Shown: positions 1 to 64,000 of the stretch, piece by piece
Numbering within the stretch: position 1 is the stretch's first letter
How the letters are laid out: every line of letters starts with the position of its first letter
Source of the DNA: a virus
Length of the DNA: 64,000 nucleotides
Strand: one strand, 5' to 3'
Virus record (IMG/VR): IMGVR_UViG_3300028837_004134
Location: 1-64,000 of that record
Made by a program: the position numbers and the translations under genes
Notes under the pieces: generated by a model
Seen by the model: the letters and a program-made list of their open reading frames with translations, nothing else
Told to the model about the DNA's origin: nothing
The model's database searches: none

Positions 1-1521
1 TCACCCGCCTATCCAGTAAGCCCTCACCTGCACCCTGGGCACCTCGACACGTTGAGCGGGCGCAGCCAGCAAGGCGTACGTGAAGGCTAGGCTGAAGTGG
101 TCTTCTCCGGTGCGGATGTATCGGTACCTCTTCTCTCCGGTCTCCTCGTTTTCCTCCAATATCTTCGCGTCTGCGGCCATGTGTTGCGCGAATTCCTCCA
201 CCAAAGCCTGACGGCGCGGCAGTATGAGTGTCCTCTCGCGGATGGCCGCCCTAGATGCGTCGAGAGCCTCTGTGCGATTCACCTGGACGGTGAGTGATTT
301 GCCGTCCCACTTGGGCCTCCCGCGCTGGTTCTCGTTGAAGAAGCAGAGGAAAACCCGTCTCGGATGCCGACGTGCGAAGTCGCGAGTGGCATGCGTCTCT
401 GGTAAGCCGTCGATCACGCACCGCTTAACCTGGAACCGGTCCATTAGACTATCGAGATCCGAGAAGTCCTCGCATTCGGCGAGGTGTATTAGGTGTTGCT
501 TCCTGCTATCTTCATCCTCCTCCCTCCGCAGAATGACTACATGCAGGCGCTTCCCCGTGTCGACTCCCATCACACAGGCTCCGCGGTCACTACGATGCAC
601 CATTGGTTTGTCGGTGCAGAGCGACAGGACAGACATGATATCCAAACGTCTCTCGAGATCAGACCAAGGAACACCGATTTTGAGGTTGTAGAATCGATCC
701 GGGAAACGTGTCGATTTATACTCGTCAAGGATTTCACTCGGATCGACCTTCGATGAAAAGAGCTGCGAGATACGGTAGCCATGGATTGATCGGTTAGGGT
801 AGTCTGCTACCCATCTTCCTTCTGCGACATCCAACTCACGGCCACATTTTGTGCATGCCAAGTAGTGTGTGCCATCCCTGTGCTGGCGGATGATCTTGAC
901 ATCCTCACCCAGCTTCATCGGGAACTCCTTCACAGGCGATGACCAGTGACCGCAATGCGGGCAACGAAGTGTCCAGTGCCGCTGGTCAGATTTCTGGTAC
1001 TGTTCATCAACACCGTAGTCAGGCAGGGAAGGATTTGACAGCTCCACCATCCGCTTATAGTCTGAATGGGCGAGACGCTCTTTCGCCATGGCCTTTGCTG
1101 CCGGCGAGGTTTCGTCCAACTCATCAAAGACGATCATGTCCGCAGGTACTGATTTCATGCCGACAGTCGATTGCATTCCCCTAAGATACAAGTACGATTC
1201 TCCGATCCTCTTCAGCCCTGCCGTGTCCGTGTCGGTCATCATCCGGGAGAGGAAGGGATTATCTGCAAGCAGCGGGCTGACACGCGACTTGGAAAACTCG
1301 ATCACATCGGTGCGCGTAGGGAAGAAGTAAACAACGTTGAGGCCGGTGAGACATGCGTGAAGGCTTCTGAGGATTGCCCAGGTTGTACCTCCGATCTGGG
1401 CAGCCTTGCTCAACACCACGTGAGGCGAGGTGTCGTCATAGATGGCCCGCAGATACTCGTGCCCCTCGAACCTGAACGGTCGGCCCTCAAGGCGGATGCG
1501 TGCGACTGCCCACTCGGCCAT
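1..1521 (-). CDS. Phage terminase large subunit, GpA-like
   Basis: Predicted packaging ATPase/nuclease. Numbered from the chosen ATG at 1521 (506 aa), it shows a deviant P-loop KAAQIGGTTW (about 39-48), a Walker B strand VFDELDE (131-137), a zinc knuckle with CPHC (187-190) and CTKC (223-226), and nuclease-like acidic strands GVDTG (D321) and CVIDG (D371). These features fit the lambda GpA-type large terminase family. The frame is open to 1635, but that start would overlap the upstream gene by 110 nt; the ATG at 1521 lies 4 nt after that gene's stop. It is the last gene of a methylase-ParB-HTH-terminase run. The E2 copy is near-identical but ends in a different C-terminal tail. Confidence 0.88.
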   Translation of the reverse strand: MAEWAVARIRLEGRPFRFEGHEYLRAIYDDTSPHVVLSKAAQIGGTTWAILRSLHACLTGLNVVYFFPTRTDVIEFSKSRVSPLLADNPFLSRMMTDTDTAGLKRIGESYLYLRGMQSTVGMKSVPADMIVFDELDETSPAAKAMAKERLAHSDYKRMVELSNPSLPDYGVDEQYQKSDQRHWTLRCPHCGHWSSPVKEFPMKLGEDVKIIRQHRDGTHYLACTKCGRELDVAEGRWVADYPNRSIHGYRISQLFSSKVDPSEILDEYKSTRFPDRFYNLKIGVPWSDLERRLDIMSVLSLCTDKPMVHRSDRGACVMGVDTGKRLHVVILRREEDEDSRKQHLIHLAECEDFSDLDSLMDRFQVKRCVIDGLPETHATRDFARRHPRRVFLCFFNENQRGRPKWDGKSLTVQVNRTEALDASRAAIRERTLILPRRQALVEEFAQHMAADAKILEENEETGEKRYRYIRTGEDHFSLAFTYALLAAPAQRVEVPRVQVRAYWIGG

Positions 1522-1525
1522 CGGA

Positions 1526-2089
1526 TCACTGACGGCCCGCGTTACCGGTGTCGCCAATTCCGATGCCCTCCTCTTCAGGTAGCGCTGCGAGAATGTGGCG
1601 ACGGATGCAGTTGCGTGCTTCCTCATCTGTGACATGCTCCTTCACCGCGTCTATGAACGTGTCAATCACTCGCCGAATCTCTGCCTGAGACTGGGCGCGA
1701 ATGGTCTCCTCTGTCTCGCCCCTCATCGACAGGCCCTTGGCGAGGCGTTGGCCCTTCTGTGAGCGCTCCAGGATGCCTGCGATCCGCTCAAGCTCCCGGA
1801 TATCACTCACCTTTCGACCCTTCAGAGTGTCGGCAAGCCGGGCCAGCATAAGCTCCCACAGCCGATAGTGGCGGACATTCAACGTGACTCGGTCGTTAGC
1901 GATCTTTTCCACGAACATCTCGGCGGCGCGACGATCAATCTTCAATCTCAGGTTATCCCAGTCTTCCTCCTTGCGCCACCTGCCGATGGTGTGCGGTTTG
2001 ATATGCAGCTGGCGGGCGATTTCGGCATTGGTGTCGAACTCCCCCGTGAGGAACATACCCCGCGCCCTCTCACGGAGTTTCTTTCTCAT
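1526..2089 (-). CDS. HTH protein, probable terminase small subunit
   Basis: A 187-residue protein with an N-terminal helix-turn-helix (NAEIARQLHIKPHTIGRW, about residues 22-39) followed by a charged, helical C-terminal part. Its position directly before the terminase and its HTH-plus-helical layout match DNA-recognising small terminase subunits of the PBSX/P2 type, which recruit the large subunit to the packaging site. The start at 2089 overlaps the end of the ParB-like gene by 20 nt; an upstream in-frame ATG at 2170 would overlap it much more. The E2 homologue at 52253-52825 starts at the equivalent place. The function is inferred from layout and position, and it could instead be a regulator. 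Confidence 0.7.
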   Translation of the reverse strand: MRKKLRERARGMFLTGEFDTNAEIARQLHIKPHTIGRWRKEEDWDNLRLKIDRRAAEMFVEKIANDRVTLNVRHYRLWELMLARLADTLKGRKVSDIRELERIAGILERSQKGQRLAKGLSMRGETEETIRAQSQAEIRRVIDTFIDAVKEHVTDEEARNCIRRHILAALPEEEGIGIGDTGNAGRQ

Positions 2090-2771
2090 GACGCTCCTCC
2101 ATGAAGTGCTTTGCGAGATTTGTAAGACCTCGGGCCTTGCGATCCCTGCCCGGAGTACCGTCGCTTGCAAGCTCCACTGCTTCCTCGATGATTCGTTCCT
2201 GGTCCGGCGTCACCACAAACGACAAGACACGCGGCAAGACCTTCTCCTCTTCTTCAGCTTGCTCGTCCAGCAGGGCCGCTACCTCATCGGCCGGAAACTC
2301 AAGGAGTGCGTGTAACTCCTCAAGTTGACCATCTGTCTCTGGCAGAAGGCCTGCCAAGTCGCTCAGACTCATCTCGCCAAGCAGGGCATGGATTAGCTGT
2401 GCTCGTCGGATCGGAACGTCCTGCCCTTCGAGGCGGTTCAGTGTGGCCAGTAGCAGGCTAGCTTCTCTGTCATCGACTTCCCAGATGTCGCAGAGAGCAT
2501 CTTTGTACCCTAAGTGCCGCAAAACCGCGATGCGATGATGACCGTCCAAAACCTGGTACTTGCCCGCCTGTTCAGGATGCGGGCGGACAATCAGGTACGG
2601 ATAGCGACCAGTTCGCTTGATATGCGCCGTCAGTTTCTCCCGCATTTCGTCGGACATCACATTGGCATTGAGAGGATGCGGTACAAGATCGCTCAGTGGG
2701 ATCGGCTTTGGACAGACTTGCGCCCGCTTGTGTCCAGGGGACGGTGCATGTGTTTTCGCATCCCTCATCAT
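2070..2771 (-). CDS. ParB/Srx-fold protein
   Basis: A 233-residue protein whose N-terminal half has the ParB-like nuclease/CTPase fold signature: PLSDLVPHPLNAN followed by QVLDGHHRIAVLRHLG (about residues 88-103), the region that in ParB family members binds the nucleotide. The rest is acidic and lacks an obvious ParB HTH. Such ParB-fold proteins are common beside phage methylase and terminase genes. An AAGGAG lies about 9 nt before the ATG. It overlaps the methylase stop by 4 nt, indicating translational coupling. It could aid partition of an extrachromosomal form, or act in packaging or modification; the sequence does not decide. Confidence 0.75.
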   Translation of the reverse strand: MMRDAKTHAPSPGHKRAQVCPKPIPLSDLVPHPLNANVMSDEMREKLTAHIKRTGRYPYLIVRPHPEQAGKYQVLDGHHRIAVLRHLGYKDALCDIWEVDDREASLLLATLNRLEGQDVPIRRAQLIHALLGEMSLSDLAGLLPETDGQLEELHALLEFPADEVAALLDEQAEEEEKVLPRVLSFVVTPDQERIIEEAVELASDGTPGRDRKARGLTNLAKHFMEERHEKETP

Positions 2772-3853
2772 ATTGCATTTCTCCTTTGTCCTTGCACGAG
2801 CTTCGCATCGGGATTCCAGCCAACAAGGATGAACTCCCGATTCTGTTTTCTCTTCTCCTCAGTCGCCACCGAGGCCTTATGCATGTACTTCACCACCGTG
2901 GCGCGAACCTCCCTGCCATGCCTGCGCATCTGCCGCTCCAACTCCTCTAGCGTAACCTGAGCGTTGCCGAGACTCAGAATCCATACTGGTATGTGGCTGG
3001 CGCGTTCAAACATCCCGTTGAGTATCGATGCACCGCCCTTGGCGCTGAATGGACTTTTCGGAAGAGATGTGCCCTCCAGTATCTCATCGATTGTCCTGTA
3101 TTCCTTCTCGTAGGAAGCGACTCCAGGATACGGCGGGTCGAAGTACGCAACGTCGGCCTCAATCGACGGCAGTGATTCGACGACATCGCACTTCATGACT
3201 TTCGCTTCTCCCTGAAAGACGCCGCGATTGATCTGCTTGGCCAGCCGCCACAGCCGATCACTTCGCCCGAGTCGCAGCCCGTCGACATAATCATGCAGAC
3301 AACTCGGCGTGATAGACTCGAATTCGCCAGTTGTTAGTCGGTGGATCGTTCCTCGACGTACCGAAGACATTGCGTGAGCCAATAGCGCCACACGAATCGC
3401 GAGCAGGCGAAGAAGCGCGGCCTTGCTGGCGACCCGGGCTTCTTCGGCCGTTGTCAGGATGCGATCCAGAAGACGGGCTTGGGTAAGGGTAAACACATGC
3501 GGGACGTAACTCCTTTCAATGCGGCCCGGTTTACCACCGCCATCAATTGCGACACGCAGGATGTCTTCGCGCACCAGCCGCGTGCTGCTGTTTTCGATCA
3601 GGGCACGCCCTACGATGATCGAGCGTTCGGCAATATCTGTGGCCACAACCCTCAGACCTTGGGCTTTGGCATAAAAACTGACCGCCCCGCCGCCTAGGAA
3701 TCCGTCCAGTAGGGTCAAGTTCGGCCACGTTCGCCGCGACAATACACGGTCAAGTTCCCTGAAGATTAGAGGGCAGAGACGCCGCTTTCCACCCAGATAT
3801 GGCGGCAACGCGCTCCACATCGACAGCCTCTTCCGCCGTAAAGTCCTCTTCAT
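2768..3853 (-). CDS. DNA adenine methyltransferase, D12 class (Dam-like)
   Basis: Transfers a methyl group from S-adenosylmethionine to adenine N6. The N-terminal LPPYLGGKRRL motif (SAM-binding region, about residue 17), the LDGFLGGGAVSFYA strand-loop and the catalytic DPPYPG motif are all visible in the order expected for Dam-type enzymes. The chosen ATG at 3853 has an AGAGGGA ribosome-binding site 6 nt upstream; the frame is open to 3880. It is the first gene of the minus-strand run that ends with the terminase and is divergent from the recombinase pair. It may protect element DNA or mark it for packaging. Confidence 0.88.
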   Translation of the reverse strand: MKRTLRRKRLSMWSALPPYLGGKRRLCPLIFRELDRVLSRRTWPNLTLLDGFLGGGAVSFYAKAQGLRVVATDIAERSIIVGRALIENSSTRLVREDILRVAIDGGGKPGRIERSYVPHVFTLTQARLLDRILTTAEEARVASKAALLRLLAIRVALLAHAMSSVRRGTIHRLTTGEFESITPSCLHDYVDGLRLGRSDRLWRLAKQINRGVFQGEAKVMKCDVVESLPSIEADVAYFDPPYPGVASYEKEYRTIDEILEGTSLPKSPFSAKGGASILNGMFERASHIPVWILSLGNAQVTLEELERQMRRHGREVRATVVKYMHKASVATEEKRKQNREFILVGWNPDAKLVQGQRRNAI

Positions 3854-3884
3854 GATTCTCCCTCTTCTGGCCCGATACACGGTC

Positions 3885-3948
3885 GGAATGACTTGACTTC
3901 CAGCGAACCTGATGCCAATGTGTCAGCGCACGTAATGGTATGATATAT
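3885..3948 (+). promoter_or_regulatory. Divergent promoter region with block conserved in E1 and E2
   Basis: A -10-like TATGATATA at 3939 precedes the plus-strand recombinase pair, and the block GAATGACTTGACTTCCAGCG at 3886-3905 lies upstream. In E2 the same block (54677-54696) and -10 (54730) occur with an identical 41-nt gap between TTGACT and TATGAT, while the sequence between differs. A 41-nt gap is too long for a -35/-10 pair, so the block is more likely an operator or part of the divergent methylase promoter. Confidence 0.5.
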
Positions 3949-3981
3949 AACAAGTTGCGCATCCAGAAAGGAGCGAATGCA

Positions 3982-4347
3982 ATGAGCGAAACACTGCACG
4001 ATGCCGCCCAGGCTTACCTGGAGCATCTGAAGACCCAGGGCAAGAAGGAGCGGACGATCTACACGTACAACAAGGATCTGGAACTCATCGAGTCCTTCTT
4101 CGGTGCTGATCGAAAACTCTCCTCGATCATGCCCGCGCATGTTGGGAGATTCTTCAAGTCTAATGCCCTTCTGAAGCTGTCCAGCGGCAAGAAGCGCGCG
4201 AAGCCGACAGTCGACAAAACCAGACGGGTATTGAGGATGCTCTTGGTCTGGGCCAAGGAGACAGGCCGAATCGATAAGCTGCCACTGCCCAAGGACACAC
4301 CGATGGGGCGGAGCGTCAAGGATATCGAGGACAATGACCAAGCCTAA
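3982..4347 (+). CDS. SAM-like core-binding protein, recombinase partner without catalytic domain
   Basis: A 121-residue protein resembling only the N-terminal core-binding (SAM-like) domain of a tyrosine recombinase: HDAAQAYLEHLKTQGKKERT, then TYNKDLELIESFFG, and a second helical part with VRRLR-like KTRRVLRMLLVWAKETG. No R-H-R-Y catalytic residues follow. The ATG at 3982 has AAGGAG 10 nt upstream; the frame is open to 3940. Its end overlaps the complete recombinase gene by 14 nt, so the two are probably co-translated. The same pair exists in E2, so this is a stable two-protein arrangement and not a random truncation. It may act as a DNA-binding directionality or architectural partner. Confidence 0.72.
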   Translation: MSETLHDAAQAYLEHLKTQGKKERTIYTYNKDLELIESFFGADRKLSSIMPAHVGRFFKSNALLKLSSGKKRAKPTVDKTRRVLRMLLVWAKETGRIDKLPLPKDTPMGRSVKDIEDNDQA

Positions 4348-5275
4348 GACCGGTGCAGCCTGGCGAGGGCGAGATACTGACTCAATCGAGCAGGCTATCC
4401 GATCCTTCGGGCGCAGGCTCGAGGCGGATGGCCGCTCGCCGAAGACCGTAAGTGCATATTTGCGCGACCTCTCGTGCATGGCGCGGGCGTTTCGACTGCA
4501 GCATCCTGCCCTCGAGATGGACGGTATGACCAGCACCGTGATCGACGAGATACTGACTTCACCGGAGGTCACACAATCTGCCAGGGGCAGCAACAGGTCT
4601 GCTGCATCTATGCACAGATTCAAGGCGGCTATTAGGTCGTTCTTCACGTGGGCCGAACGGAGCGGCCTTGTGCGCGAGAACCCGGCTGCGTCGTTGGCCC
4701 TGCACAGACTTCCCCGCAATCCACCCCGGTTCCTCACCGAAACCGAGAAGCGAAGGCTGCTCAAGGAACTGCGAGGCAGATCAACTCTCGTCGCAGCCAG
4801 GGATCGTGTGATCATTGAACTCTTTCTCGGCACGGGCATCAGGCTGCAGGAACTCGTCAACCTGGACATTGAAAACATTGATCTTGACGCTAAACATCTC
4901 CGCGTGCGGGCCAAGGGCGGCGTACCGCAGGTGAAGTTCCTGAAGTCCAATCTACGCTCCCTCCTTCGATCCTACCTGACACAGCGCCGGCACTGGGGTG
5001 ACGAGGAATGCCCGGCATTGTTCCTGTCCAATCGCGGTGAGCGACTCTGCGAACGGCAGGTCGCCCGGAGGCTCCAGTATTGGCTCGAAGCTGCTGGCAT
5101 CCACAAGAAGCTCAGCCCGCACGGTCTCCGGCACACCTTCGCAACCCACCTCTACAGCCGAACCGGCAACATCCTCGTTGTACAGCGTGCCCTCGGCCAC
5201 CAGGACCTCTCCACAACCCAAATCTACACCCACGTCGTTGACGGCGAACTCGAGGACGCCCTCGAACGTCTCTGA
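4334..5275 (+). CDS. Tyrosine recombinase / integrase
   Basis: A complete 313-residue Xer-like site-specific recombinase. The N-terminal core-binding domain (about 15-110) is followed by the catalytic domain with GTGIRLQELV (Arg I), the beta-hairpin lysine region, HGLRHTFATHL (His-x-x-Arg), and LGHQDLSTTQIYTHV (His/Trp position and nucleophilic Tyr). It probably catalyses integration and excision of E1. The ATG overlaps the partner gene. A strong hairpin follows the stop codon. Confidence 0.9.
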   Translation: MTKPKTGAAWRGRDTDSIEQAIRSFGRRLEADGRSPKTVSAYLRDLSCMARAFRLQHPALEMDGMTSTVIDEILTSPEVTQSARGSNRSAASMHRFKAAIRSFFTWAERSGLVRENPAASLALHRLPRNPPRFLTETEKRRLLKELRGRSTLVAARDRVIIELFLGTGIRLQELVNLDIENIDLDAKHLRVRAKGGVPQVKFLKSNLRSLLRSYLTQRRHWGDEECPALFLSNRGERLCERQVARRLQYWLEAAGIHKKLSPHGLRHTFATHLYSRTGNILVVQRALGHQDLSTTQIYTHVVDGELEDALERL

Positions 5276-5295
5276 TCTCCGGCCTGAAAAGGGGG

Positions 5296-5321
5296 GCAAG
5301 CGGTCCGCCCAGACCGCTTGC
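5296..5321 (+). terminator. Rho-independent-like terminator after recombinase
   Basis: A perfect 10-bp stem, GCAAGCGGTC pairing with GACCGCTTGC around a 6-nt loop, is followed by GTGTTT. It sits 20 nt after the recombinase stop. The U-tract is short. Confidence 0.75.
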
Positions 5322-5532
5322 GTGTTTAGATAAACAACCGAGCATTCGGCCTCATAGTCCAGACACCAATGGGACACAATACACTGGGTTTCCACGGCTA
5401 TCATGTCGCGACATATGATACCCACTGGTTTGCTGCGGAAGTCTTTTGATTCGTGAAAGCCTGTCATCGGTCGCTCCAGGTCAAGCCTCCTGCCATGTTG
5501 CCTGAATCATCTGGCAACTTCAGGTTTGGAGA

Positions 5533-5692
5533 TGGGCATCGACGTTCGACTGAACCCTGATTCTGGGGCATCGCTGTTTTGGAAAGGGCCGATTTTGGGG
5601 CATACCCTTCTTGGAAACTGCCGTTTTCGGGGCATCGCCCTTCTGGAAAGGGCCAATTTTGGGGCATCGAAATCGTCAATGAACGGCGGATT
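5533..5692. repeat. 32-bp-period repeat array (GGGGCAT units)
   Basis: GGGGCAT recurs at 5565, 5597, 5629 and 5661, exactly 32 bp apart, with a one-mismatch copy at 5533. The intervening sequence is also related (TTCTGGAAAGGGCC). This is typical of multiple transposase-binding repeats at an IS21-family end, but no transposase is present. Apart from this array and the terminator, 5322-5927 shows no gene. Confidence 0.7.
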
Positions 5693-5927
5693 GGTAGCTG
5701 CCGCGTGAGTTGACAGACCAGATAGTTCCCCACAGTGCAGCAGGTTATCTGCGAGTCCGCCCAGTCAGGATACTGCGAGACACGGAAAATAGCTGCAAAT
5801 CCTGCCCATGAAATGCCCCTCCACAGTGTCAAAGAACAGGGGTTATCCGAACTTCCGCCCGCCGCCGCCGCCGTAAGTCCCGGTGTTTCCGGGGTCGTTC
5901 CACAGGCCGTCCTGGTGTTATCCGCAA

Positions 5928-6434
5928 TCATTTTCGCGTTTTCGTTCCCTTCGCCGTCTTCCTGGCCGGTTTCTTCTTCGATTTGGCCAGCTTCTCCAGC
6001 AGCGCCGTGGCCCATTCAGCCGGGGTGGTCTCCGGTCCCTTGGCAGCTTCGCCTTCCCGGGCGATTTTCGTTGCCTTAAGGTCCTTCAGGTGGCAGCGGA
6101 TCATGCGGTCCAGTTTCTCGGCAGCATCCCAGTCGCCGGCTTCCTGGGCTCGCCCTAGCTTGAGAAAGTAGACCGCCACCAGTTCGACCTGCATGAAGTC
6201 AGAACTCTTGTTGAACACGAAGTCCTGGTAGAGCTGGGCGATGATAGTCTCGAAGAGGGGCTTCTCGTCCTCGGCAAGGAACCGGTTGGCATAGATGCCG
6301 TGGAGCATTGAGTTCAGGTTCCCCTCCGGTGGGCCGTGTTTCCGTTCGGCTCCCGAGTTCCGTTGCCAGCGGTCCAGATGCATCTCGTCCTTCTTGTTGA
6401 AATGGCCGTCGTCTTGTTTCGTCGTCTCTTGCAT
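5928..6434 (-). CDS. HGIYA-motif phage-type protein of unknown function
   Basis: A 168-residue protein with GNLNSMLHGIYANRF (about 38-52), a motif seen in many small proteins encoded near phage terminases, then a helical region and a lysine-rich tail (KKKPARKTAKGTK). The precise role is unknown; DNA binding is plausible from the basic tail. GAGAGGACC directly before the ATG at 6434 is conserved in E2 and serves as ribosome-binding site. It converges with the recombinase pair. Upstream lie a conserved palindrome and the shared TTCCGGTARGTATC motif. Confidence 0.75.
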   Translation of the reverse strand: MQETTKQDDGHFNKKDEMHLDRWQRNSGAERKHGPPEGNLNSMLHGIYANRFLAEDEKPLFETIIAQLYQDFVFNKSSDFMQVELVAVYFLKLGRAQEAGDWDAAEKLDRMIRCHLKDLKATKIAREGEAAKGPETTPAEWATALLEKLAKSKKKPARKTAKGTKTRK

Positions 6435-6476
6435 GGTCCTCTCATTTGTGATCCCAAGCCGAGGTTCGGGGCGGGA

Positions 6477-6535
6477 GGCGAATTTCGCCCTCCTGTCGCA
6501 TCCTCACGGATGTCCCTATGGTTACTTACCGGAAG
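6477..6535 (-). promoter_or_regulatory. Palindrome plus shared TTCCGGTARGTA motif upstream of HGIYA gene
   Basis: The palindrome GGCGAAATTCGCC (6477-6489) and the motif CTTCCGGTAAGTAAC (6521-6535, read on the minus strand) lie 43-100 nt upstream of the gene starting at 6434. Both elements are conserved in E2 (56888-56900 and 56921-56936) although the flanks differ. A promoter with operator is the simplest reading. Confidence 0.55.
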
Positions 6536-6821
6536 CTGTTTCAACCTGTCGGTTCTCGGTCTCCCTTCTGTGGGCAGCGAGTATTTGATTGACCCTTCGG
6601 GTGGTGACGCCGGAAAGTCTGGCGATCTCGCGTGTAGAAATTCCCTGGTTTTTCAGGCCAAGCACCAGTCTGCGGCGCTCGTGGTAGAAACAGGTATCGC
6701 TCGGCACCCACAGAAGGCCGGTGAAGTGCTCTTGAACAGCATGCAGGAGTTCGGACGGCAGAACGTCTTTGGCATTCGCATAGTCTCGTTTCACTTTTCT
6801 CTCCTCATTCTCCTCAGCCAT
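6522..6821 (-). CDS. CD3324-like / Mor-like HTH protein
   Basis: A 99-residue protein beginning with a charged segment and NAKDVLPSELLHAVQEHF, the hallmark of the CD3324 family, followed by GLLWVPSD and a C-terminal helix-turn-helix GISTREIARLSGVTTRRVNQ. This combination resembles small Mor-type transcription activators. It overlaps the preceding 284-aa gene by 31 nt, so it is probably co-transcribed with it. The last codons overlap the shared TTCCGGTAAGTA motif. The E2 homologue is 11 residues shorter, with a different C-terminus beside an insertion. Confidence 0.75.
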   Translation of the reverse strand: MAEENEERKVKRDYANAKDVLPSELLHAVQEHFTGLLWVPSDTCFYHERRRLVLGLKNQGISTREIARLSGVTTRRVNQILAAHRRETENRQVETASGK

Positions 6822-7645
6822 GGTTGATCCACGTCTGGGTTGTAGAATCTCAGACGGTTCTCTTGCGATGTCGTTCCGACAATCTCGATTGATTGCCTGG
6901 TGACTTCGCCGACACGCACATTGTCATCCACAAAACACACCAGACCGTAGTCCTGGCCGTAAGGGAAACGAAGACATCCACGGTTCTGGTAGAGCCTAGC
7001 TTCGCTCCATCCGAGGGAAACGGCCTTGTCACGGATCGCGTTCACCTTGGCAACGGCCGATGGCGAAACCTCCTGTGTAAATGGCCAGTCGCCCTCTTTC
7101 GGGAAGAGATACTGCGGGACCGCACGAGTCGTCTTCTCCGGCGCAGCCTGTTTGGGAGGATACTGAACACCCTGTCCGAATGTCTCGAGCACCGGTGGAG
7201 AATAAGTCTTCGGGTCAAGCGACTGGATCGCAGAAAGGAGTGTACCCTCGCCGAAATGCTCCATGCCCCAGGCGCGGATATCATTAAACCGAGCGCGCAG
7301 CATCTCGAAAGCAGATGACGAAATACGTCCCGAATCTACAGCTCTCTTGGCCAATGCCATCTTGTACCTGAGCCAGGCGTAATAGTCTGGATCGAGCCGT
7401 CGGAAACAGATGTCGTCGATACCGACGTCCCGGGCGTAGTAGTGCGGCCTGTCGGTATCCCAGGATTCCAGGTTCGTCGCCGCGTAGAGGGCGGTTTCCT
7501 GCTTGGTTTCGTCCTCGTCGGGAACATCATCCTTGTCGGATTCTCGTTCTATCTTTTTCACGGAGACATTAGGGGTCGCTTCGCCTACCTCTATCGGCGT
7601 CGTGTCCCCGCCAGTCTGCTCCGTCATTATTCTCAAAAGGCTCAC
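6791..7645 (-). CDS. Conserved element protein of unknown function
   Basis: A 284-residue protein with no domain I recognise. It contains an acidic N-terminal stretch, then YYARDVGIDDICFRRLDPDY and, near the C-terminus, LGWSEARLYQNRGCLRFPYG. The start is taken as the GTG at 7645 because GGAG lies 8 nt before it and the E2 homologue starts with GTG at the same residue. It follows the iteron region and precedes the HTH gene, with the TTCCGGTAAGTATC motif 35 nt upstream of the start. Conservation between E1 and E2 and the gene order suggest a replication or regulatory role. Confidence 0.75.
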   Translation of the reverse strand: MSLLRIMTEQTGGDTTPIEVGEATPNVSVKKIERESDKDDVPDEDETKQETALYAATNLESWDTDRPHYYARDVGIDDICFRRLDPDYYAWLRYKMALAKRAVDSGRISSSAFEMLRARFNDIRAWGMEHFGEGTLLSAIQSLDPKTYSPPVLETFGQGVQYPPKQAAPEKTTRAVPQYLFPKEGDWPFTQEVSPSAVAKVNAIRDKAVSLGWSEARLYQNRGCLRFPYGQDYGLVCFVDDNVRVGEVTRQSIEIVGTTSQENRLRFYNPDVDQPWLRRMRREK

Positions 7646-7679
7646 GTTCGGCACTCCAGTCAGTAGAATTTCCTCGTGA

Positions 7680-7694
7680 GATACTTACCGGAAC
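7680..7694 (-). promoter_or_regulatory. Shared motif GTTCCGGTAAGTATC
   Basis: Read on the minus strand, this motif ends 35 nt upstream of the GTG at 7645. It is the best match to a motif found eight times in E1, E2 and E3, always upstream of minus-strand genes. The spacing fits a promoter core or a transcription-start-proximal operator. Confidence 0.6.
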
Positions 7695-7699
7695 GAACC

Positions 7700-8062
7700 G
7701 GTTACTGCCGAAGCGAGAAGGTGCGAAGGGTCAAGGACAAGAAAAATACCTTCGTAGAAACCTTCGCATTGCTGTAACTGATTGATAAGACAGATAGATA
7801 AGATAAAGAGAAGGTGAAGGTGCGAAGGTAGTAGGTAGAGTTATTCACGTGTGAGCAGAGGAATACACAGGCGAACCAGTCAGGGACCGGTGACCATAAC
7901 ATGTGAGAATTTTCCTCGTGTAAGGGGGCTGACCCATGAAACCCTTCGCACCTTCGCACAATCGACGCAAGTCGTTGGGATGAACGGCATTGTAGGTGCG
8001 AAGGTCCTTCACTGTTCGCGAAGGCTACCCTTCGCATCGTCGCTGCAGAGAGGGAGGATTCT
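7700..8062. other. Iteron-rich intergenic region, candidate replication origin or parS
   Basis: TGCGAAGG or its reverse CCTTCGCA occurs at 7722, 7761, 7821, 7943, 7951, 7997 and 8029, with variants at 7749 and 8017. Between them lie an AT-rich tract (about 7770-7815) and TTATTCACG at 7841, a weak DnaA-box match. The whole arrangement is conserved in E2 (59255-59614) beside the same primase gene. This is what an iteron origin looks like; a ParB-binding centromere is an alternative. No gene is seen. Confidence 0.6.
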
Positions 8063-11000
8063 TCAGACGAGGAAGGTGACGTCGTAGGTAGCAGTGCGGC
8101 GGACAGAGAGCGAAGACCGGTTGACCGTAATGTCGAACCCGACCTGTCGGATGGTGTCCAGGTCGTTCGAGAACCGCTGGGCGAACTGTTGGACGGAGTT
8201 CATGTGGAAGGAGAGGCCGAAATCCTTGGACAATCGTTTCAGGGCCACGAAGAGATCGCGTGCGAGAGCGCCCTCGATTGTCGTCTCATCCTGGAAGTCG
8301 ATCTGGTAACGTTCGAGAAAAGCCGCCTTGTTCGTCTTGGCGACATTGGCGGCGGTGCTCTCCTGGTCAGCCTCCAACGCATGGCGGTAGGCCTTGAACA
8401 GCGCGGCCAAGACCGTGGCGATGGGGTTCGATTCCCGGGCGGTTTCGAGGCTGACACTGTTGAGCGTGGCAATCCGGTCCAGGAACTGCGGGTGGAGTTC
8501 ATCAAGGGCCTGGTCGATCACTTCCGGCGGTTCGCCTGCCAGCATCATCAGGTACATCAGGCTGAGGTAGTCGTTGCAGCGGCGCTTGCCGTGGTTGCCC
8601 AGGGTCCTGTGGAGCAGGCGCATCACCTTCTCCTGCGCACCGTCCCGCAGCATGGCCAACACCTGACAGGTGCGTTTCATCATGGCGGAGACGATGAGGT
8701 CGCGGTGCTCCCGAATGGCGGCCAGGATTTTCGCCTCTAAGAAGCAGTCGCTGGCCTGCTCGTCCATTTCAAAGCGGATGATGAAGGAGCGGGACAATAT
8801 CTCGGCCAACTCTCCGCCAAGCGGCTCGATGCCGGTGGTGTTGAGCAGGCACTTGGTGCGCTCGATCACCGTCTCGGTATCGGTCCCGCTCTTGCGCTTC
8901 TCCTTGGCGATCCCCGTGATGCTAGTCAGGATGAAGGTTGTCAGGTCCTCGGTCATCTGTTTGACCTCGATGTTGTCGAGGACAATGAGCGGGTTCTGCG
9001 AACCGTCGGTGTAGTTGGCCGCGTCGGTGCTTTTCTTCTGCTGGGGCTCACCGTACAGCATAGCCGATATCAGTTTGCTGGCTGTGGTTTTACCCGAGCC
9101 GGCTGGACCTTCGAAACGTGTCATCGGCCGCGTGCCGGCGAAATCGATGAGCAAAAAGCAGGACAGCCACGAGAGGATCAGAGATCTTTCGCCCGGAGCG
9201 CAGGTCATGTTGTCCAGGATCAACTCCACCAGAAGGCGGTCGGCTTCGTCGGGGTCAGCGTCCGGCAGATAGCGGATCGGGGCCATCTTGCGTGAGCCGT
9301 CCAAAATGATGCCATCCGCATTGCCGCCGTTCTTGAGAACTTCGATTTCATCCGGCGTGATGCTGACGATCTCGTGATCGGTGTTGTTGAGGTTGAAGTA
9401 GATGGTGTTCTGCGCCACGTCCGTGTGGAGCCACGAGAAGTGGTCCCGCACCTGCCCGCGCTCAACGGCGAGGTTGGCCAGCACCTCGTAGAAGGTGCGT
9501 CCGCCTCCGGTCGTTTGTACAAGGCCCGTGTGCTTGTAAATGGTCGAGGAATAGAGCCTTTTGCGGCCGCGGTCCGGCGTGTCCATCCAGAATATGGCGT
9601 CCTCGAAGAACATGAACGGCTCGCCCTGCGGCGTGCGAAAGAAGCGTGCTCCGTTGGCAGCGAACCACTCGAAAGCGGCCTCGGCTTTACGGGGATAGTC
9701 CGGCGATCCAGATTCCTCCTCTGTTTCAAACATCACCTGCTCAATTCGGGCCCGGCAGGAGCTGGCCGGCGCGCCGGTGCGACGTTTCTCCTTTCTCCTG
9801 TCCTGCCTGGCATGCGACTGTCGATCCTTTTGCACCGCGCGGACCTGATTACGCAGAGTGCCCAAGGACAAGTCCGATTTCCCGAACTGGTTCTGGATGA
9901 GCTTCAGGTAGCGGTCCTGTTCCAGGGGCGACAGACGGGCGATCTCAGCGAGGACAGGCTCCAACAATCGATTTCGTTCTTCCTCGGACACTTCGCTTGG
10001 CAGTCGGGAGATGCCGAACTCCAACGGCATCTTCGCCTCGGCGATAAGTCCCTCGAAATCCGCCGCGGTGTGCCCGGCGGCGAAGAAATCGTTGACATCG
10101 ATCTTGGCTGCGGCCAGAAGTTCTTCAGCTTCCCTGACTTCTTTTTCCGGTTGTTCGGCAAGGCGCTGGGTGAGCTCTCGCGGCCCCACCGCCGCATCCA
10201 GGCCGAAGCGCTCTTTGAGCTCTTTGCGGGCGCTTTCCCGATGCTCGTCGAGGGGAAGGACCACCAGTCTGGTTTGAATCTTGTGCCCGGCGAGAACGGA
10301 CGCGGTTTTAAGCGCACCGTGCAATCCGGCTTGGGATAACTCGTTGTCCTGGCAGATGTAGACGGTCTTGACGCTGCGCAGGCGCGGCAGCAGCCTTTCC
10401 CAGTCGGCGGCCCGGATACGGACCGTGACCGGCGACACAGCTGCGAACCCATGCTCCATGAGCGAAATGCAATCGGTAACGCCCTCGGTGATGATCAACC
10501 GCTCCGGGCCGGTGAGCAGGCAGTCCTCGTTATAGAGGTAGCTGTTGTCGATGCATGGGGCAATGTGCTTGTTCGAACTGTCGTTATGGACCGGGAGCTT
10601 TTTATACTTGGCATGCTCCCAGTTCCGGTCAGGAGTCCACGGAGTTTTGCGGCCGATCATGAAGACCACACGCCCACGACTCCAGTATGGGAAGACGATG
10701 CGCCGGTTGAAGAAGGGATCAAGTCCGTCCTGGCTTGTCGGGCGGAACGCGCCGGATGCGGCCAAGTCTCGGAGAGAAAACCCAAATTCCTTTCCGGTCA
10801 GATTGCTGACGATGCCTTCCGCCGGTTTACCGGTCTGACCCGAGGGGTCGTCGTCCGCAAATCCAATGAGGAGGTTGTCAATAGTCTCCTCGGAAATGCC
10901 GTATTTGGAGCGGAGCCATTCGAGGACCTCGGGGTTATTCTTGAGGCGCCCGTGATAGTGTTCCGCCAACGCGGTCAGGACCGCATGAACACGTAGTTCG

Positions 11001-11404
11001 GTCAGGCGTTCGGCTTCGGCCGCCGCAAGTTCCTCTGGTGACAACCCGTGCTTGGCCAGGGGCGGAAGCCCCACCTTCGCGGCGAGGAAATCGCGGGCCC
11101 GCTGGTGGCTCTCCGGCATAGAGCCGGATTGACCCCGCGTCACGAAACCAGAATGGATGAACTCCACCAGCTGCAACACATCGCCGCCCACGCCGCAGCC
11201 GAAACAGTACCATCCCTGCTTGTCCAGCATGATATGGAGCGACCGGTGAGATTGGCTCTTGTGGTTAGGGCAATCGCACTGAAGAAGGCGAGCGGATTCT
11301 TGCAAGACCCTGCTACCAAGGAACTCCCGAGCGATCATGCCGATGTCCAACCCGGTAATCCGCCGGTAGTAGTCCTTCACGTTGTTCGGTTGTTTCGATA
11401 CCAT
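8063..11404 (-). CDS. CHC2 zinc-finger primase-Toprim-helicase fusion
   Basis: A 1113-residue replication protein. In order: a zinc finger with CDCPNH (43-48) and CFGC (67-70); a Toprim-like domain with LIITEGVTDC near 300 and VYICQDNE near 350; a basic linker; and a helicase/AAA+ domain with FEGPAGSGKTT near 768 and PLIVLDNIE near 808. It would prime and unwind element DNA. The ATG at 11404 is chosen over the GTG at 11431 because GGCGGAG lies 7 nt before it in both copies. The shared TTCCGGTA-type motif lies 35 nt upstream. Compared with the E2 copy, the helicase half is near-identical while two internal stretches diverge strongly. The iteron region follows directly. Confidence 0.88.
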   Translation of the reverse strand: MVSKQPNNVKDYYRRITGLDIGMIAREFLGSRVLQESARLLQCDCPNHKSQSHRSLHIMLDKQGWYCFGCGVGGDVLQLVEFIHSGFVTRGQSGSMPESHQRARDFLAAKVGLPPLAKHGLSPEELAAAEAERLTELRVHAVLTALAEHYHGRLKNNPEVLEWLRSKYGISEETIDNLLIGFADDDPSGQTGKPAEGIVSNLTGKEFGFSLRDLAASGAFRPTSQDGLDPFFNRRIVFPYWSRGRVVFMIGRKTPWTPDRNWEHAKYKKLPVHNDSSNKHIAPCIDNSYLYNEDCLLTGPERLIITEGVTDCISLMEHGFAAVSPVTVRIRAADWERLLPRLRSVKTVYICQDNELSQAGLHGALKTASVLAGHKIQTRLVVLPLDEHRESARKELKERFGLDAAVGPRELTQRLAEQPEKEVREAEELLAAAKIDVNDFFAAGHTAADFEGLIAEAKMPLEFGISRLPSEVSEEERNRLLEPVLAEIARLSPLEQDRYLKLIQNQFGKSDLSLGTLRNQVRAVQKDRQSHARQDRRKEKRRTGAPASSCRARIEQVMFETEEESGSPDYPRKAEAAFEWFAANGARFFRTPQGEPFMFFEDAIFWMDTPDRGRKRLYSSTIYKHTGLVQTTGGGRTFYEVLANLAVERGQVRDHFSWLHTDVAQNTIYFNLNNTDHEIVSITPDEIEVLKNGGNADGIILDGSRKMAPIRYLPDADPDEADRLLVELILDNMTCAPGERSLILSWLSCFLLIDFAGTRPMTRFEGPAGSGKTTASKLISAMLYGEPQQKKSTDAANYTDGSQNPLIVLDNIEVKQMTEDLTTFILTSITGIAKEKRKSGTDTETVIERTKCLLNTTGIEPLGGELAEILSRSFIIRFEMDEQASDCFLEAKILAAIREHRDLIVSAMMKRTCQVLAMLRDGAQEKVMRLLHRTLGNHGKRRCNDYLSLMYLMMLAGEPPEVIDQALDELHPQFLDRIATLNSVSLETARESNPIATVLAALFKAYRHALEADQESTAANVAKTNKAAFLERYQIDFQDETTIEGALARDLFVALKRLSKDFGLSFHMNSVQQFAQRFSNDLDTIRQVGFDITVNRSSLSVRRTATYDVTFLV

Positions 11405-11438
11405 TTCGGCTCCGCCTTCACTGATTTCCACGCTGATA

Positions 11439-11452
11439 GATACATACCGATC
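11439..11452 (-). promoter_or_regulatory. Shared motif upstream of primase
   Basis: GATCGGTATGTATC on the minus strand, a weaker match to the TTCCGGTARGTATC motif, 35 nt before the primase ATG. The E2 copy (62982-62996) reads GGTTCGGTAAGTATG at the same distance. Confidence 0.5.
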
Positions 11453-11556
11453 AGAAACGCATTCTGACGGCGACCGGAAGATGTGTTGCGTTTTGTGCTC
11501 AGAAATGTTATTATTTAGCCTTTAATGATCACGAGTGGAGATGGAGACGGTGATTC

Positions 11557-11745
11557 ATGACTACCTGGTTGACTCTGGAAGAAGCAGCGAAGCACTTGAA
11601 AATTGGCAAGTCCACGATCTACCGTCTGGCTCGTGAAGGTGACCTGCCGGCCCACCGGATGGGACGGGTCTGGCGTTTTGATGTAGAAGAACTGGATGCG
11701 TGGGTAAAGAACCACCGCACAATAGACAAAAGGCCCCGCCCATGA
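11557..11745 (+). CDS. Excisionase-type HTH protein
   Basis: A 62-residue winged-helix protein of the MerR/excisionase HTH_17 type: LTLEEAAKHLKIGKSTIYRL followed by LPAHRMGRVWRFDVEELDAW. Such proteins bind DNA as recombination directionality factors or small regulators. The ATG is preceded by GGAGATGGAGACGG. It is divergent from the primase, so the 150-nt gap is a two-way control region. It may control excision or expression of the downstream cargo. E2 has a different small gene at this position. Confidence 0.82.
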   Translation: MTTWLTLEEAAKHLKIGKSTIYRLAREGDLPAHRMGRVWRFDVEELDAWVKNHRTIDKRPRP

Positions 11746-12137
11746 GCGGGCTGGAGATGTTACGGCGGTTTCTTGATAGGGAGAAAAACATGGTCTTCTC
11801 AGCGTTCAGAATGACTTGGCGGTGTGGTACGTGAGAACCGCAATGATCTGTGCCCATTCCTCAACCGGGGACCCTCGGGTGTCCGCAGCCTCATGGACGG
11901 GCTATGACAAGGAGGTTCTTTTGCTGATCCGCACAACACGGCGAGCAAAACGGTTGAGGCGGCGACAACCCAAGGAAATAGGAAGGGTTGGTGCACTGAC
12001 TGGAGGATTTCTAGAGGTGTTTTATGCGGTTAGAAACAAGCAACTCCGCATTTTATGAGGATTCATCTAATCATTGTTGGGCGGCCTAGTGTAGGGTCGT
12101 ACTCCGTTTGTACTAAGCATTCCCGGAGGGCAATGGG
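11746..12137 (+). other. Gene-free stretch upstream of NACHT cargo operon
   Basis: About 390 nt with no convincing gene. An 80-codon frame at 11816-12058 has atypical composition and no recognisable ribosome-binding site. The stretch marks a drop in GC content towards the cargo operon and probably contains its promoter; CCCGGAGGG at about 12122 serves the first cargo gene. Confidence 0.4.
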
Positions 12138-12926
12138 ATGACAGATAAAGATGCGGCTCAAGGACAAGGTCTCATTCAATTCTTGTTGGGTCGGGTCTTA
12201 CCCAGAATTGATGTCTTCTCAACATCGGAACAACCGCCAACCGATATGTCAAAAAGTCCTGCTATGGCATCAATGTTCGTAGAGGATCCGTCCTCGACAC
12301 TAGGCGATTTCTTGTCGACATTCCGCGGCAAACTTATGGAAGGAAGATATTGGACCGTGTTCTATGACCCCAGATTGCCTTTCGTCTTGAAGTTATCGAA
12401 AAGGCCACGTTCAAGAAAATCAATGGGTAGAAGGGCCACGAAGGATTTCACTCTCATATCCAGGTATCTAAGTAATCACGTCCCATGGCAATGTGTGTTC
12501 GAAGCAGATCTCTCCAAAACCGAAAAAGCCTACTTACTAGTTCAGGACTTGATAGTACAAGAGTACTCTCTTGGTGCTATTGGGACTCCTGCGCTGCATT
12601 GCAGCAATCCAATGATAGACCGAATACTGTCTAGCGCCAGATTGAAGGAGAACGTACTGGATTTCATTGATTGTGTGGTAAGAATGAACCGAGAGGTGCT
12701 GGCAGTTCCAGACCTTTGGGGTGCAACTAACCTGATAATCCACAGAAGTTCAATAACGTTAGTTGATACCAGTGTGTTATACTCGCCGGCAGAGGATGCA
12801 TCCGAAGGTCGTGAAGGGTATTTCATGATTTGTCGCTTTATCAATGAGTTACTGTGGCTCTTGGGGCAACCGGAATGCATCGCTTTCAGCAAGGCACCCA
12901 GAAACATCTTTTCGCTGGAGTATTAG
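12138..12926 (+). CDS. Kinase-like fold protein, cargo gene 1
   Basis: A 262-residue protein of low GC. I do not recognise a named family. The order PFVLKLS (candidate lysine strand), LLVQDLIVQ (hinge-like), then PDLWGATNLII and ITLVDTS (catalytic-loop-like Asp..Asn and metal-binding Asp) resembles a diverged protein-kinase or aminoglycoside-phosphotransferase fold. GGAGG lies before the ATG. Only 12 nt separate it from the NACHT gene, so it is likely the first gene of a three-gene operon. It could modify, or be regulated by, the NACHT protein. The fold assignment is tentative. Confidence 0.6.
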   Translation: MTDKDAAQGQGLIQFLLGRVLPRIDVFSTSEQPPTDMSKSPAMASMFVEDPSSTLGDFLSTFRGKLMEGRYWTVFYDPRLPFVLKLSKRPRSRKSMGRRATKDFTLISRYLSNHVPWQCVFEADLSKTEKAYLLVQDLIVQEYSLGAIGTPALHCSNPMIDRILSSARLKENVLDFIDCVVRMNREVLAVPDLWGATNLIIHRSSITLVDTSVLYSPAEDASEGREGYFMICRFINELLWLLGQPECIAFSKAPRNIFSLEY

Positions 12927-12938
12927 ACGGTAACAGTC

Positions 12939-15900
12939 ATGGCTACGATAACTTGGCTCCACATATCAGACCTGCACATAGATTCGGAGAATTCAGCAGA
13001 TTGGCATCTAGAGAAGAAGGCCTTGTTGAGCGATATAAGAGACCATCAGACAAAAGAAGGGGCCTCTCTACCAAATAGGGCAGGCATTGTCTTAAGGCCT
13101 GACTTCGTTTGCATAACGGGAGACCTGGCTTGGTCTGGGAGAGAGCAGGAGTATGAACAAGCAGTCCAGTTTGTTGATGAACTACAGGAGATCATCCGTG
13201 TACCTAAAGACAGAGTCTTCATAGTACCAGGCAATCACGACGTCAATCGTGGAGTGGTTGAGGATGATTTCTTATATCAAGCTGCGTTTGACAAGCTGTC
13301 CAATCCCAATCAGTCTTCGGAGGACTTGTACTTAGAACTTAAAAGAGCTTGGCCTCTGCGAGCCTTTTTTGCTGCCAAGCTCCAGAACTTCGCTTCCTTT
13401 CTTCGATTGTTAGGGAAAAGCCCTGCGGCGAATCTAGCCTTCCTTGAGAGAGTCGAAGTAGGGGAAATTCCTATTGAGATCTTGGGAATAAACTCAAGCT
13501 GGATGAGCTGCAGAGATAACGAAGACTCAGAGCGGCGGCTGTTGATAGGATTGCCACAGGTTGACGAGTTGCTGGAAAAAATAGCGCCCGATGTCAAGGT
13601 TCGTATCGCGATGTTCCATCACCCGTCTACTGCGTTGCATCATAGGGACGTACAAACAGCCTATGACTTGCTCACAAAGAGATGCCCAATTGTCCTCCAT
13701 GGTCATCTTCATGAGCAACGCATTAGATACTCAAAGGAGCCCGAGAGGGAACATCTGCTGGTTTCCGCCGGTGCGACCTACTCGGATCGTAGTAGATGGG
13801 CAAAGAATGCCTACAATTATGGCGTCTTAGATAGTGATGAAGGAACCATTACAGTCTATCTTAGAAAGGCAACGCGAGGAGCAGAAATTCTCTATATCCG
13901 AGATGTAGAGACATATCCCCAAGCTTGTGATAGAGGCTCTTATACCTGGGAACTCGATCGATTGTCACCTTTTCTTGCAGAGAGGAAAGAGAGAACTGGA
14001 ACCACAAGGGTTGACGTTGATACCTACCTACAGCAGCTACTAGAGAAGACATCCTGCATAGACATTCGCGGCTTGGGAATAGGAGTTGGGAAAGCTCATT
14101 CATTTCCTATTCATGACCTGTATGTGGAACTAAAGGCAAGAACTTCCGACGTATTAGTGTCAGCTGAAAGGGAAGACAGCGATGCATTCTCTGAGACGAT
14201 CATCCCTCTAGATGATGTCCTCCAGCAAAGTCATAGGACTGTCATAATCGGGGATCCTGGTTTTGGAAAAAGCACTTTCCTCAATCGTGTTGCTAACGCT
14301 TTGTGTCTTTCCCAACTTGGAATAGACCCTGATGCTCACCACCGGTTACTTGGATTAGGTCAGGCATATTTCCCAATACTGATAAGAGTTTCTGAGTTTT
14401 CTGAATATCTTGAGGCGGTCAGCATCAATGAGGGAGCAGTAGGATCGAGTATGCCATCAACTGCTAGTTCTCCTTCTTGGTTATTTCAGTTCCTGGCTAC
14501 ATACGGCAGAGAAAGAAACTGGAGACTTGATGAGACATATTTCCAAGCCAAGCTAAGTGCTGGGGACTGCATCGTTCTGCTCGATGGTCTAGACGAGACT
14601 CCGGACCGCCGAATGCGACGGCGCGTCAGGCACATCATTGACGAGGCGGTGGCTGTCTACAAAGACTGCAAGTTCATTGTTACTACTAGGCCTGTGGCTT
14701 ACGAGAGCGATAGTCTGTTAAGCGGCTTTTCAATGGTAACCGTTGCTGGGCTAGGTGAACTGGCGATAAAAGACTTTGTGGTGAGGTGGACAAATGGACT
14801 CAAAGGTGCGGACACAGGAGAAACCAAGCAGCTGCGACAAGAGCTTCTGACAGCTATTAACAGTCGCGAGGAAATTGCAAGGATGGCTCGTAATCCTGTT
14901 ATGCTAACGGCGCTTTGCGTAGTTCATTGGAATGAAAAACGCATCCCGGAACAGCGAGTCGAACTGTATGCAACTGTGATCAATTGGTTACTTCGCTCTC
15001 GTGAACGGCGCAAGAACCGGGCCAGTGAAAGTGAAACAAAGCGCTGGCTAGCAGTGCTTGCGTTCGCTATGCAGTCTTCGTCTAGGGGGCGAGTGATTAC
15101 TATCCCTCTGAGAGAGGCTTCTGAGGCAATTGCCCATGCGTTTAGTGGTACCTCTGCACAGGAAACGATAACTAGCGCGGAGAACTTCCTTTTGCAGGAA
15201 CAGGTGGACAGTGGAATCATCTTGGCTAGAGGGAACAACGTAACTTTCTGGCACCCAACATTCATGGAGTATTTAGCAGCGGTCGCCATAGCCGGAAAAC
15301 CGGACAAGACTCAGAGTGAGATTCTATTCAAGGGTGAAAGAGCCTTTCATCCAGAGTGGCAAGAAGTGGTATTGCTCCATGCTGGGGTTCTTTCGACCCA
15401 AGGCTTCGATAAGGTCAGCCAATTCTTGAGTCGGCTGCTGAGAGTTGGTGACGAGAACGCAGATACTCGTTTTAGGGCACTGGGCCTTGTTGGAGCAATA
15501 CTGCAGGACTTGCGACCCGTTGGCTTTTCATTCGAACCACCCAAGTTACTGAACATGGTGAGAAAATGCACATATGCCCTGGATCGGCAAGATGTTCTGT
15601 TCAAGGACCGTATATCGGCAGGTCTGGCGATCGGATACATTGGAGATGAGAGATTGAAAAGAGACGCTATTGAGAGAAGCTTCATAAGAATACCGCCTTG
15701 CGGACTCAAGAGAGGCGATGACCACGGGGAACCGCGCGAACATCCTTCCAACTTCGTAAAGCTAAGTGAGTATTGGATCGCGCGTTATCCGGTTACAAAT
15801 CGCGAATTCAGGGAGTTTGTTGATGACGGAGGATATGAAGATCCTCAATGGTGGGGAGGAAGCAGATCTACGTATTGGAGATGGCGACTGAATGGGAAAG

Positions 15901-16496
15901 TGTCTTTGCCCAAACACTGGGGAGATCGACTTTGGAATGCTCCGAACCTGCCGGTAGTCGGTGTGTCTTGGTATGAAGCTGTCGCATACACTGTGTGGTA
16001 CACGGCTAGGTGCAGGTCGGTCACAATCTACAGACTACCTACAGAAGCAGAATGGGAGCGCGTTGCCAGAGGAGCTCATGAGGGGGGACGAGTTTTCCCC
16101 TGGGGAGATGTCCCCCCCGATCCACACACGAATCTTGTAGCCAACTATGGTGATATGGGCATTGCGAAAACAACGCCAGTTGGTGTTTTCCCAGCTACAT
16201 ATCCAAATGAAAGTAATGAGGAGAAGATCTATGATTTGGCAGGGAACGTATTCGATTGGTGCTTTGACTGGTTTCGCGAGGGATATGAACCAGGATTTCA
16301 TGTTAATCCGACAGGCCCCAAAAGGGGAAAGCAACGTGTAGTCAAAGGCGGCTCTTGGTATCGATCCGTAAGACACCTTAGGTGCGGCTACCGAGGACAT
16401 GCCTACCCTGGCGAACGAGCCGATACCATTGGGTTTCGCCTTGTCAAGGTATTTCTGGCTAATGGAGGAGCTGTCAGCGATGTTTCTGAAGAATGA
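12939..16496 (+). CDS. Metallophosphoesterase-NACHT-FGE fusion (NLR-like protein)
   Basis: An 1185-residue three-part protein. The N-terminus is a calcineurin-like phosphoesterase with all metal motifs: SDLH (10-13), GD (61-62), GNHD (98-101), a histidine pair near 225 and GHLH near 256. A NACHT NTPase follows with GDPGFGKST near 440 and IVLLDGLDET near 545. A helical region reaches about 910, then a formylglycine-generating-enzyme-like (SUMF1/FGE) domain with YWIARYPVTNREF, LPTEAEWE, FPWGD, DLAGNVFDW and GGSW. In known bacterial NLR-like systems the N-terminal domain is the effector and the C-terminal domain senses the invader. An enzymatic FGE domain as sensor is unusual. It is flanked by a kinase-like gene and an overlapping glycosyltransferase gene. 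Confidence 0.88.
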   Translation: MATITWLHISDLHIDSENSADWHLEKKALLSDIRDHQTKEGASLPNRAGIVLRPDFVCITGDLAWSGREQEYEQAVQFVDELQEIIRVPKDRVFIVPGNHDVNRGVVEDDFLYQAAFDKLSNPNQSSEDLYLELKRAWPLRAFFAAKLQNFASFLRLLGKSPAANLAFLERVEVGEIPIEILGINSSWMSCRDNEDSERRLLIGLPQVDELLEKIAPDVKVRIAMFHHPSTALHHRDVQTAYDLLTKRCPIVLHGHLHEQRIRYSKEPEREHLLVSAGATYSDRSRWAKNAYNYGVLDSDEGTITVYLRKATRGAEILYIRDVETYPQACDRGSYTWELDRLSPFLAERKERTGTTRVDVDTYLQQLLEKTSCIDIRGLGIGVGKAHSFPIHDLYVELKARTSDVLVSAEREDSDAFSETIIPLDDVLQQSHRTVIIGDPGFGKSTFLNRVANALCLSQLGIDPDAHHRLLGLGQAYFPILIRVSEFSEYLEAVSINEGAVGSSMPSTASSPSWLFQFLATYGRERNWRLDETYFQAKLSAGDCIVLLDGLDETPDRRMRRRVRHIIDEAVAVYKDCKFIVTTRPVAYESDSLLSGFSMVTVAGLGELAIKDFVVRWTNGLKGADTGETKQLRQELLTAINSREEIARMARNPVMLTALCVVHWNEKRIPEQRVELYATVINWLLRSRERRKNRASESETKRWLAVLAFAMQSSSRGRVITIPLREASEAIAHAFSGTSAQETITSAENFLLQEQVDSGIILARGNNVTFWHPTFMEYLAAVAIAGKPDKTQSEILFKGERAFHPEWQEVVLLHAGVLSTQGFDKVSQFLSRLLRVGDENADTRFRALGLVGAILQDLRPVGFSFEPPKLLNMVRKCTYALDRQDVLFKDRISAGLAIGYIGDERLKRDAIERSFIRIPPCGLKRGDDHGEPREHPSNFVKLSEYWIARYPVTNREFREFVDDGGYEDPQWWGGSRSTYWRWRLNGKVSLPKHWGDRLWNAPNLPVVGVSWYEAVAYTVWYTARCRSVTIYRLPTEAEWERVARGAHEGGRVFPWGDVPPDPHTNLVANYGDMGIAKTTPVGVFPATYPNESNEEKIYDLAGNVFDWCFDWFREGYEPGFHVNPTGPKRGKQRVVKGGSWYRSVRHLRCGYRGHAYPGERADTIGFRLVKVFLANGGAVSDVSEE

Positions 16497-17292
16497 GTGT
16501 TGCGTTGTGAAAGAAGAGGAAAGCCAAGATAGGATTGTAAGCAAAGTGGCTGTCGTCGTTGCAACTCACAACCGTCCTTGGATGCTCGAAGGGGCGCTTA
16601 TCAACATTCTGTCGCAATCTTTCTGCAATCTCTCGATACTAATCGTCGACAATGGTAATCTACCAGAGACAGAGACAATCGCTCGAACCTACATGCGTTT
16701 GGATCCGCGGATAACGTACATAAAGAATGTGATGCGAAAGGGAGCTGCGGCAACAAGAAATCACGGCTTATTCTCTCTGAGCAGAGAGATAAAGCATGTT
16801 CTGTTTCTTGATGATGATGACCGTTTTTCAGAGCAAGACAGCTTAAAAAGCCTTGTGGAATCGCATTTGGCAGATTCTAGGAGGTTGATGACCTATGGAA
16901 TACAGCGAGATGTGAACACCGATGGCTCTTTGTATCAGATATGGCCCTGTCGAAAAGAGTGTCTTACCGATATGATAATCGATGATAATAAGGTTCAATT
17001 TCCTGCGCACACAGTGCTGTGGAATGCAGTATTTGCAAGGTGTTTGGGTGGATATTCATTTCAGTTCGAGAATGACATGGAGGATATTGCCTTTATCGTA
17101 AGAGGATTTGCCAACCTAAGATCTGACCCTGATAGTATCGCGTATGTGGATTCCCCCATCGTGAATTGGAGGCGAGGAAACATCGAAGAGGACACCCTTC
17201 ACTCTAAGGTTCGCAGAAACGAGAAATCCAGAATTCTCGTCAGGCGGAGAATCAAGAGGATCATACTGCACTACAGTGGATACAGGTCTTAG
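16480..17292 (+). CDS. Family 2 glycosyltransferase, cargo gene 3
   Basis: A GT-A fold glycosyltransferase of 270 residues: VAVVVATHNRPWMLEGAL at the N-terminus, IVDNGN, and the metal/nucleotide-sugar motif LFLDDDDRFS, then a C-terminal acceptor region with ENDMEDIAF. The ATG at 16480 is preferred over that at 16399 because GGAGG lies 11 nt before it; it overlaps the NACHT gene end by 17 nt. The tight overlap and matching low GC make it part of the same operon. Whether it modifies the NACHT protein, a phage product or a host glycan cannot be read from sequence. Confidence 0.8.
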   Translation: MFLKNECCVVKEEESQDRIVSKVAVVVATHNRPWMLEGALINILSQSFCNLSILIVDNGNLPETETIARTYMRLDPRITYIKNVMRKGAAATRNHGLFSLSREIKHVLFLDDDDRFSEQDSLKSLVESHLADSRRLMTYGIQRDVNTDGSLYQIWPCRKECLTDMIIDDNKVQFPAHTVLWNAVFARCLGGYSFQFENDMEDIAFIVRGFANLRSDPDSIAYVDSPIVNWRRGNIEEDTLHSKVRRNEKSRILVRRRIKRIILHYSGYRS

Positions 17293-17356
17293 CGGGTGTG
17301 AGTGAGCTATGCCGTTGGCCGGTCTGTCGTCAGCGGCCGTTGGAACCTACAACAGG

Positions 17357-18356
17357 TGTGATATGACGTACCTCGTGGGACAGTTCTCCAGTTATTATAA
17401 CATACTTCTGAGGGCTTCGTAAGGAGTTTTTCCGTCGAACGCACCGTGGGGACGACCAAAGTTGTAGAATCGTTCCCATTCCTCCAGTTTCTTGTTCAGA
17501 TCCACATCGTCAGTGTAGGTCAGCAGCTGATAAAACTCCTCTTTGTCGGAACGGTGAGATCGCTCGACTTTACCGTTTAGCTGCGGTGAACGGGGTTTGA
17601 TGTAAACATGGCGGATACCTCGATCCTCTACGTGCCAGTGGAACAGAGCTTGGAATTCGTGTCCTCGATCGGTTCGGACAGTATGGATGCGAAAGGGAAA
17701 CTTCTCGATCACGTAATCTATGAAATCTATGGCGTTCTTCTGAGTATGGCGCTTGTAGATCCTCAGGGCTCTCACCCGAGTAGCATCGTCGATGGCGGTG
17801 TACTGGAAACGACGGATCTTCTTGCCTTCGGTGTTCTTGAGAGTAAGAAACGTCACGTCAACCTGGATGTGATGGCCAGGAACCCGTTTTGCATAACGCC
17901 TGGTGTGGATAGCCCGACGGCCGACGTTTCTGGGCAAGCGTCTCAAGCCATGGCGGATAAGGGTTCGATATACGCTCGAACTGGAAGTCTTAACAGCGTG
18001 ATAACGCCCCAGATACCAAGTGATTCGCTCAGGCCCGAAGTGATACACCTGCCTCAGATGAAGGATCTTCTCGACCACCTCCGGGGACAGCTGTCGCGGA
18101 TGACTCTTTGCAATTGGCCTCTTCCGAGCCAATCCCGCATCACCATGTCTGGCGTAAGCTTCCTTCCACCTGTAGAACGTTGATCTGGGCACATCCCACT
18201 CCCGGCAAGCCTCAGTAACGCTGCAATGCGCCTCGGCCCACTCCAACACCAGCTTCTTCAGTCTAATTGATCGAATCGGACAGATCGACATACCAACCTC
18301 CACATTGTGGCTTACATGATAACACAATATGTCCCGCAAGGTCTGGTATATCTACA
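17357..18356 (-). mobile_element. IS481-family insertion sequence
   Basis: About 1.0 kb bounded by imperfect inverted repeats starting TGTGATATGACG on the left and ending GGTATATCTACA on the right, both with GGGACA (or its complement) about 20 nt inside. No target duplication is visible; the left flank does not continue the gene fragment found at the right flank, which suggests a deletion beside the element. Confidence 0.8.
17395..18291 (-). CDS. IS481-family DDE transposase
   Basis: A 298-residue transposase. An N-terminal HTH (CSVTEACREWDVPRSTFYRW) is followed by an rve-type integrase core: HIQVDVTFL (first Asp), TVRTDRGHEF (second Asp) and KPRSPQLNGKVERSHRSDKEEF (catalytic Glu region). 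The C-terminus YNFGRPHGAFDGKTPYEAL is typical of IS481. The ATG at 18291 has GGAGG 5 nt upstream; a longer frame to 18339 lacks one. It appears intact and may be active. Confidence 0.92.
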   Translation of the reverse strand: MSICPIRSIRLKKLVLEWAEAHCSVTEACREWDVPRSTFYRWKEAYARHGDAGLARKRPIAKSHPRQLSPEVVEKILHLRQVYHFGPERITWYLGRYHAVKTSSSSVYRTLIRHGLRRLPRNVGRRAIHTRRYAKRVPGHHIQVDVTFLTLKNTEGKKIRRFQYTAIDDATRVRALRIYKRHTQKNAIDFIDYVIEKFPFRIHTVRTDRGHEFQALFHWHVEDRGIRHVYIKPRSPQLNGKVERSHRSDKEEFYQLLTYTDDVDLNKKLEEWERFYNFGRPHGAFDGKTPYEALRSML

Positions 18357-18551
18357 ATCTTGGGCTTCGTGGAGCCGTTTGACGCCGTAGAAGCGCCGAT
18401 AGAGCCGTTGCTCGTGCTGTCACGGCCAAGTTCCTCATAGGCCGTCATGCTGACGTTGGTGGCGAATCTGAACGCCCTGGCCACCGCTCTGGTCTCGGCC
18501 ATGCGGATCAAGTGCGGTGCGATCCACTCGTTCACATTGTCGGGGCTGGCC
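18357..18551 (-). pseudogene. Fragment of annealing-protein-like gene
   Basis: The frame encoding NEWIAPHLIRMAETRAVARA and EELGRDSTSNGS duplicates the central part of the gene at 23669-24232 with a few substitutions. It stops at the IS481 right end and loses similarity at about 18551, so both ends are missing. It shows that a second copy of that gene, and perhaps of its element, once lay here. Confidence 0.85.
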
Positions 18552-18578
18552 CGTCTGAGCGACTTTCTCGGTGAAGGA

Positions 18579-18719
18579 GTATCAGAAGTACCACCCTGTG
18601 AAAGATCGTGGCTTACAGGGCGGTTTAGGCGTCAAACCGGCTTGGTTTGGCTTGGCAGCCAGAGGGGTGAGCCCCGGTGCAATGGGAGGGATATTGCACC
18701 TTAAAGGGGCTTCTGATAC
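18579..18719. other. Multi-hairpin 141-nt element (candidate structured RNA or MITE)
   Basis: A perfect 10-bp closing repeat, GTATCAGAAG (18579-18588) with CTTCTGATAC (18710-18719), encloses five consecutive perfect hairpins: CCCTGT/ACAGGG (18594-18620), CGGTTT/AAACCG (18621-18639), GGCT/AGCC (18649-18660), GGGG/CCCC (18664-18675) and GGTGCAAT/ATTGCACC (18676-18700). It lies between the annealing-gene fragment and the end of the secreted gene. No coding sense is visible. Confidence 0.6.
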
Positions 18720-18753
18720 AGTCTACTGTCGTGGTCGCACACCACAGCCATTA

Positions 18754-21700
18754 CTATGGACAGGTCGGCTCAGGCCCCTCGTTGAACATATAGTCCACCA
18801 GGTATACCAGGTCAGCAATATCGATCAGCCCGCCACTGGCATCCACGTCGGCCGCTTCCATAACTGGCGGTTCCGGGCCGCTATTGAACATGAAGTCCAC
18901 CAGGTAGACAAGATCAGCGATATCGATTGGCAGTGTGCCGCTACCGTCGATGTCGCCGCAGGACGAGGTGGCTGCCATTAGAGCGACTGCAACCTGGCCG
19001 CCAATGCCATTCTCAGGGAAGGCCACGATGTTGAGTAGGGACGTCTGGTAAAAGGAGACCGGAGACGGTACCCAGTTCAGTGAAACGGTGTATGTAGCTG
19101 GTACTTCCTCCCCGGGCTGCAGGTCCGGAAGTGGAACCGAATCGCTGCTATGGATTGTGACAAAGCCGGCATCGTGTATCTGACAGTAAACGCCCGTAGC
19201 CACAGCATCACCGATGTTCCTGACCGTCAGGTCAATTGTGACAAGCGAATCACGAGTTACAAGAGACCATTCTGGGGTAGCCGTGATTGAGAGTGTGGGA
19301 ACTGCTGGAATATCAATTAGTAGTCCGATCACACTATCGACCAGCATCCAGCTATCAGCTAACTGCGTCACTACAGTGTCGAAGGTGGATGTCGAAAGCG
19401 TGTTGAATTCAGCATCAAAGGGGTTCAATTGAAGTCCCAAGGCAACGAACGAACCCTGTAATAGCCGCAAGTTCGCGTTTGTGATAGCTGTGTCGGCTTG
19501 TTCGAGAGCGGCGTCGAAATCAGGTATGGTTGCTCGCCCACTATCAGCTTTCGATGTAAGGACTCCCGATGACTGCGAGAAGACGGCCATGACTAAATCC
19601 GCACTTACAATTAGGCTCTCGGCGGCAGTCCATGTTTCAAGTGAATCTCCAGATAGAGCAGCAGCGGTTACGCTGTCACACCAGTCGGAGTAGGCTGAGA
19701 TTTCTTGGGGAAGTGGCGCCTTTGAAGCCGAGCTGCTTCTGGTATTGCCGGCTGCCAACACCATTCCTGGTGTGTGCATTGGATACATCGGGGGGGCCGT
19801 GCCATGATAGACAAAGAATGCGCCGAGAGTTATTTCAGTCTGAATGGAGATAGCTGTCTCAAGTGCCTCTCCGGCTGCCATTATTGAATGACCAGACTTG
19901 TTTACTCCGACCAGATCGCCAAAAAGCTCCACCGCCTTCTTAACCCACTTAAGCTTGAAAAAACCTTCGTCCATCGCATCAGACAACTCTTGAAGCCTTT
20001 CTGCCACACCCATTCCACCAGCATCTTCTTCGTGCTGGGCTATGACAGCTGCCGACTGATCGGTCATGTCTTTGATATTAGACCACCTATCCTGGAAGTT
20101 ATCGGTGGCTTCCTCAAGAGTATTGGAGTAGTTGTAGACTGTCGACCAGCTACCGGCGTCATCAAGAGCATCCTGTGTGGAGGGAACATGTATCAGGCTG
20201 AGTGCGGCTTCATCAAACACAATCCGAACGGCTGCATTGTTTATAAGGCAATCCGAGACGTGTTCGCTTGCGAGACAGTTTATTAACCCAGCCTTGACCT
20301 GATCGAACAGCATACCCCACGTTCGACGTACATCCTCATCAGGAATGAACCTCCTGATCTCTCCAAAAATGTCGAGAATATATCCAAGGACTGTCTTCAG
20401 CACTTTCTTCAGCAGCTTGGCAATCATCCCACCTTTCTCTCCAAGCGCCAAGAAAGCTAAAGCCGGCGTTATGGCCGATATGGTGTTCTTGACTGCTGAA
20501 TCCCACATCTCCTCCGCACCCCTTACTGTCTCTGTTTCCGGTGGTGGGTCTGCTGCATCAGGAATGTAACGGTAACCGGCGTTCACCAACTTAGCTACCA
20601 TCAAAAGCCTTTGGAAAGTCTCCAGTTGCACTTCCGTCGGATAGCCGGGTCGGATTACATTATCCACAAACGAATTGGCATCCTGCATTTCATAACTGTT
20701 CACGACCGGGATAGGGATAATTGTGCCCACAAATAGGTCGATTTCAAGATTCTCCAGGCGATCTTTAATAAAGTCATACTGCGCCAACTCCACCGGCGTT
20801 CCATCAGGATTGTGGACCTGGTAAGTCACAGAAACTACTTCTGGGCTGTTATCGGCGTTGCTGCTCGTGACGGTCATAACTTCGTTGTACGTACCAGGAT
20901 TCAGATCAGTGGTGTTGATGGTAACGGTGATCTCCTGGTAGTTACTCGTACCGTAGTACAGGTCGATATCCAACCAGGGAATCTGCTCATCTATGTACCA
21001 GTCCAGCGTACCGCCGCCCGTATTCGTTATAGTCAAAGTTTGATTATCAGGTAAGACATCATTCTGAGCTGCAGCAAAGTGAAGACTGGAGGGACTTAAT
21101 TGGATGTGCGGACCAGACGAGATCGCATACTCAATGGCCAAGTATTCTGGGCTGTTGTCGGCATTGGTGCTCGTAACCGTCATGACTTCGTTGTAAGTCG
21201 CCGGCGCTAAACCCGTGGTGTTTACGGTTACAGTGATCTCAGCGTAGTTGGATGTGCCGGAAAACGGGGTTATGTCCAGCCAGTCGATTTGTTCGTCTAT
21301 GTGCCAGTCCAGCGTTCCGCCACCGGTATTGGATATCTCAAACGTCTGCGGGGTGGGTGTAGGATCATCTTGGACCGCCAAGAAGCTGAGATTAGTTGGC
21401 GTCAGTGAAATGTGCGGACCGGCAGATACAGTATATTCGACCGTCACAAATTGCGGGCTGTTATCGGCGTTGGAGCTGGTCACGGTCATCACTTCATTGT
21501 AGGTGCCTGGTGCCAAACCGGTGGTATTTATCGTAACCGTTATTTCCTGGCTGTTGCCCGGTCCTTGCCGTATATCAAGATCCAGCCACTCAATCTGCTC
21601 ATCCACGTACCAGTCAAGCGTTCCGCCGCCGGTATTTGATATCTCAAACGTCTGCGGGGTGGGTGTAGGATCATCTTGGACCGCCAAGAAGCTGAGATTA

Positions 21701-22593
21701 GTTGGCGTCAGTGAAATGTGCGGACCGGCAGATACAGTATATTCGACCGTCACAAATTGCGGGCTGTTGTCGGCGTTGGAACTGGTAACGGTCATAACTT
21801 CATTATATGTCCCCGGAGCAAGCGATGTTGTGTTGATTGTAGCCGTAATCTCCTGGCTGTTGCTCGTGCCGAAGTAAGGGGTAATATCTAACCAGGAAAT
21901 CTGCTCGTCAATGTACCAGTCCAGTGTACCGCCGCCCGTATTTGATACGGAAAATGTCTGTTCGGTTGGAGCCACACTGTTTTCTGCGCCTTGAAAGATC
22001 AAATTCTCTGTCGACAGTGCGATATGGGGAAGGTCCTGTGATTGATATGCCCAGGGAATCCAATTGACAGGTCCACTGATTCCTGCAGCAATCGTAGCTG
22101 AGTCAGTTGTACCCCAGTAGTTATACTGGGCGTTGGTTGAAGTACCAGATGAATTGACAATATTAAAATCAGTGTTGTCATATATATCACAACTGTAGTC
22201 TAAAGAACCACCAATGATAAGCGGTCTTGAAGCATTAATATTATAGAGTCCATCTCCCACATTACCGATAATGTGACAGTTTTCAAAAATAATTTCAGAA
22301 GCAATTGAACAATACACACCACAGTTTAAGTTATTGGCGATTAGACAATGTCTAAAAATCTTGGGATAGTCAGCATCCTTTGACCGAGCATATACACCAG
22401 CCTGAGCGACACCGAATAAAGTATCCACTGCCCCGGCATACTTGATATCACAGTAAAGTAAACTATCGGAAAGCGTGTAACTGTGATATTTTATCCCAAC
22501 CCAGTCACCTGGCTGGGGGACAGGTGCATTGGAAGTGAAAACTATCCGGTTATCAGGAGTCCCGTTGGCCTCAGCGATAAACCACATCGTCAA
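18754..22593 (-). CDS. Secreted BACON-repeat protein with C-terminal dockerin-like repeat (3' part of a broken gene)
   Basis: A 1279-residue frame beginning with a beta-helix-like region (FENCHIIGNVGDGLYN) after a duplicated EANGTPDN segment. Four BACON-type repeats of about 100 residues follow (SNTGGGTLDWYIDEQ, then APGTYNEVMTVTSSNADNSP), then a long helical region, a CARDB-like repeat (VTIDLTVRNIGDAVATGVYC) and a C-terminal pair of dockerin-like calcium repeats (DIDGSGTLPIDIADLVYLVD). The protein is probably exported and surface-attached. The frame starts with TTG and no signal peptide; the true start appears to be at 23150, two frameshifts away. Two BACON units are near-identical in DNA, 306 bp apart. 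Confidence 0.75.
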   Translation of the reverse strand: MTMWFIAEANGTPDNRIVFTSNAPVPQPGDWVGIKYHSYTLSDSLLYCDIKYAGAVDTLFGVAQAGVYARSKDADYPKIFRHCLIANNLNCGVYCSIASEIIFENCHIIGNVGDGLYNINASRPLIIGGSLDYSCDIYDNTDFNIVNSSGTSTNAQYNYWGTTDSATIAAGISGPVNWIPWAYQSQDLPHIALSTENLIFQGAENSVAPTEQTFSVSNTGGGTLDWYIDEQISWLDITPYFGTSNSQEITATINTTSLAPGTYNEVMTVTSSNADNSPQFVTVEYTVSAGPHISLTPTNLSFLAVQDDPTPTPQTFEISNTGGGTLDWYVDEQIEWLDLDIRQGPGNSQEITVTINTTGLAPGTYNEVMTVTSSNADNSPQFVTVEYTVSAGPHISLTPTNLSFLAVQDDPTPTPQTFEISNTGGGTLDWHIDEQIDWLDITPFSGTSNYAEITVTVNTTGLAPATYNEVMTVTSTNADNSPEYLAIEYAISSGPHIQLSPSSLHFAAAQNDVLPDNQTLTITNTGGGTLDWYIDEQIPWLDIDLYYGTSNYQEITVTINTTDLNPGTYNEVMTVTSSNADNSPEVVSVTYQVHNPDGTPVELAQYDFIKDRLENLEIDLFVGTIIPIPVVNSYEMQDANSFVDNVIRPGYPTEVQLETFQRLLMVAKLVNAGYRYIPDAADPPPETETVRGAEEMWDSAVKNTISAITPALAFLALGEKGGMIAKLLKKVLKTVLGYILDIFGEIRRFIPDEDVRRTWGMLFDQVKAGLINCLASEHVSDCLINNAAVRIVFDEAALSLIHVPSTQDALDDAGSWSTVYNYSNTLEEATDNFQDRWSNIKDMTDQSAAVIAQHEEDAGGMGVAERLQELSDAMDEGFFKLKWVKKAVELFGDLVGVNKSGHSIMAAGEALETAISIQTEITLGAFFVYHGTAPPMYPMHTPGMVLAAGNTRSSSASKAPLPQEISAYSDWCDSVTAAALSGDSLETWTAAESLIVSADLVMAVFSQSSGVLTSKADSGRATIPDFDAALEQADTAITNANLRLLQGSFVALGLQLNPFDAEFNTLSTSTFDTVVTQLADSWMLVDSVIGLLIDIPAVPTLSITATPEWSLVTRDSLVTIDLTVRNIGDAVATGVYCQIHDAGFVTIHSSDSVPLPDLQPGEEVPATYTVSLNWVPSPVSFYQTSLLNIVAFPENGIGGQVAVALMAATSSCGDIDGSGTLPIDIADLVYLVDFMFNSGPEPPVMEAADVDASGGLIDIADLVYLVDYMFNEGPEPTCP

Positions 22594-23032
22594 AGTAGTT
22601 GCTAACTAAATGGATGCCCCCACTGTCATTGGAAGAAATTGTGCAATTTTCAATTGAACTGTAAGCAGATCGACCGTAATCATAAATACCATAACCGGTG
22701 CAATTAGTAATGGAACAATCGACTAATTCCAGAGTGTCAGTACTCGCACCCATAAACACGCCTGATCCAAGAATGGAATCAATCGTGCAGCTCTTAATCT
22801 GTTTTAGCTTGTCGGCCTGACCACGGAAATATACACCAGCCTGAGCGACACCGAACAAGGTATCCACCGCCCCGGCATACTTGATATCACAGTAAAGTAA
22901 ACTATCGGAAAGCGTGTAACTGTGATATTTTATCCCAACCCAGTCACCTGGCTGGGGGACAGGTGCATTGGAAGTGAAAACTATCCGGTTATCAGGAGTC
23001 CCGTTGGCCTCAGACAATGTAAGGACTGCCAT
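22571..23032 (-). pseudogene. Beta-helix segment of the broken BACON/dockerin gene
   Basis: This frame carries right-handed beta-helix-type repeats (CTIDSILGSGVFMGAS, CSITNCTGYGIYDYG, CTISSNDSGGIHLV). Its first part, from EANGTPDN to AQAGVY, repeats the first part of the 18754-22593 frame: the DNA at 22829-23014 and 22398-22575 is nearly identical. At each copy the upstream sequence enters one base out of frame at the same point, TGAGGCCAACGGG. It is therefore a middle piece of one longer gene and not an independent gene. Confidence 0.65.
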
Positions 23033-23150
23033 CTATGCTTAGTGTAGTATTCGTAGTTATGGCTCCACCAATATAGGTTTGAGCCGTAGAAACATCACTC
23101 ACAAACAATATTATTGTTACAACGGATAAAATACAGATAAATACCTTCAT
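23010..23150 (-). pseudogene. Signal-peptide start of the broken BACON/dockerin gene
   Basis: The frame from ATG at 23150 encodes a clear signal peptide (MKVFICILSVVTIILFVSD, cleavage probably after STA-Q) and then GGAITTNTTLSIDGSPYIV, stopping at a TGA that overlaps the first out-of-frame junction. This is the expected N-terminus of the secreted protein whose remainder lies at 18754-23014. It is too short to be recognised as a gene by length alone. Confidence 0.7.
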
Positions 23151-23203
23151 AGCTTCCCCCTGTATCCTAAATGTTTAGATTGATTTCTCAGAAACATCAA
23201 AAA

Positions 23204-23230
23204 AGCCCGTGTTTTGAAAACCAACGGGCT
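23204..23230 (-). terminator. Rho-independent terminator
   Basis: AGCCCGT pairs with ACGGGCT; on the minus strand the stem is followed by TTTTTTG. It lies 78 nt after the stop of the minus-strand frame at 23308-23634 and before the signal-peptide start at 23150. Confidence 0.75.
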
Positions 23231-23307
23231 GCAGTGCTCTATTGATATATGATTTTGAATTTGACTAACTTCTGGATCGTCGAGTAAGCCCATATAAATA
23301 ACTCCAA

Positions 23308-23634
23308 TTACGGTTTATTCTCAGGAGTGATGGACCAAGATGCATATCTTCCCAATAAAAGAAATATACTCAAACTTTCATGCTTGTCAATCCCGAAAGC
23401 CCTTATTGACGAGGGTTTCCGGACCTTAACTAACTCCTCGTCCTTGACTCCGTCATATGATAAATAGTCACATTCTATGTCTTTTGCAGAAAAAACATCC
23501 CTTTGAGTGCGAAATTTCAAATGTATAACAATATTGTAAACGCCGGAGTAAAAGTGTCCCAAGGGGCGGTCGAAAAGTGTGCCACCCAGGCTTCGCCCGA
23601 ACAGTAAGGACAAGAGGCCAGCACTACTCGGCAC
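23308..23634 (-). CDS. Hypothetical protein or gene remnant at the E3 border
   Basis: A 108-residue frame. The C-terminal two thirds (from GHFYSGVYNIVIHLKF onward) has low GC and plausible protein composition, and a terminator follows its stop. The N-terminal third lies across the border between low-GC and high-GC DNA and may be fused foreign sequence, so this could be the 3' end of a gene cut by insertion of E3. No family was recognised. Confidence 0.35.
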   Translation of the reverse strand: MPSSAGLLSLLFGRSLGGTLFDRPLGHFYSGVYNIVIHLKFRTQRDVFSAKDIECDYLSYDGVKDEELVKVRKPSSIRAFGIDKHESLSIFLLLGRYASWSITPENKP

Positions 23635-23668
23635 CGGCCCCTTGTTTCATGATGATCTGCGCAGCAAC

Positions 23669-24232
23669 CTACCCCACCTTGCCTTTCTTCGGACAAAGCT
23701 TCAACTGGTCGATGGCGTGTGACCCACCCGCAATGGGAATCTTGCCGGTCTTCGCCTTGTGATCGAACAGTTTCTGTATCTCCAGCTCCAGCTCGATCGG
23801 CACTTCCCGCTGGTCACACAGCGTGCGAATGTACTGCTCCTGAGTCATCTTGGGCTTCTTGGAGCCGTTTGACACCGCAGAAGCACCTACAGAGCCGTTG
23901 CCTGTGCTGTCACGACCAAGCTCTTCATAGGCCGTCATGCTGACGTTGGTGGCGAACCTGAACGCTCTGGCCACGGCCCTGGTCTCAGCCATGCGGATCA
24001 AGTGCGGCGCGATCCACTCGTTCACGTTGTCAGGGCTGGCGTCGCCCAGACCGTGGAAAGTGCCCTTGCTGGTTGTGACTTCGGCCGAGACAACTGCCAG
24101 CGGCTGGTCTTTTGTCGGCATGTGCAACAGGCAGGTTTTGACCGCGTTCAGCCCCTGTCGGTGGGCCTCGTCGAGCAGACCAGCGAACAGGATGTACTCC
24201 TTGCCGTTGGTAGGTGGTGATCGTCGCCGCAC
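23669..24232 (-). CDS. Phage-type annealing-protein-like protein, frameshifted at N-terminus
   Basis: A 187-residue frame resembling a widespread phage/element family with GKEYILFAGLLDEAHRQGL, GLGDASPDNVN, and IAPHLIRMAETRAVARAFR, thought to be related to single-strand annealing or recombination proteins. The N-terminus here (MRRRSPPT) looks wrong: an overlapping frame from the ATG at 24239 reads MMGAATITTY and would join NGKEYILF if one C in the run at 24209-24210 were removed. This is a natural frameshift or a sequencing error. The C-terminus has an extra basic region. The function is inferred from family resemblance only. Confidence 0.65.
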   Translation of the reverse strand: MRRRSPPTNGKEYILFAGLLDEAHRQGLNAVKTCLLHMPTKDQPLAVVSAEVTTSKGTFHGLGDASPDNVNEWIAPHLIRMAETRAVARAFRFATNVSMTAYEELGRDSTGNGSVGASAVSNGSKKPKMTQEQYIRTLCDQREVPIELELEIQKLFDHKAKTGKIPIAGGSHAIDQLKLCPKKGKVG

Positions 24233-24235
24233 CCA

Positions 24236-24550
24236 TCACGCGGCCCCCGTGGCTTTCAGCTCCGGAGAAACCGGATGCGCGTCTCCGACCCTTTCGACCT
24301 TGAACGCCTCTTCACCGAACTCACGGGAGAGGAACCCGGTGAAAATCCGGGCGATGGCGCGTCCGACATCAGTCGCCGCGTCCACCACGCAGGAACGCTT
24401 TTTCGAGTCCAGGCAGAAGGACGCATCAAGTCGTACCAAAGCTCGACCGTGCAGGCTCTCGGCGGCGAGCACGGCAAGGAGCAGAGACTCCTCGACGTCC
24501 CGGAATGGGACCTTGGTGTTGAAGTTGTATCTGTAGAGTTCGCGGTTCAT
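24236..24550 (-). CDS. Hypothetical E3 protein
   Basis: A 104-residue protein (MNRELYRYNFNTKVPFRDVEESLLLAVLAAESLHG...), unrecognised. The pattern LYRYNF...DVEESLLLA with a later CVVDAATDVGRAIARIF is typical of small phage-region proteins found beside annealing-protein genes. The ATG at 24550 is chosen because GGAGG lies 7 nt before it; the ATG at 24568 lacks a site. It ends just before the annealing-like gene, so the two are likely co-transcribed. The shared motif lies about 100 nt upstream. Confidence 0.7.
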   Translation of the reverse strand: MNRELYRYNFNTKVPFRDVEESLLLAVLAAESLHGRALVRLDASFCLDSKKRSCVVDAATDVGRAIARIFTGFLSREFGEEAFKVERVGDAHPVSPELKATGAA

Positions 24551-24646
24551 TGTCTTTCCTCCGTTCATTGCGGTCCGTTTGGAGGGCGCGTCCGGGCCGG
24601 ATACCGTTGGAGTTTCTCGAACGCCTTGCCGGCATCCGACCCGGTC

Positions 24647-24662
24647 AATACCTACCGGAAGC
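24647..24662 (-). promoter_or_regulatory. Shared motif GCTTCCGGTAGGTATT
   Basis: Minus-strand match to the motif found across E1, E2 and E3, in the gap between the sigma-factor gene and the 104-aa gene. Confidence 0.5.
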
Positions 24663-24682
24663 GACTCCGGACCGTCGGGCGG

Positions 24683-25267
24683 TCAGAGGTAGTCCCTCAG
24701 TCCGGCGTCCTCGAAGATTGCACACAGCTTTTTGCGGGACTCATAGATCGTTCCCCTCGGAATCCCTGTATCGCGGGAGATCTCGGTGATGCTTTCCGTT
24801 TTGAGGCGCTTGCACAGTTCGCGCAGTTCGGGCGGGAGCTTCTCGATTGTTCTCTGGACATCAAGGGAAAGATCGCGCAACTCCCACGCGGGTCGTGCAA
24901 GCTTGCTGGTGCGGCGCAGGTAGTCCTCCTGGTCGATGGTCTCCATGCGCTCCACAGAGCTGCCTTCTTCGTCCTCGAACCGGTCGTTCAGGGAGCAGCG
25001 GAGGCGATAATCCCGCATACCGGCTTTCTGCGATTCGATAATGGTGGCGGTTTTGTGCTCTACCACCCGGGTGATGAAGGTGTTGCGCTGAGCACGTCTG
25101 GGATCGTATTTCGGCAGTCGTCGGAGCAAGTCCAGCATCATATCCTGCTCCAGGTCCTCGCGGTCGGACTCGGTGAATCCGACCCTCCCGACCAATTGTC
25201 TGGCCTTGTACTTGATTAGTCGAACGGCATATTCGTCGACTGCTTCCGGGTGATTGTCGAAACCCAT
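24683..25267 (-). CDS. Sigma-70 family RNA polymerase sigma factor
   Basis: A 194-residue ECF-like sigma factor. Region 2 is visible as ESDREDLEQDMMLDLLRRLPKYDP with NTFITRVVEHKTATIIE, and region 4 as LPPELRELCKRL and ITEISRDTGIPRGTIYESRKKL, a helix-turn-helix that reads the -35 element. GGAGG precedes the ATG by 5 nt. It could direct transcription of element genes from non-standard promoters; the shared TTCCGGTARGTATC motif directly downstream of its own gene is the obvious candidate target. No anti-sigma gene lies next to it. Confidence 0.85.
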   Translation of the reverse strand: MGFDNHPEAVDEYAVRLIKYKARQLVGRVGFTESDREDLEQDMMLDLLRRLPKYDPRRAQRNTFITRVVEHKTATIIESQKAGMRDYRLRCSLNDRFEDEEGSSVERMETIDQEDYLRRTSKLARPAWELRDLSLDVQRTIEKLPPELRELCKRLKTESITEISRDTGIPRGTIYESRKKLCAIFEDAGLRDYL

Positions 25268-25442
25268 TTGGACCTCCTCGTGGCCGAGGGGGCGTGGGTG
25301 CCGACGGAAGCAGTGACCACTATGAGAAGAGGCGTCGCAGGTTCACCGCGTCAGCGGCACCCACAACGCCTCCACTTCGTGGCCGGTTAGTTGTCAGGTA
25401 GCGAAAAGCTCATTTCACAATTGGGGAGCCAACCCCCCGTTC

Positions 25443-25781
25443 TCAGGCAGTGTTCTCCTCGACATTCATTTTGAATGGGAGGCCGTGTTTGATCTCGAGC
25501 GAGTGGATGACTCCGTTACCCAATGCTTCAACCTGTGTGAAAAAATCGCACACTTGAGCCTTGAGCACGAAATCCTGCTTGGTGGCCTCCGGTCGTGGGC
25601 CGTTTTCCGCGCAGAACTTTATCTCCCTGACCACACGCGGCGGCGGATCAAGGACTAACTCGCCCTCACGGATGACGATCCCCTCGATGCAACCAAAGTT
25701 GATGTGCTGCATCAACTCGATTAGCTGCGTCTTCGGTTGCGAGAGGGAAGACTTCGTAGCGTCACGTTCGGTCTCCTGCAT
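25443..25781 (-). CDS. Conserved phage-type hypothetical protein
   Basis: A 112-residue protein with INFGCIEGIVIREGELVLDP, then PPRVVREIKFCAENGPRPE and VCDFFTQVEALGNGVIHSLEIKHGLPF. I recognise this pattern as a small family found in element and phage regions of diverse bacteria, without known function. AAGGAG precedes the ATG by 4 nt. It sits between the sigma factor and the HTH gene 25974-26957. Confidence 0.7.
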   Translation of the reverse strand: MQETERDATKSSLSQPKTQLIELMQHINFGCIEGIVIREGELVLDPPPRVVREIKFCAENGPRPEATKQDFVLKAQVCDFFTQVEALGNGVIHSLEIKHGLPFKMNVEENTA

Positions 25782-25932
25782 ATGACTCCTTCAATCCGAG
25801 GGTCTTCTGAATGAGCAGCGCACCGTGCGCTAGCCCGTCACCCTTCGGAGGAATTGCAGGAAACGATTGCAGGAGGTGTGGAGGCGTCCGCAACCTCGTT
25901 AGCTAAAAGGACTACGGCGCGTGGATATGATA

Positions 25933-25965
25933 ATTGCAGTTGCAGGAAGTCGTGCAAACTGCAAT
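25933..25965. terminator. Inverted repeat after HTH gene
   Basis: ATTGCAGTT (25933-25941) and AACTGCAAT (25957-25965) form a perfect 9-bp stem just downstream of the HTH gene. There is no U-tract, so it may be an operator and not a terminator. Confidence 0.45.
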
Positions 25966-25973
25966 GAGGAAGG

Positions 25974-26957
25974 TTACCCCTTGAACCTCATAACTTGTTG
26001 AAGATCGTTGGCGGTTTCCCAGAGAATGCCGATCTCCCTGTCTAAAGGATCGTTAATTGCTCTGGATATGGAAGATATGCTGACATTCAGTTGAGCGGCA
26101 AGTTGCTTCTGGGTAGGTCGAAGCAGCAGTAGAGGACTAATCCCGCGATCGCGTGATTTGTATGCGTGATCGCGTGCTGCCCGCAGGTGTTCTCTTAGTG
26201 CCTGCTTAAGACCATCGATGGTAGCAGTCCGTGTGGCACGCTTCTTGGGTTTCTTCTTGGCCGCTTTGCGTGTAGCCCGGTTCCCAGTTGCCTCGGCCTT
26301 GACGAGCCCCGTATTGCGCTTTCTGCGAAGTTCATCCAGACGTTTCACAACCTCTTGACCGGGAATGAGCTTCTTCTTGATCTCGTCATACTCATTGAGT
26401 GGTATGGCAGGCAAGTCCGAAACATCGAGAGTGAGAAGAGCTAACTCACGAAGCCTCGCTTCCGTCTCCTCCCCGAAGACTGTAGAATCGGGCCTGATGA
26501 TAACACACGGTACGGACATAATCTGATCACCGTCGAGATCCTTGCCGCCAGGGTAGGGAATCACATGTCTCACTACAGTAGTTGCAGGCAGTGCTGGCGA
26601 GTACTCGGCAATGAGAGGGAAAGACGAGAAAGCCTCCACGATGGCGCACGCTGGACAGGCGCCGATCAGAGTGTTCAACTCATGTAGATGCGCCAGTGCC
26701 TCGTGTATATCTCTTTGTACATCGTTCCATCGCTTCTCCCTCTTTCGCTTAGAGGCAGTCCTTAGTTGAAACAGGGATAACTCAACGCGGCCGCGGAACT
26801 CGCTGCACGAGAACCCTTTGCAGTGATACTCGCAGAAGACCCATGCCAGATTCTCAAGACATTTCCAAGCCCATCGCGCTGCGGCGCGTCGGTCTGAATG
26901 CTCTTGGAAGTTAACGTCGAAGTGGGATTTGGCGCAACGGTTCTTAGTCATGGCCAT
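25974..26957 (-). CDS. Large HTH protein of unknown function
   Basis: A 327-residue protein. The N-terminal part is rich in Cys/His and Trp (RWAWKCLENLAWVFCEYH), the centre is lysine- and arginine-rich (RKAAKKKPKKRATRTATI), and the C-terminus has a helix-turn-helix (PTQKQLAAQLNVSISSISRAI). It may be a regulator or replication-linked DNA-binding protein. It starts 7 nt after the LexA stop and is probably in the same transcript. Confidence 0.65.
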   Translation of the reverse strand: MAMTKNRCAKSHFDVNFQEHSDRRAAARWAWKCLENLAWVFCEYHCKGFSCSEFRGRVELSLFQLRTASKRKREKRWNDVQRDIHEALAHLHELNTLIGACPACAIVEAFSSFPLIAEYSPALPATTVVRHVIPYPGGKDLDGDQIMSVPCVIIRPDSTVFGEETEARLRELALLTLDVSDLPAIPLNEYDEIKKKLIPGQEVVKRLDELRRKRNTGLVKAEATGNRATRKAAKKKPKKRATRTATIDGLKQALREHLRAARDHAYKSRDRGISPLLLLRPTQKQLAAQLNVSISSISRAINDPLDREIGILWETANDLQQVMRFKG

Positions 26958-26964
26958 TTTGATT

Positions 26965-27615
26965 TCACTTTTTTCGGATTGGCCGCCTCACTCCGATGAC
27001 CTTTCCAAGGATGCAAAATCCGTCGTCAGGCCCAATCGGAATGGGTTGGTGTTTCAGATTCTCCGGCCTAAGTTCGATCTTCTCGTCACGAATGTAAAGC
27101 CGCTTCACAGTCGCCTCGTCGCCAAGCAAGGCCACCACGATATCTCCGCTCTCAGCCACTGGCTGCTGGCGGACCACTACGAAGTCCTGGTCGTTGATAC
27201 CAGCGTCGACCATACTGTCACCGGCGATTTCCAACGCGAAACAACGCCCCGACTGTGCGATTCTATCTTCGACCAAGATCTCGCCGATGATGTTCTCCTC
27301 AGCGAGAATCGGTTGTCCTGCAGCTACCTGGCCGACAATAGGCACGGGCAATAAATTCGAGGTTTCATCCTCCGGTTCGCAAATGACAGCAAGCCCCCGC
27401 GCCTTGCGTGGTTCTCTCCGCAGAAAGCCCTTCCGCACGAGTTGGTTCACTTGGTCATGGGCGCTGGCGTGCGATATCCCGAGGATGTCTGCGAGTTCCT
27501 TGATCGTTGGAGGAAATCCTCGCTGGTGTAAGAATCGACGGATATCCTTCAATGTCCTACGCTGTGGGTCGGTTATTTCCTGAACGGGGCGTCTGCCTCT
27601 TGGTTTGCTATTCAT
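26965..27615 (-). CDS. lexA: LexA-type SOS repressor
   Basis: A 216-residue repressor. An N-terminal winged HTH (PTIKELADILGISHASAHDQV) is followed by the self-cleavage site VAAGQP (Ala99-Gly100) and the S24 peptidase dyad, Ser134 in GDSMVDAG and Lys171 in ATVKRL. DNA damage would trigger cleavage and derepression, which would link E3 excision or gene expression to the SOS response. The ATG at 27615 has AGGGTG 6 nt upstream. It lies directly after the nuclease-like gene. Confidence 0.92.
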   Translation of the reverse strand: MNSKPRGRRPVQEITDPQRRTLKDIRRFLHQRGFPPTIKELADILGISHASAHDQVNQLVRKGFLRREPRKARGLAVICEPEDETSNLLPVPIVGQVAAGQPILAEENIIGEILVEDRIAQSGRCFALEIAGDSMVDAGINDQDFVVVRQQPVAESGDIVVALLGDEATVKRLYIRDEKIELRPENLKHQPIPIGPDDGFCILGKVIGVRRPIRKK

Positions 27616-27620
27616 GAGAG

Positions 27621-28088
27621 TCACCCTTCGTAGTCTCTCAGAAGATTGAAATTGTCTTGGTACTTCTCAAAGCGGGGGCGAGGCGTAACCTGGCCGGTCT
27701 TCCGGCTGACATTCGTGAACATTATCCGATACTTCCCTGCGTTCTTCCCTGTCTTGTTCTGATTTGCCTCCTTCACAAGGTCGAGGGAGGGGACGACCCA
27801 ATAGTGATCGGCTTGTTCAGAGTAGAAGATGAAGAAGAAGTTCGACCTCGGGTTTCGAACTTCCATAGCAGCGAACGTTCCGGCACTTCTTGGATTGCAG
27901 TCTTTCGAACGCGCCTTGATCTGGATATCCAGGTATGTCGGATCGCCATCCACTTCCTTGCGAACCACGCAATCAATCTGTTGGTCATCCACCAGCGTGA
28001 GGTAAACGTCAAAACCACGACGCAGCAGTTCTGCGATTGCAACGAACTCCTGGCGTTTGCCGAACGATGCTGAACTCCTAAACGACAC
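27621..28088 (-). CDS. PD-(D/E)XK-like nuclease-fold protein
   Basis: A 155-residue protein with GKRQEFVAIAELLRRGFDVY, DQQIDCVV and YLDIQIKARSK: the spaced helix, Asp strand and xQxK strand of the PD-(D/E)XK fold as seen in archaeal-resolvase/group I intron endonuclease-like proteins. The usual Glu is replaced by Gln, as in several family members. The GTG at 28088 is chosen as start because GGTGGAG lies 7 nt before it and the family motif begins soon after; the ATG at 28151 would add an atypical leader. It overlaps LexA control sequence, suggesting co-transcription. Confidence 0.65.
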   Translation of the reverse strand: MSFRSSASFGKRQEFVAIAELLRRGFDVYLTLVDDQQIDCVVRKEVDGDPTYLDIQIKARSKDCNPRSAGTFAAMEVRNPRSNFFFIFYSEQADHYWVVPSLDLVKEANQNKTGKNAGKYRIMFTNVSRKTGQVTPRPRFEKYQDNFNLLRDYEG

Positions 28089-28304
28089 TTCCGTTCTCCA
28101 CCAACAATTCGAGCCGAGGTGTGCCGTCGGCGCATACCACGGCGAATTCATAAGGTAGTATTATAAGACCTGATAAACGTCAGGGCAATAGGAAAATGTA
28201 CATAAAACCACAAATAACGATTTTAGGGCATGGTGGAGAGATAAAGACCGCTGGCGGATAGGGGGAAGTTGGAGAAAAGAGACTCGCGGATGTGATGGTC
28301 GTGA

Positions 28305-28754
28305 TCAGTCCGTTTGATCTTGGACCAGCTTCTCCCACATCCTGCGCTGGCGGTGCCAGTGAGGAACGGCGGCTACGGGGCGGACGTCTTTCTCCATGAT
28401 CGGATCACGACCCGTAGTAGTGCGGGGAAGGAACAGGATTTCTTCTTGGATGTCCGGAGCAAGATTCAAGAGACTCATGATTTGCGTGATGCGGGCGCGC
28501 GTCACGTAACCCAGGCGGGCAAGGTCGGCATAGTCACTCACTTCGCTGTTTTGGATCAAGCCGGCGAACCGAATGGCGAGCGCCATCAACCGGGAGATAC
28601 GAGGCATGTTGCCAGCTTCGACGTTTCGCTTTTCAGGGTTTGGCTCTAATGCCCGTTTCACTCTGCCTCGGTGCCTGCTCTTGGGTCGAAAGGTCCAGGT
28701 AACCTCCAGGGCGCTTGAACCAGGATCGACCTTTGTCGGATCATCTTGTTTCAT
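28305..28754 (-). CDS. HTH accessory protein of serine recombinase module
   Basis: A 149-residue protein with a ParB/KorB-like helix-turn-helix in the centre (SDYADLARLGYVTRARITQIM followed by LLNLAPDIQEEILFLP). Its start overlaps the recombinase stop by 4 nt. This gene, the recombinase and the DUF2924 gene form a module seen together in many bacteria. The role is unknown; it may control recombination direction. Confidence 0.75.
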   Translation of the reverse strand: MKQDDPTKVDPGSSALEVTWTFRPKSRHRGRVKRALEPNPEKRNVEAGNMPRISRLMALAIRFAGLIQNSEVSDYADLARLGYVTRARITQIMSLLNLAPDIQEEILFLPRTTTGRDPIMEKDVRPVAAVPHWHRQRRMWEKLVQDQTD

Positions 28755-30358
28755 TGCGATTCCTTTTCATTGGACGGGCTCTTTTCCGCGCAAAGCGCCT
28801 TGATGCCAAGCGACCGGAATGTCACCTTTATGCTTTCGTCTCTGCCGTCGTAGCCGATGCGCTCGATTAAGAGCTTGATGATCCGGGATTGCTCCCGAGA
28901 GTTAAGTGACTTCCAAACCGGCGTGAAGGCCGACAAGGACCGCGCTATTTCCTCTTCGTCTACCGCTTCCCTCTGCAGGGTGATGATCTCATCTTCGATC
29001 TCCGTCATACGCTGCTCGGCGTTACGAATCTGATCCTGGAGATCGGCCAGTTGGTCAATAGTGGAACTGTCGATTGAAATGCCCGATGGTTCCCCGATGA
29101 GCTTCCGCAGTCTTATGTGCAAACGCCTGAGTTGCTTTTTCTGGACTCGTTGTTCACGGTTCAGTTCCGCAAGGCGGGTTTCACTCTTTGCCTGAACCCG
29201 CCTCACCGTCTCTGCGATGATCTCCTGGTTGGAGCCGATCCCATGGATATGTTCCACTATAAAGGACTCGATATCATGGGCGTTGATAGATTTCGTTGGG
29301 CACGCCGACCACCCTCGTTGCTGAGCATTCAAGCAGACATAATAGCGGTAGCGTCTGTTCTTCTTAACGGTATAAGTGTGCATCATGGCAGTGCCGCAGG
29401 GGACGCAATAGAGTAGCCCTCTTAGAAGCGCTCCGTACTTGCTGCGCACGTCTATTCCGCCACTGCGTGCGTTCTGCCTTAGCAGATCCCGGCCCTGCTG
29501 CCACAGGTCCTCGCTAATAATCTGTTCGTGTTCCCCAGGATAAATCGAATCCTTGTATCTTACTTTTCCAGTGTAGATTACATTGGTAAGCAAACGGAAA
29601 AGGCTATTCTTGGTGAACTGCTTACCTCCGCGCTCCCGTCCCTTTTTGGTGACCCAGTGTTTCGTATGCCAGTTTCGTCGATTGAGTTCCTGCACGACGG
29701 TGAGCAGCCTCTGGCGGTCGAGATACAGGTCGAAAATCGCACGAACCTGTTCAGCTTCCTCCTGGTTGACGACGAGTCGGCCAGCCTGTGAATCAATGTC
29801 ATAACCCAACACCGGCATCCCACCGGTCCATTTGCCCTTTTTTCTCGCTGCCGATATCTTGTCCCGCGTGCGCTCGGAGATGATCTCCCGCTCGAACTGG
29901 GCGAAGGAGAGCAGGATGTTCAGGGTAAGGCGGCCCATTGAACTGGTCGTGTTGAACTGCTGGGTAACCGAAACGAAACTCACACCGTGCTTGTCAAAAA
30001 GCCCGATGATGCGAGAAAAGTCGAGCAGCGAGCGACTCAAGCGATCTACCTTGTAGACCACCACACAATCGATCTCACCATTCTCGATGTCCGAGATAAG
30101 GCGTCTGAGTGCGGGGCGTTCCATGTTACCACCAGTGAAGCCGCCGTCGTTATAAGCATCGGGTTGGCAGACCCAACCCTCATGCTGCTGACTTCTGATG
30201 AATGACTCGGCCGACTCCCGCTGGGCGTCCAGACTGTTGAACTCCTGGTCGAGCCCTTCGTCTGTGGATTTGCGGGTGTATATTGCACAGCGGATGGTTC
30301 CATTGTGATTCGGGCATATATCTCCTGGCGTAGTGTAAGCCCGACTTCCGGAATTCAT
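28751..30358 (-). CDS. Large serine recombinase
   Basis: A 535-residue recombinase. The N-terminal resolvase domain shows the nucleophile in YTRKSTDEG (Ser31) and VVYKVDRLSRSLLD with the conserved arginines; then come a recombinase domain, a zinc-ribbon with YCVPCG and CLNAQQRGWSACP, and a C-terminal coiled coil (about 400-480). Such enzymes catalyse unidirectional integration and excision. It overlaps genes on both sides by 4 nt. It is presumably the mobility enzyme of E3. Confidence 0.92.
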   Translation of the reverse strand: MNSGSRAYTTPGDICPNHNGTIRCAIYTRKSTDEGLDQEFNSLDAQRESAESFIRSQQHEGWVCQPDAYNDGGFTGGNMERPALRRLISDIENGEIDCVVVYKVDRLSRSLLDFSRIIGLFDKHGVSFVSVTQQFNTTSSMGRLTLNILLSFAQFEREIISERTRDKISAARKKGKWTGGMPVLGYDIDSQAGRLVVNQEEAEQVRAIFDLYLDRQRLLTVVQELNRRNWHTKHWVTKKGRERGGKQFTKNSLFRLLTNVIYTGKVRYKDSIYPGEHEQIISEDLWQQGRDLLRQNARSGGIDVRSKYGALLRGLLYCVPCGTAMMHTYTVKKNRRYRYYVCLNAQQRGWSACPTKSINAHDIESFIVEHIHGIGSNQEIIAETVRRVQAKSETRLAELNREQRVQKKQLRRLHIRLRKLIGEPSGISIDSSTIDQLADLQDQIRNAEQRMTEIEDEIITLQREAVDEEEIARSLSAFTPVWKSLNSREQSRIIKLLIERIGYDGRDESIKVTFRSLGIKALCAEKSPSNEKESQ

Positions 30359-30906
30359 TCTCGTTCATCCCTCCTCTCGGTTTCATGGTTTCCATTGCTA
30401 CGTACTTTGCTTCCGGTGAGACCGAAGAAAAGAAAGCCGTTCCATTTATTCCCAGTCACTTCACGTGCGATGGCGCTGAGTGATTTGTAGCGGCGATCTT
30501 CGTACTCGAACCCCTCGTCAAGAACCTTGACCACGACGGTCTTGTCACGGAACTCCCGCACAAGAAGCGTGCCCGGCAGAGGAAGACGGGAATCACGGGA
30601 GGTACTGACTCTTCCGCTTATCGTCCTACTGCGCATCTCGGCCGATCCGTACTTGTATGGATCGCGGGGAGTACGGATTCTCAGGTCAGCGTCGTTGGCT
30701 AATTCTTCAGCCCGGCGGCGGGCCCGTTGGGAAAGATCACCTTCAGCCAGAGACTGCAGTCGCCAGGCGATACGTTTGCGTAGGAACTCCTTGTGGTGGG
30801 AGCGAGTCTCCTCACCGAAGACGTCGAGGTATTTCTCCCGCAGCTCCCCGACAGTTATCCTGCCTAATTCCTGGACTTCCTTGTACGTCTCTGCGTTCAT
30901 CTCCAA
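30355..30906 (-). CDS. DUF2924 family protein
   Basis: A 183-residue protein with LRKRIAWRLQSLAEGDLS, PGTLLVREFRDKTVVVKVLDEGFEYEDRRYKSLSAIAREVTG and WNGFLFFGL, diagnostic of DUF2924, which is nearly always encoded next to a large serine recombinase. GGAGG lies before the ATG at 30906. It is the second gene of the four-gene recombinase transcript. A DNA-binding accessory role is suspected for the family. Confidence 0.85.
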   Translation of the reverse strand: MEMNAETYKEVQELGRITVGELREKYLDVFGEETRSHHKEFLRKRIAWRLQSLAEGDLSQRARRRAEELANDADLRIRTPRDPYKYGSAEMRSRTISGRVSTSRDSRLPLPGTLLVREFRDKTVVVKVLDEGFEYEDRRYKSLSAIAREVTGNKWNGFLFFGLTGSKVRSNGNHETERRDERE

Positions 30907-30954
30907 ACCTCCATTCTTCTCTTCGCAGCGTTAAGTTACCTATGAATGAAGGCC

Positions 30955-31158
30955 TTAGCGGCTCGAACTATCAAGGTGATTCTCCGTAAACGGCTCAGAT
31001 TCTACGACTTGCGCCACATCGGTAGGGATTGATGGGTACTCGGGCGATGGTGAAAGACGTCTTGACTTGAGATGTCTGAAGCAGCCTCCAGCCAGGATTG
31101 AAGCAATCTCTGTTGCGACCTCGTCCGGTTCCGTTGGGAGGTGATCATCGTTATCCAT
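30955..31158 (-). CDS. Small hypothetical protein heading the recombinase operon
   Basis: A 67-residue acidic protein (MDNDDHLPTEPDEVATEIAS...). GGAG lies 7 nt before the ATG. The shared TTCCGGTARGTATC-type motif lies 39 nt upstream, supporting that it is a real first gene of the recombinase transcript. No family was recognised. Confidence 0.6.
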   Translation of the reverse strand: MDNDDHLPTEPDEVATEIASILAGGCFRHLKSRRLSPSPEYPSIPTDVAQVVESEPFTENHLDSSSR

Positions 31159-31196
31159 GTGTTTCTCCTTCGCAGTAAAAGCGCCAGCATACGATA

Positions 31197-31211
31197 GATA
31201 CCTACCGGAGG
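31197..31211 (-). promoter_or_regulatory. Shared motif CCTCCGGTAGGTATC
   Basis: Minus-strand match to the shared motif, 39 nt upstream of the ATG at 31158, the first gene of the serine-recombinase transcript. Confidence 0.55.
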
Positions 31212-31429
31212 TGTTCTTGAATCGTCGAACCGGGTTCGTCAGAAACCACCGGGCTGTTAACCAGCGGGAATCTGGAAATGGAGAAACGGAGAATCAGGAG
31301 GAGATATTCGCGGGCATCGGGTGCATATCGTCCGGTTTGTTTTTCACCCCGGAGGGAACGTCTCGGAACGGAGAATCAGGGATGATGTACGGATGCGCTT
31401 AACCCCGCGCAACTCAAACAGAAACGACA

Positions 31430-31490
31430 AAACCCCGACCGGTTGTCCCGTCGGGGTTTCGCGTTAAACAAAAACCGCCAGAGTTGGCGG
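31430..31490. terminator. Two adjacent terminator-like hairpins
   Basis: AAACCCCGAC pairs with GTCGGGGTTT (31430-31459), and CCGCCA pairs with TGGCGG (31475-31490). T- and A-rich flanks on both sides allow bidirectional termination. Apart from these and the hairpin at 31836, the stretch 31212-31945 shows no convincing gene. Confidence 0.7.
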
Positions 31491-31835
31491 CTATAATTTT
31501 GGCTCCCCGAACGCAACGACCAACATAACCGCTTCCGATCATTCTCACTCTCCCGCCGCTAACCGTAAGTCTTCTAATATCAATAGGATGTCAGCAGGAT
31601 GTGGGGAGAGCGCCGCTCGAAGAGGGCAAGAAACGACATCAATTCCAGTTCCCTCAACATCCTTTATCCCGCCAAGACGTGCAATCTCAGTGGTCTTCAT
31701 TCGTCCGGCCCCCTGTGCGATGTGGTATCCTCGTCAACCCAGTCTTCCTCTTCCCAGGTCATGCCACGGCGGCCGGGTACTTTGCGTGTGGCACCAGCTC
31801 GGTAGAACGGGCAGCTTTTCGGGCCGCGTAGCTTA

Positions 31836-31861
31836 GGCCCAGAGCGTTGCCACTCTGGGCC
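31836..31861. terminator. Hairpin downstream of secreted protein gene
   Basis: GGCCCAGAG pairs perfectly with CTCTGGGCC around an 8-nt loop, 85 nt after the stop of the minus-strand secreted-protein gene. There is no strong U-tract. Confidence 0.55.
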
Positions 31862-31945
31862 CAATCCCCCTCGCTGTGGGCTGGCGCGTCTTGTTCGACC
31901 AGCGTCCTGCAACGGGCTAAAATGAACGCGCGCCAGCCAGAGCAC

Positions 31946-34615
31946 TCATTTGAGCAGCACCATCTTCCGGCTTTCGACGAATTCACCGGCTTCAAGACGG
32001 TAGAAGTAAACACCGCTGGCGACGTCGCTGCCATCCCAGGTACATGAGTATTCTCCCGGGCTGAGGTATTTATCTGCCAGAGTTGTTATCCTCTGCCCCA
32101 TGACGTTGTAGATTTCGAGCTTTGCGTGGGATCCCCGAGGCAAGGAGAACCTGATCTCAGTAATCGGGTTGAACGGGTTCGGGCGGTTTTGCGACAAGAA
32201 GAACGATCCTGGTAACTCTCTCTCGCTTGGATTCTCTGCATCATTGTAATCCCCTGGTGCAGGCCGAGGCTGATCATCCATGCAACCTTGCACAATATTG
32301 AAGCCCTTCTCGTTCTCCTTCACGTCTAAATTCTCATAGAGCGGAACACTTGGCCAATTACGGACAAAGATTCTGTAGCTACCTGCAAGAACGTCCTCAA
32401 ACGAGTATACACCAGCAGCATTAGTCGTGACAGTATCTATGCTATCCGTCAGCGTGTTCACGAGGCACACATACAGACCGTTAATAGGGGTAGCATCGTC
32501 AAGGGTAGGGTCACAGTAATGTTTTGCCCAGCCCTTGATCTCAAACCCAGGCGTGCAGAAGTTCCTGTAGGGCGAACTCCAATCACCCCAGCCGCAATCA
32601 TTATGAGCACGAACACGCCAGTAGTACCTGGTGCCTTGAGCGAGACCGGAGGCGTTGTAGTAAGACGGTTGGGCATCTATCACCGGCAAACTGAAATCGG
32701 GGTTGGTGTCCACCTGGATCTGGTACTTGTCCGCACCACTGACATCACTCCAATCAAGATGGACCGGCTGAGACTGCTTCCTTGCCTCACTATCCGGACT
32801 CACATACAACGGTGCAGGCGGCGCCGATATGACCGTCACTGTCCTGTCCGGACTATCACCGCTGCAACCACAATCGTTACATGCCCGGACATCGTAGGTG
32901 TAATCACCTATGACATTCTTGGTATAGCACTTCTGACTCACGTTGCCCACGTTGTCCCAGGAACCACCATTCTCCCGAATCTCATAGAATGTGGCGCCAG
33001 ACACAGGTGACCAACTCACACAAAACTCGTTATCCACGCACACCGGGTTCGGCGACGCTGTGGGCTGAGGAGGTGGAGGGGGGGGACCATTCACCGTCAC
33101 ACATCGCTGAGGACTATTACCGCTGGTCCCACACTGGTTCTTTGCCTTTACTGTGTAGCAGTATTCGCCCGGGGACGGCTTCGACGTGCACCAGCTTGTT
33201 GTATTGCCGACATTCTGACAACTGCTTCCCACACAGACCTCATACGAAGTCGCACCCGACACCGAACCCCATGTCAGGCAGTATTGTGAATTCACGCATA
33301 CCGGATTGGGCGAAGCCGACGGTGTGCCCGGTGTACCGGGAACATCGACTGCGTAAAAGTTACGAGTTGAACACCAGTAGCCACAACCGCAATCATCATT
33401 GCATCCCGCCACCCGCCAATAATACGTCTTCCAGGGATCAAGGCCGCTTGCATAATAATGTGATGTGGATGTATAGACGTCTATCACCGGGCTGGAAAAA
33501 TCTGAATTGTCATCTACCTGCAAATGATATTCTGTCGCATCCCCGACGTCCGACCAGTCGATAGGTACCGACGGATTAACACAAACCGTTGTGTTATGTG
33601 GTACCAATGGCACCGGTGCGCCGGGAACATCGACTGCGTAAAAGTTACGAGTTGAACACCAGTAGCCACAACCGCAATCATCATTGCATCCCGCCACCCG
33701 CCAATAATACGTCTTCCAGGGATCAAGGCCGCTTGCATAATAATGTGATGCGGATGTATAGACATCTATCACCGGGCTGGAAAAATCTGAATTGTCATCT
33801 ACCTGCAAATGATATTCTGTCGCATCCCCGACATCCGTCCAGTCGATAGGTACCGACGGATTAACACAAGCCGTTGTGTTATGTGGTACCAATGGCACCG
33901 GTGCGCCGGGGGTTTCGCAGTTTATATCCAAAAAGTATTCACCGCTTGCCGTATTATTGCACCATACTACCAAACCATACCAGTCAGTCGACTGCACTGT
34001 ATAAGTAAAGGTCTCATCCCCCGATATGCCATTAACATCTGACTTCCTGATTTGTGCAGAGCGGGTGGCGTAGTATGCGCTGTTCTCTGATTTAAATAAT
34101 GCCACCCCTAAATCAATTGTTCCATTTGTTATATCCAATGTAAAGGTAAATGTCTCCCCTGCTTCTAAATAAACATCCCAGATTTTGACCACATGATATG
34201 AGTCCCAATTATAGGCTCCAAATCTTCCGGGTGGGTCTAGATATTCGCTTCCGTTTTCGTATTCAACGTAACACCCGACTGATCCACTGTATTTCTTAAT
34301 CTTTATCCCCTCCCATCCGGTTGGTGAATGATTGTAATCAGTCACAACATAATCCACTGCATCGCCTGACCATTCAGACGATGCCACCAAGTTGCTAAAT
34401 GAAGTTTCAGTATATAATTGAATATCCCAATCATCGCCACTCATTGGCCTAACCCCTACAACAGCCCAGAAATAATCACCTTGATTGTATTTGAAATACC
34501 ACGGCGTAGTGTATCCCAAGATGTTAATAACCTCTCCATCGGAAAGTACCTGCGCTGGAAATACAGGGGAAGCCATTATCACATAAAACAGGGAAATCAA
34601 TATCAACGTTCTCAT
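31946..34615 (-). CDS. Secreted multi-fibronectin protein with C-terminal sorting domain
   Basis: An 889-residue exported protein. A signal peptide (MRTLILISLFYVIMASPVFPAQ) is followed by a pre-peptidase-like beta domain, at least five fibronectin-type III repeats, a carboxypeptidase-regulatory-like repeat (GLYVCLVNTLTDS...GVYSFEDVLAGSY) and a C-terminal FlgD-like/T9SS type A sorting domain (RPNPFNPITEIRFSLP ... SGVYFYRLEAGEF). The ATG at 34615 has GGAGGG before it; the longer frame to 34669 would place 18 residues before the signal peptide. Two consecutive repeats are near-identical in DNA with a 285-bp period. A surface or secreted role is likely; the ligand is unknown. Confidence 0.85.
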   Translation of the reverse strand: MRTLILISLFYVIMASPVFPAQVLSDGEVINILGYTTPWYFKYNQGDYFWAVVGVRPMSGDDWDIQLYTETSFSNLVASSEWSGDAVDYVVTDYNHSPTGWEGIKIKKYSGSVGCYVEYENGSEYLDPPGRFGAYNWDSYHVVKIWDVYLEAGETFTFTLDITNGTIDLGVALFKSENSAYYATRSAQIRKSDVNGISGDETFTYTVQSTDWYGLVVWCNNTASGEYFLDINCETPGAPVPLVPHNTTACVNPSVPIDWTDVGDATEYHLQVDDNSDFSSPVIDVYTSASHYYASGLDPWKTYYWRVAGCNDDCGCGYWCSTRNFYAVDVPGAPVPLVPHNTTVCVNPSVPIDWSDVGDATEYHLQVDDNSDFSSPVIDVYTSTSHYYASGLDPWKTYYWRVAGCNDDCGCGYWCSTRNFYAVDVPGTPGTPSASPNPVCVNSQYCLTWGSVSGATSYEVCVGSSCQNVGNTTSWCTSKPSPGEYCYTVKAKNQCGTSGNSPQRCVTVNGPPPPPPQPTASPNPVCVDNEFCVSWSPVSGATFYEIRENGGSWDNVGNVSQKCYTKNVIGDYTYDVRACNDCGCSGDSPDRTVTVISAPPAPLYVSPDSEARKQSQPVHLDWSDVSGADKYQIQVDTNPDFSLPVIDAQPSYYNASGLAQGTRYYWRVRAHNDCGWGDWSSPYRNFCTPGFEIKGWAKHYCDPTLDDATPINGLYVCLVNTLTDSIDTVTTNAAGVYSFEDVLAGSYRIFVRNWPSVPLYENLDVKENEKGFNIVQGCMDDQPRPAPGDYNDAENPSERELPGSFFLSQNRPNPFNPITEIRFSLPRGSHAKLEIYNVMGQRITTLADKYLSPGEYSCTWDGSDVASGVYFYRLEAGEFVESRKMVLLK

Positions 34616-34748
34616 TGTACCCTCCAAGACTTGTGTTTCACTTCTTACTCGGATTCCTTCGTTGTCCATTCAACCCTCTATAGCTGCATCGTGGTGCAGT
34701 TGCAGAGAATCAGACAGGAGAAATCGGCAGTTTTGTTGAGAAATGCGG

Positions 34749-36911
34749 CTATTCTCGGCCTTCGACCATGCGAAGCTGGCCTTCGGTGACCCAACCGGAG
34801 TCGGTCCAGTAGGTTACGGCGTCGCGGAGAGAGCCGTAATACGCCCGTGCGTCCTCAATCGGTGGCAGTTTGCCTTCTGCGACCAGGTGCCGGCGGTGGG
34901 TTATCAGGAAATCGTTCATGGCAACTTTGATGACTCGCAGGCGGTGATCAATGGTATAGATCAGCGAAGGCGTGTACTCGAATTTGACGGATTCGGAGAT
35001 ATGGACCTGAATTTGGCCGTCGTCAGCCAATCGTATGCCGTTGGGGCCGGGGGAGTTGTACCCCATAGGTAGCTCGCCGGGAAGGCAACCAATGTCTGAT
35101 TTGGGAAAGAGAATGTAGCCCACTTGATTTCCTGGAATCCACCAGGGGTATTCGTTTTCTATACCAGGTTCGATGGGCGAGAAACCCTGAATGGAATCAG
35201 GTCTCAGTACTAGCAAGGCAACGCATTTCTTCCTGTTATAGAATCCTGTAAATAGAATCTCCTGCTGGCCGTCGCGGTCTATGTCTATCATCTTCTGGAC
35301 GACCCCGTGCCCCCAGTGAATATACCATCCCAGCGAGTCGCCGTTCGGATTCCACAGTCGAAGATGTGCGCGAGCCGGTAGCTCCTGGTAAACCGTGGAG
35401 ATGATTATTGGTCCGTTCCTCGTCTCCGCAATCCCTAGATAGCCCGCATCATATTGCACTCCTGTGGTGTCTTTCGGATATCTTCCCAGAATGGCTGCGT
35501 TTCGCATCCACCGAAGCTGCCCGTCATGCGAATAGAACCGGAGGAGCGCCCTGTCGTTACATACTTCATCGATTCTCGGCAGGAAGACGACCTCGTTCTT
35601 GCCATCGCTGTCGAAATCATACAACCGGCCAAAACATGTGGCCCAGAGATTATCGCTGGTGATCTTGGAAATAGGACACGACAGCACGTCAGCCCATAAC
35701 AAAGTACTGTCCCGGTTGTAGACTTCAAGTCCGTTAGTTGCTGGGTTGGCGATGGCATAGACAGGATTATCGTCAAACCAGGGCATGTAACTGGCCGGAG
35801 CCACCAGGTAGTACAACACAGCCAGCATGACCAGCAGTGCCGGAACCTCTACCCAAACCGACCGCTTTGCTTTCCATGCCCTGCGTGCGACATAAGCGGC
35901 TGCTGAAGACCGCTCAGCCAATATCAAACGGGGATCGTTGACCACGGCCCCGATGGTCTCCACTCCGGCCAGATCGAGCCTTCGGCCAGGATCCTTCTTT
36001 TCCAGCTCCAATACCTGTGTCTGTGCGTCGGCCAGGTGCTTGCGGGGAATCACCAGGAGACTCAGATACGAATGGAAGGCCCGATAGATCTTGAGTTTGA
36101 GAGCATCGCTATCTACCGGACTGAGTCTGCCATCGGCTGACAGGGCTCCGCTGAACGCCACCGAAGGCGAAACCGAAAGTTTGTCGCGGAATACCTCTGT
36201 TCTAGTCATGGCAGCGATGGCACCAACCGCAAAAGCCACGCCCAGGGAATCACCTGTAAATCTAGCACCGGAAGAGTCAACGGCATAATCAAATCGGTAG
36301 CGCTTCTTGTGTGGCAACCCGTATCGAGTTTCGAGGAATGCCCGTGCGGCCTTGATGGAATCGCGAGCCTGGGCAAGGAATCGATCATCGGGTTCACTCA
36401 CCGGATTGCGAACAACGACGTCATCGTCTTCTGCTTGTGAGGATATCCTGGAGGCGGTGACGATCAGATTCAATATGCGGCCTCTTGGGAGCAGATCCAA
36501 ATCCGGATAATGTTCCACGAAAAGGCAGGTGATGCGCACAGAACTTCCCGGCGACGAATGTAAAAGCGGAGATTTTTCCGCACCCATATCGATCTTGCCA
36601 GCCAGGCACGAAAAGGCATCGATATCATCCGGAGACACGACGACAGTTGGCTGTGTCTTCAGAAGATCAACCAGTCTCTCAACAGATTCAGTTTCCTCAG
36701 GTAGGAATTCCTGGGGATCACTCTTGCCGGCTGCGATGGCGAGAGTCGGGATAAACTCACGGAAGTAGGACTCAATCCCTGCACCTTGATGGGACGCAAC
36801 GGGATCAAAGAACCGCAGCCCGCACAGTAACCTCAGTTCAGGCATCTGTGCCAGCTTCAGGTCGTGGCGAAGTCGTGATGCCGCCCTTTCGATTTCTAAT
36901 ATGGAATTCAA
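34749..36911 (-). CDS. Lon-like (S16) domain, membrane-spanning, FG-GAP repeat protein
   Basis: A 720-residue protein. A region at about 205-300 resembles the Lon proteolytic domain: TGDSLGVAFAVGAI with a candidate catalytic Ser near 219, FSGALSADGRLSPVD, and LKLKIYRAF with a candidate Lys near 275, then LLVIPRKH. One membrane segment follows (VPALLVMLAVLYYLV, about 358-372). The outer part has FG-GAP/VCBS-like calcium repeats (DFDSDGKNEVVFL, DIDRDGQQEILF) of a beta-propeller. The expected topology is protease inside, propeller outside. It lies 18 nt after the zf-HC2 gene and is likely in one operon with it, which suggests regulated signalling. The protease call is tentative. Confidence 0.65.
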   Translation of the reverse strand: MNSILEIERAASRLRHDLKLAQMPELRLLCGLRFFDPVASHQGAGIESYFREFIPTLAIAAGKSDPQEFLPEETESVERLVDLLKTQPTVVVSPDDIDAFSCLAGKIDMGAEKSPLLHSSPGSSVRITCLFVEHYPDLDLLPRGRILNLIVTASRISSQAEDDDVVVRNPVSEPDDRFLAQARDSIKAARAFLETRYGLPHKKRYRFDYAVDSSGARFTGDSLGVAFAVGAIAAMTRTEVFRDKLSVSPSVAFSGALSADGRLSPVDSDALKLKIYRAFHSYLSLLVIPRKHLADAQTQVLELEKKDPGRRLDLAGVETIGAVVNDPRLILAERSSAAAYVARRAWKAKRSVWVEVPALLVMLAVLYYLVAPASYMPWFDDNPVYAIANPATNGLEVYNRDSTLLWADVLSCPISKITSDNLWATCFGRLYDFDSDGKNEVVFLPRIDEVCNDRALLRFYSHDGQLRWMRNAAILGRYPKDTTGVQYDAGYLGIAETRNGPIIISTVYQELPARAHLRLWNPNGDSLGWYIHWGHGVVQKMIDIDRDGQQEILFTGFYNRKKCVALLVLRPDSIQGFSPIEPGIENEYPWWIPGNQVGYILFPKSDIGCLPGELPMGYNSPGPNGIRLADDGQIQVHISESVKFEYTPSLIYTIDHRLRVIKVAMNDFLITHRRHLVAEGKLPPIEDARAYYGSLRDAVTYWTDSGWVTEGQLRMVEGRE

Positions 36912-36929
36912 CTCCCCATGCCCCCCATC

Positions 36930-37742
36930 TTATTGATAGAAATACATTTCCAGCTTCTCGACGGCATCAATATCGCCAAAAGATGCCTGGTCGGAGACCA
37001 CTGGCTGTATCTGAACTAATTGCTCTGTTCCAGCCACACGAACTGCTACCTTCAGAGTCGCCTTCATGTGCACTTTCGACAACTCAAGAATCTGGATGTC
37101 AAGACGGTAGTTATGACCTTCACCGGTCAACGCTACTTTGACGCGGTCACCACTGGTCGACTTGAGTTCGGCAGTGTCCCCCGTCTCGTCGGCTCCGAAT
37201 GGGCTCAAGATAAAAGTGGCCTTTGGCGGTCTCACTTCGGCGGCAGACAGCTCCTTCTCAGGCCAATCAACGACACCCAGATTCACGCGGCCTTGAGTGT
37301 CAGTTACGAATTCCTGATTCCCCAAGGGCAATTTCACCAGGACGTTCTCATACAGAGTAGGATCATCAGCCACGACATACAGCCATGTTTCCTTGGTATG
37401 AGCGTCTCGAACGGCTCGAAGCAGGACCTGTTGATCTTCCGAGGCAAGCGTGATTGCATCTTTCTCGGTGTCTCGTTGCGCACCCTGTGCGGCCAGTTTC
37501 AGCGGTGTCGGTCCGCCCGGGGTAGCGTCCAGTGGCAAGGGCATCAGGCGTATAATATCTGGCGTCGCCGAAGCATCCCAAACGGCCTGAAGGCGCTCCA
37601 GCTCCTTGTTCAGCTGAGTCAACGTGAACCGGCACTGGGGACAGTCCTCCAGATGGCGCTCCAGACTTACCTGGTTTGGGGCGTCTTCCTCCAGCAGATA
37701 CCTCTCCCACTGCTCGCTGGTTGGGCATTCCCATTTCTGCAT
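36930..37742 (-). CDS. Anti-sigma-like zf-HC2 protein
   Basis: A 270-residue protein with an N-terminal zinc-binding anti-sigma motif ERHLEDCPQCR (His-x3-Cys-x2-Cys at about 29-36) and then two beta-rich segments (VLLRAVRDAHTKETWLYVVAD and LVKLPLGNQEFVTDTQGRVNLG). No membrane segment is evident; the membrane anchor could be supplied by the next gene. Such proteins usually hold a sigma factor inactive. The gene before it (37841-38869) may be that partner. Confidence 0.7.
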   Translation of the reverse strand: MQKWECPTSEQWERYLLEEDAPNQVSLERHLEDCPQCRFTLTQLNKELERLQAVWDASATPDIIRLMPLPLDATPGGPTPLKLAAQGAQRDTEKDAITLASEDQQVLLRAVRDAHTKETWLYVVADDPTLYENVLVKLPLGNQEFVTDTQGRVNLGVVDWPEKELSAAEVRPPKATFILSPFGADETGDTAELKSTSGDRVKVALTGEGHNYRLDIQILELSKVHMKATLKVAVRVAGTEQLVQIQPVVSDQASFGDIDAVEKLEMYFYQ

Positions 37743-37840
37743 ACTACTATCTTTCCCGCTTCCTCAACAAAACACGGAATTACTTCCTCCAACCTGTCAC
37801 AATGTAATAGGTGCAGGGCACCACGCCTGCAGATTTCTAT

Positions 37841-38869
37841 TCATAAGTATTGTTTCCTCATGGCTTCAATGAAGCCCTTTTGGACTGACTCAGCCAGGTA
37901 TTCGAATCTGGTTCGCAGGGTCTGCCTGTAGTCTTCAAGGGTCAGGCTTGGTTTGTGCACGTGAAGATACTCATAGTAACTCTGTGCCGGGCCACCATCA
38001 GCACAATCGGCTACCAGATCGGAAAGAGCTAGCCTAAACACTTCGACGACATCTGGATGTAGCTTTCCTGTATCCTGATATCGAGCGAGCTTGATCTCCA
38101 CATTCTGAAAAGCCTGATCGGTCGCACGGTCAATGGCCACCGACAGAAGAGGGTCATCGCGATTGCGGGGAACCTCATTCGCCAATTGTTGGGCCTTGAT
38201 CTCAGAAGTGGTTTCACGCAGGGCAGAGAACAGTATCTCGACCTGAACAGGTTTTTGGAGGCCAGCAGTACGAGCGACCTGCAAGAGAATTGCATGGACC
38301 AAATCCGTGAGATTCCCGTAATGCGCACCTTGCTCGTTGATGATCCTGACCAACTCGTCATGGCTTAGAGGAGTCTCATTCGCTCTGAAGTCGGCTATAT
38401 TTGTCAGGGTGACCCATTCGGGTTTATCAACGGGAAAAACCACCACGCGCTCATCCTGGCGAATTACTCGATGAAGATTCCTCCAGAGGCGAGCGCTCAG
38501 AGCATCGTTCTCCCCCCACCGGTGGAACAACTCCTGTGATGCGGCTCTGACCACCACGGACTTGAATTTCAGGAACAGGGGGGTATCATCGTACTGAAGC
38601 ATGTTCGCCAGTGCCTTTACCAAAGGCGAATCTGGCGCGTCCTTACTGAACAAACCTGAAAGGACGGATGTCGCCATTTGCTCAACCGATGTCTCCTGAG
38701 CTTGAGACGCTGCATGTAGCCGCCCCCAGAGCTTTTCCCGGACAATAGACGCTGCCAGTCTAACTAATCGGCCAACCGGCATGGCGTTGGAGGTCCCTCC
38801 GCAGTACTGACGGAGACATCCAGCGACCTCAGCAATGAGATTATTGTCGGAGGCCGCTTGGTATCTCAT
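37841..38869 (-). CDS. Unrecognised protein, possibly sigma-like
   Basis: A 342-residue helical protein. The centre (LFLKFKSVVVRAASQELFHRWGEND followed by ARLWRNLHRVI) and the C-terminus (LEDYRQTLRTRFEYLAESVQKGFIEAM) loosely resemble sigma regions 2 and 4, and the next gene encodes a zf-HC2 anti-sigma-like protein. The resemblance is weak. Its start overlaps the hsdR stop by 4 nt, so it may be transcribed with the restriction operon, or link that operon to the zf-HC2/Lon-like pair. Confidence 0.5.
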   Translation of the reverse strand: MRYQAASDNNLIAEVAGCLRQYCGGTSNAMPVGRLVRLAASIVREKLWGRLHAASQAQETSVEQMATSVLSGLFSKDAPDSPLVKALANMLQYDDTPLFLKFKSVVVRAASQELFHRWGENDALSARLWRNLHRVIRQDERVVVFPVDKPEWVTLTNIADFRANETPLSHDELVRIINEQGAHYGNLTDLVHAILLQVARTAGLQKPVQVEILFSALRETTSEIKAQQLANEVPRNRDDPLLSVAIDRATDQAFQNVEIKLARYQDTGKLHPDVVEVFRLALSDLVADCADGGPAQSYYEYLHVHKPSLTLEDYRQTLRTRFEYLAESVQKGFIEAMRKQYL

Positions 38870-41868
38870 TCTTGTTGACTCTCCTCATCCCGAATCTGTT
38901 CGTAGACCTGTTTGAGCAGGTGCTGGCCGACGATGTCCTGAAATTTCTTTTCGTTCATGAACTTTGCGGTTATCTCCTCGTTCTGTTCCATCCGGTCGAT
39001 AAAGAGGCCCTCCAGCGCCTTCAGGAACACGTAACCGAAGTTCTCCATCGTGTTGGCGAGCGCCGCTTGGCGCAGGTCGGTGTCGGCCACAGCATCTCCC
39101 AGGATGGAATCAAGGAAGAGCTGGTCAGCAGGTTTGAACTCGGTGCCGAATCTCTCATTGAGGATATCAATCAGTTTGGACAGTTCGATCTCATCTCCCC
39201 GGGCGATGCCTGTACCTACGGAAGTTGGCCCGGATACTGGTTCCTGCTTGCCGGTTTCCAACTTGATTAATCCCTCGCCAATCTTCTGGAGGCGGTAGTA
39301 CTTAAGCGCCACCTCGTCGTCGAAATTGTAGACCGGCCCTCGGTCACCTCTCGGTAATTTAGTGAGCAAGAATCGAATGTAGGAGTATAGTTTTTCCAAG
39401 TCCGAGTCCTGGAAGGGGATTACCTGCGCCATAAACGAGTACAGATTCCGGAAGGCGACAAGCGTCTTGCGGAATTCCTCCCGGACCTCCTCTTCAAGCT
39501 CGTTGTATCGACCCACAGCCGGATCGATGCAGGCATTCATCCGGGCGTGATCTGCGGTTGTTTGGCTGCGTTTCGGCTTATAGAAGACCTTGCAGAATTC
39601 CTCGACCTCGGCCTTGTAGTAGACCTGGTGTGCGTCTAACTTAGCCTGGAGTTCGTAGAGTTGTCTTGCGTCGGCCCGCTCGCCGATGAGTGTCTGCTCG
39701 TAGTAGGGCTGGAACGCCGCCAGGATTTCATCCGGTTCGTTGACGAAATCTAGGACGAACGTGTTTTCTTTGCCGGGATGGGTGCGGTTCAGGCGCGAGA
39801 GTGTCTGCACGGCCTGAATGCCTGCCAGCCGCTTGTCTACATACATAGTATGAAGAAGCGGCTGGTCAAAGCCTGTCTGATACTTCTCGGCCACGAGAAG
39901 CACCTGATATTCGTCCGTGCCGAACCGCTCCGGCAGCTCCTTCTCTCGAATGCCCTTGTTCATTCCGACTTCGGTGTATTCGACATTCGGCGCGTCCGGG
40001 TCAATAACCCTACCGGAGAAAGCAACCAGCGTCTTAATTCCTGTGTAACCTTTTTCGGCGATGTACTTGTCAAATGCCTGCTTATACCGGACAGCATGGA
40101 GGCGACTGGAGGTGACCACCATCGCCTTGGCTTTTCCGCCAATCTTGTGCATGGTGAAGTGGCGGAAATGTTCGACCATTACCTCGGTCTTTTGCGCGAT
40201 GTTGTGAGGGTGCAAGCTCATGAACCGTGCAAGCGCCCGGGCAGCCTTACGCTTGTCCACCCTGGGATCATTCTCAATAGATTTGATCAGCCGGTAGTAG
40301 GTTTTGTACGTAGTGTAGTTATTGAGCACGTCGAGGATGAAGCCTTCTTCGATGGCTTGCCGCATGCTATAAAGGTGAAAGGGAAGAGGCTTGCCGTCCG
40401 CGCCAGGAGTGCCGAACACCTCCAACGTCTTGTACTTGGGTGTCGCGGTGAAGGCGAAGAAGCTGATATTGGACTGGTGGCCGCGCTTGGCCATGGTCTT
40501 GAGGATTTCCTCTTCGTAGTCGGGCAGCCCTTCCTCCTCGGCCTTCGCCCTGGCCTCTTCTTTGATTGCCGCTCCTGCGAGCACACCCTTGAGTTCGGTC
40601 GCCGTCTCGCCGCCCTGGGAGCTGTGCGCCTCATCAACCAGCACCGCATATCGGCGCGTGGGTAAATCGCCCATTTTCTCGGTGACGAAGGGAAACTTCT
40701 GTAACGTCGTGATCACGATCGGCACCCCGGACCCAAGGGCCTCGGCCAATTGGGTCGAGTTTATGTCAATCTTCTGAACAACACCCTGTTTGTGTTCAAA
40801 CTGATAGATTGTGTTTTGAAGCTGTTGGTCAAGTACGACCCTATCGGTCACCACGATGATCGAGTCGTAGATCTTCTCATCCTGGTCATCATAGAGACTC
40901 GCCAACCTGTGAGCCAACCACGCGATTGAGTTCGACTTCCCGCTGCCAGCTGAGTGCTGGACAAGGTAATTGGTTCCGGTGCCGCGTTCGCGCGCATCAG
41001 CCACGAGTTCCCTTACGCAATCAAGCTGGTGATAGCGCGGAAAGATCATCGTCTCACGCTTAACATTCTTGCTTCCGAGTCTCTTCTCGTCGGTCTGGAG
41101 ATGAATGAACCGCGCAAGAATATCGAGGAAACTGTGCCGTTCTAACACATCTTCCCACAGATAAGCTGTCTTGCAACCATGCGGATTCTCGGGATTGCCG
41201 GCTCCGCCACCGTAGCCCCTGTTGAAGGGCAGGAATCTCGTGTTCCGGCCAGAAAGACGCGTGGTCATGTAGACCTCGTCAGTGTCCACGGCGAAATGAA
41301 CGAGGGAACGTTTCTTGAACTGGAAGATCAGATCAGACGGATCACGGTCGTTCTTGTACTGCGTCACCGCATGCCGCCAGGTCTGGGCGGTCATGGGATT
41401 CTTGAGTTCCAGCGTGGCGACAGGAATGCCGTTCAGGGCGAGGGTCACATCGAGAGTGTTGCCATGCTTGGCCGAGTAGCGCAGCTGGCGTGTGATCGTG
41501 AGCCGGTTGGCCACATAGAGTTTCTGGGTGTCTGGGTTCATCCCGCTTGCAGGTGCGAAGTAGGCCACGCGGAACAGCTTGCCAAAGCACTTGAATCCGT
41601 GTCGCAGGACGGAGAGACAGCCTTCGTGCTCGGAGTTGAGTGCCCGGCATAGGTCGTCAAGCAGAGTCTCTTCAGCATTCTCCTTTTGAAGGTCGGCGAG
41701 GTACTCCCACTCCTTGGGTTGAGTCTCCCGGATAAAAGCCAGCACCTCCTGCGGGAACAGGCAACGCTCCGGGTCGAAAGTGTCGTGATCGCATCTCACG
41801 TAACCACCTGTTGTCGTCAGGTGGTGTTCAATGGCAGTCTCGAATGCCCTCTCGTTTGTCTGCGTCAT
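38866..41868 (-). CDS. hsdR: Type I restriction enzyme R subunit
   Basis: The 1000-residue ATP-dependent translocase and nuclease of a type I system. The N-terminal endonuclease has the PD-(D/E)XK strand VATLELKNP (near 152). The SF2 motor has Walker A in QHSAGSGKSNS (near 306), the DEAH box in VLVDEAHSSQGG (near 409) and FTATP. The C-terminal helical part would contact the M/S complex. It overlaps the PIN gene by 4 nt. It lies downstream of hsdM and hsdS in one transcript, separated from them by toxin-antitoxin genes. Confidence 0.94.
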   Translation of the reverse strand: MTQTNERAFETAIEHHLTTTGGYVRCDHDTFDPERCLFPQEVLAFIRETQPKEWEYLADLQKENAEETLLDDLCRALNSEHEGCLSVLRHGFKCFGKLFRVAYFAPASGMNPDTQKLYVANRLTITRQLRYSAKHGNTLDVTLALNGIPVATLELKNPMTAQTWRHAVTQYKNDRDPSDLIFQFKKRSLVHFAVDTDEVYMTTRLSGRNTRFLPFNRGYGGGAGNPENPHGCKTAYLWEDVLERHSFLDILARFIHLQTDEKRLGSKNVKRETMIFPRYHQLDCVRELVADARERGTGTNYLVQHSAGSGKSNSIAWLAHRLASLYDDQDEKIYDSIIVVTDRVVLDQQLQNTIYQFEHKQGVVQKIDINSTQLAEALGSGVPIVITTLQKFPFVTEKMGDLPTRRYAVLVDEAHSSQGGETATELKGVLAGAAIKEEARAKAEEEGLPDYEEEILKTMAKRGHQSNISFFAFTATPKYKTLEVFGTPGADGKPLPFHLYSMRQAIEEGFILDVLNNYTTYKTYYRLIKSIENDPRVDKRKAARALARFMSLHPHNIAQKTEVMVEHFRHFTMHKIGGKAKAMVVTSSRLHAVRYKQAFDKYIAEKGYTGIKTLVAFSGRVIDPDAPNVEYTEVGMNKGIREKELPERFGTDEYQVLLVAEKYQTGFDQPLLHTMYVDKRLAGIQAVQTLSRLNRTHPGKENTFVLDFVNEPDEILAAFQPYYEQTLIGERADARQLYELQAKLDAHQVYYKAEVEEFCKVFYKPKRSQTTADHARMNACIDPAVGRYNELEEEVREEFRKTLVAFRNLYSFMAQVIPFQDSDLEKLYSYIRFLLTKLPRGDRGPVYNFDDEVALKYYRLQKIGEGLIKLETGKQEPVSGPTSVGTGIARGDEIELSKLIDILNERFGTEFKPADQLFLDSILGDAVADTDLRQAALANTMENFGYVFLKALEGLFIDRMEQNEEITAKFMNEKKFQDIVGQHLLKQVYEQIRDEESQQE

Positions 41869-42359
41869 TTGCTTGGTCCCAAGACGAAGCGGGCTCGCTC
41901 GTGTCGGAGCATCTCATAGGGTGTCATGACCTTTATTCCAAGGCCAATGCAAACATTCGGGATTTTGATCTTCTTTGTTGAAGGCGATGCAATCTCGTGG
42001 GTCACGACAGTGTCTCCGTGAGCCAGGGCGTGGGCCACCAGGTAGTAGTCGGCAACCTGAAGGAATGTACTCACAGCAACAGGTTCGTAGTTTTGGCTCG
42101 TCGCCCATTCACTGGCTGAACCAAGGGCAGGCAAAATTGCAGAATCGGGTTTCAGGAAGAAACTCGAACCGCGTTGCACAGCCCAAATTGCAAGATCATC
42201 CTCGCCCGCCTCTATCTCATCACCAACCTTTTCGATACTAAAAACCCGTTTCGCTGTGTTGTTCACGGCAAGCCATTCCCAAAAAGCCGGACAGAAATCG
42301 AGGCCATAATGGAGGTTCTTTGCCTGAATAAACACATTGGCATCAAGTAGGTAAGCCAT
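41865..42359 (-). CDS. PIN-domain DUF4411 toxin
   Basis: A 164-residue PIN-fold ribonuclease-type toxin: YLLDANVFIQAKN (first Asp), EKVGDEIEAGEDDLAIW (acidic pair), AHALAHGDTVVTHE and a conserved C-terminal PYEMLRHERARF. DUF4411 proteins pair with an upstream XRE-ImmA gene as antitoxin, as here, where the stop and start overlap. It cleaves RNA in well-studied PIN toxins; the target here is unknown. Confidence 0.85.
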   Translation of the reverse strand: MAYLLDANVFIQAKNLHYGLDFCPAFWEWLAVNNTAKRVFSIEKVGDEIEAGEDDLAIWAVQRGSSFFLKPDSAILPALGSASEWATSQNYEPVAVSTFLQVADYYLVAHALAHGDTVVTHEIASPSTKKIKIPNVCIGLGIKVMTPYEMLRHERARFVLGPSK

Positions 42360-43501
42360 CAGAGCACCCCCAGGCTATGGCCAAGTTCGTGGAACGTCGC
42401 AAGTTTTGAGAAGCCGAGCAAACGGAAGGCGTCGCGATGTAATGTCTGACCCTCCAGTGTGCTGATGACAAGTGCGCGGGCAAATCGCTTGCTCACTCGA
42501 GCAGCTTGTGTCCAATAGAAGTTGCCGCCGCTACCTTTTGGAATCGCCCGCAGCCGTTCCACTTCCGCGAAGAAGGCATCCCAGAGTACCTCGCGGGTGA
42601 TGCCGCCTACGTCATGGATACGCCGTAGAATGACGAGCGTGCTCACCTTGAAAAGCCGCGCCAGACGGCTGACCTCGTCATCTAACTCATCACTCTGTCG
42701 ATACTCCTGCCTAATCACCGAAAGGGGCACCAAGAGCTCTGCGGCAACCTGGTCGCACCACTTCTCGACATGATGTGACGGTGAAGTAACAGGCCCCACG
42801 TCGGAGAGCGCGGATTCACCGACCCAAAGATGAGCCAGTTCATGCGCGAGTGTGAACATTTGAGCGGATTTCGTGTCAGAACCATTTATGAACACGAGCG
42901 GTGCAAACTCATCCACAAGCGCAAAACCTCTGAATTCTTCCGGGTCCAGTTTGCGCCGATTGTTGCTTCCTACAACTCCGCTTACCATCACCATCACGCC
43001 AAAGTTGTCCGTCTGCTCAACGAAGCGGCGCAGAGCTTCGGTCCACGTGGGTAGTCGTCGTCTCTCTTCAATATCAAACCTCAATGAATGCCGAATGGCT
43101 GCGGCAACTGTGACAATGTCACTTGACGGATCAGCGGACCCGACGAATGAAAGCGGCTCTTCTCCTACGGATCGAGCGAAATCGTGATACCACTCCTGAC
43201 GCTGTTGGCAGATGTAAATAGTGTCAAGCAGATCCGGGCTGGGGTGGCCAATATACTCGTTACCGATGGTACGGAAGTCGGGAATAGGGACGGTCTCGAC
43301 TGGCGGTTCCGGGAGAAACAGGTAACCGACAGGCAAACGAGTGGCCTTGGCAAAGCTTTCGAGTTGTTTGAGAGTCGGATTAACCTCACCTCGCTCCCAG
43401 AGTTCAAGTTTAGGAAACTTCTTGGCAAGGCCACCTATGGTTTGTCTGGAACGTTCGCATGCCCAGCGCAGCAATTCAGGTTTGACATCGACACGTATCA
43501 C
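42359..43501 (-). CDS. XRE HTH-ImmA/IrrE metallopeptidase antitoxin
   Basis: A 380-residue two-domain protein. The N-terminal XRE-like helix-turn-helix (LWERGEVNPTLKQLESFAKAT) is followed by an ImmA/IrrE peptidase with the zinc motif HELAHLW (HExxH, near residue 221). This family acts as antitoxin and repressor for the PIN DUF4411 toxin, encoded next with a one-base overlap. The peptidase may respond to DNA damage or phage infection. Confidence 0.88.
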   Translation of the reverse strand: MIRVDVKPELLRWACERSRQTIGGLAKKFPKLELWERGEVNPTLKQLESFAKATRLPVGYLFLPEPPVETVPIPDFRTIGNEYIGHPSPDLLDTIYICQQRQEWYHDFARSVGEEPLSFVGSADPSSDIVTVAAAIRHSLRFDIEERRRLPTWTEALRRFVEQTDNFGVMVMVSGVVGSNNRRKLDPEEFRGFALVDEFAPLVFINGSDTKSAQMFTLAHELAHLWVGESALSDVGPVTSPSHHVEKWCDQVAAELLVPLSVIRQEYRQSDELDDEVSRLARLFKVSTLVILRRIHDVGGITREVLWDAFFAEVERLRAIPKGSGGNFYWTQAARVSKRFARALVISTLEGQTLHRDAFRLLGFSKLATFHELGHSLGVL

Positions 43502-43597
43502 GTGGTCTCCTTTTTCACGCCGATCTCGCCTGCCACAGCCGCCGTATTGGGGTGGTGCGCAATCACCGTCGCGATCCCCGTTCTACAATAGCCTCCG

Positions 43598-44650
43598 TCA
43601 TCGACCCTTTTCCGATTCTGATACCCAGCCTTTGTCGGCCAGACGCCTCCATGCGACGTGGATATGTTCTTGACGAAACATCCGCTTTCGGTCATTCCAA
43701 CTGTGAACCTGTCGCACCGCCTCATCAGACGTCCGCGCAGGGTTGTCCGTGTGCTTTGCGACCCAATGAACTGACGATAGAAGCTCCATGCCATAAGGCG
43801 TTTCAAAGCCTTCAATCAATTCTGCCACTTGTCCCAGACGTGTTCGACTCTCTTGTTGTGTTTCCAGAAATTCGCCGGCTTTTTGGGAAGCACCGGGAAG
43901 CAGCTCGATCTCCACGTCCGGTTTCTGTGTGTCGCCGTAACCTTGGGTGAAATGCCCTTCCATTATTTCCAGAACCTTGTTCAAGTTGTGCGCATAGGGT
44001 CCATAAAGGCCCGGCTCGTACTTCAGCCGCAGATTTTCACCCGCCTCCTGAAGGAAGTACCCGAGCTTCTGAATCTCGAGCAGTGTCAGACGATAGGCCA
44101 TTTCCTTGTACTGCGCTATGAGTGTGATGAACAGCGCTCGGGCCACGGTCATCTTAGGGCGTTGCGTCCGTATCGGCATGGCTTTGGCTTCCGGCGCTCC
44201 GTGAGGCTCAAATAGCAGCACCCTAACTTCGGGAAGCGATGAAAAGGCCTTCTCGATCATTGGACGGACAACGCTCCAACTCAGACCACCAAGACCGCAG
44301 CCCAGCGGTGGGATAGCGACGGACGACACCTTCAACTTCCCAACCTCTTCAATTAGTGCTCTTAACCCTGATTCAATATCCTCCAACCGCGATTTGCCGC
44401 GCCAATGCCGTTTGGTGGGGAAGTTGATAATGTATTTGGGGTTTAGCATGGCGCCGGTTTCGAATACGAACATCTTTCCGGGGTGCACTTCTTCCGCTCG
44501 GCACGCGCGTTCATACACCTTGAAGTTGTCGGGGAAGGCCTTCTTGAACTGAAGGGCGATGCCCTTGCCCATATAACCGAGACAATTCACCGTGTTGACC
44601 AATGCCTCTGCTTCGGCTCTGAGAATGTTGCCTTTGGCAATCTCTATCAT
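43598..44650 (-). CDS. darG: DarG macrodomain antitoxin
   Basis: A 350-residue antitoxin. The N-terminal macrodomain (1-155) has GNILRAEAEALVNTVNCLGYMGKGIALQFK and IPPLGCGLGGLSW, the ADP-ribose-binding loops that let DarG remove ADP-ribose from DNA. The C-terminal domain (about 175-350) is of the kind that binds and inhibits DarT. It follows darT by 13 nt. Together they form a toxin-antitoxin/anti-phage module that ADP-ribosylates thymidine in DNA. Confidence 0.92.
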   Translation of the reverse strand: MIEIAKGNILRAEAEALVNTVNCLGYMGKGIALQFKKAFPDNFKVYERACRAEEVHPGKMFVFETGAMLNPKYIINFPTKRHWRGKSRLEDIESGLRALIEEVGKLKVSSVAIPPLGCGLGGLSWSVVRPMIEKAFSSLPEVRVLLFEPHGAPEAKAMPIRTQRPKMTVARALFITLIAQYKEMAYRLTLLEIQKLGYFLQEAGENLRLKYEPGLYGPYAHNLNKVLEIMEGHFTQGYGDTQKPDVEIELLPGASQKAGEFLETQQESRTRLGQVAELIEGFETPYGMELLSSVHWVAKHTDNPARTSDEAVRQVHSWNDRKRMFRQEHIHVAWRRLADKGWVSESEKGR

Positions 44651-44663
44651 GGTGACGCCTCCT

Positions 44664-45314
44664 CTATGAATAATAATACCATTCCGGCCTTACCCGCACA
44701 GGGCGGTGCAAGCTAGGCGGGAACTGGCTCATAATAGCTTCAACGTTTATTTTCATCCGGTCGGAGACAGTAGCGATCTCCTCAATCAGTTCCCAATCAC
44801 AAGACCGGTGCACAAGGAATTCGGCCTGTTTGCGACGCTGGCGGTCCATGTCATTCACGTTGTCAGCCCAGTACCGCTCGTAGACCATATCCCAATCGAC
44901 CTTGTCCAGGTCAGCTAGGTCATCATACCAATCCGTATATGCTGCAATGCCGTGCCCATCCGAGAATACAAAGCCGGCTCCGCTGTTCGCTACGGCCTGG
45001 GCCGTGGACACTACGTAGATCAATGGCTCCTGGCCCTCATTGTAGCCAGCAACCTGTCCGGTCTTGAGTTGAAGGAGCATCGGCGAAAGATACCCAAAGT
45101 AGAACGCTACGTAATCGTGAACAACCCCACACGGCCCGCACCCGATTTCTCTGATGTGGCGTTCTGATTGTATGTCCACGTTGTGAATCCTCTTGTACTG
45201 CAGCCCGTCATCGGGTGTGTGGATCGGTGCGTGCAAGCCGCCGCGCTGGAGGCACACGGGGAGGCTGTCCACGTGCATAAAGCGGAATATCGGCGTTGGA
45301 TTCGGCACCGCCAT
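44664..45314 (-). CDS. darT: DarT DNA ADP-ribosyltransferase toxin
   Basis: A 216-residue DUF4433 toxin. Family landmarks are FRFMHVDSLPVCLQRGGL at the N-terminus, CGPCGVVHDYVAFYFGYLSPML, and the catalytic Glu in RRKQAEFLVHRS (about E165). DarT attaches ADP-ribose to thymine bases on single-stranded DNA, halting replication. The ATG at 45314 follows AAGGAGG at 7 nt and overlaps the hsdS stop. Confidence 0.92.
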   Translation of the reverse strand: MAVPNPTPIFRFMHVDSLPVCLQRGGLHAPIHTPDDGLQYKRIHNVDIQSERHIREIGCGPCGVVHDYVAFYFGYLSPMLLQLKTGQVAGYNEGQEPLIYVVSTAQAVANSGAGFVFSDGHGIAAYTDWYDDLADLDKVDWDMVYERYWADNVNDMDRQRRKQAEFLVHRSCDWELIEEIATVSDRMKINVEAIMSQFPPSLHRPVRVRPEWYYYS

Positions 45315-46606
45315 CACGCGACCTCCTTGCGAACGTCGATCTTGCCTGTCACCGCCGCCGAGATCAGCGCCGTGCGGTATTCACGCAGCTTCTCGATGCT
45401 GACACCGACCATCGCAATCAGCGCGTCAATCTGGCGAGTCTCGCAGTCGAGATGTTCGACTATTCTGTCTTGCTCGTCGCGTGGTGGGAATCCGAAGCGG
45501 TAGACGCGCAGCTTCTCAGCTGTCAAGTGCGGAATCGTGTTGGGGTTACCATAGGCCAGGAACACACCACTGTGGGCAGCTGCTCGCATGACGTAGTAGA
45601 AGAAACGCGGCAGGTCTCGCCCGCTCCGAGGCCGAACGCGGTGAATCGCCTTCTGAAAGGCACACACCGGCAGTTCGCCACGCCAGATTGCTGCTCGGCC
45701 GACTTCGCCGCCCTCGCAAACAAGCAGGTCTCCCGCCGCCAACGTGAAGCGGCTGTACTCGCCTGGGGCAATATCCATCTCCGGCAAGTTCTCTATATTC
45801 ACGCGGTTCCACTGGACATCGACATTCCGCAGGTACGGTAAGAGGTGCTCGCCCGTGATACGCTTCGCATCGAGCATCTTTCCCAACTCGACGCTGTATC
45901 TCGCGTAAAGCGGAGGAGTATCCCAATGCTTCGGTATCTGGCCCAGCCATTCGATGCCGGAGTCCTTCATCGGGGCGTTGGGATTGAGGCCCTTGGTGAC
46001 GGCGTGGTTGATGAGGGCGGATCGCTTCTCCTGGAGTAACTCGATCTGCCGCTGTTTCTTCTCGATCAGCGTATCGATTCGCCCCGTCTCGCGGTCGAGG
46101 AATGCAGCAATGGCGTGTTGTTCAGCCTTAGGGGGAAGGAGCACTGCCAGATTACCAATGAAATCCCAGTTGGCGCGAGGCATCTTTGCCCCATAGGTGG
46201 ACGAATCAACGACAGTGATAACGTCTGGATTGAGGAGGTAATTGAGGAGAAACCGCTGCTGAACGGCTTTCGGGCGAAGGACGAGTAGTTCTCCCGTGCA
46301 GATGCCGTCTGCGTTTGCGGCATGGACTTTCGCCAAGTACGGCCGGAGTTTGCCGAAGAGCACATCACCACGTCTGTGGAGGTTCGCCTGCCCCTCGCTT
46401 GACATCTCACCGTTTGGGGCGGTTCGCTTCCCCGTCCAGGACTCAATGTGTTCCAGGCCGGTGTACGGCAGATCGGACTCGCAACCGTCGACTTTTTGAT
46501 TGATAAGCACGGAACTGTACTTCAAGCGATGTACGTCCCAATCCTCTGGCACATCGCCCAACCATTCCACGCCGGAAGGCTTGTATTTCGGATACGGTCG
46601 CCTCAT
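45314..46606 (-). CDS. hsdS: Type I restriction-modification specificity subunit S
   Basis: A 430-residue subunit with two target-recognition domains, each introduced by a GVEWLG or GIEWLGQIP motif, and two conserved helical spacers (AIAAFLDRETGRIDTLIEKKQ and RIVEHLDCETRQIDALIAM). It determines the bipartite DNA sequence that the complex methylates or cleaves. It overlaps the HEPN gene and darT by 4 nt and a few nt respectively, which fixes it in the operon. Confidence 0.94.
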   Translation of the reverse strand: MRRPYPKYKPSGVEWLGDVPEDWDVHRLKYSSVLINQKVDGCESDLPYTGLEHIESWTGKRTAPNGEMSSEGQANLHRRGDVLFGKLRPYLAKVHAANADGICTGELLVLRPKAVQQRFLLNYLLNPDVITVVDSSTYGAKMPRANWDFIGNLAVLLPPKAEQHAIAAFLDRETGRIDTLIEKKQRQIELLQEKRSALINHAVTKGLNPNAPMKDSGIEWLGQIPKHWDTPPLYARYSVELGKMLDAKRITGEHLLPYLRNVDVQWNRVNIENLPEMDIAPGEYSRFTLAAGDLLVCEGGEVGRAAIWRGELPVCAFQKAIHRVRPRSGRDLPRFFYYVMRAAAHSGVFLAYGNPNTIPHLTAEKLRVYRFGFPPRDEQDRIVEHLDCETRQIDALIAMVGVSIEKLREYRTALISAAVTGKIDVRKEVA

Positions 46607-47457
46607 TTGTCGCTTCTCCTGCGTGGCTTAGCCTTGGCCTTGTCCTTCTTTACGGCCTTCACTTTCCGAGTGCCCTTTTTCGAGTGTTGTTTCTTTGTGC
46701 CTTCTTTGATTGACTTGTTGATGATCAGATCAGCAGCAGAAACCACATTAGAAACCAGTTCAATTGCTTCATTCACATCTTTATGACTGATACTTCTTGA
46801 CTTGTTGCGAGCTTTCTTGCTTTGGGATAAATCACCTTCGTGGGCTATTTGATTGCGTCGCTTGGCTATTATTGTTACCTGACTCTTGAGCTTCTTAGGA
46901 TCAGTCTTCATCTGTTTAGCAATAGAATCCCAGAACGAATTGACTCCAATAAGCTGAAGTGAATCAGCTATCTTATCTGGGGTTTGAAGGGACTGATAAG
47001 AAAGCTTGCGATCTATGGCAATTCTCAACGCCTGATTTGTGCGTTTATACTTTTGTCCTGCCATGAAATCGGATACAAGAATTTTTTCGTTGAGTAAGCG
47101 ATTGGAGGGATCGCAGGCTTTTGAGTGTTGAACAACATGACGAATGATCTTAGCGTGAAAATATGCATCCATTGCTGATAGCGTCATAACGAATGAAGCT
47201 CGCAATAGGTCATCAAGAGCCTCAGATGAGAAATATTCACTATCGAGTTTACTGTCATCTCGAAGAACGAGGATCATGTCTTTACTATCAATTCGTTCGA
47301 TTTTGTGTCTTATAGGCCAGTGCATGAGCTTCTTGAAACTGTTACCCCAGTCTTGTCGAGTTCTTCGTTTCCTATGGTCAGTGAGCCCCCTGGCAAGTAT
47401 CTGGATGTACTTAGCCCGTTCGATAGCTCTGTGAAAAGTTTCCTTAGCGCCGTTCAT
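46603..47457 (-). CDS. HEPN-like protein (RiboL-PSP type)
   Basis: A 284-residue low-GC protein placed between hsdM and hsdS with 4-nt overlaps on both sides. It contains FVMTLSAMDAYFHAKI and AKRRNQIAHEGD, the Rx(4-6)H signature of HEPN ribonuclease-like proteins of the RiboL-PSP group. The C-terminus is very lysine-rich (KKGTRKVKAVKKDKAKAK). Such proteins are common in abortive infection. It may be activated when restriction fails. Nuclease activity is inferred from the motif. Confidence 0.75.
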   Translation of the reverse strand: MNGAKETFHRAIERAKYIQILARGLTDHRKRRTRQDWGNSFKKLMHWPIRHKIERIDSKDMILVLRDDSKLDSEYFSSEALDDLLRASFVMTLSAMDAYFHAKIIRHVVQHSKACDPSNRLLNEKILVSDFMAGQKYKRTNQALRIAIDRKLSYQSLQTPDKIADSLQLIGVNSFWDSIAKQMKTDPKKLKSQVTIIAKRRNQIAHEGDLSQSKKARNKSRSISHKDVNEAIELVSNVVSAADLIINKSIKEGTKKQHSKKGTRKVKAVKKDKAKAKPRRRSDK

Positions 47458-49475
47458 TCCGTCACCTCCGCGAGCATGTCCGCGATTTCGTTTTCGATCT
47501 TCTTGAGATCGGCCTCGATCTCCTCCAGCGGTCTGGGCGGCGTGTACTTATAGAAATAGTGATTGAAATTGATCTCGTATCCGATCCTGGTCTTTGACTC
47601 GTCAATCCATGCATCCGGAACGTGCGGCAGCACCTCGCGTTTCATGTACTCTTCGACGTCTTCTTTGAGAGGTACGTTTTCGTAGTCACGCAGCTCTGGA
47701 TCAGGCTCCGGATTGCCCTTGGCGTCGGTGCAGACATCCGCCGTCTCGTCCCGCTCAGCCAGGGATATGAGCATTACTTTGAAAAGAGCCGCCGGAACAT
47801 TGATCTCCGTATCCTTGAACAACGCCTTCATCATGGCCGCGAACTCGCTGCGGTTTTTCACCACGCCCTTAGGAGTGAGACCTTGGAGCACCGAGAGGAT
47901 GGACTTCTGGAGTTTCAAGCCCTCCTCAATCTCGGCCTGTGCTGCCTTCGTATCCTTGCGCTTCTTGCTGGTAGCGAGGTTGGCGAAGGGCGCGGTCTCC
48001 TTGAGGCGTGTGATTCGAGCCTCGTCCACCGCGAAGTTGAGTCGCAAAGGTCGTTCGACGGTGATGCGCCGGTAGCCGAAGTCCTCGTTGTCGAAGACAC
48101 GGATATGCTCTCCTTCCTTGAGAGTCCCGTAGCGCCGTGTGATGTCGTCGCGTTGGTCTTCGCAAACTTCGTGGCGTTTGTTACCGAGGGACTTGCGCAT
48201 TTTCTTGAAGAAGCCGGTTCCGTCCACCAGTTGAATCTTACCCCGCCGCTGCTTGACTTTGCGGTTCGTAACGATCCAGAGATACGTATAGATGCCGGTG
48301 TTGTAGAAAAGCTGATCGGGCAGGGCGACGATGGCCTCAAGCCAATCATTCTCGATGATCCAACGACGGATTTCGCTCTCTCCCGATCCTGCCGAGCCAG
48401 TGAAAAGTGGCGAACCATTGAAGACGATGGCCAGGCGCGTTCCGCCCTCCTTCGGGTCCTTCATTTTGCTGATCATGTGTTGCAGGAACAGGAGAGACCC
48501 GTCGTTTATGCGCGGTAGCCCAGCACCAAACCGACCTCCGAAGCCCTGCTCTTCGTGTTCTCGCTTGATGAAATCGGCTTCAGGCTTCCATTCCACGCCA
48601 AAAGGTGGATTGGCCAGCATGTAATCGAACTTCTTACCGGCCATGTAGTCATTTGTGAAACTGTCGCCGAACCGGATGTGGTCTATGTTCTGGCCCTTGA
48701 TCATCATGTCCGACCCGCAGATAGCATATGCTTGGGCGTTATAGTCCTGACCGAAGACTTCCAGACGGGCATCTGGGTTAAGCTCGCGGACGTAATCCTC
48801 GGCAACGGATAACATACCTCCGGTTCCGCAGGCCGGATCGTAGAGTGTCTTGACTATGCCCTTGGTAGTGAGAATATCGTTGTCCGGCAGGAAGAGAAGA
48901 TCGACCATCAAACGAATGACCTCACGAGGCGTGAAGTGATCGCCGGCTTCCTCGTTCGACGCTTCGTTGAATCTCCTGATGAGTTCCTCGAAGATGTAAC
49001 CCATTTCCAAATTGGACACCTTGTCGGGGTGTAGGTCGATCTTGTCGATATCGCAGAATTTCGAGACCACAAGATATAGGCGGTCAGCCTTGTCGAGCTT
49101 GGCGATGTGTTCCTCGAAACCGAAGTGCTCGATGATCTCTCGGGCACGGGTGGAGAAACTCTTTATGTAATGCGTTAGATTCCTGACTATATTGTCGGGA
49201 TCGCCTTTGAGCTTCTCGAAGGTGTAGCGGCTGGTGTTGTAAAATGGCACTCCCGTGACCCGGCAGAGAATAGGGTCAACCCTCTTGACCTTGCCGCCTG
49301 AGAGTTTTTTCTGTCTTTCGAGTACCTTCTCCTTGGTAGGTTCCAACACGCAGTCGAGCCGACGCAGGACGGTCAGGGGAAGCATGACGTCCTTGTACTG
49401 GTTGGGCCGGTATGGCCCGCGCAGGAGGTCAGCCACAGACCAAATGAAGCTAACCTTATCGCCGAAGTTATTCAC
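47454..49475 (-). CDS. hsdM: Type I restriction-modification methyltransferase subunit M
   Basis: A 673-residue N6-adenine methyltransferase. The N-terminal helical domain (RPNQYKDVMLPLTVLRRLDC) is followed by the SAM motif DPACGTGGML (near 215) and the catalytic NPPFG (near 288), then a coiled C-terminus. It is the first enzyme gene of the defence operon, 61 nt after the XRE regulator. Confidence 0.94.
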   Translation of the reverse strand: MNNFGDKVSFIWSVADLLRGPYRPNQYKDVMLPLTVLRRLDCVLEPTKEKVLERQKKLSGGKVKRVDPILCRVTGVPFYNTSRYTFEKLKGDPDNIVRNLTHYIKSFSTRAREIIEHFGFEEHIAKLDKADRLYLVVSKFCDIDKIDLHPDKVSNLEMGYIFEELIRRFNEASNEEAGDHFTPREVIRLMVDLLFLPDNDILTTKGIVKTLYDPACGTGGMLSVAEDYVRELNPDARLEVFGQDYNAQAYAICGSDMMIKGQNIDHIRFGDSFTNDYMAGKKFDYMLANPPFGVEWKPEADFIKREHEEQGFGGRFGAGLPRINDGSLLFLQHMISKMKDPKEGGTRLAIVFNGSPLFTGSAGSGESEIRRWIIENDWLEAIVALPDQLFYNTGIYTYLWIVTNRKVKQRRGKIQLVDGTGFFKKMRKSLGNKRHEVCEDQRDDITRRYGTLKEGEHIRVFDNEDFGYRRITVERPLRLNFAVDEARITRLKETAPFANLATSKKRKDTKAAQAEIEEGLKLQKSILSVLQGLTPKGVVKNRSEFAAMMKALFKDTEINVPAALFKVMLISLAERDETADVCTDAKGNPEPDPELRDYENVPLKEDVEEYMKREVLPHVPDAWIDESKTRIGYEINFNHYFYKYTPPRPLEEIEADLKKIENEIADMLAEVTE

Positions 49476-49536
49476 GACCGCTCCTCATTCTCTCTCCGCA
49501 TCTTCCGCCGATACCTCTTCCTTCCCACCTGATCCC

Positions 49537-49752
49537 TTAGGGCAGCTTCAGGCTGCCTTGCTTGGTCCTCTTGGCGCAAAAGGCGTCAAGTTGGGCCTTC
49601 GCCAGTTTCGATGGTTTAGCCTGGCCGTTTTCCCATCGATTTACAGTGGCGAAGCTTACGCCCAATTCACGTGCAAGGTCTTCCTGGCTGAGGCCGAGTT
49701 GATTGCGAACCTCTTTTACCAGCGTGGGATAATCTCTCTCTTTAGGAGCCAT
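49537..49752 (-). CDS. XRE-family HTH regulator of the defence operon
   Basis: A 71-residue Cro/CI-type repressor: VRNQLGLSQEDLARELGVSFATVNRWENG followed by a short tail. The ATG at 49752 has GAGGAAGAG before it. It precedes hsdM in the same direction and probably controls the operon. The stretch 49753-49958 has no gene. Confidence 0.85.
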   Translation of the reverse strand: MAPKERDYPTLVKEVRNQLGLSQEDLARELGVSFATVNRWENGQAKPSKLAKAQLDAFCAKRTKQGSLKLP

Positions 49753-49958
49753 CGACTCTTCCTCTGCATAGTGGGCATAGAGCACCGAGGTTACCAGTCA
49801 ACATTGCATACGTTATAACACTTGAAAACGAAAATCAAGGGAAATCTCAGGGTCGTGTGAGAACCCGCCCTTGCGGTCACTTCAGCTATATCTCTTCTGA
49901 AAGTGACACTGCTTTGTGAGAAGCGTGTCTTGAGATTGTCAACAGCGAGGTTTCGCGG

Positions 49959-50163
49959 TCAACTCTTTTTCCACTCAGTTCCGGCATATTTCTCCCACTT
50001 GCCGCCGCCGGAGAGCTCGGTGTTGAACCACTCGTCGCCGAGGGCCGGGTTGGGGATAGCCGCGTCCCGTTCGGCCTCGGTGCCGATGCCCCGCCGGATG
50101 CCCGTTAGCGGTATCAATCCCTGGCCGAGGCGGTCCGCCGCCTGAAGAAAAAGACGGTTGGTT
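49959..50163 (-). pseudogene. Phage tail-type gene remnant next to E2
   Basis: The frame reads LFLQAADRLGQGLIPLTGIRR, then NPALGDEWFNTELSGGGKWEKY and ends AGTEWKKS. GDEWFN..W.KY.GTEW is typical of the C-termini of phage tail or fibre-like proteins. There is no start codon or ribosome-binding site; the coding sense upstream lies in another frame. It is a 3' fragment of a lost structural gene. The stretch 50164-50550 holds nothing recognisable. Confidence 0.55.
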
Positions 50164-50551
50164 CCGCCGCGCCGCTGCCTCCGTCGCCGCTACCTCGGCC
50201 TGAGCATGAACAACAATAAAAAACCAGGGATCAGAGGAAAGTACCAGGAGAGCAACCAATGGAAGAACGAGGTCAAGAAGTGAGGAGCGAGGAATCGTAG
50301 AATGCGATTGACAGTCTCTGATTAGACCGTTAACTTAGAGCCAGGGTGCTACACCTTTCGACCGCCCTTTAGGATGCTTTTGCTCCGCCGATTGTAGCGG
50401 AATGAAATCACGGAGAGAAATAGAAGCCACAGGGGCATTCCGGAGGTAGGAAAACCGGCTGATCTTACCCGTTCTGTAGGTTTCCAATCTGTGCGGATTC
50501 GCGTAAACACTACTACGGCGTACGGTATAATCAGATCTAACTACTTCCAAC

Positions 50552-50697
50552 CCAGTGCCGACTTGCTGTCTCCTGACAATGTCGATGCCGCGTTTTCGGC
50601 ACTTCCGGAAAGGCCGATGCCGCAAGACAAGCACTTCCGAAACAGGGGGTGCCGCGAAATCGCGCGTTTCCAAAATGGAGATGCCGCAAAATCGCAC
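50552..50697. repeat. 32-bp-period repeat array (GATGCCGC units)
   Basis: GATGCCGC (one copy GGTGCCGC) recurs at 50584, 50616, 50648 and 50680, exactly 32 bp apart, with CACTTCCGGAAA-like sequence between. The period equals that of the E1 array at 5533-5692, but unit sequence and location differ. It abuts the altered end of the E2 terminase gene. It is probably an IS21-type transposon end. Confidence 0.65.
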
Positions 50698-52266
50698 TTA
50701 GCCAAGCGTCGATCGCCTATCGCCTCCAATGACCGTCACCCTCACCGAGCTCATGGCCAACCTGACACGATGTACTGACGCTACCAACCAGGCGTACGTG
50801 AACGCCATGCTGAAATGATCGACTCCCGTGCGGATATACCTGTACCTCTTCTCTCCGGTCTCCTCGTTCTCGTTCAGCATCCGGGCGTCCGCCGCCATGT
50901 GCTGCGCGAACTCCTCGACGATCGGCTGGCGGCGCGGCAGAATCACCTGTTTGTCACGAATTGCCGCCCTGGATGCGTCCAGCGCCTCCGTGCGATTCAC
51001 CTGGACTGTATAGGATTTGCTGTCCCACATGGGCCTCCCGCGTTGGTTCTCGTTGAAGAAGCAGAGGAAGACCTGCCTCGGATGCCGACGCGCGAAGTCG
51101 CGAGTGGCATGAGTCTCTGGTAGGCCGTCGATCACACACCGCCGAACGTCAAACCGCTTCATCAAGATATCGAGTTCCGAGAAATCGCGACATGTAGCCA
51201 GGTGTATCAGATGCTGCTTTTTGCTATCATTGCGCTCCTCGTTCTCTTCCCTCCGCAGGATCACCGCGTGTAGGTACTTGCCGGTATCGACCCCCATAAA
51301 GCACGTGCCATCGTCGTTGCTTTCTTGCATCGGAGTGTCGGTGCACAGGGACAGCACGGACATGACGTCCAGCTGCCTCTCAATATCAGCCCAGGGAACA
51401 CCTATCTTGAGATTGTAGAACCGATCGGGAAACCGTGTTGTCCGATACTCCTCGAGGATTTCACCGGGATCGATCTTGGACGAGAACAGTTGCGAGATGC
51501 GATATCCGTGAATCGTTCGACCTGGCAGATCAGCAACCCATTCACCGACTGCGATATCAAGTTCGCGGTTGCATTTCAGACATGCAAGGTAATGCGTGCC
51601 ATCCCGCCGAGGACGGATGATCCTGACCTCCTCGCCCAACTTAGTCGGGAACTCCTTAGCGGGAGCCGTCCATTGCCGACAGCGCGGGCAGCGCAGTGTC
51701 CAGTGCCGCTGATCCGATTTCTGATACTGTTCATCGATGCCATAATCGGGAAGTGAGGGATTCGAGAGTTCGACAATACGCTTGTAATCCGAGTGAGCAA
51801 GGCGTTCCTTGGCCATCGCCTTGGCTGCCGGAGATGTCTCATCCAGCTCGTCGAAGACGATCATGTCCGCAGGTACTGACTTCATTCCGACAGTTGACTG
51901 CATGCCGCGGAGGTACAGGTAGGATTCTCCAATTCTCTTCAAGCCGGCCGTATCGGTGTCAGTCATCATCCGAGAGAGGAAGGGATTGTCTTCGAGAAGC
52001 GGGCTCACGCGCGATTTCGAAAACTCAATCACATCGGTCCTGGTGGGAAAGAAGTAGACAACATTGAGTCCGGTAAGACAAGCGTGCAGACTTCTGAGAA
52101 TCGCCCAGGTTGTGCCACCGATCTGTGCCGCCTTGCTCAGGATCACGTGAGGAGATGTGTCGTCATAGATTGCCCGCAGGTATTCGTGCCCCTCGAACCG
52201 CAACGGTCGGCCTTCCAAACGGATACGTGCCACAGCCCACTCGGCAAGCGGATCACTGATTGCCCG
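50698..52266 (-). CDS. Phage terminase large subunit, GpA-like (E2 copy)
   Basis: Paralogue of the gene at 1-1521, with the same P-loop KAAQIGGTTW, Walker B VFDELDE, zinc knuckles CPRC and CLKC, and nuclease strand GVDTGK. Over about 180 residues of the ATPase only a handful of positions differ. The C-terminus differs from E1 after VIGG: it reads DRRSTLG and stops exactly where the 32-bp repeat array begins, suggesting truncation by a transposon end. The ATG at 52266 overlaps the HTH gene end by 14 nt; a longer frame reaches 52362. Confidence 0.85.
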   Translation of the reverse strand, partial: RAISDPLAEWAVARIRLEGRPLRFEGHEYLRAIYDDTSPHVILSKAAQIGGTTWAILRSLHACLTGLNVVYFFPTRTDVIEFSKSRVSPLLEDNPFLSRMMTDTDTAGLKRIGESYLYLRGMQSTVGMKSVPADMIVFDELDETSPAAKAMAKERLAHSDYKRIVELSNPSLPDYGIDEQYQKSDQRHWTLRCPRCRQWTAPAKEFPTKLGEEVRIIRPRRDGTHYLACLKCNRELDIAVGEWVADLPGRTIHGYRISQLFSSKIDPGEILEEYRTTRFPDRFYNLKIGVPWADIERQLDVMSVLSLCTDTPMQESNDDGTCFMGVDTGKYLHAVILRREENEERNDSKKQHLIHLATCRDFSELDILMKRFDVRRCVIDGLPETHATRDFARRHPRQVFLCFFNENQRGRPMWDSKSYTVQVNRTEALDASRAAIRDKQVILPRRQPIVEEFAQHMAADARMLNENEETGEKRYRYIRTGVDHFSMAFTYAWLVASVHRVRLAMSSVRVTVIGGDRRSTLG

Positions 52267-52825
52267 CATCGCTGGACTTGCCAGTTCCGGTACCCTCCTC
52301 CTCAGGTAGAGCTGCGAGAATCTGGCGACGGATGCGGTCGCGTGTCTTCTCATCTGGTACATTCTCCTTGACTGCGTCGATAAACGTATCGATCACGCGC
52401 CTGATCTCAGCCTGAGACTGGGCGCGGATCGTCTCCTCGGTTTCGCCTGTCGTTGAAAGGCCCTTCGCAAGACGTTGTCCCTTCTGCGATCGCTCCAGGA
52501 TGCCTGCGATGCGTTCCAACTCTCGGATGTCGCTTATCTGCCGACCTTTGAGGTCTTCGGCGAGCTTGGCCAGCAGCAGTTCCCACAGTCGGTAGTGACG
52601 AACGTTGAGCGTAACTCGATCGTCGGCAATCTTCTCGACGAACATCTCGGCTGCTCGTCGGTCGACCTTGAATCTCAGGTTATCCCAGTCTTCGTCCTTG
52701 CGCCATTTACCTATTGTGTGGGGCTTAACGTGCAGCTGTCGGGCTATATCCGCATTGGTATCCCACTCTCCAGTGAGGAACATCTGGCGGGCCCGCTCGC
52801 ACAGCTTCCTATGGTTCTTTTTCAT
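52253..52825 (-). CDS. HTH protein, probable terminase small subunit (E2 copy)
   Basis: A 190-residue homologue of 1526-2089: HTH NADIARQLHVKPHTIGKW, then AAEMFVEKIADDRVTLNVRHYRLWEL and ETEETIRAQSQAEIRRVIDTF. The middle is nearly unchanged between the elements while the last 20 residues vary. It overlaps the ParB-like gene by 17 nt and the terminase by 14 nt. A DNA-recognition role in packaging is inferred from position. Confidence 0.7.
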   Translation of the reverse strand: MKKNHRKLCERARQMFLTGEWDTNADIARQLHVKPHTIGKWRKDEDWDNLRFKVDRRAAEMFVEKIADDRVTLNVRHYRLWELLLAKLAEDLKGRQISDIRELERIAGILERSQKGQRLAKGLSTTGETEETIRAQSQAEIRRVIDTFIDAVKENVPDEKTRDRIRRQILAALPEEEGTGTGKSSDAGNQ

Positions 52826-53507
52826 GATGCCCCTTCATGAAATACGCCGCCAGGTTGGTCAGACCTCTGGCCTTACGATCCCTGCCGGGCGTGCCGTCGC
52901 TCGCGAGATCCACAGCTTCTTCGATGAGTTGTTCCTGATCCGGAGTTACTACGAACGACAGGACACGCGGCAGTACCTTTTCCTCCTCCTCGGCTTGCTC
53001 ATCCAGCAGGGCCGCTACTTCCTCGGCCGGGAACTCCAGCAAGGTGTGCAGGTCCTGCAGTTGTCCATCCGTCTCAGGTAGCAGGCCAGCCAGGTCACTC
53101 ATGCTCATATCACCCAGCAGCTCATGGATAAGCTGAGCGCGGCGGATCGGGACGTCCTGTCCCTCGAGTCGGTTCAGGGTGGCCAAGAGCACATTTGCCT
53201 CTCTGTCGTCAACCTCCCAGATATCGCATAGAGCCTCGGTATGACCCAACTCCTTGAGGACCGCAATGCGATGATGGCCGTCCAATACCTGATACTTGTC
53301 CGACTGCTCAGGTTGCGGCCGGACGATAAGATACGGGTAACGCCCGGTGCGCTTGATGTGGACTTTCAGTTTCTCCCGCATCTCGTCGGACATGACATTA
53401 GCGTTGAAAGGGTGCGGCACGAGGTCGCATAATCGAATCTGCCTTGGGCCGACCCGCGTTGCCATGTGTTGCGCTGGTGTCGAAGCGATATCTCTGTTTT
53501 CAGGCAA
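52809..53507 (-). CDS. ParB/Srx-fold protein (E2 copy)
   Basis: A 232-residue homologue of 2070-2771 with RLCDLVPHPFNANVMSDEMR and VLDGHHRIAVLKELG. The N-terminal 18 residues differ from E1, the ParB fold is well conserved, and the acidic EEEEK segment is kept. It overlaps the methylase stop by 8 nt. It may bind the iteron region or function with the methylase; neither is shown by sequence. Confidence 0.75.
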   Translation of the reverse strand: MPENRDIASTPAQHMATRVGPRQIRLCDLVPHPFNANVMSDEMREKLKVHIKRTGRYPYLIVRPQPEQSDKYQVLDGHHRIAVLKELGHTEALCDIWEVDDREANVLLATLNRLEGQDVPIRRAQLIHELLGDMSMSDLAGLLPETDGQLQDLHTLLEFPAEEVAALLDEQAEEEEKVLPRVLSFVVTPDQEQLIEEAVDLASDGTPGRDRKARGLTNLAAYFMKGHHEKEP

Positions 53508-54600
53508 TTCTCATTCCTCCTTCTGCCTTCACAGATTCCAGCAGGAGCTTGGCAGCCGGGTTCCATGCAACCAGGATGAACTCCCGGTTCTGCCGCCTCT
53601 TCTCTTCGCTCGCCACGGAGGCTTTGTGCATATACTTGACTGCGGTGGAACGAACCTCTCGCCCATGCCTTCGCATTCGCTGCTCTAACTCCTCGAGCGT
53701 CACCTCGGCATTGCCAAGACTCAGAATCCAAACCGGGATGTGCTTCGCATGGTCGAAGAGTGAATCGAGCATGGCGGCGCCGCCTTTGGCACTGAACGGA
53801 CTTTTCTCAAGAGATGAACCTTCCAGGATTTCGTCGATGATCTTGTATTCTTTCTCGTATGAAGCAACTCCAGGATACGGCGGATCGAAGTAGGCGATGT
53901 CAGCGTAAATCGTCGGCAGGGTCTGGACGATGTCAGCCTTCACAACCTTCGCTTCTCCCTGAAAGACTCCACCGTTAATCTGCTCAGCCAGCCTCCACAA
54001 CCGCTCGGGACGGCCAAGGCGAAGTCCGTTCACATAGTCACCAACGCAGCTCGGAGTGATTGATTCGAACTCGCCTGTTGTCAAACGGTGGATCGTGCCG
54101 CGACGTACCGAGGACATTGAGTGTGCCAGCAAAGCCACGCGGATCGCAAGGAGTTGCAGGAGTGCGCCTTTGACCGCGTCCCGGGCCTCTGCTGCAGTTG
54201 CCAGAATGCGGTCGAGCAGTCGCGCCTGTGATTGTGTGAATACGGCCGGGACGTATCTCTGTTGAATCGGCCCTGGTGGATTGCCGTTCCCGGCTGCGAC
54301 CCGTAGAATGTCCTCGCGGGCGAACCGAACGCTGCTGTTCTCTATCAGTGCCCGGCCAACAACGATCGAACGTTCGGCGATGTCTGTTGCCACCACCCTC
54401 AGGCCCTGGGCTTTGGCATACAGACTGATCGACCCGCCGCCAAGGAAGCCATCCAGAAAGGTCAGGTTCGGCCATGTCCGCCTCGGCAGGATACGATCCA
54501 GCTCCCTGAAGATCAGCGGACAAAGACGCCGCTTCCCTCCTAGATAGGGCGGCAATGCGCTCCAAATTGATAGCCTTCTGCGGCCCGAAGTCCTTTTCAC
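53500..54600 (-). CDS. DNA adenine methyltransferase, D12 class (E2 copy)
   Basis: A homologue of 2768-3853 with LPPYLGGKRRL, LDGFLGGGSISLYA and the catalytic DPPYPGV. The start is the GTG at 54600, because GGAGGT lies 6 nt before it and the E1 protein begins at the equivalent lysine-arginine segment; the frame is open to 54741 but that leader would run into the divergent promoter. It heads the minus-strand run to the terminase. Confidence 0.87.
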   Translation of the reverse strand: MKRTSGRRRLSIWSALPPYLGGKRRLCPLIFRELDRILPRRTWPNLTFLDGFLGGGSISLYAKAQGLRVVATDIAERSIVVGRALIENSSVRFAREDILRVAAGNGNPPGPIQQRYVPAVFTQSQARLLDRILATAAEARDAVKGALLQLLAIRVALLAHSMSSVRRGTIHRLTTGEFESITPSCVGDYVNGLRLGRPERLWRLAEQINGGVFQGEAKVVKADIVQTLPTIYADIAYFDPPYPGVASYEKEYKIIDEILEGSSLEKSPFSAKGGAAMLDSLFDHAKHIPVWILSLGNAEVTLEELEQRMRRHGREVRSTAVKYMHKASVASEEKRRQNREFILVAWNPAAKLLLESVKAEGGMRIA

Positions 54601-54676
54601 TTCACTACCTCCAGCCCTGCAACGCGTCCGCCTCAGGACGACCATGAAAGCCCTTCTTTCTCGCGAAACATGTATC

Positions 54677-54739
54677 GAATGACTTGACTTCCAGCGCATT
54701 AAAGGCCTGTGTGTAGATGTGCGTAACGCTATGATATAC
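54677..54739 (+). promoter_or_regulatory. Divergent promoter region (E2 copy)
   Basis: Conserved block GAATGACTTGACTTCCAGCG (54677-54696) and -10-like TATGATATAC (54730), with the same 41-nt separation as in E1. It serves the recombinase pair and possibly the divergent methylase. Confidence 0.5.
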
Positions 54740-54772
54740 AATAAGTTGAATCTCCTGAAAGGAGGAAACTCT

Positions 54773-55132
54773 ATGAGTGAAACACTGCATGATGCCGCTC
54801 AGGCCTACCTGGAACACCTTCGGGGTCAGGGCAAAAAGGAGCGGACGCTCTACACCTACGGGAAGGACTTCGAGCAGATCGAGTCCTTCTTCGGGGCGGA
54901 GCGGAAGCTCGCTGCCATTCTCACACAGCATGTCGGGAAATTCTTCAAATCGGATGCGCTCCTGAAACTGCCCAGCGGCAAGAAGCGGGCGAAGCCCACC
55001 GTGGAGAAGACCAGGCGGGTGTTCAGGATGTTCCTGATCTGGGCCAAAGAAACTGGCCGTATCGACAAGCTGCCGCTGCCCAAGGACACGCCCATGGGCC
55101 GAAGTCAGAAGGAAGGCGAGGACAATGAATAG
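54773..55132 (+). CDS. SAM-like core-binding protein, recombinase partner (E2 copy)
   Basis: A 119-residue homologue of 3982-4347 (HDAAQAYLEHLRGQGKKERT, KTRRVFRMFLIWAKETG, LPLPKDTPMGR) with no catalytic residues. GGAGG lies 8 nt before the ATG. The stop overlaps the recombinase ATG by 8 nt. Retention of the same pair in both elements argues that the partner is functional. Confidence 0.72.
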   Translation: MSETLHDAAQAYLEHLRGQGKKERTLYTYGKDFEQIESFFGAERKLAAILTQHVGKFFKSDALLKLPSGKKRAKPTVEKTRRVFRMFLIWAKETGRIDKLPLPKDTPMGRSQKEGEDNE

Positions 55133-56063
55133 TATCGCTGCTCGTGCGGTACGGTTGATGCCTGCGCCCGATCTTGTCGAAGAGGCCATCCAGACCTTCG
55201 GCCGCAGACTCGAAGCGCACGGGCGCTCACCGAACACAGTGAGCGCGTATCTGCAAGACCTGCGCACGCTCGCCAAAGTTCTGACCTCGATTTGTCCTGA
55301 CCTCTCCATGGACCAGGTGACCCCTGGAATACTCGACAAGGTCCTTACCGATCCGACCGTGACCGAGACAGCGGGCGGTGCGCCGCGTTCAGCCGCGTCA
55401 CGGCACCGATTCAAGGCCGCTGTGCGGTCCTTCTTTGCCTGGGCCGAGGAGACAGGGCTTGTTCCGGAAAACCCGGCCCGGTCGGTCACTATGCGCAGAC
55501 TGCCGCGTACGCTCCCGGTGTTTCTCACTGAGGCTGAGAAGCGCCGGTTGCTCAAGGAACTCCGCGGACGGTCATCGATACTGGCACGACGGGATCGGGT
55601 CATCGTCGAGCTATTCCTGGGAACCGGCATCCGGCTCCAGGAGCTTGTCTCTCTGGACATCGACGACGTTGACCTCGACGCCAAGCATATGCGCATCCGC
55701 GCCAAGGGTAACGTGCCGCAGGTGAAGTTCCTCAAGTCCAACCTTCGTTCCCTCCTACGCCGATACCTCGCGGAGCGCCGAAAGCAGGGCACCGCCAGCG
55801 TTGCGCTCTTCCTCTCCAACCGTACATCGCGTCTCTCGTCGAGGCAGGTGGCCAACCGCGTCAAGTTCTGGCTGGCCGAGGCGGGTATTGAAAAGAGTCT
55901 CGGGCCTCACGGGCTGCGACACAGCTTCGCCACTCACCTGTATGCCGCCACGTGCGACCTGCTCGTGGTCAAACGAGCGCTTGGCCACCGGGACATCTCG
56001 ACCACGGAGATCTATACCCACCTGGTGGACGGAGCCCTTGAAGAGGCCCTCGAACGGCTCTGA
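55125..56063 (+). CDS. Tyrosine recombinase / integrase (E2 copy)
   Basis: A 312-residue homologue of 4334-5275. The catalytic motifs GTGIRLQELV, HGLRHSFATHL and LGHRDISTTEIYTHL are intact. It differs from the E1 enzyme more than the terminases differ from each other, especially in the first 110 residues, so the two may recognise different attachment sites. Confidence 0.9.
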   Translation: MNSIAARAVRLMPAPDLVEEAIQTFGRRLEAHGRSPNTVSAYLQDLRTLAKVLTSICPDLSMDQVTPGILDKVLTDPTVTETAGGAPRSAASRHRFKAAVRSFFAWAEETGLVPENPARSVTMRRLPRTLPVFLTEAEKRRLLKELRGRSSILARRDRVIVELFLGTGIRLQELVSLDIDDVDLDAKHMRIRAKGNVPQVKFLKSNLRSLLRRYLAERRKQGTASVALFLSNRTSRLSSRQVANRVKFWLAEAGIEKSLGPHGLRHSFATHLYAATCDLLVVKRALGHRDISTTEIYTHLVDGALEEALERL

Positions 56064-56076
56064 CCCGCAGACGGGC

Positions 56077-56112
56077 ACGAGAGCCTTGCGGTCCCTTGGG
56101 ACCGCGTTCTCG
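56077..56112 (+). terminator. Hairpin after E2 recombinase
   Basis: ACGAGA..GCGGTCC pairs with GGACCGC..TCTCGT, a long stem with a small internal bulge, 14 nt after the recombinase stop. It occupies the same position as the terminator in E1. The stretch 56113-56368 has no gene. Confidence 0.6.
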
Positions 56113-56368
56113 TTCGGGGCGGTGGATACTCTTCCGATAGTGATCCCACAGTCCCCGTGTCCGAACACATTCCCGAAGCCTTCCGGTGCTTCCTCTTTGG
56201 GGCGGGCCTGCTGTACGGAAGAAACGGTTGATTGAAACTTCCTGGAACAGGGGTTATAGGAACTTCCTACGGCTGGCAGCGCCGTAAGTCCCGGTGGTTC
56301 CGAGGTCGTTCCGCAGGCCGTCCTGGTGTTATCGGCAATCATTTTCGCGTTTTCGTTCCCTTGGCCGT

Positions 56369-56845
56369 CTACTTGGCCGGTTTCTTCTTTGATTCGGTCA
56401 GCTTTTCCAGCAGCGCCGTGGCCCATTCCGCCGGGGTAGTCTCCGGTCCCTTGGCCGCCTCGCCCTCCCGGGCGATCTTCGTTGCCTTCAAGTCCTTAAG
56501 GTGACAGCGGATCATGCGATCCAGTTTCTCGGCGGCGTCCCAGTCGCCGGCCTCCTGGGCTCGGCCCAGCTTGAGAAAATAGACCGCCACCAATTCGACC
56601 TGCATGAAGTCCGAACTCTTGTTGAACACGAAGTCCTGATAGAGCTGGCCGATGGTGGTCTCGAAAAGGGGCTTCTCGTCGTCGGCGAGGAACCGGTTGG
56701 CATAAATGCCGTGGCGCATTGAGTTCAGGTTCCCTTCCGGAGCGCCGTGTTTCCGTTCGGCTCCCGAGTTCCGTTGCCAGCGATCCAGGTGCATCTCGTC
56801 CTTCTTGTTGAGATGTCCGTCGTTCTGTTTCGCTGTATCTACCAT
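56369..56845 (-). CDS. HGIYA-motif phage-type protein (E2 copy)
   Basis: A 158-residue homologue of 5928-6434 with GNLNSMRHGIYANRFL, SSDFMQVELVAVYFLKLGRAQEAG and EGEAAKGPETTPAEWATALLEKL. The basic tail is shorter than in E1 (SKKKPAK). GAGAGGACC directly precedes the ATG at 56845. The role is unknown. Confidence 0.75.
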   Translation of the reverse strand: MVDTAKQNDGHLNKKDEMHLDRWQRNSGAERKHGAPEGNLNSMRHGIYANRFLADDEKPLFETTIGQLYQDFVFNKSSDFMQVELVAVYFLKLGRAQEAGDWDAAEKLDRMIRCHLKDLKATKIAREGEAAKGPETTPAEWATALLEKLTESKKKPAK

Positions 56846-56887
56846 GGTCCTCTCGCTCGTGGTCCCAAACCGGGGTTCGGGGCGGAA

Positions 56888-56936
56888 GGCGAATTTCGCC
56901 ACCCGTGGGGAGAACCCCACCATTACCTACCGGCGG
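56888..56936 (-). promoter_or_regulatory. Palindrome plus shared motif (E2 copy)
   Basis: GGCGAAATTCGCC (56888-56900) and CCGCCGGTAGGTAATG (56921-56936, minus strand) correspond to 6477-6535 in E1. The match to the shared motif is weaker here. The cassette insertion begins just beyond it. Confidence 0.45.
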
Positions 56937-56946
56937 GAGTCGTGAT

Positions 56947-57156
56947 ATGTCGAAAAAGCGGTGTGACATTTGCCGTAGGGATAATATATTACTCGAGTGT
57001 AGTTTGTACGACCAGTGTGGAACAAATCGCCTTCGCGGGATGGAGGGAGATAAGCCGTTGAAGGCGAAAAGCGTTACATCGACAGTCAAGAACGCGCGAT
57101 GGCGGTTTATGTGGAAAAGAACAGTCTATGGTTGCCGTATTATACAGACTGTATAA
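56947..57156 (+). CDS. Small cysteine-rich frame at start of insertion
   Basis: A 69-codon frame starting MSKKRCDICRRDNILLECS with four cysteines in a zinc-finger-like pattern (CDIC...C...C). There is no strong ribosome-binding site and the second half is basic without recognisable pattern. It may be a small cassette gene or chance. Confidence 0.3.
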   Translation: MSKKRCDICRRDNILLECSLYDQCGTNRLRGMEGDKPLKAKSVTSTVKNARWRFMWKRTVYGCRIIQTV

Positions 57157-57197
57157 TCATTGTTAGCTTCATAGATGAATATTCAGGGAGAACAATC

Positions 57198-57806
57198 GTG
57201 ACAAGCCAAATTGGACAGAAAGCACACCGACTGGGAATTCTGTTTCAGATGTTCGCGGGACGCTTGGTCAATTTCGCCATAGAAAAGGATACATCCGCCG
57301 TCAGCAAACTTGACGAAACGAAGTCAATCCTTCAAGACGCAATTCGATCATTGGATATTTCTGTTTCCTTACCAGATCTACATTCCGAGGAGGAAATTGT
57401 GGAGTTCTTCCAGCAGGGCTTCCCGAAACTAATTATGGAGATTGGCAAAAGGCTTGCAGTATTACACGGTACTGACGCAAGCAATATCTTTCACTTCAGC
57501 ACTGATGCTGCAGGATATCTTCAAACACATAGGCAGGCAAACATGGCGGCCGACCAGTTCGAAGTGTTACGCGGGTCCTTGGAACAGCAAGCACAGGACT
57601 TAAGGGTTGATTCAAAGCGAATGCAGAGATTCTTCCTGAATCCAGAGGACGAGTGGGATGGGCTTTTCCAGGATTTACTTGTAGACAAGAAAGAAGGTTG
57701 GACTGACCTTGTCGAGGTCAAGCCAGGAATTGCTGGGTTAAGTTTCGATCTAAAGAAAGCGGTTTCTCTAATATCAGCCTGGATAAGCAAAAAAGACAGA
57801 AGCTAA
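57198..57806 (+). CDS. Integron-cassette hypothetical protein
   Basis: A 202-residue protein of low GC (TSQIGQKAHRLGILFQMFAGRLV..., then DLVEVKPGIAGLSFDLKKAVSLI). No family was recognised. The GTG at 57198 has AGGGAGA 7 nt upstream; an open frame reaches 57099. The stop codon lies within the left arm of an attC-like palindrome, the usual layout of a gene cassette. It interrupts the E2 core between two genes that are adjacent in E1. Confidence 0.65.
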   Translation: MTSQIGQKAHRLGILFQMFAGRLVNFAIEKDTSAVSKLDETKSILQDAIRSLDISVSLPDLHSEEEIVEFFQQGFPKLIMEIGKRLAVLHGTDASNIFHFSTDAAGYLQTHRQANMAADQFEVLRGSLEQQAQDLRVDSKRMQRFFLNPEDEWDGLFQDLLVDKKEGWTDLVEVKPGIAGLSFDLKKAVSLISAWISKKDRS

Positions 57807-57859
57807 CAAGGAGCTGAAGACGACACAGTAAACCGCGCCCCTCAGCTCCCGCGTTAGGC
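57801..57859 (+). other. attC-like recombination site 1
   Basis: AGCTAAC (R'' box) and GTTAGGC (R' box) enclose GGAGCTGA / TCAGCTCC, a perfect 8-bp inner stem, with about 24 nt between. The layout and the overlap with the preceding stop codon fit an integron attC site. Confidence 0.7.
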
Positions 57860-57872
57860 GAAAGGGGATATC

Positions 57873-57962
57873 ATGTCTTGGTTTTCACGATTGTTTGGGG
57901 AAAAGCAAGAAGTAATGCTCTTCCTTGCAGGTAGTGAGAAGATATTGGAAAAACGGACCTAG
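57873..57962 (+). CDS. Short cassette ORF
   Basis: A 29-codon frame, MSWFSRLFGEKQEV..., lying between the two attC-like sites. MSWFSRLFG is a common beginning of small cassette and membrane-associated proteins; this one is probably truncated. AAGGGGA lies before the ATG. Confidence 0.4.
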   Translation: MSWFSRLFGEKQEVMLFLAGSEKILEKRT

Positions 57963-58020
57963 GAGAAAAAGTAAGAGGCTCATCGAAGTGCTGAGTATGG
58001 AGGGAATGTGCAATGGAGAC

Positions 58021-58090
58021 GGCTAACAAAGCGCTGTACCTGACCGCTATTTCGCTACGCTCCATAGCGGCAGGTGAGCTTTTATGGGCT
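58021..58090 (+). other. attC-like recombination site 2 (degenerate right end)
   Basis: GGCTAAC followed by AAAGC, ACCTGaCCGCTA, a loop of about 15 nt, TAGCGGCAGGT and GCTTT: long paired arms with one extrahelical base, typical of attC. The right core box is degenerate (ATGGGCT instead of GTTRRRY). Confidence 0.6.
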
Positions 58091-58130
58091 AATCCCATCT
58101 GATGACCAATTAATATTCCATCCTCTTCCT

Positions 58131-58397
58131 TCAATTAGAAGTAGAAGCTCCCGCCACGATCTGACGCACGCGACGCGGAGTCACGCCGGAAAGTCTGGCG
58201 ATCTCACGTGTGGAGATTCCTTGGTCTTTCAGGGCAAGCACCAGTTTGCGACGCTCGTGGTAGAAGCAGGTATCGCTCGGCACCCACAGAAGGCCGGTGA
58301 AGTGCTCTTGGATAGCACGCAGCAGTTCGGGCGGCAGAACGTCTTTGGCATTCGCATAGTCTCGTTTCACTTTTCGTTCCTCATTCTTCTCAGCCAT
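58131..58397 (-). CDS. CD3324-like / Mor-like HTH protein (E2 copy)
   Basis: An 88-residue homologue of 6522-6821: NAKDVLPPELLRAIQEHF, GLLWVPSD and HTH GISTREIARLSGVTPRRVRQ. The C-terminus after RQIVA (GASTSN) replaces the longer tail seen in E1 and coincides with the edge of the cassette insertion. It overlaps the upstream gene by 31 nt. Confidence 0.75.
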   Translation of the reverse strand: MAEKNEERKVKRDYANAKDVLPPELLRAIQEHFTGLLWVPSDTCFYHERRKLVLALKDQGISTREIARLSGVTPRRVRQIVAGASTSN

Positions 58398-59200
58398 GGT
58401 TGATCCACATCTGGGTTATAGAACCTCAGACGGTTTTCCTTCGATGTCGTTCCGTCAATCTCGATTGACTGCCTGGTGACTTCGCCGATACGTACATTGC
58501 CATCCACAAAACACACCAGACCGTAGTCCTGACCATAAGGGAAACGAAGACATCCTCGGTTCTGGTAGAGACTGGCTTCGCTCCATCCGAGGGAAAGAGC
58601 TTTATCACGTATGGCGTCCACCTTGGCAATGGCCCGTGTAGAAACCTCCTGCGTGAATTGCCACTCGCCGTTCTTCGGATAGAGAAATCGTGAGCCCGGC
58701 AGGGGCCTCTCCTCCGGTGCAACTTGTTTGAGTGCATATTGAATACCCTGTCCAAATGTCTCGAGCACCGGCGGAGAATATGTCTTCGGGTCCAGCGACT
58801 GGATCGCAGAACGAAGTGTGTCCTCACCAAAACGATTCACTGCCCAGGTGTGGATATCATCAAACCGGGTACGCAGCTTGTCGAAAGCAGGTGATGAGAT
58901 TCGTCCCAAGTCCGCTGCCTTCCTGGCCAATGCCATCTTATGCTTGAGCCAAGCGTAGTAGTCCGGATCGAGCCGACGGAAACAGGTGTCATCAATGCTG
59001 ACGTCCCGGGCGTAGTACTTCGGCGTCAACGTCTCCCATGATTCAAGGTTCGTGGCCACATAGAGTGCCGCCTCCTGCGTGGTTTCATCACCAGCCGTGA
59101 CGTCCTCCGCGCAGGACTGGTTCTCTGACTCGGTTTCAGAGACATCAATCGGTATCGTGGCCCCCGCCGTCTGTTCCATCATGAGTTTGAGAAGGCTCAC
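58367..59200 (-). CDS. Conserved element protein of unknown function (E2 copy)
   Basis: A 277-residue homologue of 6791-7645 starting with GTG (GGAG 8 nt upstream). Conserved segments are YYARDVSIDDTCFRRLDPDY and LGWSEASLYQNRGCLRFPYG; the acidic N-terminal linker varies. The shared motif lies exactly 35 nt upstream, as in E1. Confidence 0.75.
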   Translation of the reverse strand: MSLLKLMMEQTAGATIPIDVSETESENQSCAEDVTAGDETTQEAALYVATNLESWETLTPKYYARDVSIDDTCFRRLDPDYYAWLKHKMALARKAADLGRISSPAFDKLRTRFDDIHTWAVNRFGEDTLRSAIQSLDPKTYSPPVLETFGQGIQYALKQVAPEERPLPGSRFLYPKNGEWQFTQEVSTRAIAKVDAIRDKALSLGWSEASLYQNRGCLRFPYGQDYGLVCFVDGNVRIGEVTRQSIEIDGTTSKENRLRFYNPDVDQPWLRRMRNEK

Positions 59201-59234
59201 TTTCGGTACTCCACTTAGTAGAATTTCCTCCCGA

Positions 59235-59249
59235 GATACTTACCGGAAC
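59235..59249 (-). promoter_or_regulatory. Shared motif GTTCCGGTAAGTATC (E2 copy)
   Basis: Identical to the E1 motif at 7680-7694, including the preceding CCGGTTC, and at the same 35-nt distance from the GTG start. Confidence 0.6.
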
Positions 59250-59254
59250 GAACC

Positions 59255-59614
59255 GGATAGTGCCGAATTGCGAAGGTGCGAAGGGTCAAGAACATGAAAA
59301 GAACCTTCGCAGGAGCCTTCGCATTGCTGTAACTGATTGATAAGAAAGATAGATATGATAAAGAGAAGGTGAAGGTGCGAAGGTAGTAGGTAGAGTTACT
59401 CACGTGTGAGCAGAGAAACACAAGGGGATTAGTCAGGCGGCGGCCATGACATGTGAGTTTTTTTTCTCAGGTAAGGGGGGTGGACCCCCGAAACCCTTCG
59501 CGCCTTCGCGCGATCAGCATAATGGCTTGCTATGGAGGGGCTTACGGGCGTGAAGGTCCTTCGCCGTTTGCGAAGGGTACCCTTCGCATCGTCCCGGTAG
59601 AGACATGGGTTTCT
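59255..59614. other. Iteron-rich intergenic region (E2 copy), candidate origin or parS
   Basis: Several TGCGAAGG/CCTTCGCA copies and variants (for example GGTGCGAAGGG, CCTTCGCAGG, CCTTCGCGCC and CCTTCGCATCG), an AT-rich GATAAGAAAGATAGATA tract and the perfect repeat CTCACGTGTGAG. It corresponds to 7700-8062 in E1 beside the same primase gene. No gene is seen. Confidence 0.6.
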
Positions 59615-62600
59615 TCAGATGAGGAAGGTAATGTCGTAGGTGGCAGTGCGACGGACCGAGTGCGAAGAACGGTTGACCGTAATCTCGAACCCCACTTCCC
59701 TGATCGTCTCCAGGTCATTCGAGAACCGTTGGGCAAACTGCTGGACGGAGTTCATGTGGAATGAAAGGCCGAAGTCCTTGGATAGACGCTTGATGGCCAC
59801 GAAGAGGTCACGGGCAAGAGCGCCCTTGATGGTAGTCTCGTCCTGGAAGTCAATCTGGTAACGTTCGAGAAACGCCGCCTTGTTCGTCTTGGCGACATTG
59901 ACGGTGGTGCACTCTAAATCAGCTTCAAGCGCATGGCGGTAGGCCTTGAAGAGCGCCGCCAGGCAGGTGGCAATGGGGTTGGATTCCCGCGCGGTCTCCA
60001 TACTGACGCTGTTGAGCGAGGCGATCCGGTCCAGGAACTGCGGGTGGAGTTCATCAAGGGCCTGGTCGATCACTTCCGGCAGTTCGCCGGCCAGCATCAT
60101 CAGGTACATCAGGCTGAGGTAGTCGTTGCAACGGCGCTTGCCGTGGTTGCCCAGGGTCCTATGGAGCAGGCGCATCACCTTCTCCTGCGCGCCGTCCCGC
60201 AGCATGGCCAACACCTGACAGGTGCGTTTCATCATGGCGGAGACGATGAGGTCGCGGTGCTCCCGAATGGCGGCCAGTATTTTCGCTTCGAGGAAGCAAT
60301 CGCTGGCCTGCTCGTCCATTTCAAAGCGGATGATGAACGAGCGCGACAGGATTTCCGCGAGTTCCCCACCCAGCGGCTCAATGCCGGTGGTGTTCAGCAG
60401 ACACTTGGTGCGCTCGATGACAGTCTCGGTATCGGTGCCGCTCTTGCGCTTCTCCTTGGCGATGCCGGTGATGCTGGTCAGGATGAAAGTAGTTAGGTCC
60501 TCGGTCATCTGCTTGACCTCGATGTTGTCGAGGACGATGAGCGGGTTCTGGGAGCCGTCGGTGTAGTTGGCCGCGTCAGTGCTCTTCTTCTGCTGGGGCT
60601 CGCCGTAGAGCAGGGCAGAGATCAGTTTGCTGGCCGTGGTTTTACCCGAGCCGGCTGGACCTTCGAAACGTGTCATCGGTCGCGTCCCGGCGAAATCGAT
60701 CAGCAAAAAACAGGACAGCCACGAGAGGATCAGAGACCTTTCGCCCGGAGCGCAGGTCATGTTGTCCAGGATCAACCCCACCAGGAGGCGGTCGGCTTCG
60801 TCTGGATCGGCGTCCGGCAGAAAGCGGATCGGAGCCATCTTGCGTGAGCCGTCCAAAATAATGCCATCCGCATTACCGCCGTTCTTGAGAACTTCGATTT
60901 CATCCGCCGTGATTCTGACGATCTCGTGATCGGTGTTGTTTAGGTTGAAGTAGATGGTGTTCCGCGCCACGTCCGTGTGAAGCCATGAAAAGTGATCCCG
61001 CACCTGCCCGCGTTCAACGGCAAGGTTCGCCAGCACCTCGTAGAAGGTCCGACCGCCCCCGGTGGTCTGAACGAGCCCTGTATGTTTGTAGATGACCGAG
61101 GAGTAGAGCCTCTTGCGTCCGCGGTCCGAGGTGTCCATCCAAAATATGGCGTCCTCAAAAAACATGAACGGCTCGCCCTGTGGCGTGCGAAAGAAACGAG
61201 CTCCATTGGCGGCAAACCAATCGTAAGCGGCCTCGGCCACACGGGGATAGTCCGGTGATCCGGATTCCTCCTCCGTTTCAAACATGATCTGTTCTATTCG
61301 GGCCCGGCAGGAGCCGGCTGGGGCGCTTGGCGTTCGTTTCTCCCGTTTCTTCTCCTGCTTGGTCTGAGCGCGTCTTTCCTTTTGCAATACGCGAATCTGG
61401 TCGCGCAGGATGGCGAGGGAAAGATTGGATTTCCCGAAGTGCTCCTGGATGAGTTTCAGATGCCGGTTCTGTTCAAGAGGAACAAGCTGGGCCACCTCGC
61501 GCAACACCGGCCCAAGTGACCGGTTCCTTTCCTCCTCGGACACGTCGGCGGGCAGGCGTGAAATCCCGAACTCCAGTGGCATCTTCGCCTCGGCGATCAG
61601 TCCCTCGAAATCCGCCGCGGTGTGCCCGGCGGCGAAAAAATCGTTGACATCGATCTTGGCCGCGGCCAGAAGTTCTTCGGCTTCCTTGATCTCTTTTTCC
61701 GAACGTCCGTCAAGGCGCTGGGTGAGATCCCGCGGACCTAGCGCGGTATCCAGGCCAAAACGCTCTTTGAGCTCTTGACGGGCGTTTTCCCGATGCTCGT
61801 CGAGGGGAAGGACCACCAGTCTGGTTTGAATCTTGTGCCCGGCGAGAACGGACGCGGTTTTAAGCGCACCGTGCAATCCGGCCTGGGAAATCTCGTTGTC
61901 CTGGCAGATGTAGACGGTCTTGACGCTGCGCAGACGCGGCAGCAGCCGTTCCCAGTCAGCGCCGCGGATACGGACCGTGACCGGCGACACCGCTACGAAC
62001 CCGTGCTCCATGAGTGAAATGCAATCGGTGACGCCCTCGGTGATGATCAACCGCTCAGGATTTGCCAGCAGACAATCCTCGTTGAATAGATAGCCGTTGT
62101 TGATACAGGGGGCGATGTGCTTGTTCGAACTGTCGTTGTGGACCGGGAGCTTCTTGTATTTGCCATGCTCCCAGTTCCGGTCCGGAGTCCACGGCGTTTT
62201 GCGGCCGATCATGAAGACCACGCGACCGCGGCTCCAATAAGGGAAAACGATCCGTTTTTCAAAGAATGGGAAAAGGCCGTCCTGGCCGGTCGGGCGGAAC
62301 GCTCCAGTCGCGGATAGCTCCCGCAAGCTGAAGCCGTGTTTCTTATTGGTCAGTGTGGCGATGACACCTACACGGCTTTCCGTATCCCCATTGTTATCCG
62401 CATAGCCGATAAGCATGTTTTCAATGGTCTCATCCGTGATCCCGTACTGAGAATGAAGCCATTGGAACACTTCGGGTGCTTCCTTGAGCCGTTGGTGATA
62501 GAACGAAGCAAGTTCAGTCAGTGCAGCTTGGACACGCAGCTCCAGACTCCGAGCAGCTTCAGCTTCCGCCATTTGCTCCGGAGACAACCCATAGCTGGAT

Positions 62601-62947
62601 AACGAGGGAAGACCCGCCTTGGCGGCCAGGAAATCGCGGGCACCTTGGTGACTCTCCGGCATGGGACCGGATTGACCCCGCGTTACGACACCAGAATGGA
62701 TGAACTCCACCAAATGCAGCACATCGCCGCCCACGCCGCAGCCGAAACAGTACCATCCCTGCTTGTCCAGCATGACATGAAGCGACCGGTGAGACTGGCT
62801 CTTGTGGTTCGGGCAATCGCATTGGAGCAGACGGTCGGATTCATGCAGGACGCGAGCGCCGAGCAGTTCCCTGGCGATTCCGCCGATATCCACCTCGGTA
62901 ATCCGCCGGTAATAGTCCTTCACGTTGTTGGGCTGCTCCGATGCCAT
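59615..62947 (-). CDS. CHC2 zinc-finger primase-Toprim-helicase fusion (E2 copy)
   Basis: A 1110-residue homologue of 8063-11404 with CDCPNH and CFGC zinc ligands, LIITEGVTDC and VYICQDNE Toprim motifs, FEGPAGSGKTT Walker A and PLIVLDNIE. From about residue 560 to the end it is almost identical to E1, whereas about 100-230 and 440-540 are clearly diverged, indicating recombination between elements. The ATG at 62947 with GGCGGAG upstream is preferred over the GTG at 62974. Confidence 0.88.
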   Translation of the reverse strand: MASEQPNNVKDYYRRITEVDIGGIARELLGARVLHESDRLLQCDCPNHKSQSHRSLHVMLDKQGWYCFGCGVGGDVLHLVEFIHSGVVTRGQSGPMPESHQGARDFLAAKAGLPSLSSYGLSPEQMAEAEAARSLELRVQAALTELASFYHQRLKEAPEVFQWLHSQYGITDETIENMLIGYADNNGDTESRVGVIATLTNKKHGFSLRELSATGAFRPTGQDGLFPFFEKRIVFPYWSRGRVVFMIGRKTPWTPDRNWEHGKYKKLPVHNDSSNKHIAPCINNGYLFNEDCLLANPERLIITEGVTDCISLMEHGFVAVSPVTVRIRGADWERLLPRLRSVKTVYICQDNEISQAGLHGALKTASVLAGHKIQTRLVVLPLDEHRENARQELKERFGLDTALGPRDLTQRLDGRSEKEIKEAEELLAAAKIDVNDFFAAGHTAADFEGLIAEAKMPLEFGISRLPADVSEEERNRSLGPVLREVAQLVPLEQNRHLKLIQEHFGKSNLSLAILRDQIRVLQKERRAQTKQEKKREKRTPSAPAGSCRARIEQIMFETEEESGSPDYPRVAEAAYDWFAANGARFFRTPQGEPFMFFEDAIFWMDTSDRGRKRLYSSVIYKHTGLVQTTGGGRTFYEVLANLAVERGQVRDHFSWLHTDVARNTIYFNLNNTDHEIVRITADEIEVLKNGGNADGIILDGSRKMAPIRFLPDADPDEADRLLVGLILDNMTCAPGERSLILSWLSCFLLIDFAGTRPMTRFEGPAGSGKTTASKLISALLYGEPQQKKSTDAANYTDGSQNPLIVLDNIEVKQMTEDLTTFILTSITGIAKEKRKSGTDTETVIERTKCLLNTTGIEPLGGELAEILSRSFIIRFEMDEQASDCFLEAKILAAIREHRDLIVSAMMKRTCQVLAMLRDGAQEKVMRLLHRTLGNHGKRRCNDYLSLMYLMMLAGELPEVIDQALDELHPQFLDRIASLNSVSMETARESNPIATCLAALFKAYRHALEADLECTTVNVAKTNKAAFLERYQIDFQDETTIKGALARDLFVAIKRLSKDFGLSFHMNSVQQFAQRFSNDLETIREVGFEITVNRSSHSVRRTATYDITFLI

Positions 62948-62981
62948 TTCGGCTCCGCCTTCACTGATTTCCACGCTGATT

Positions 62982-62996
62982 CATACTTACCGAACC
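62982..62996 (-). promoter_or_regulatory. Shared motif upstream of primase (E2 copy)
   Basis: GGTTCGGTAAGTATG on the minus strand, ending 35 nt before the primase ATG. Confidence 0.5.
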
Positions 62997-63089
62997 GAAA
63001 CGAGTTTTGACGGGGATCGGATATTGTGTTTGATCTCGTGCTCTGAAGTGTTATCATATATTTTGGTATGGAGATTAAGGGAAGAGACT

Positions 63090-63314
63090 ATGAGTTTCTA
63101 TATCTATGAAAACTGGACTGCAGAAAACAAAGCAGTTATTCATCAGGGAAGTTGTGGTAACTGCAACCACGGACAAGGCTGTCACCCAAATCCCCTGGGT
63201 AAGAAAAATGGTCAATGGCTCGGTCCATGTAATTCCCTGGCTGATGCACGAAGAGAAGCAAGAGCCACTGGAAGGCCGGTTCGAGAACATCGTTGCGTAC
63301 GGAAAAGAGTATAG
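63090..63314 (+). CDS. Small CGNCN-motif protein
   Basis: A 74-residue protein beginning MSFYIYENWTAENKAVIHQG, then CGNCNHGQGCH, NGQWLGPCNSLADAR and TGRPVREHRCV. I recognise this as a small conserved family with a probable metal-binding CxxC..C cluster and no known function. GGGAAGAG lies before the ATG. It is divergent from the primase, in the slot held by the excisionase-type gene in E1. Confidence 0.75.
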   Translation: MSFYIYENWTAENKAVIHQGSCGNCNHGQGCHPNPLGKKNGQWLGPCNSLADARREARATGRPVREHRCVRKRV

Positions 63315-63363
63315 TGGCTCAATACCAAGACAAAGCCACGGACATTCTTTCCAGTGCCGCGAA

Positions 63364-63519
63364 CGCCCCTGGCGTGACGCCGGCATGGCCATCGAAAGCG
63401 AAACCACCCTCTCCGATCAGGAACGCGGCAAGGAATGGGAATACCGCGTCATCGCTGTCAATCCGCCACGGCGGACCGGCGAAGGCGAACCCAACAACAC
63501 CGTCATGGCGGTGCTGTAA
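63364..63519 (+). pseudogene. Fibronectin type III domain remnant
   Basis: The frame SETTLSDQERGKEWEYRVIAVN followed by GEGEPNNTVMAVL and a stop is the C-terminus of a widespread fibronectin-type domain. Upstream the coding sense is lost, and a small insertion lies before GEGEP. It is a decayed gene fragment between the small gene and the NACHT cargo. The stretch 63520-63621 has no clear gene. Confidence 0.65.
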
Positions 63520-63621
63520 TGAAACAGAAGTTGGCCGGATGGACGATCTGGGAAGACTCCGAGACTTCCTGAATCGAATAACGGGCGTCTCCATACCTAA
63601 AGGTTAGCGGAGTAACTCCAC

Positions 63622-64000
63622 ATGAGGCTGACTCGTTCTCAGTTTTACGTGTTGCTGCTTGCGATTCTGACTGTGGCTGTTGGGGCCATGACCAACGTCG
63701 CCACAGGTCAGATGCCAACTTGGCTTCAGCCTTACCTGTGGCTATCGTGGCCCATTTTGGGCGTGCTTGTTGTCCTCTTCATTATTCTTAGTGTACACCA
63801 GATCCATCAAAAGGAACCCGAGCCCCCGCACCCCTCCGAGCCAGAACCGCTAATCCGAGAGCGCAGAAACGAAAGGAGGGCGCTGCGCAACTACCTTGAG
63901 CAACTCATTGAAGAGCACAAGTATTTTACTTTTCTTAGACGAGCGAAACCCCTTGATCTTGAGAGAATCTACATCGCCTTGAGGGTTGGAGAATACGTGC
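63622..64000 (+). CDS. Membrane-anchored NACHT-type protein, N-terminal part
   Basis: The frame from ATG at 63622 is open to the window end (126 codons). It has two membrane segments (FYVLLLAILTVAVGAM, and LSWPILGVLVVLFIILSV) and then a cytoplasmic part with LRNYLEQLIEEHKYFTFL and LDLERIYIALRV. The latter is the usual lead-in to a NACHT NTPase domain in bacterial membrane-anchored NLR-like proteins. The NTPase motifs themselves lie beyond the window. GGAG precedes the start by 9 nt. It would be the E2 counterpart of the NACHT cargo in E1. Confidence 0.6.
   Translation, partial: MRLTRSQFYVLLLAILTVAVGAMTNVATGQMPTWLQPYLWLSWPILGVLVVLFIILSVHQIHQKEPEPPHPSEPEPLIRERRNERRALRNYLEQLIEEHKYFTFLRRAKPLDLERIYIALRVGEYV

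Follow-up and report, generated by a model that had tools for sequence, protein, structure and literature searches.

The record analyzed is an 83,416-bp IMG/VR contig, and the window, the whole 64,000-bp stretch of DNA considered here, corresponds to its bases 1-64000. Two related elements, E1 and E2, lie on this contig, and in each of them cargo genes follow the upstream side of a conserved primase gene. Sequence beyond position 64000 was taken from the full record, which made it possible to follow the frame at 63622 to its stop codon. The features of the two cargo regions are as follows.

8063..11431, minus strand: E1 primase (phrog_47), a conserved slot border
11495..11514, plus strand: promoter-like motif GTGCTCNNAANTGNTATNAT of E1, facing the cargo
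11518..24281, no strand: E1 region not common to E2, comprising the cargo slot and replaced core genes
11557..11745, plus strand: HTH_17 gene on the primase side of the E1 slot (Pfam, alignment and tblastn)
12138..12926, plus strand: 262-aa ORF, separated by 12 bp from the E1 NACHT gene that follows it
12939..16496, plus strand: E1 slot gene, 1185 aa, calcineurin-like phosphoesterase, NACHT and FGE
59615..62974, minus strand: E2 primase (phrog_47), a conserved slot border, 87% identical to the E1 primase
63038..63057, plus strand: promoter-like motif of E2, overlapping a sigma-70-like match at 63030-63057
63061 to contig position 66652 (window part 63061..64000), no strand: E2 slot 1, from primase to recD2
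63106..63519, plus strand: 137-aa ORF on the primase side of the E2 slot (from the ORF list)
63622..64000 in the window, continuing to contig position 66603, plus strand: E2 slot gene, 993 aa
contig 66653-69136, minus strand: E2 recD2, the far border of slot 1, beyond the window

The DNA identity between E1 and E2 is 73-89% across the core and 83-84% in the flanks (83% in the block that runs up to the slot), breaks off at 11517/63060 and returns at 24282/74275. From primase to recD2, slot 1 measures about 3.4-6.6 kb in E2 and in two related elements, L021 and L022; at 12.8 kb the E1 slot is longer, as the replacement there extends to core genes, recD2 among them. No direct or inverted repeats of at least 10 bp were found at the ends of the E2 slot. 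The E1 slot further holds a glycosyltransferase-like ORF, an IS transposase (17395-18339) and BACON-domain repeat genes (window 17395-23032 for the last two), and its stretch 18357-18550 is repeated at 23847-24040 with 90% identity. A 325-bp repeat (84% identical; window 31184-31508 and contig 82234-82558), located just past the serine integrase side of each element, probably marks the right ends of E1 and E2. The block between the elements (window 38866-49475) encodes type I restriction genes (HsdR, 38866-41868; HsdM, 47454-49475), a DarT toxin (44664-45317) with a macro-domain partner (43598-44650), and a DUF4411 and IrrE-type peptidase pair.

The first-pass annotation, made from the window alone, had suggested that the first large gene beyond the primase and its divergent small gene encodes, or appears to encode, a NACHT protein in both elements, and Pfam matches bear this out in each. 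The E2 frame at 63622 stays open to the end of the window and stops at contig position 66603; its product matches NACHT (PF05729) with 36.8 bits (Pfam cut-off 26.7) and has an FGE-sulfatase domain (150.6 bits) at its C-terminus. The extension past 64000 reveals both nucleotide-binding motifs intact, with Walker A (GEPGGGKT) at residue 167 and Walker B (LILLDALDE) near residue 372. The gene is thus laid out as two membrane segments, an interrupted NACHT domain, a helical region and the FGE domain (about contig 65962-66600). Ahead of NACHT, nothing but predicted membrane segments is recognized. The two-segment anchor initially proposed for this protein proved to be an undercount, as hydropathy, the only basis of the membrane predictions, places five segments at residues 8-26, 40-58, 214-232, 245-263 and 282-300. 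The neighboring 137-aa ORF has no Pfam or NCBIfam match.

The E1 protein scores 55.6 bits for Metallophos, 33.8 for NACHT and 162.3 for FGE in Pfam, and its Walker A and B motifs are likewise intact. Its phosphoesterase resembles the antiphage models DS-8 (NCBIfam DS8_antiphage) and PADLOC PDC-S60, over the domain only and below the full-length cut-offs. The 262-aa ORF, which has no Pfam or NCBIfam match, is probably in the same operon as the NACHT gene.

Contrary to the earlier view that the two proteins are of unrelated architecture, they share the NACHT core, the helical region and the FGE domain, and align with 27% identity over 702 aa (E = 9e-45); they diverge at the N-terminus, where E1 has a phosphoesterase and E2 a pair of membrane segments. 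Both genes are free of internal stops. A single ancestral insertion is unlikely, since the cargo proteins are 27% identical whereas the flanks are 83% identical in DNA, and since the E2 protein is nearer to a Chloroflexota homologue (343 bits) than to the E1 protein (157 bits). Judging from these comparisons, the slot was probably filled twice, by separate acquisitions. A scan of viral contigs with either protein retrieved no relatives of the NACHT proteins.

In pairwise alignments to solved FGEs, read by eye, the catalytic cysteine pair is missing from both proteins, so the domain probably binds a ligand without catalysis. Such domains could be targets of a diversity-generating retroelement, in which case the slot would carry self-mutating sensors: retroelements target STAND-FGE/CLec proteins in Thiohalocapsa and elsewhere (PMC10907252), and both FGE domains count TvpA (2y3c), a retroelement target protein, among their relatives in sequence. 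We consider this highly improbable, because the 83,416-bp record has no reverse transcriptase (RVT_1) match, the 3' ends of the genes are not repeated on the contig, and the annotation within 2.5 kb of a homologue on a Thiodictyon plasmid shows no retroelement. The link to a retroelement was rejected on the first two of these grounds.

The distance between Walker A and Walker B is 205 residues in the E2 protein, compared with 75-90 in the fifteen Chloroflexota homologues showing both motifs and 72-107 in five further homologues, including the E1 protein. Aligned to a reference homologue (L122), the extra piece covers residues 193-317 (about 125 residues; contig 64198-64572), is in frame, has a GC content similar to the remainder of the gene and carries three of the predicted membrane segments. 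It is absent from the 20 homologues checked, and the best full-length homologue (L136, from a Chloroflexota genome) has two membrane segments, NACHT and FGE and lacks the insertion; a search of plasmids gave matches only to the parts preceding the insertion. The E2 protein might represent a membrane-embedded NLR-like receptor of a new type, with a three-segment module between the Walker motifs and an inactive FGE domain as phage sensor, a proposal that we put forward tentatively and regard as doubtful. If it is true, nucleotide-driven oligomerization of the NACHT domain would act directly on membrane helices, for instance by opening a pore.

Just upstream of the primase, the motif GTGCTCNNAANTGNTATNAT faces the cargo in E1, E2, L021, L022 and the degenerate locus L018, and is found nowhere else among the 227 loci; as the pattern was built from those five loci, its absence elsewhere is the only informative part. 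In E2 it overlaps the sigma-70-like match, of which 0.6 would be expected by chance. Among viral contigs, 27 stretches match the motif, with a primase only on the already known contigs of L021 and L022.

Primase relatives with 72-90% identity are found in genomes labeled Desulfobacterota, Ozemobacter, Hydrogenedentota, Acidobacteria, Myxococcota and Anaerolinea; apart from the complete genome of Desulfosarcina alkanivorans, these are mostly MAGs, whose labels may be wrong for mobile DNA. Near-identical replication modules (L009-L017 and L093-L101) are present in genomes labeled as several different phyla. Viral contigs contribute further relatives at 55-84%, in a scan based on an alignment of nine sequences of a primase whose N-terminus is variable, and 50,697 phage records include no close relative, the identity reaching only ~25-28% over part of the protein. 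The family is one of temperate phages, since relatives encode a terminase, a portal protein and minor head proteins, and since the genes that come after the copy in Desulfosarcina look, by eye, like those of a contractile tail. Continuous ORFs with an extra ~1 kb in frame, possibly inteins, are seen in a RecD2 gene (L049:6753-10031) and a Sak4-like gene (L012:4952-6799).

Of the 44 relatives where both genes are seen, all but L021, L022 and L046 (41 relatives) have recD2 abutting the primase, at a distance of no more than 39 bp, and the two genes also abut, within about 60 bp, in ten additional whole-genome loci. With recD2 next to the primase in 51 relatives, the slot is empty in most of the family. 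In the primase tree, E2 stands beside the cargo-less L009, and L021 and L022 group with the cargo-less L010, L015 and L017. These placements imply a mosaic make-up of the modules, in keeping with recombinational exchange.

A subgroup around E1 and E2 is marked by a serine integrase that is at least 85% identical in E1, E2, L021, L022, L147 and L052, and 60% or less in other family members where it is seen. One of these close elements, L147, was found by the integrase scan. Slot 1, between primase and recD2, and slot 2, beyond recD2, contain the following.

E1, slot 1: HTH_17, 262-aa protein, phosphoesterase-NACHT-FGE
E2, slot 1: 137-aa protein, TM-NACHT-FGE
E2, slot 2: 1103-aa protein with two methyltransferase domains
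L021, slot 1: HTH_17, SIR2, DeoRC, TM, HNH, DnaJ
L021, slot 2: pentapeptide-TIR
L147, slot 1: TM, HNH and DnaJ genes as in L021, as far as the contig end
L147, slot 2: SIR2-like protein
L022, slot 1: HTH_17, HEAT protein, type II methylase (507 bits)
L022, slot 2: SbcD-like and AAA_27
L052, slot 1: empty
L052, slot 2: 464-aa protein with no defense match

Slot 1 is occupied in five of the six elements with four different contents, a sample in which E1 and E2 share one contig and L021 and L147 have cargo in common. The initial proposal of a defense cargo hotspot is thus supported for this subgroup, where SIR2 and HNH genes and a type II DNA methylase with a partner also follow the primase, but not for the wider family, in which the 51 relatives carry no cargo there. 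Homologous elements lacking defense genes at this position had been named beforehand as grounds for refuting the idea, and these relatives partly supply them. A NACHT domain was sought in 35 viral relatives and matched in none. The slot 2 gene of E2 (contig 69433-72744; L008:6017-9328) has a PADLOC mad2 match of 110 bits and an N-terminus that looks cyclase-like by eye. A degenerate relative of the slot in a Planctomycetales-labeled MAG (L018:9232-9940) combines a primase fragment, the promoter-like motif, HTH_17 and a GIY-YIG gene, and includes a short stretch resembling the 137-aa ORF of E2.

E1 is missing recD2 and neighboring replication genes, and E2 has neither the exonuclease nor the Sak4-like genes that relatives carry; having lost core replication genes, both may be decaying. 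A phage satellite would lack capsid genes of its own and depend on a helper; in this respect, E2 has a terminase and no recognized head or tail gene among the genes scanned, E1 runs off the contig, and relatives have portal, head and tail genes. The missing replication genes, together with the IS transposase within the E1 cargo, would suit decaying prophages in which the NACHT genes are chance insertions, from the host or borne by an IS, with no maintained slot. This appears quite unlikely to us, given that L021 and L022, although on incomplete contigs, retain the full core and yet have cargo at the same place. In addition, the promoter-like motif is conserved, as is HTH_17 (absent from E2, and 78-90% identical to the E1 gene in L018, L021 and L022), and both NACHT genes have remained intact.

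Another reading takes the slot as a general site for lysogeny cargo (morons), where the NACHT-FGE proteins would be regulatory or signaling STAND ATPases or superinfection-exclusion factors instead of abortive-infection receptors. STAND NTPases do include transcription regulators, the cargo of L021 includes a sensor of the DeoRC type and a protein with a DnaJ domain, and part of the cargo has no defense match (the 262-aa protein of E1, the 137-aa protein of E2 and the 464-aa protein of L052). We judge this reading unlikely in view of the defense-type domains that recur in the slots (NACHT, SIR2, HNH, TIR and type II methylase) and of the resemblance of the E1 phosphoesterase to antiphage models. 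From the same domain matches we infer that the slot cargo may protect against phages.

Taken together, the evidence fairly well supports an interpretation that places E1 and E2 in a previously undescribed temperate-phage family with recD2 and primase in its core replication operon, and with a subgroup bearing two swappable defense slots that flank recD2 and an NLR-like receptor in both elements. The cargo would probably be transcribed from the conserved promoter facing away from the primase, and exchanged, again probably, by recombination within the conserved flanks. Each receptor would consist of a NACHT NTPase and a C-terminal FGE-fold domain, with the phosphoesterase as putative effector in E1 and the membrane part in E2. 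By analogy with bNACHT proteins, the FGE domain may sense a product of the infecting phage, upon which the NACHT module would oligomerize. The effector could then stop the cell, through cleavage of nucleic acids or nucleotides in E1 and through membrane damage in E2, and arrest of the cell would protect kin cells together with their resident element. Such a subgroup would add a defense hotspot in an uncultivated temperate-phage family spanning genomes labeled as several bacterial phyla. Its primase/recD2 borders and promoter-like motif offer a handle for gathering more cargo, possibly including new defense genes, and single-gene NACHT-FGE receptors with no retroelement are simple test cases for phage sensing by FGE-fold domains.

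Several known systems resemble parts of this arrangement. The Chloroflexota homologue L136 is like the E2 protein in its two N-terminal membrane segments, NACHT and FGE (35% identity over 734 aa), but its Walker motifs are not separated by a membrane insertion, and it does not lie in this phage slot. STAND-FGE proteins have been proposed as putative antigen sensors, uncharacterized experimentally as of that publication (PMC10907252). The STAND-FGE/CLec targets of diversity-generating retroelements (PMC10907252; FGS domain, PMC7159879) share the STAND NTPase and C-terminal FGE/CLec domain, and the combination of phosphoesterase, NACHT and CLec has been described for Thiohalocapsa DGR 7, whereas the E1 and E2 genes sit in a phage cargo slot on a record with no reverse transcriptase. 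The antiphage bNACHT proteins follow a tripartite logic of N-terminal part, NACHT and C-terminal sensor (PMC12169576), with which E1 and E2 share intact Walker motifs and the order of the parts; the FGE domain would be the presumed sensor, and the N-terminal part, clear as a phosphoesterase in E1, consists in E2 of predicted membrane segments. They differ in having a SNaCT or NCH1 C-terminus in place of the FGE fold combined with a phosphoesterase or membrane N-terminus, and the E2 protein has in addition its membrane insertion inside NACHT. The hotspots of P2 phages and P4 satellites (Rousset et al. 2022, PMC9122126) are likewise variable loci between conserved genes whose defense-type sets differ from element to element; the present case, in which protection is predicted from gene content, concerns another phage family, primase/recD2 borders and two adjacent slots in a subgroup only. 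The slot of the E1/E2 subgroup agrees with the way phage-encoded antiviral hotspots have been described, as small loci of high turnover between two conserved genes (PMC9122126).
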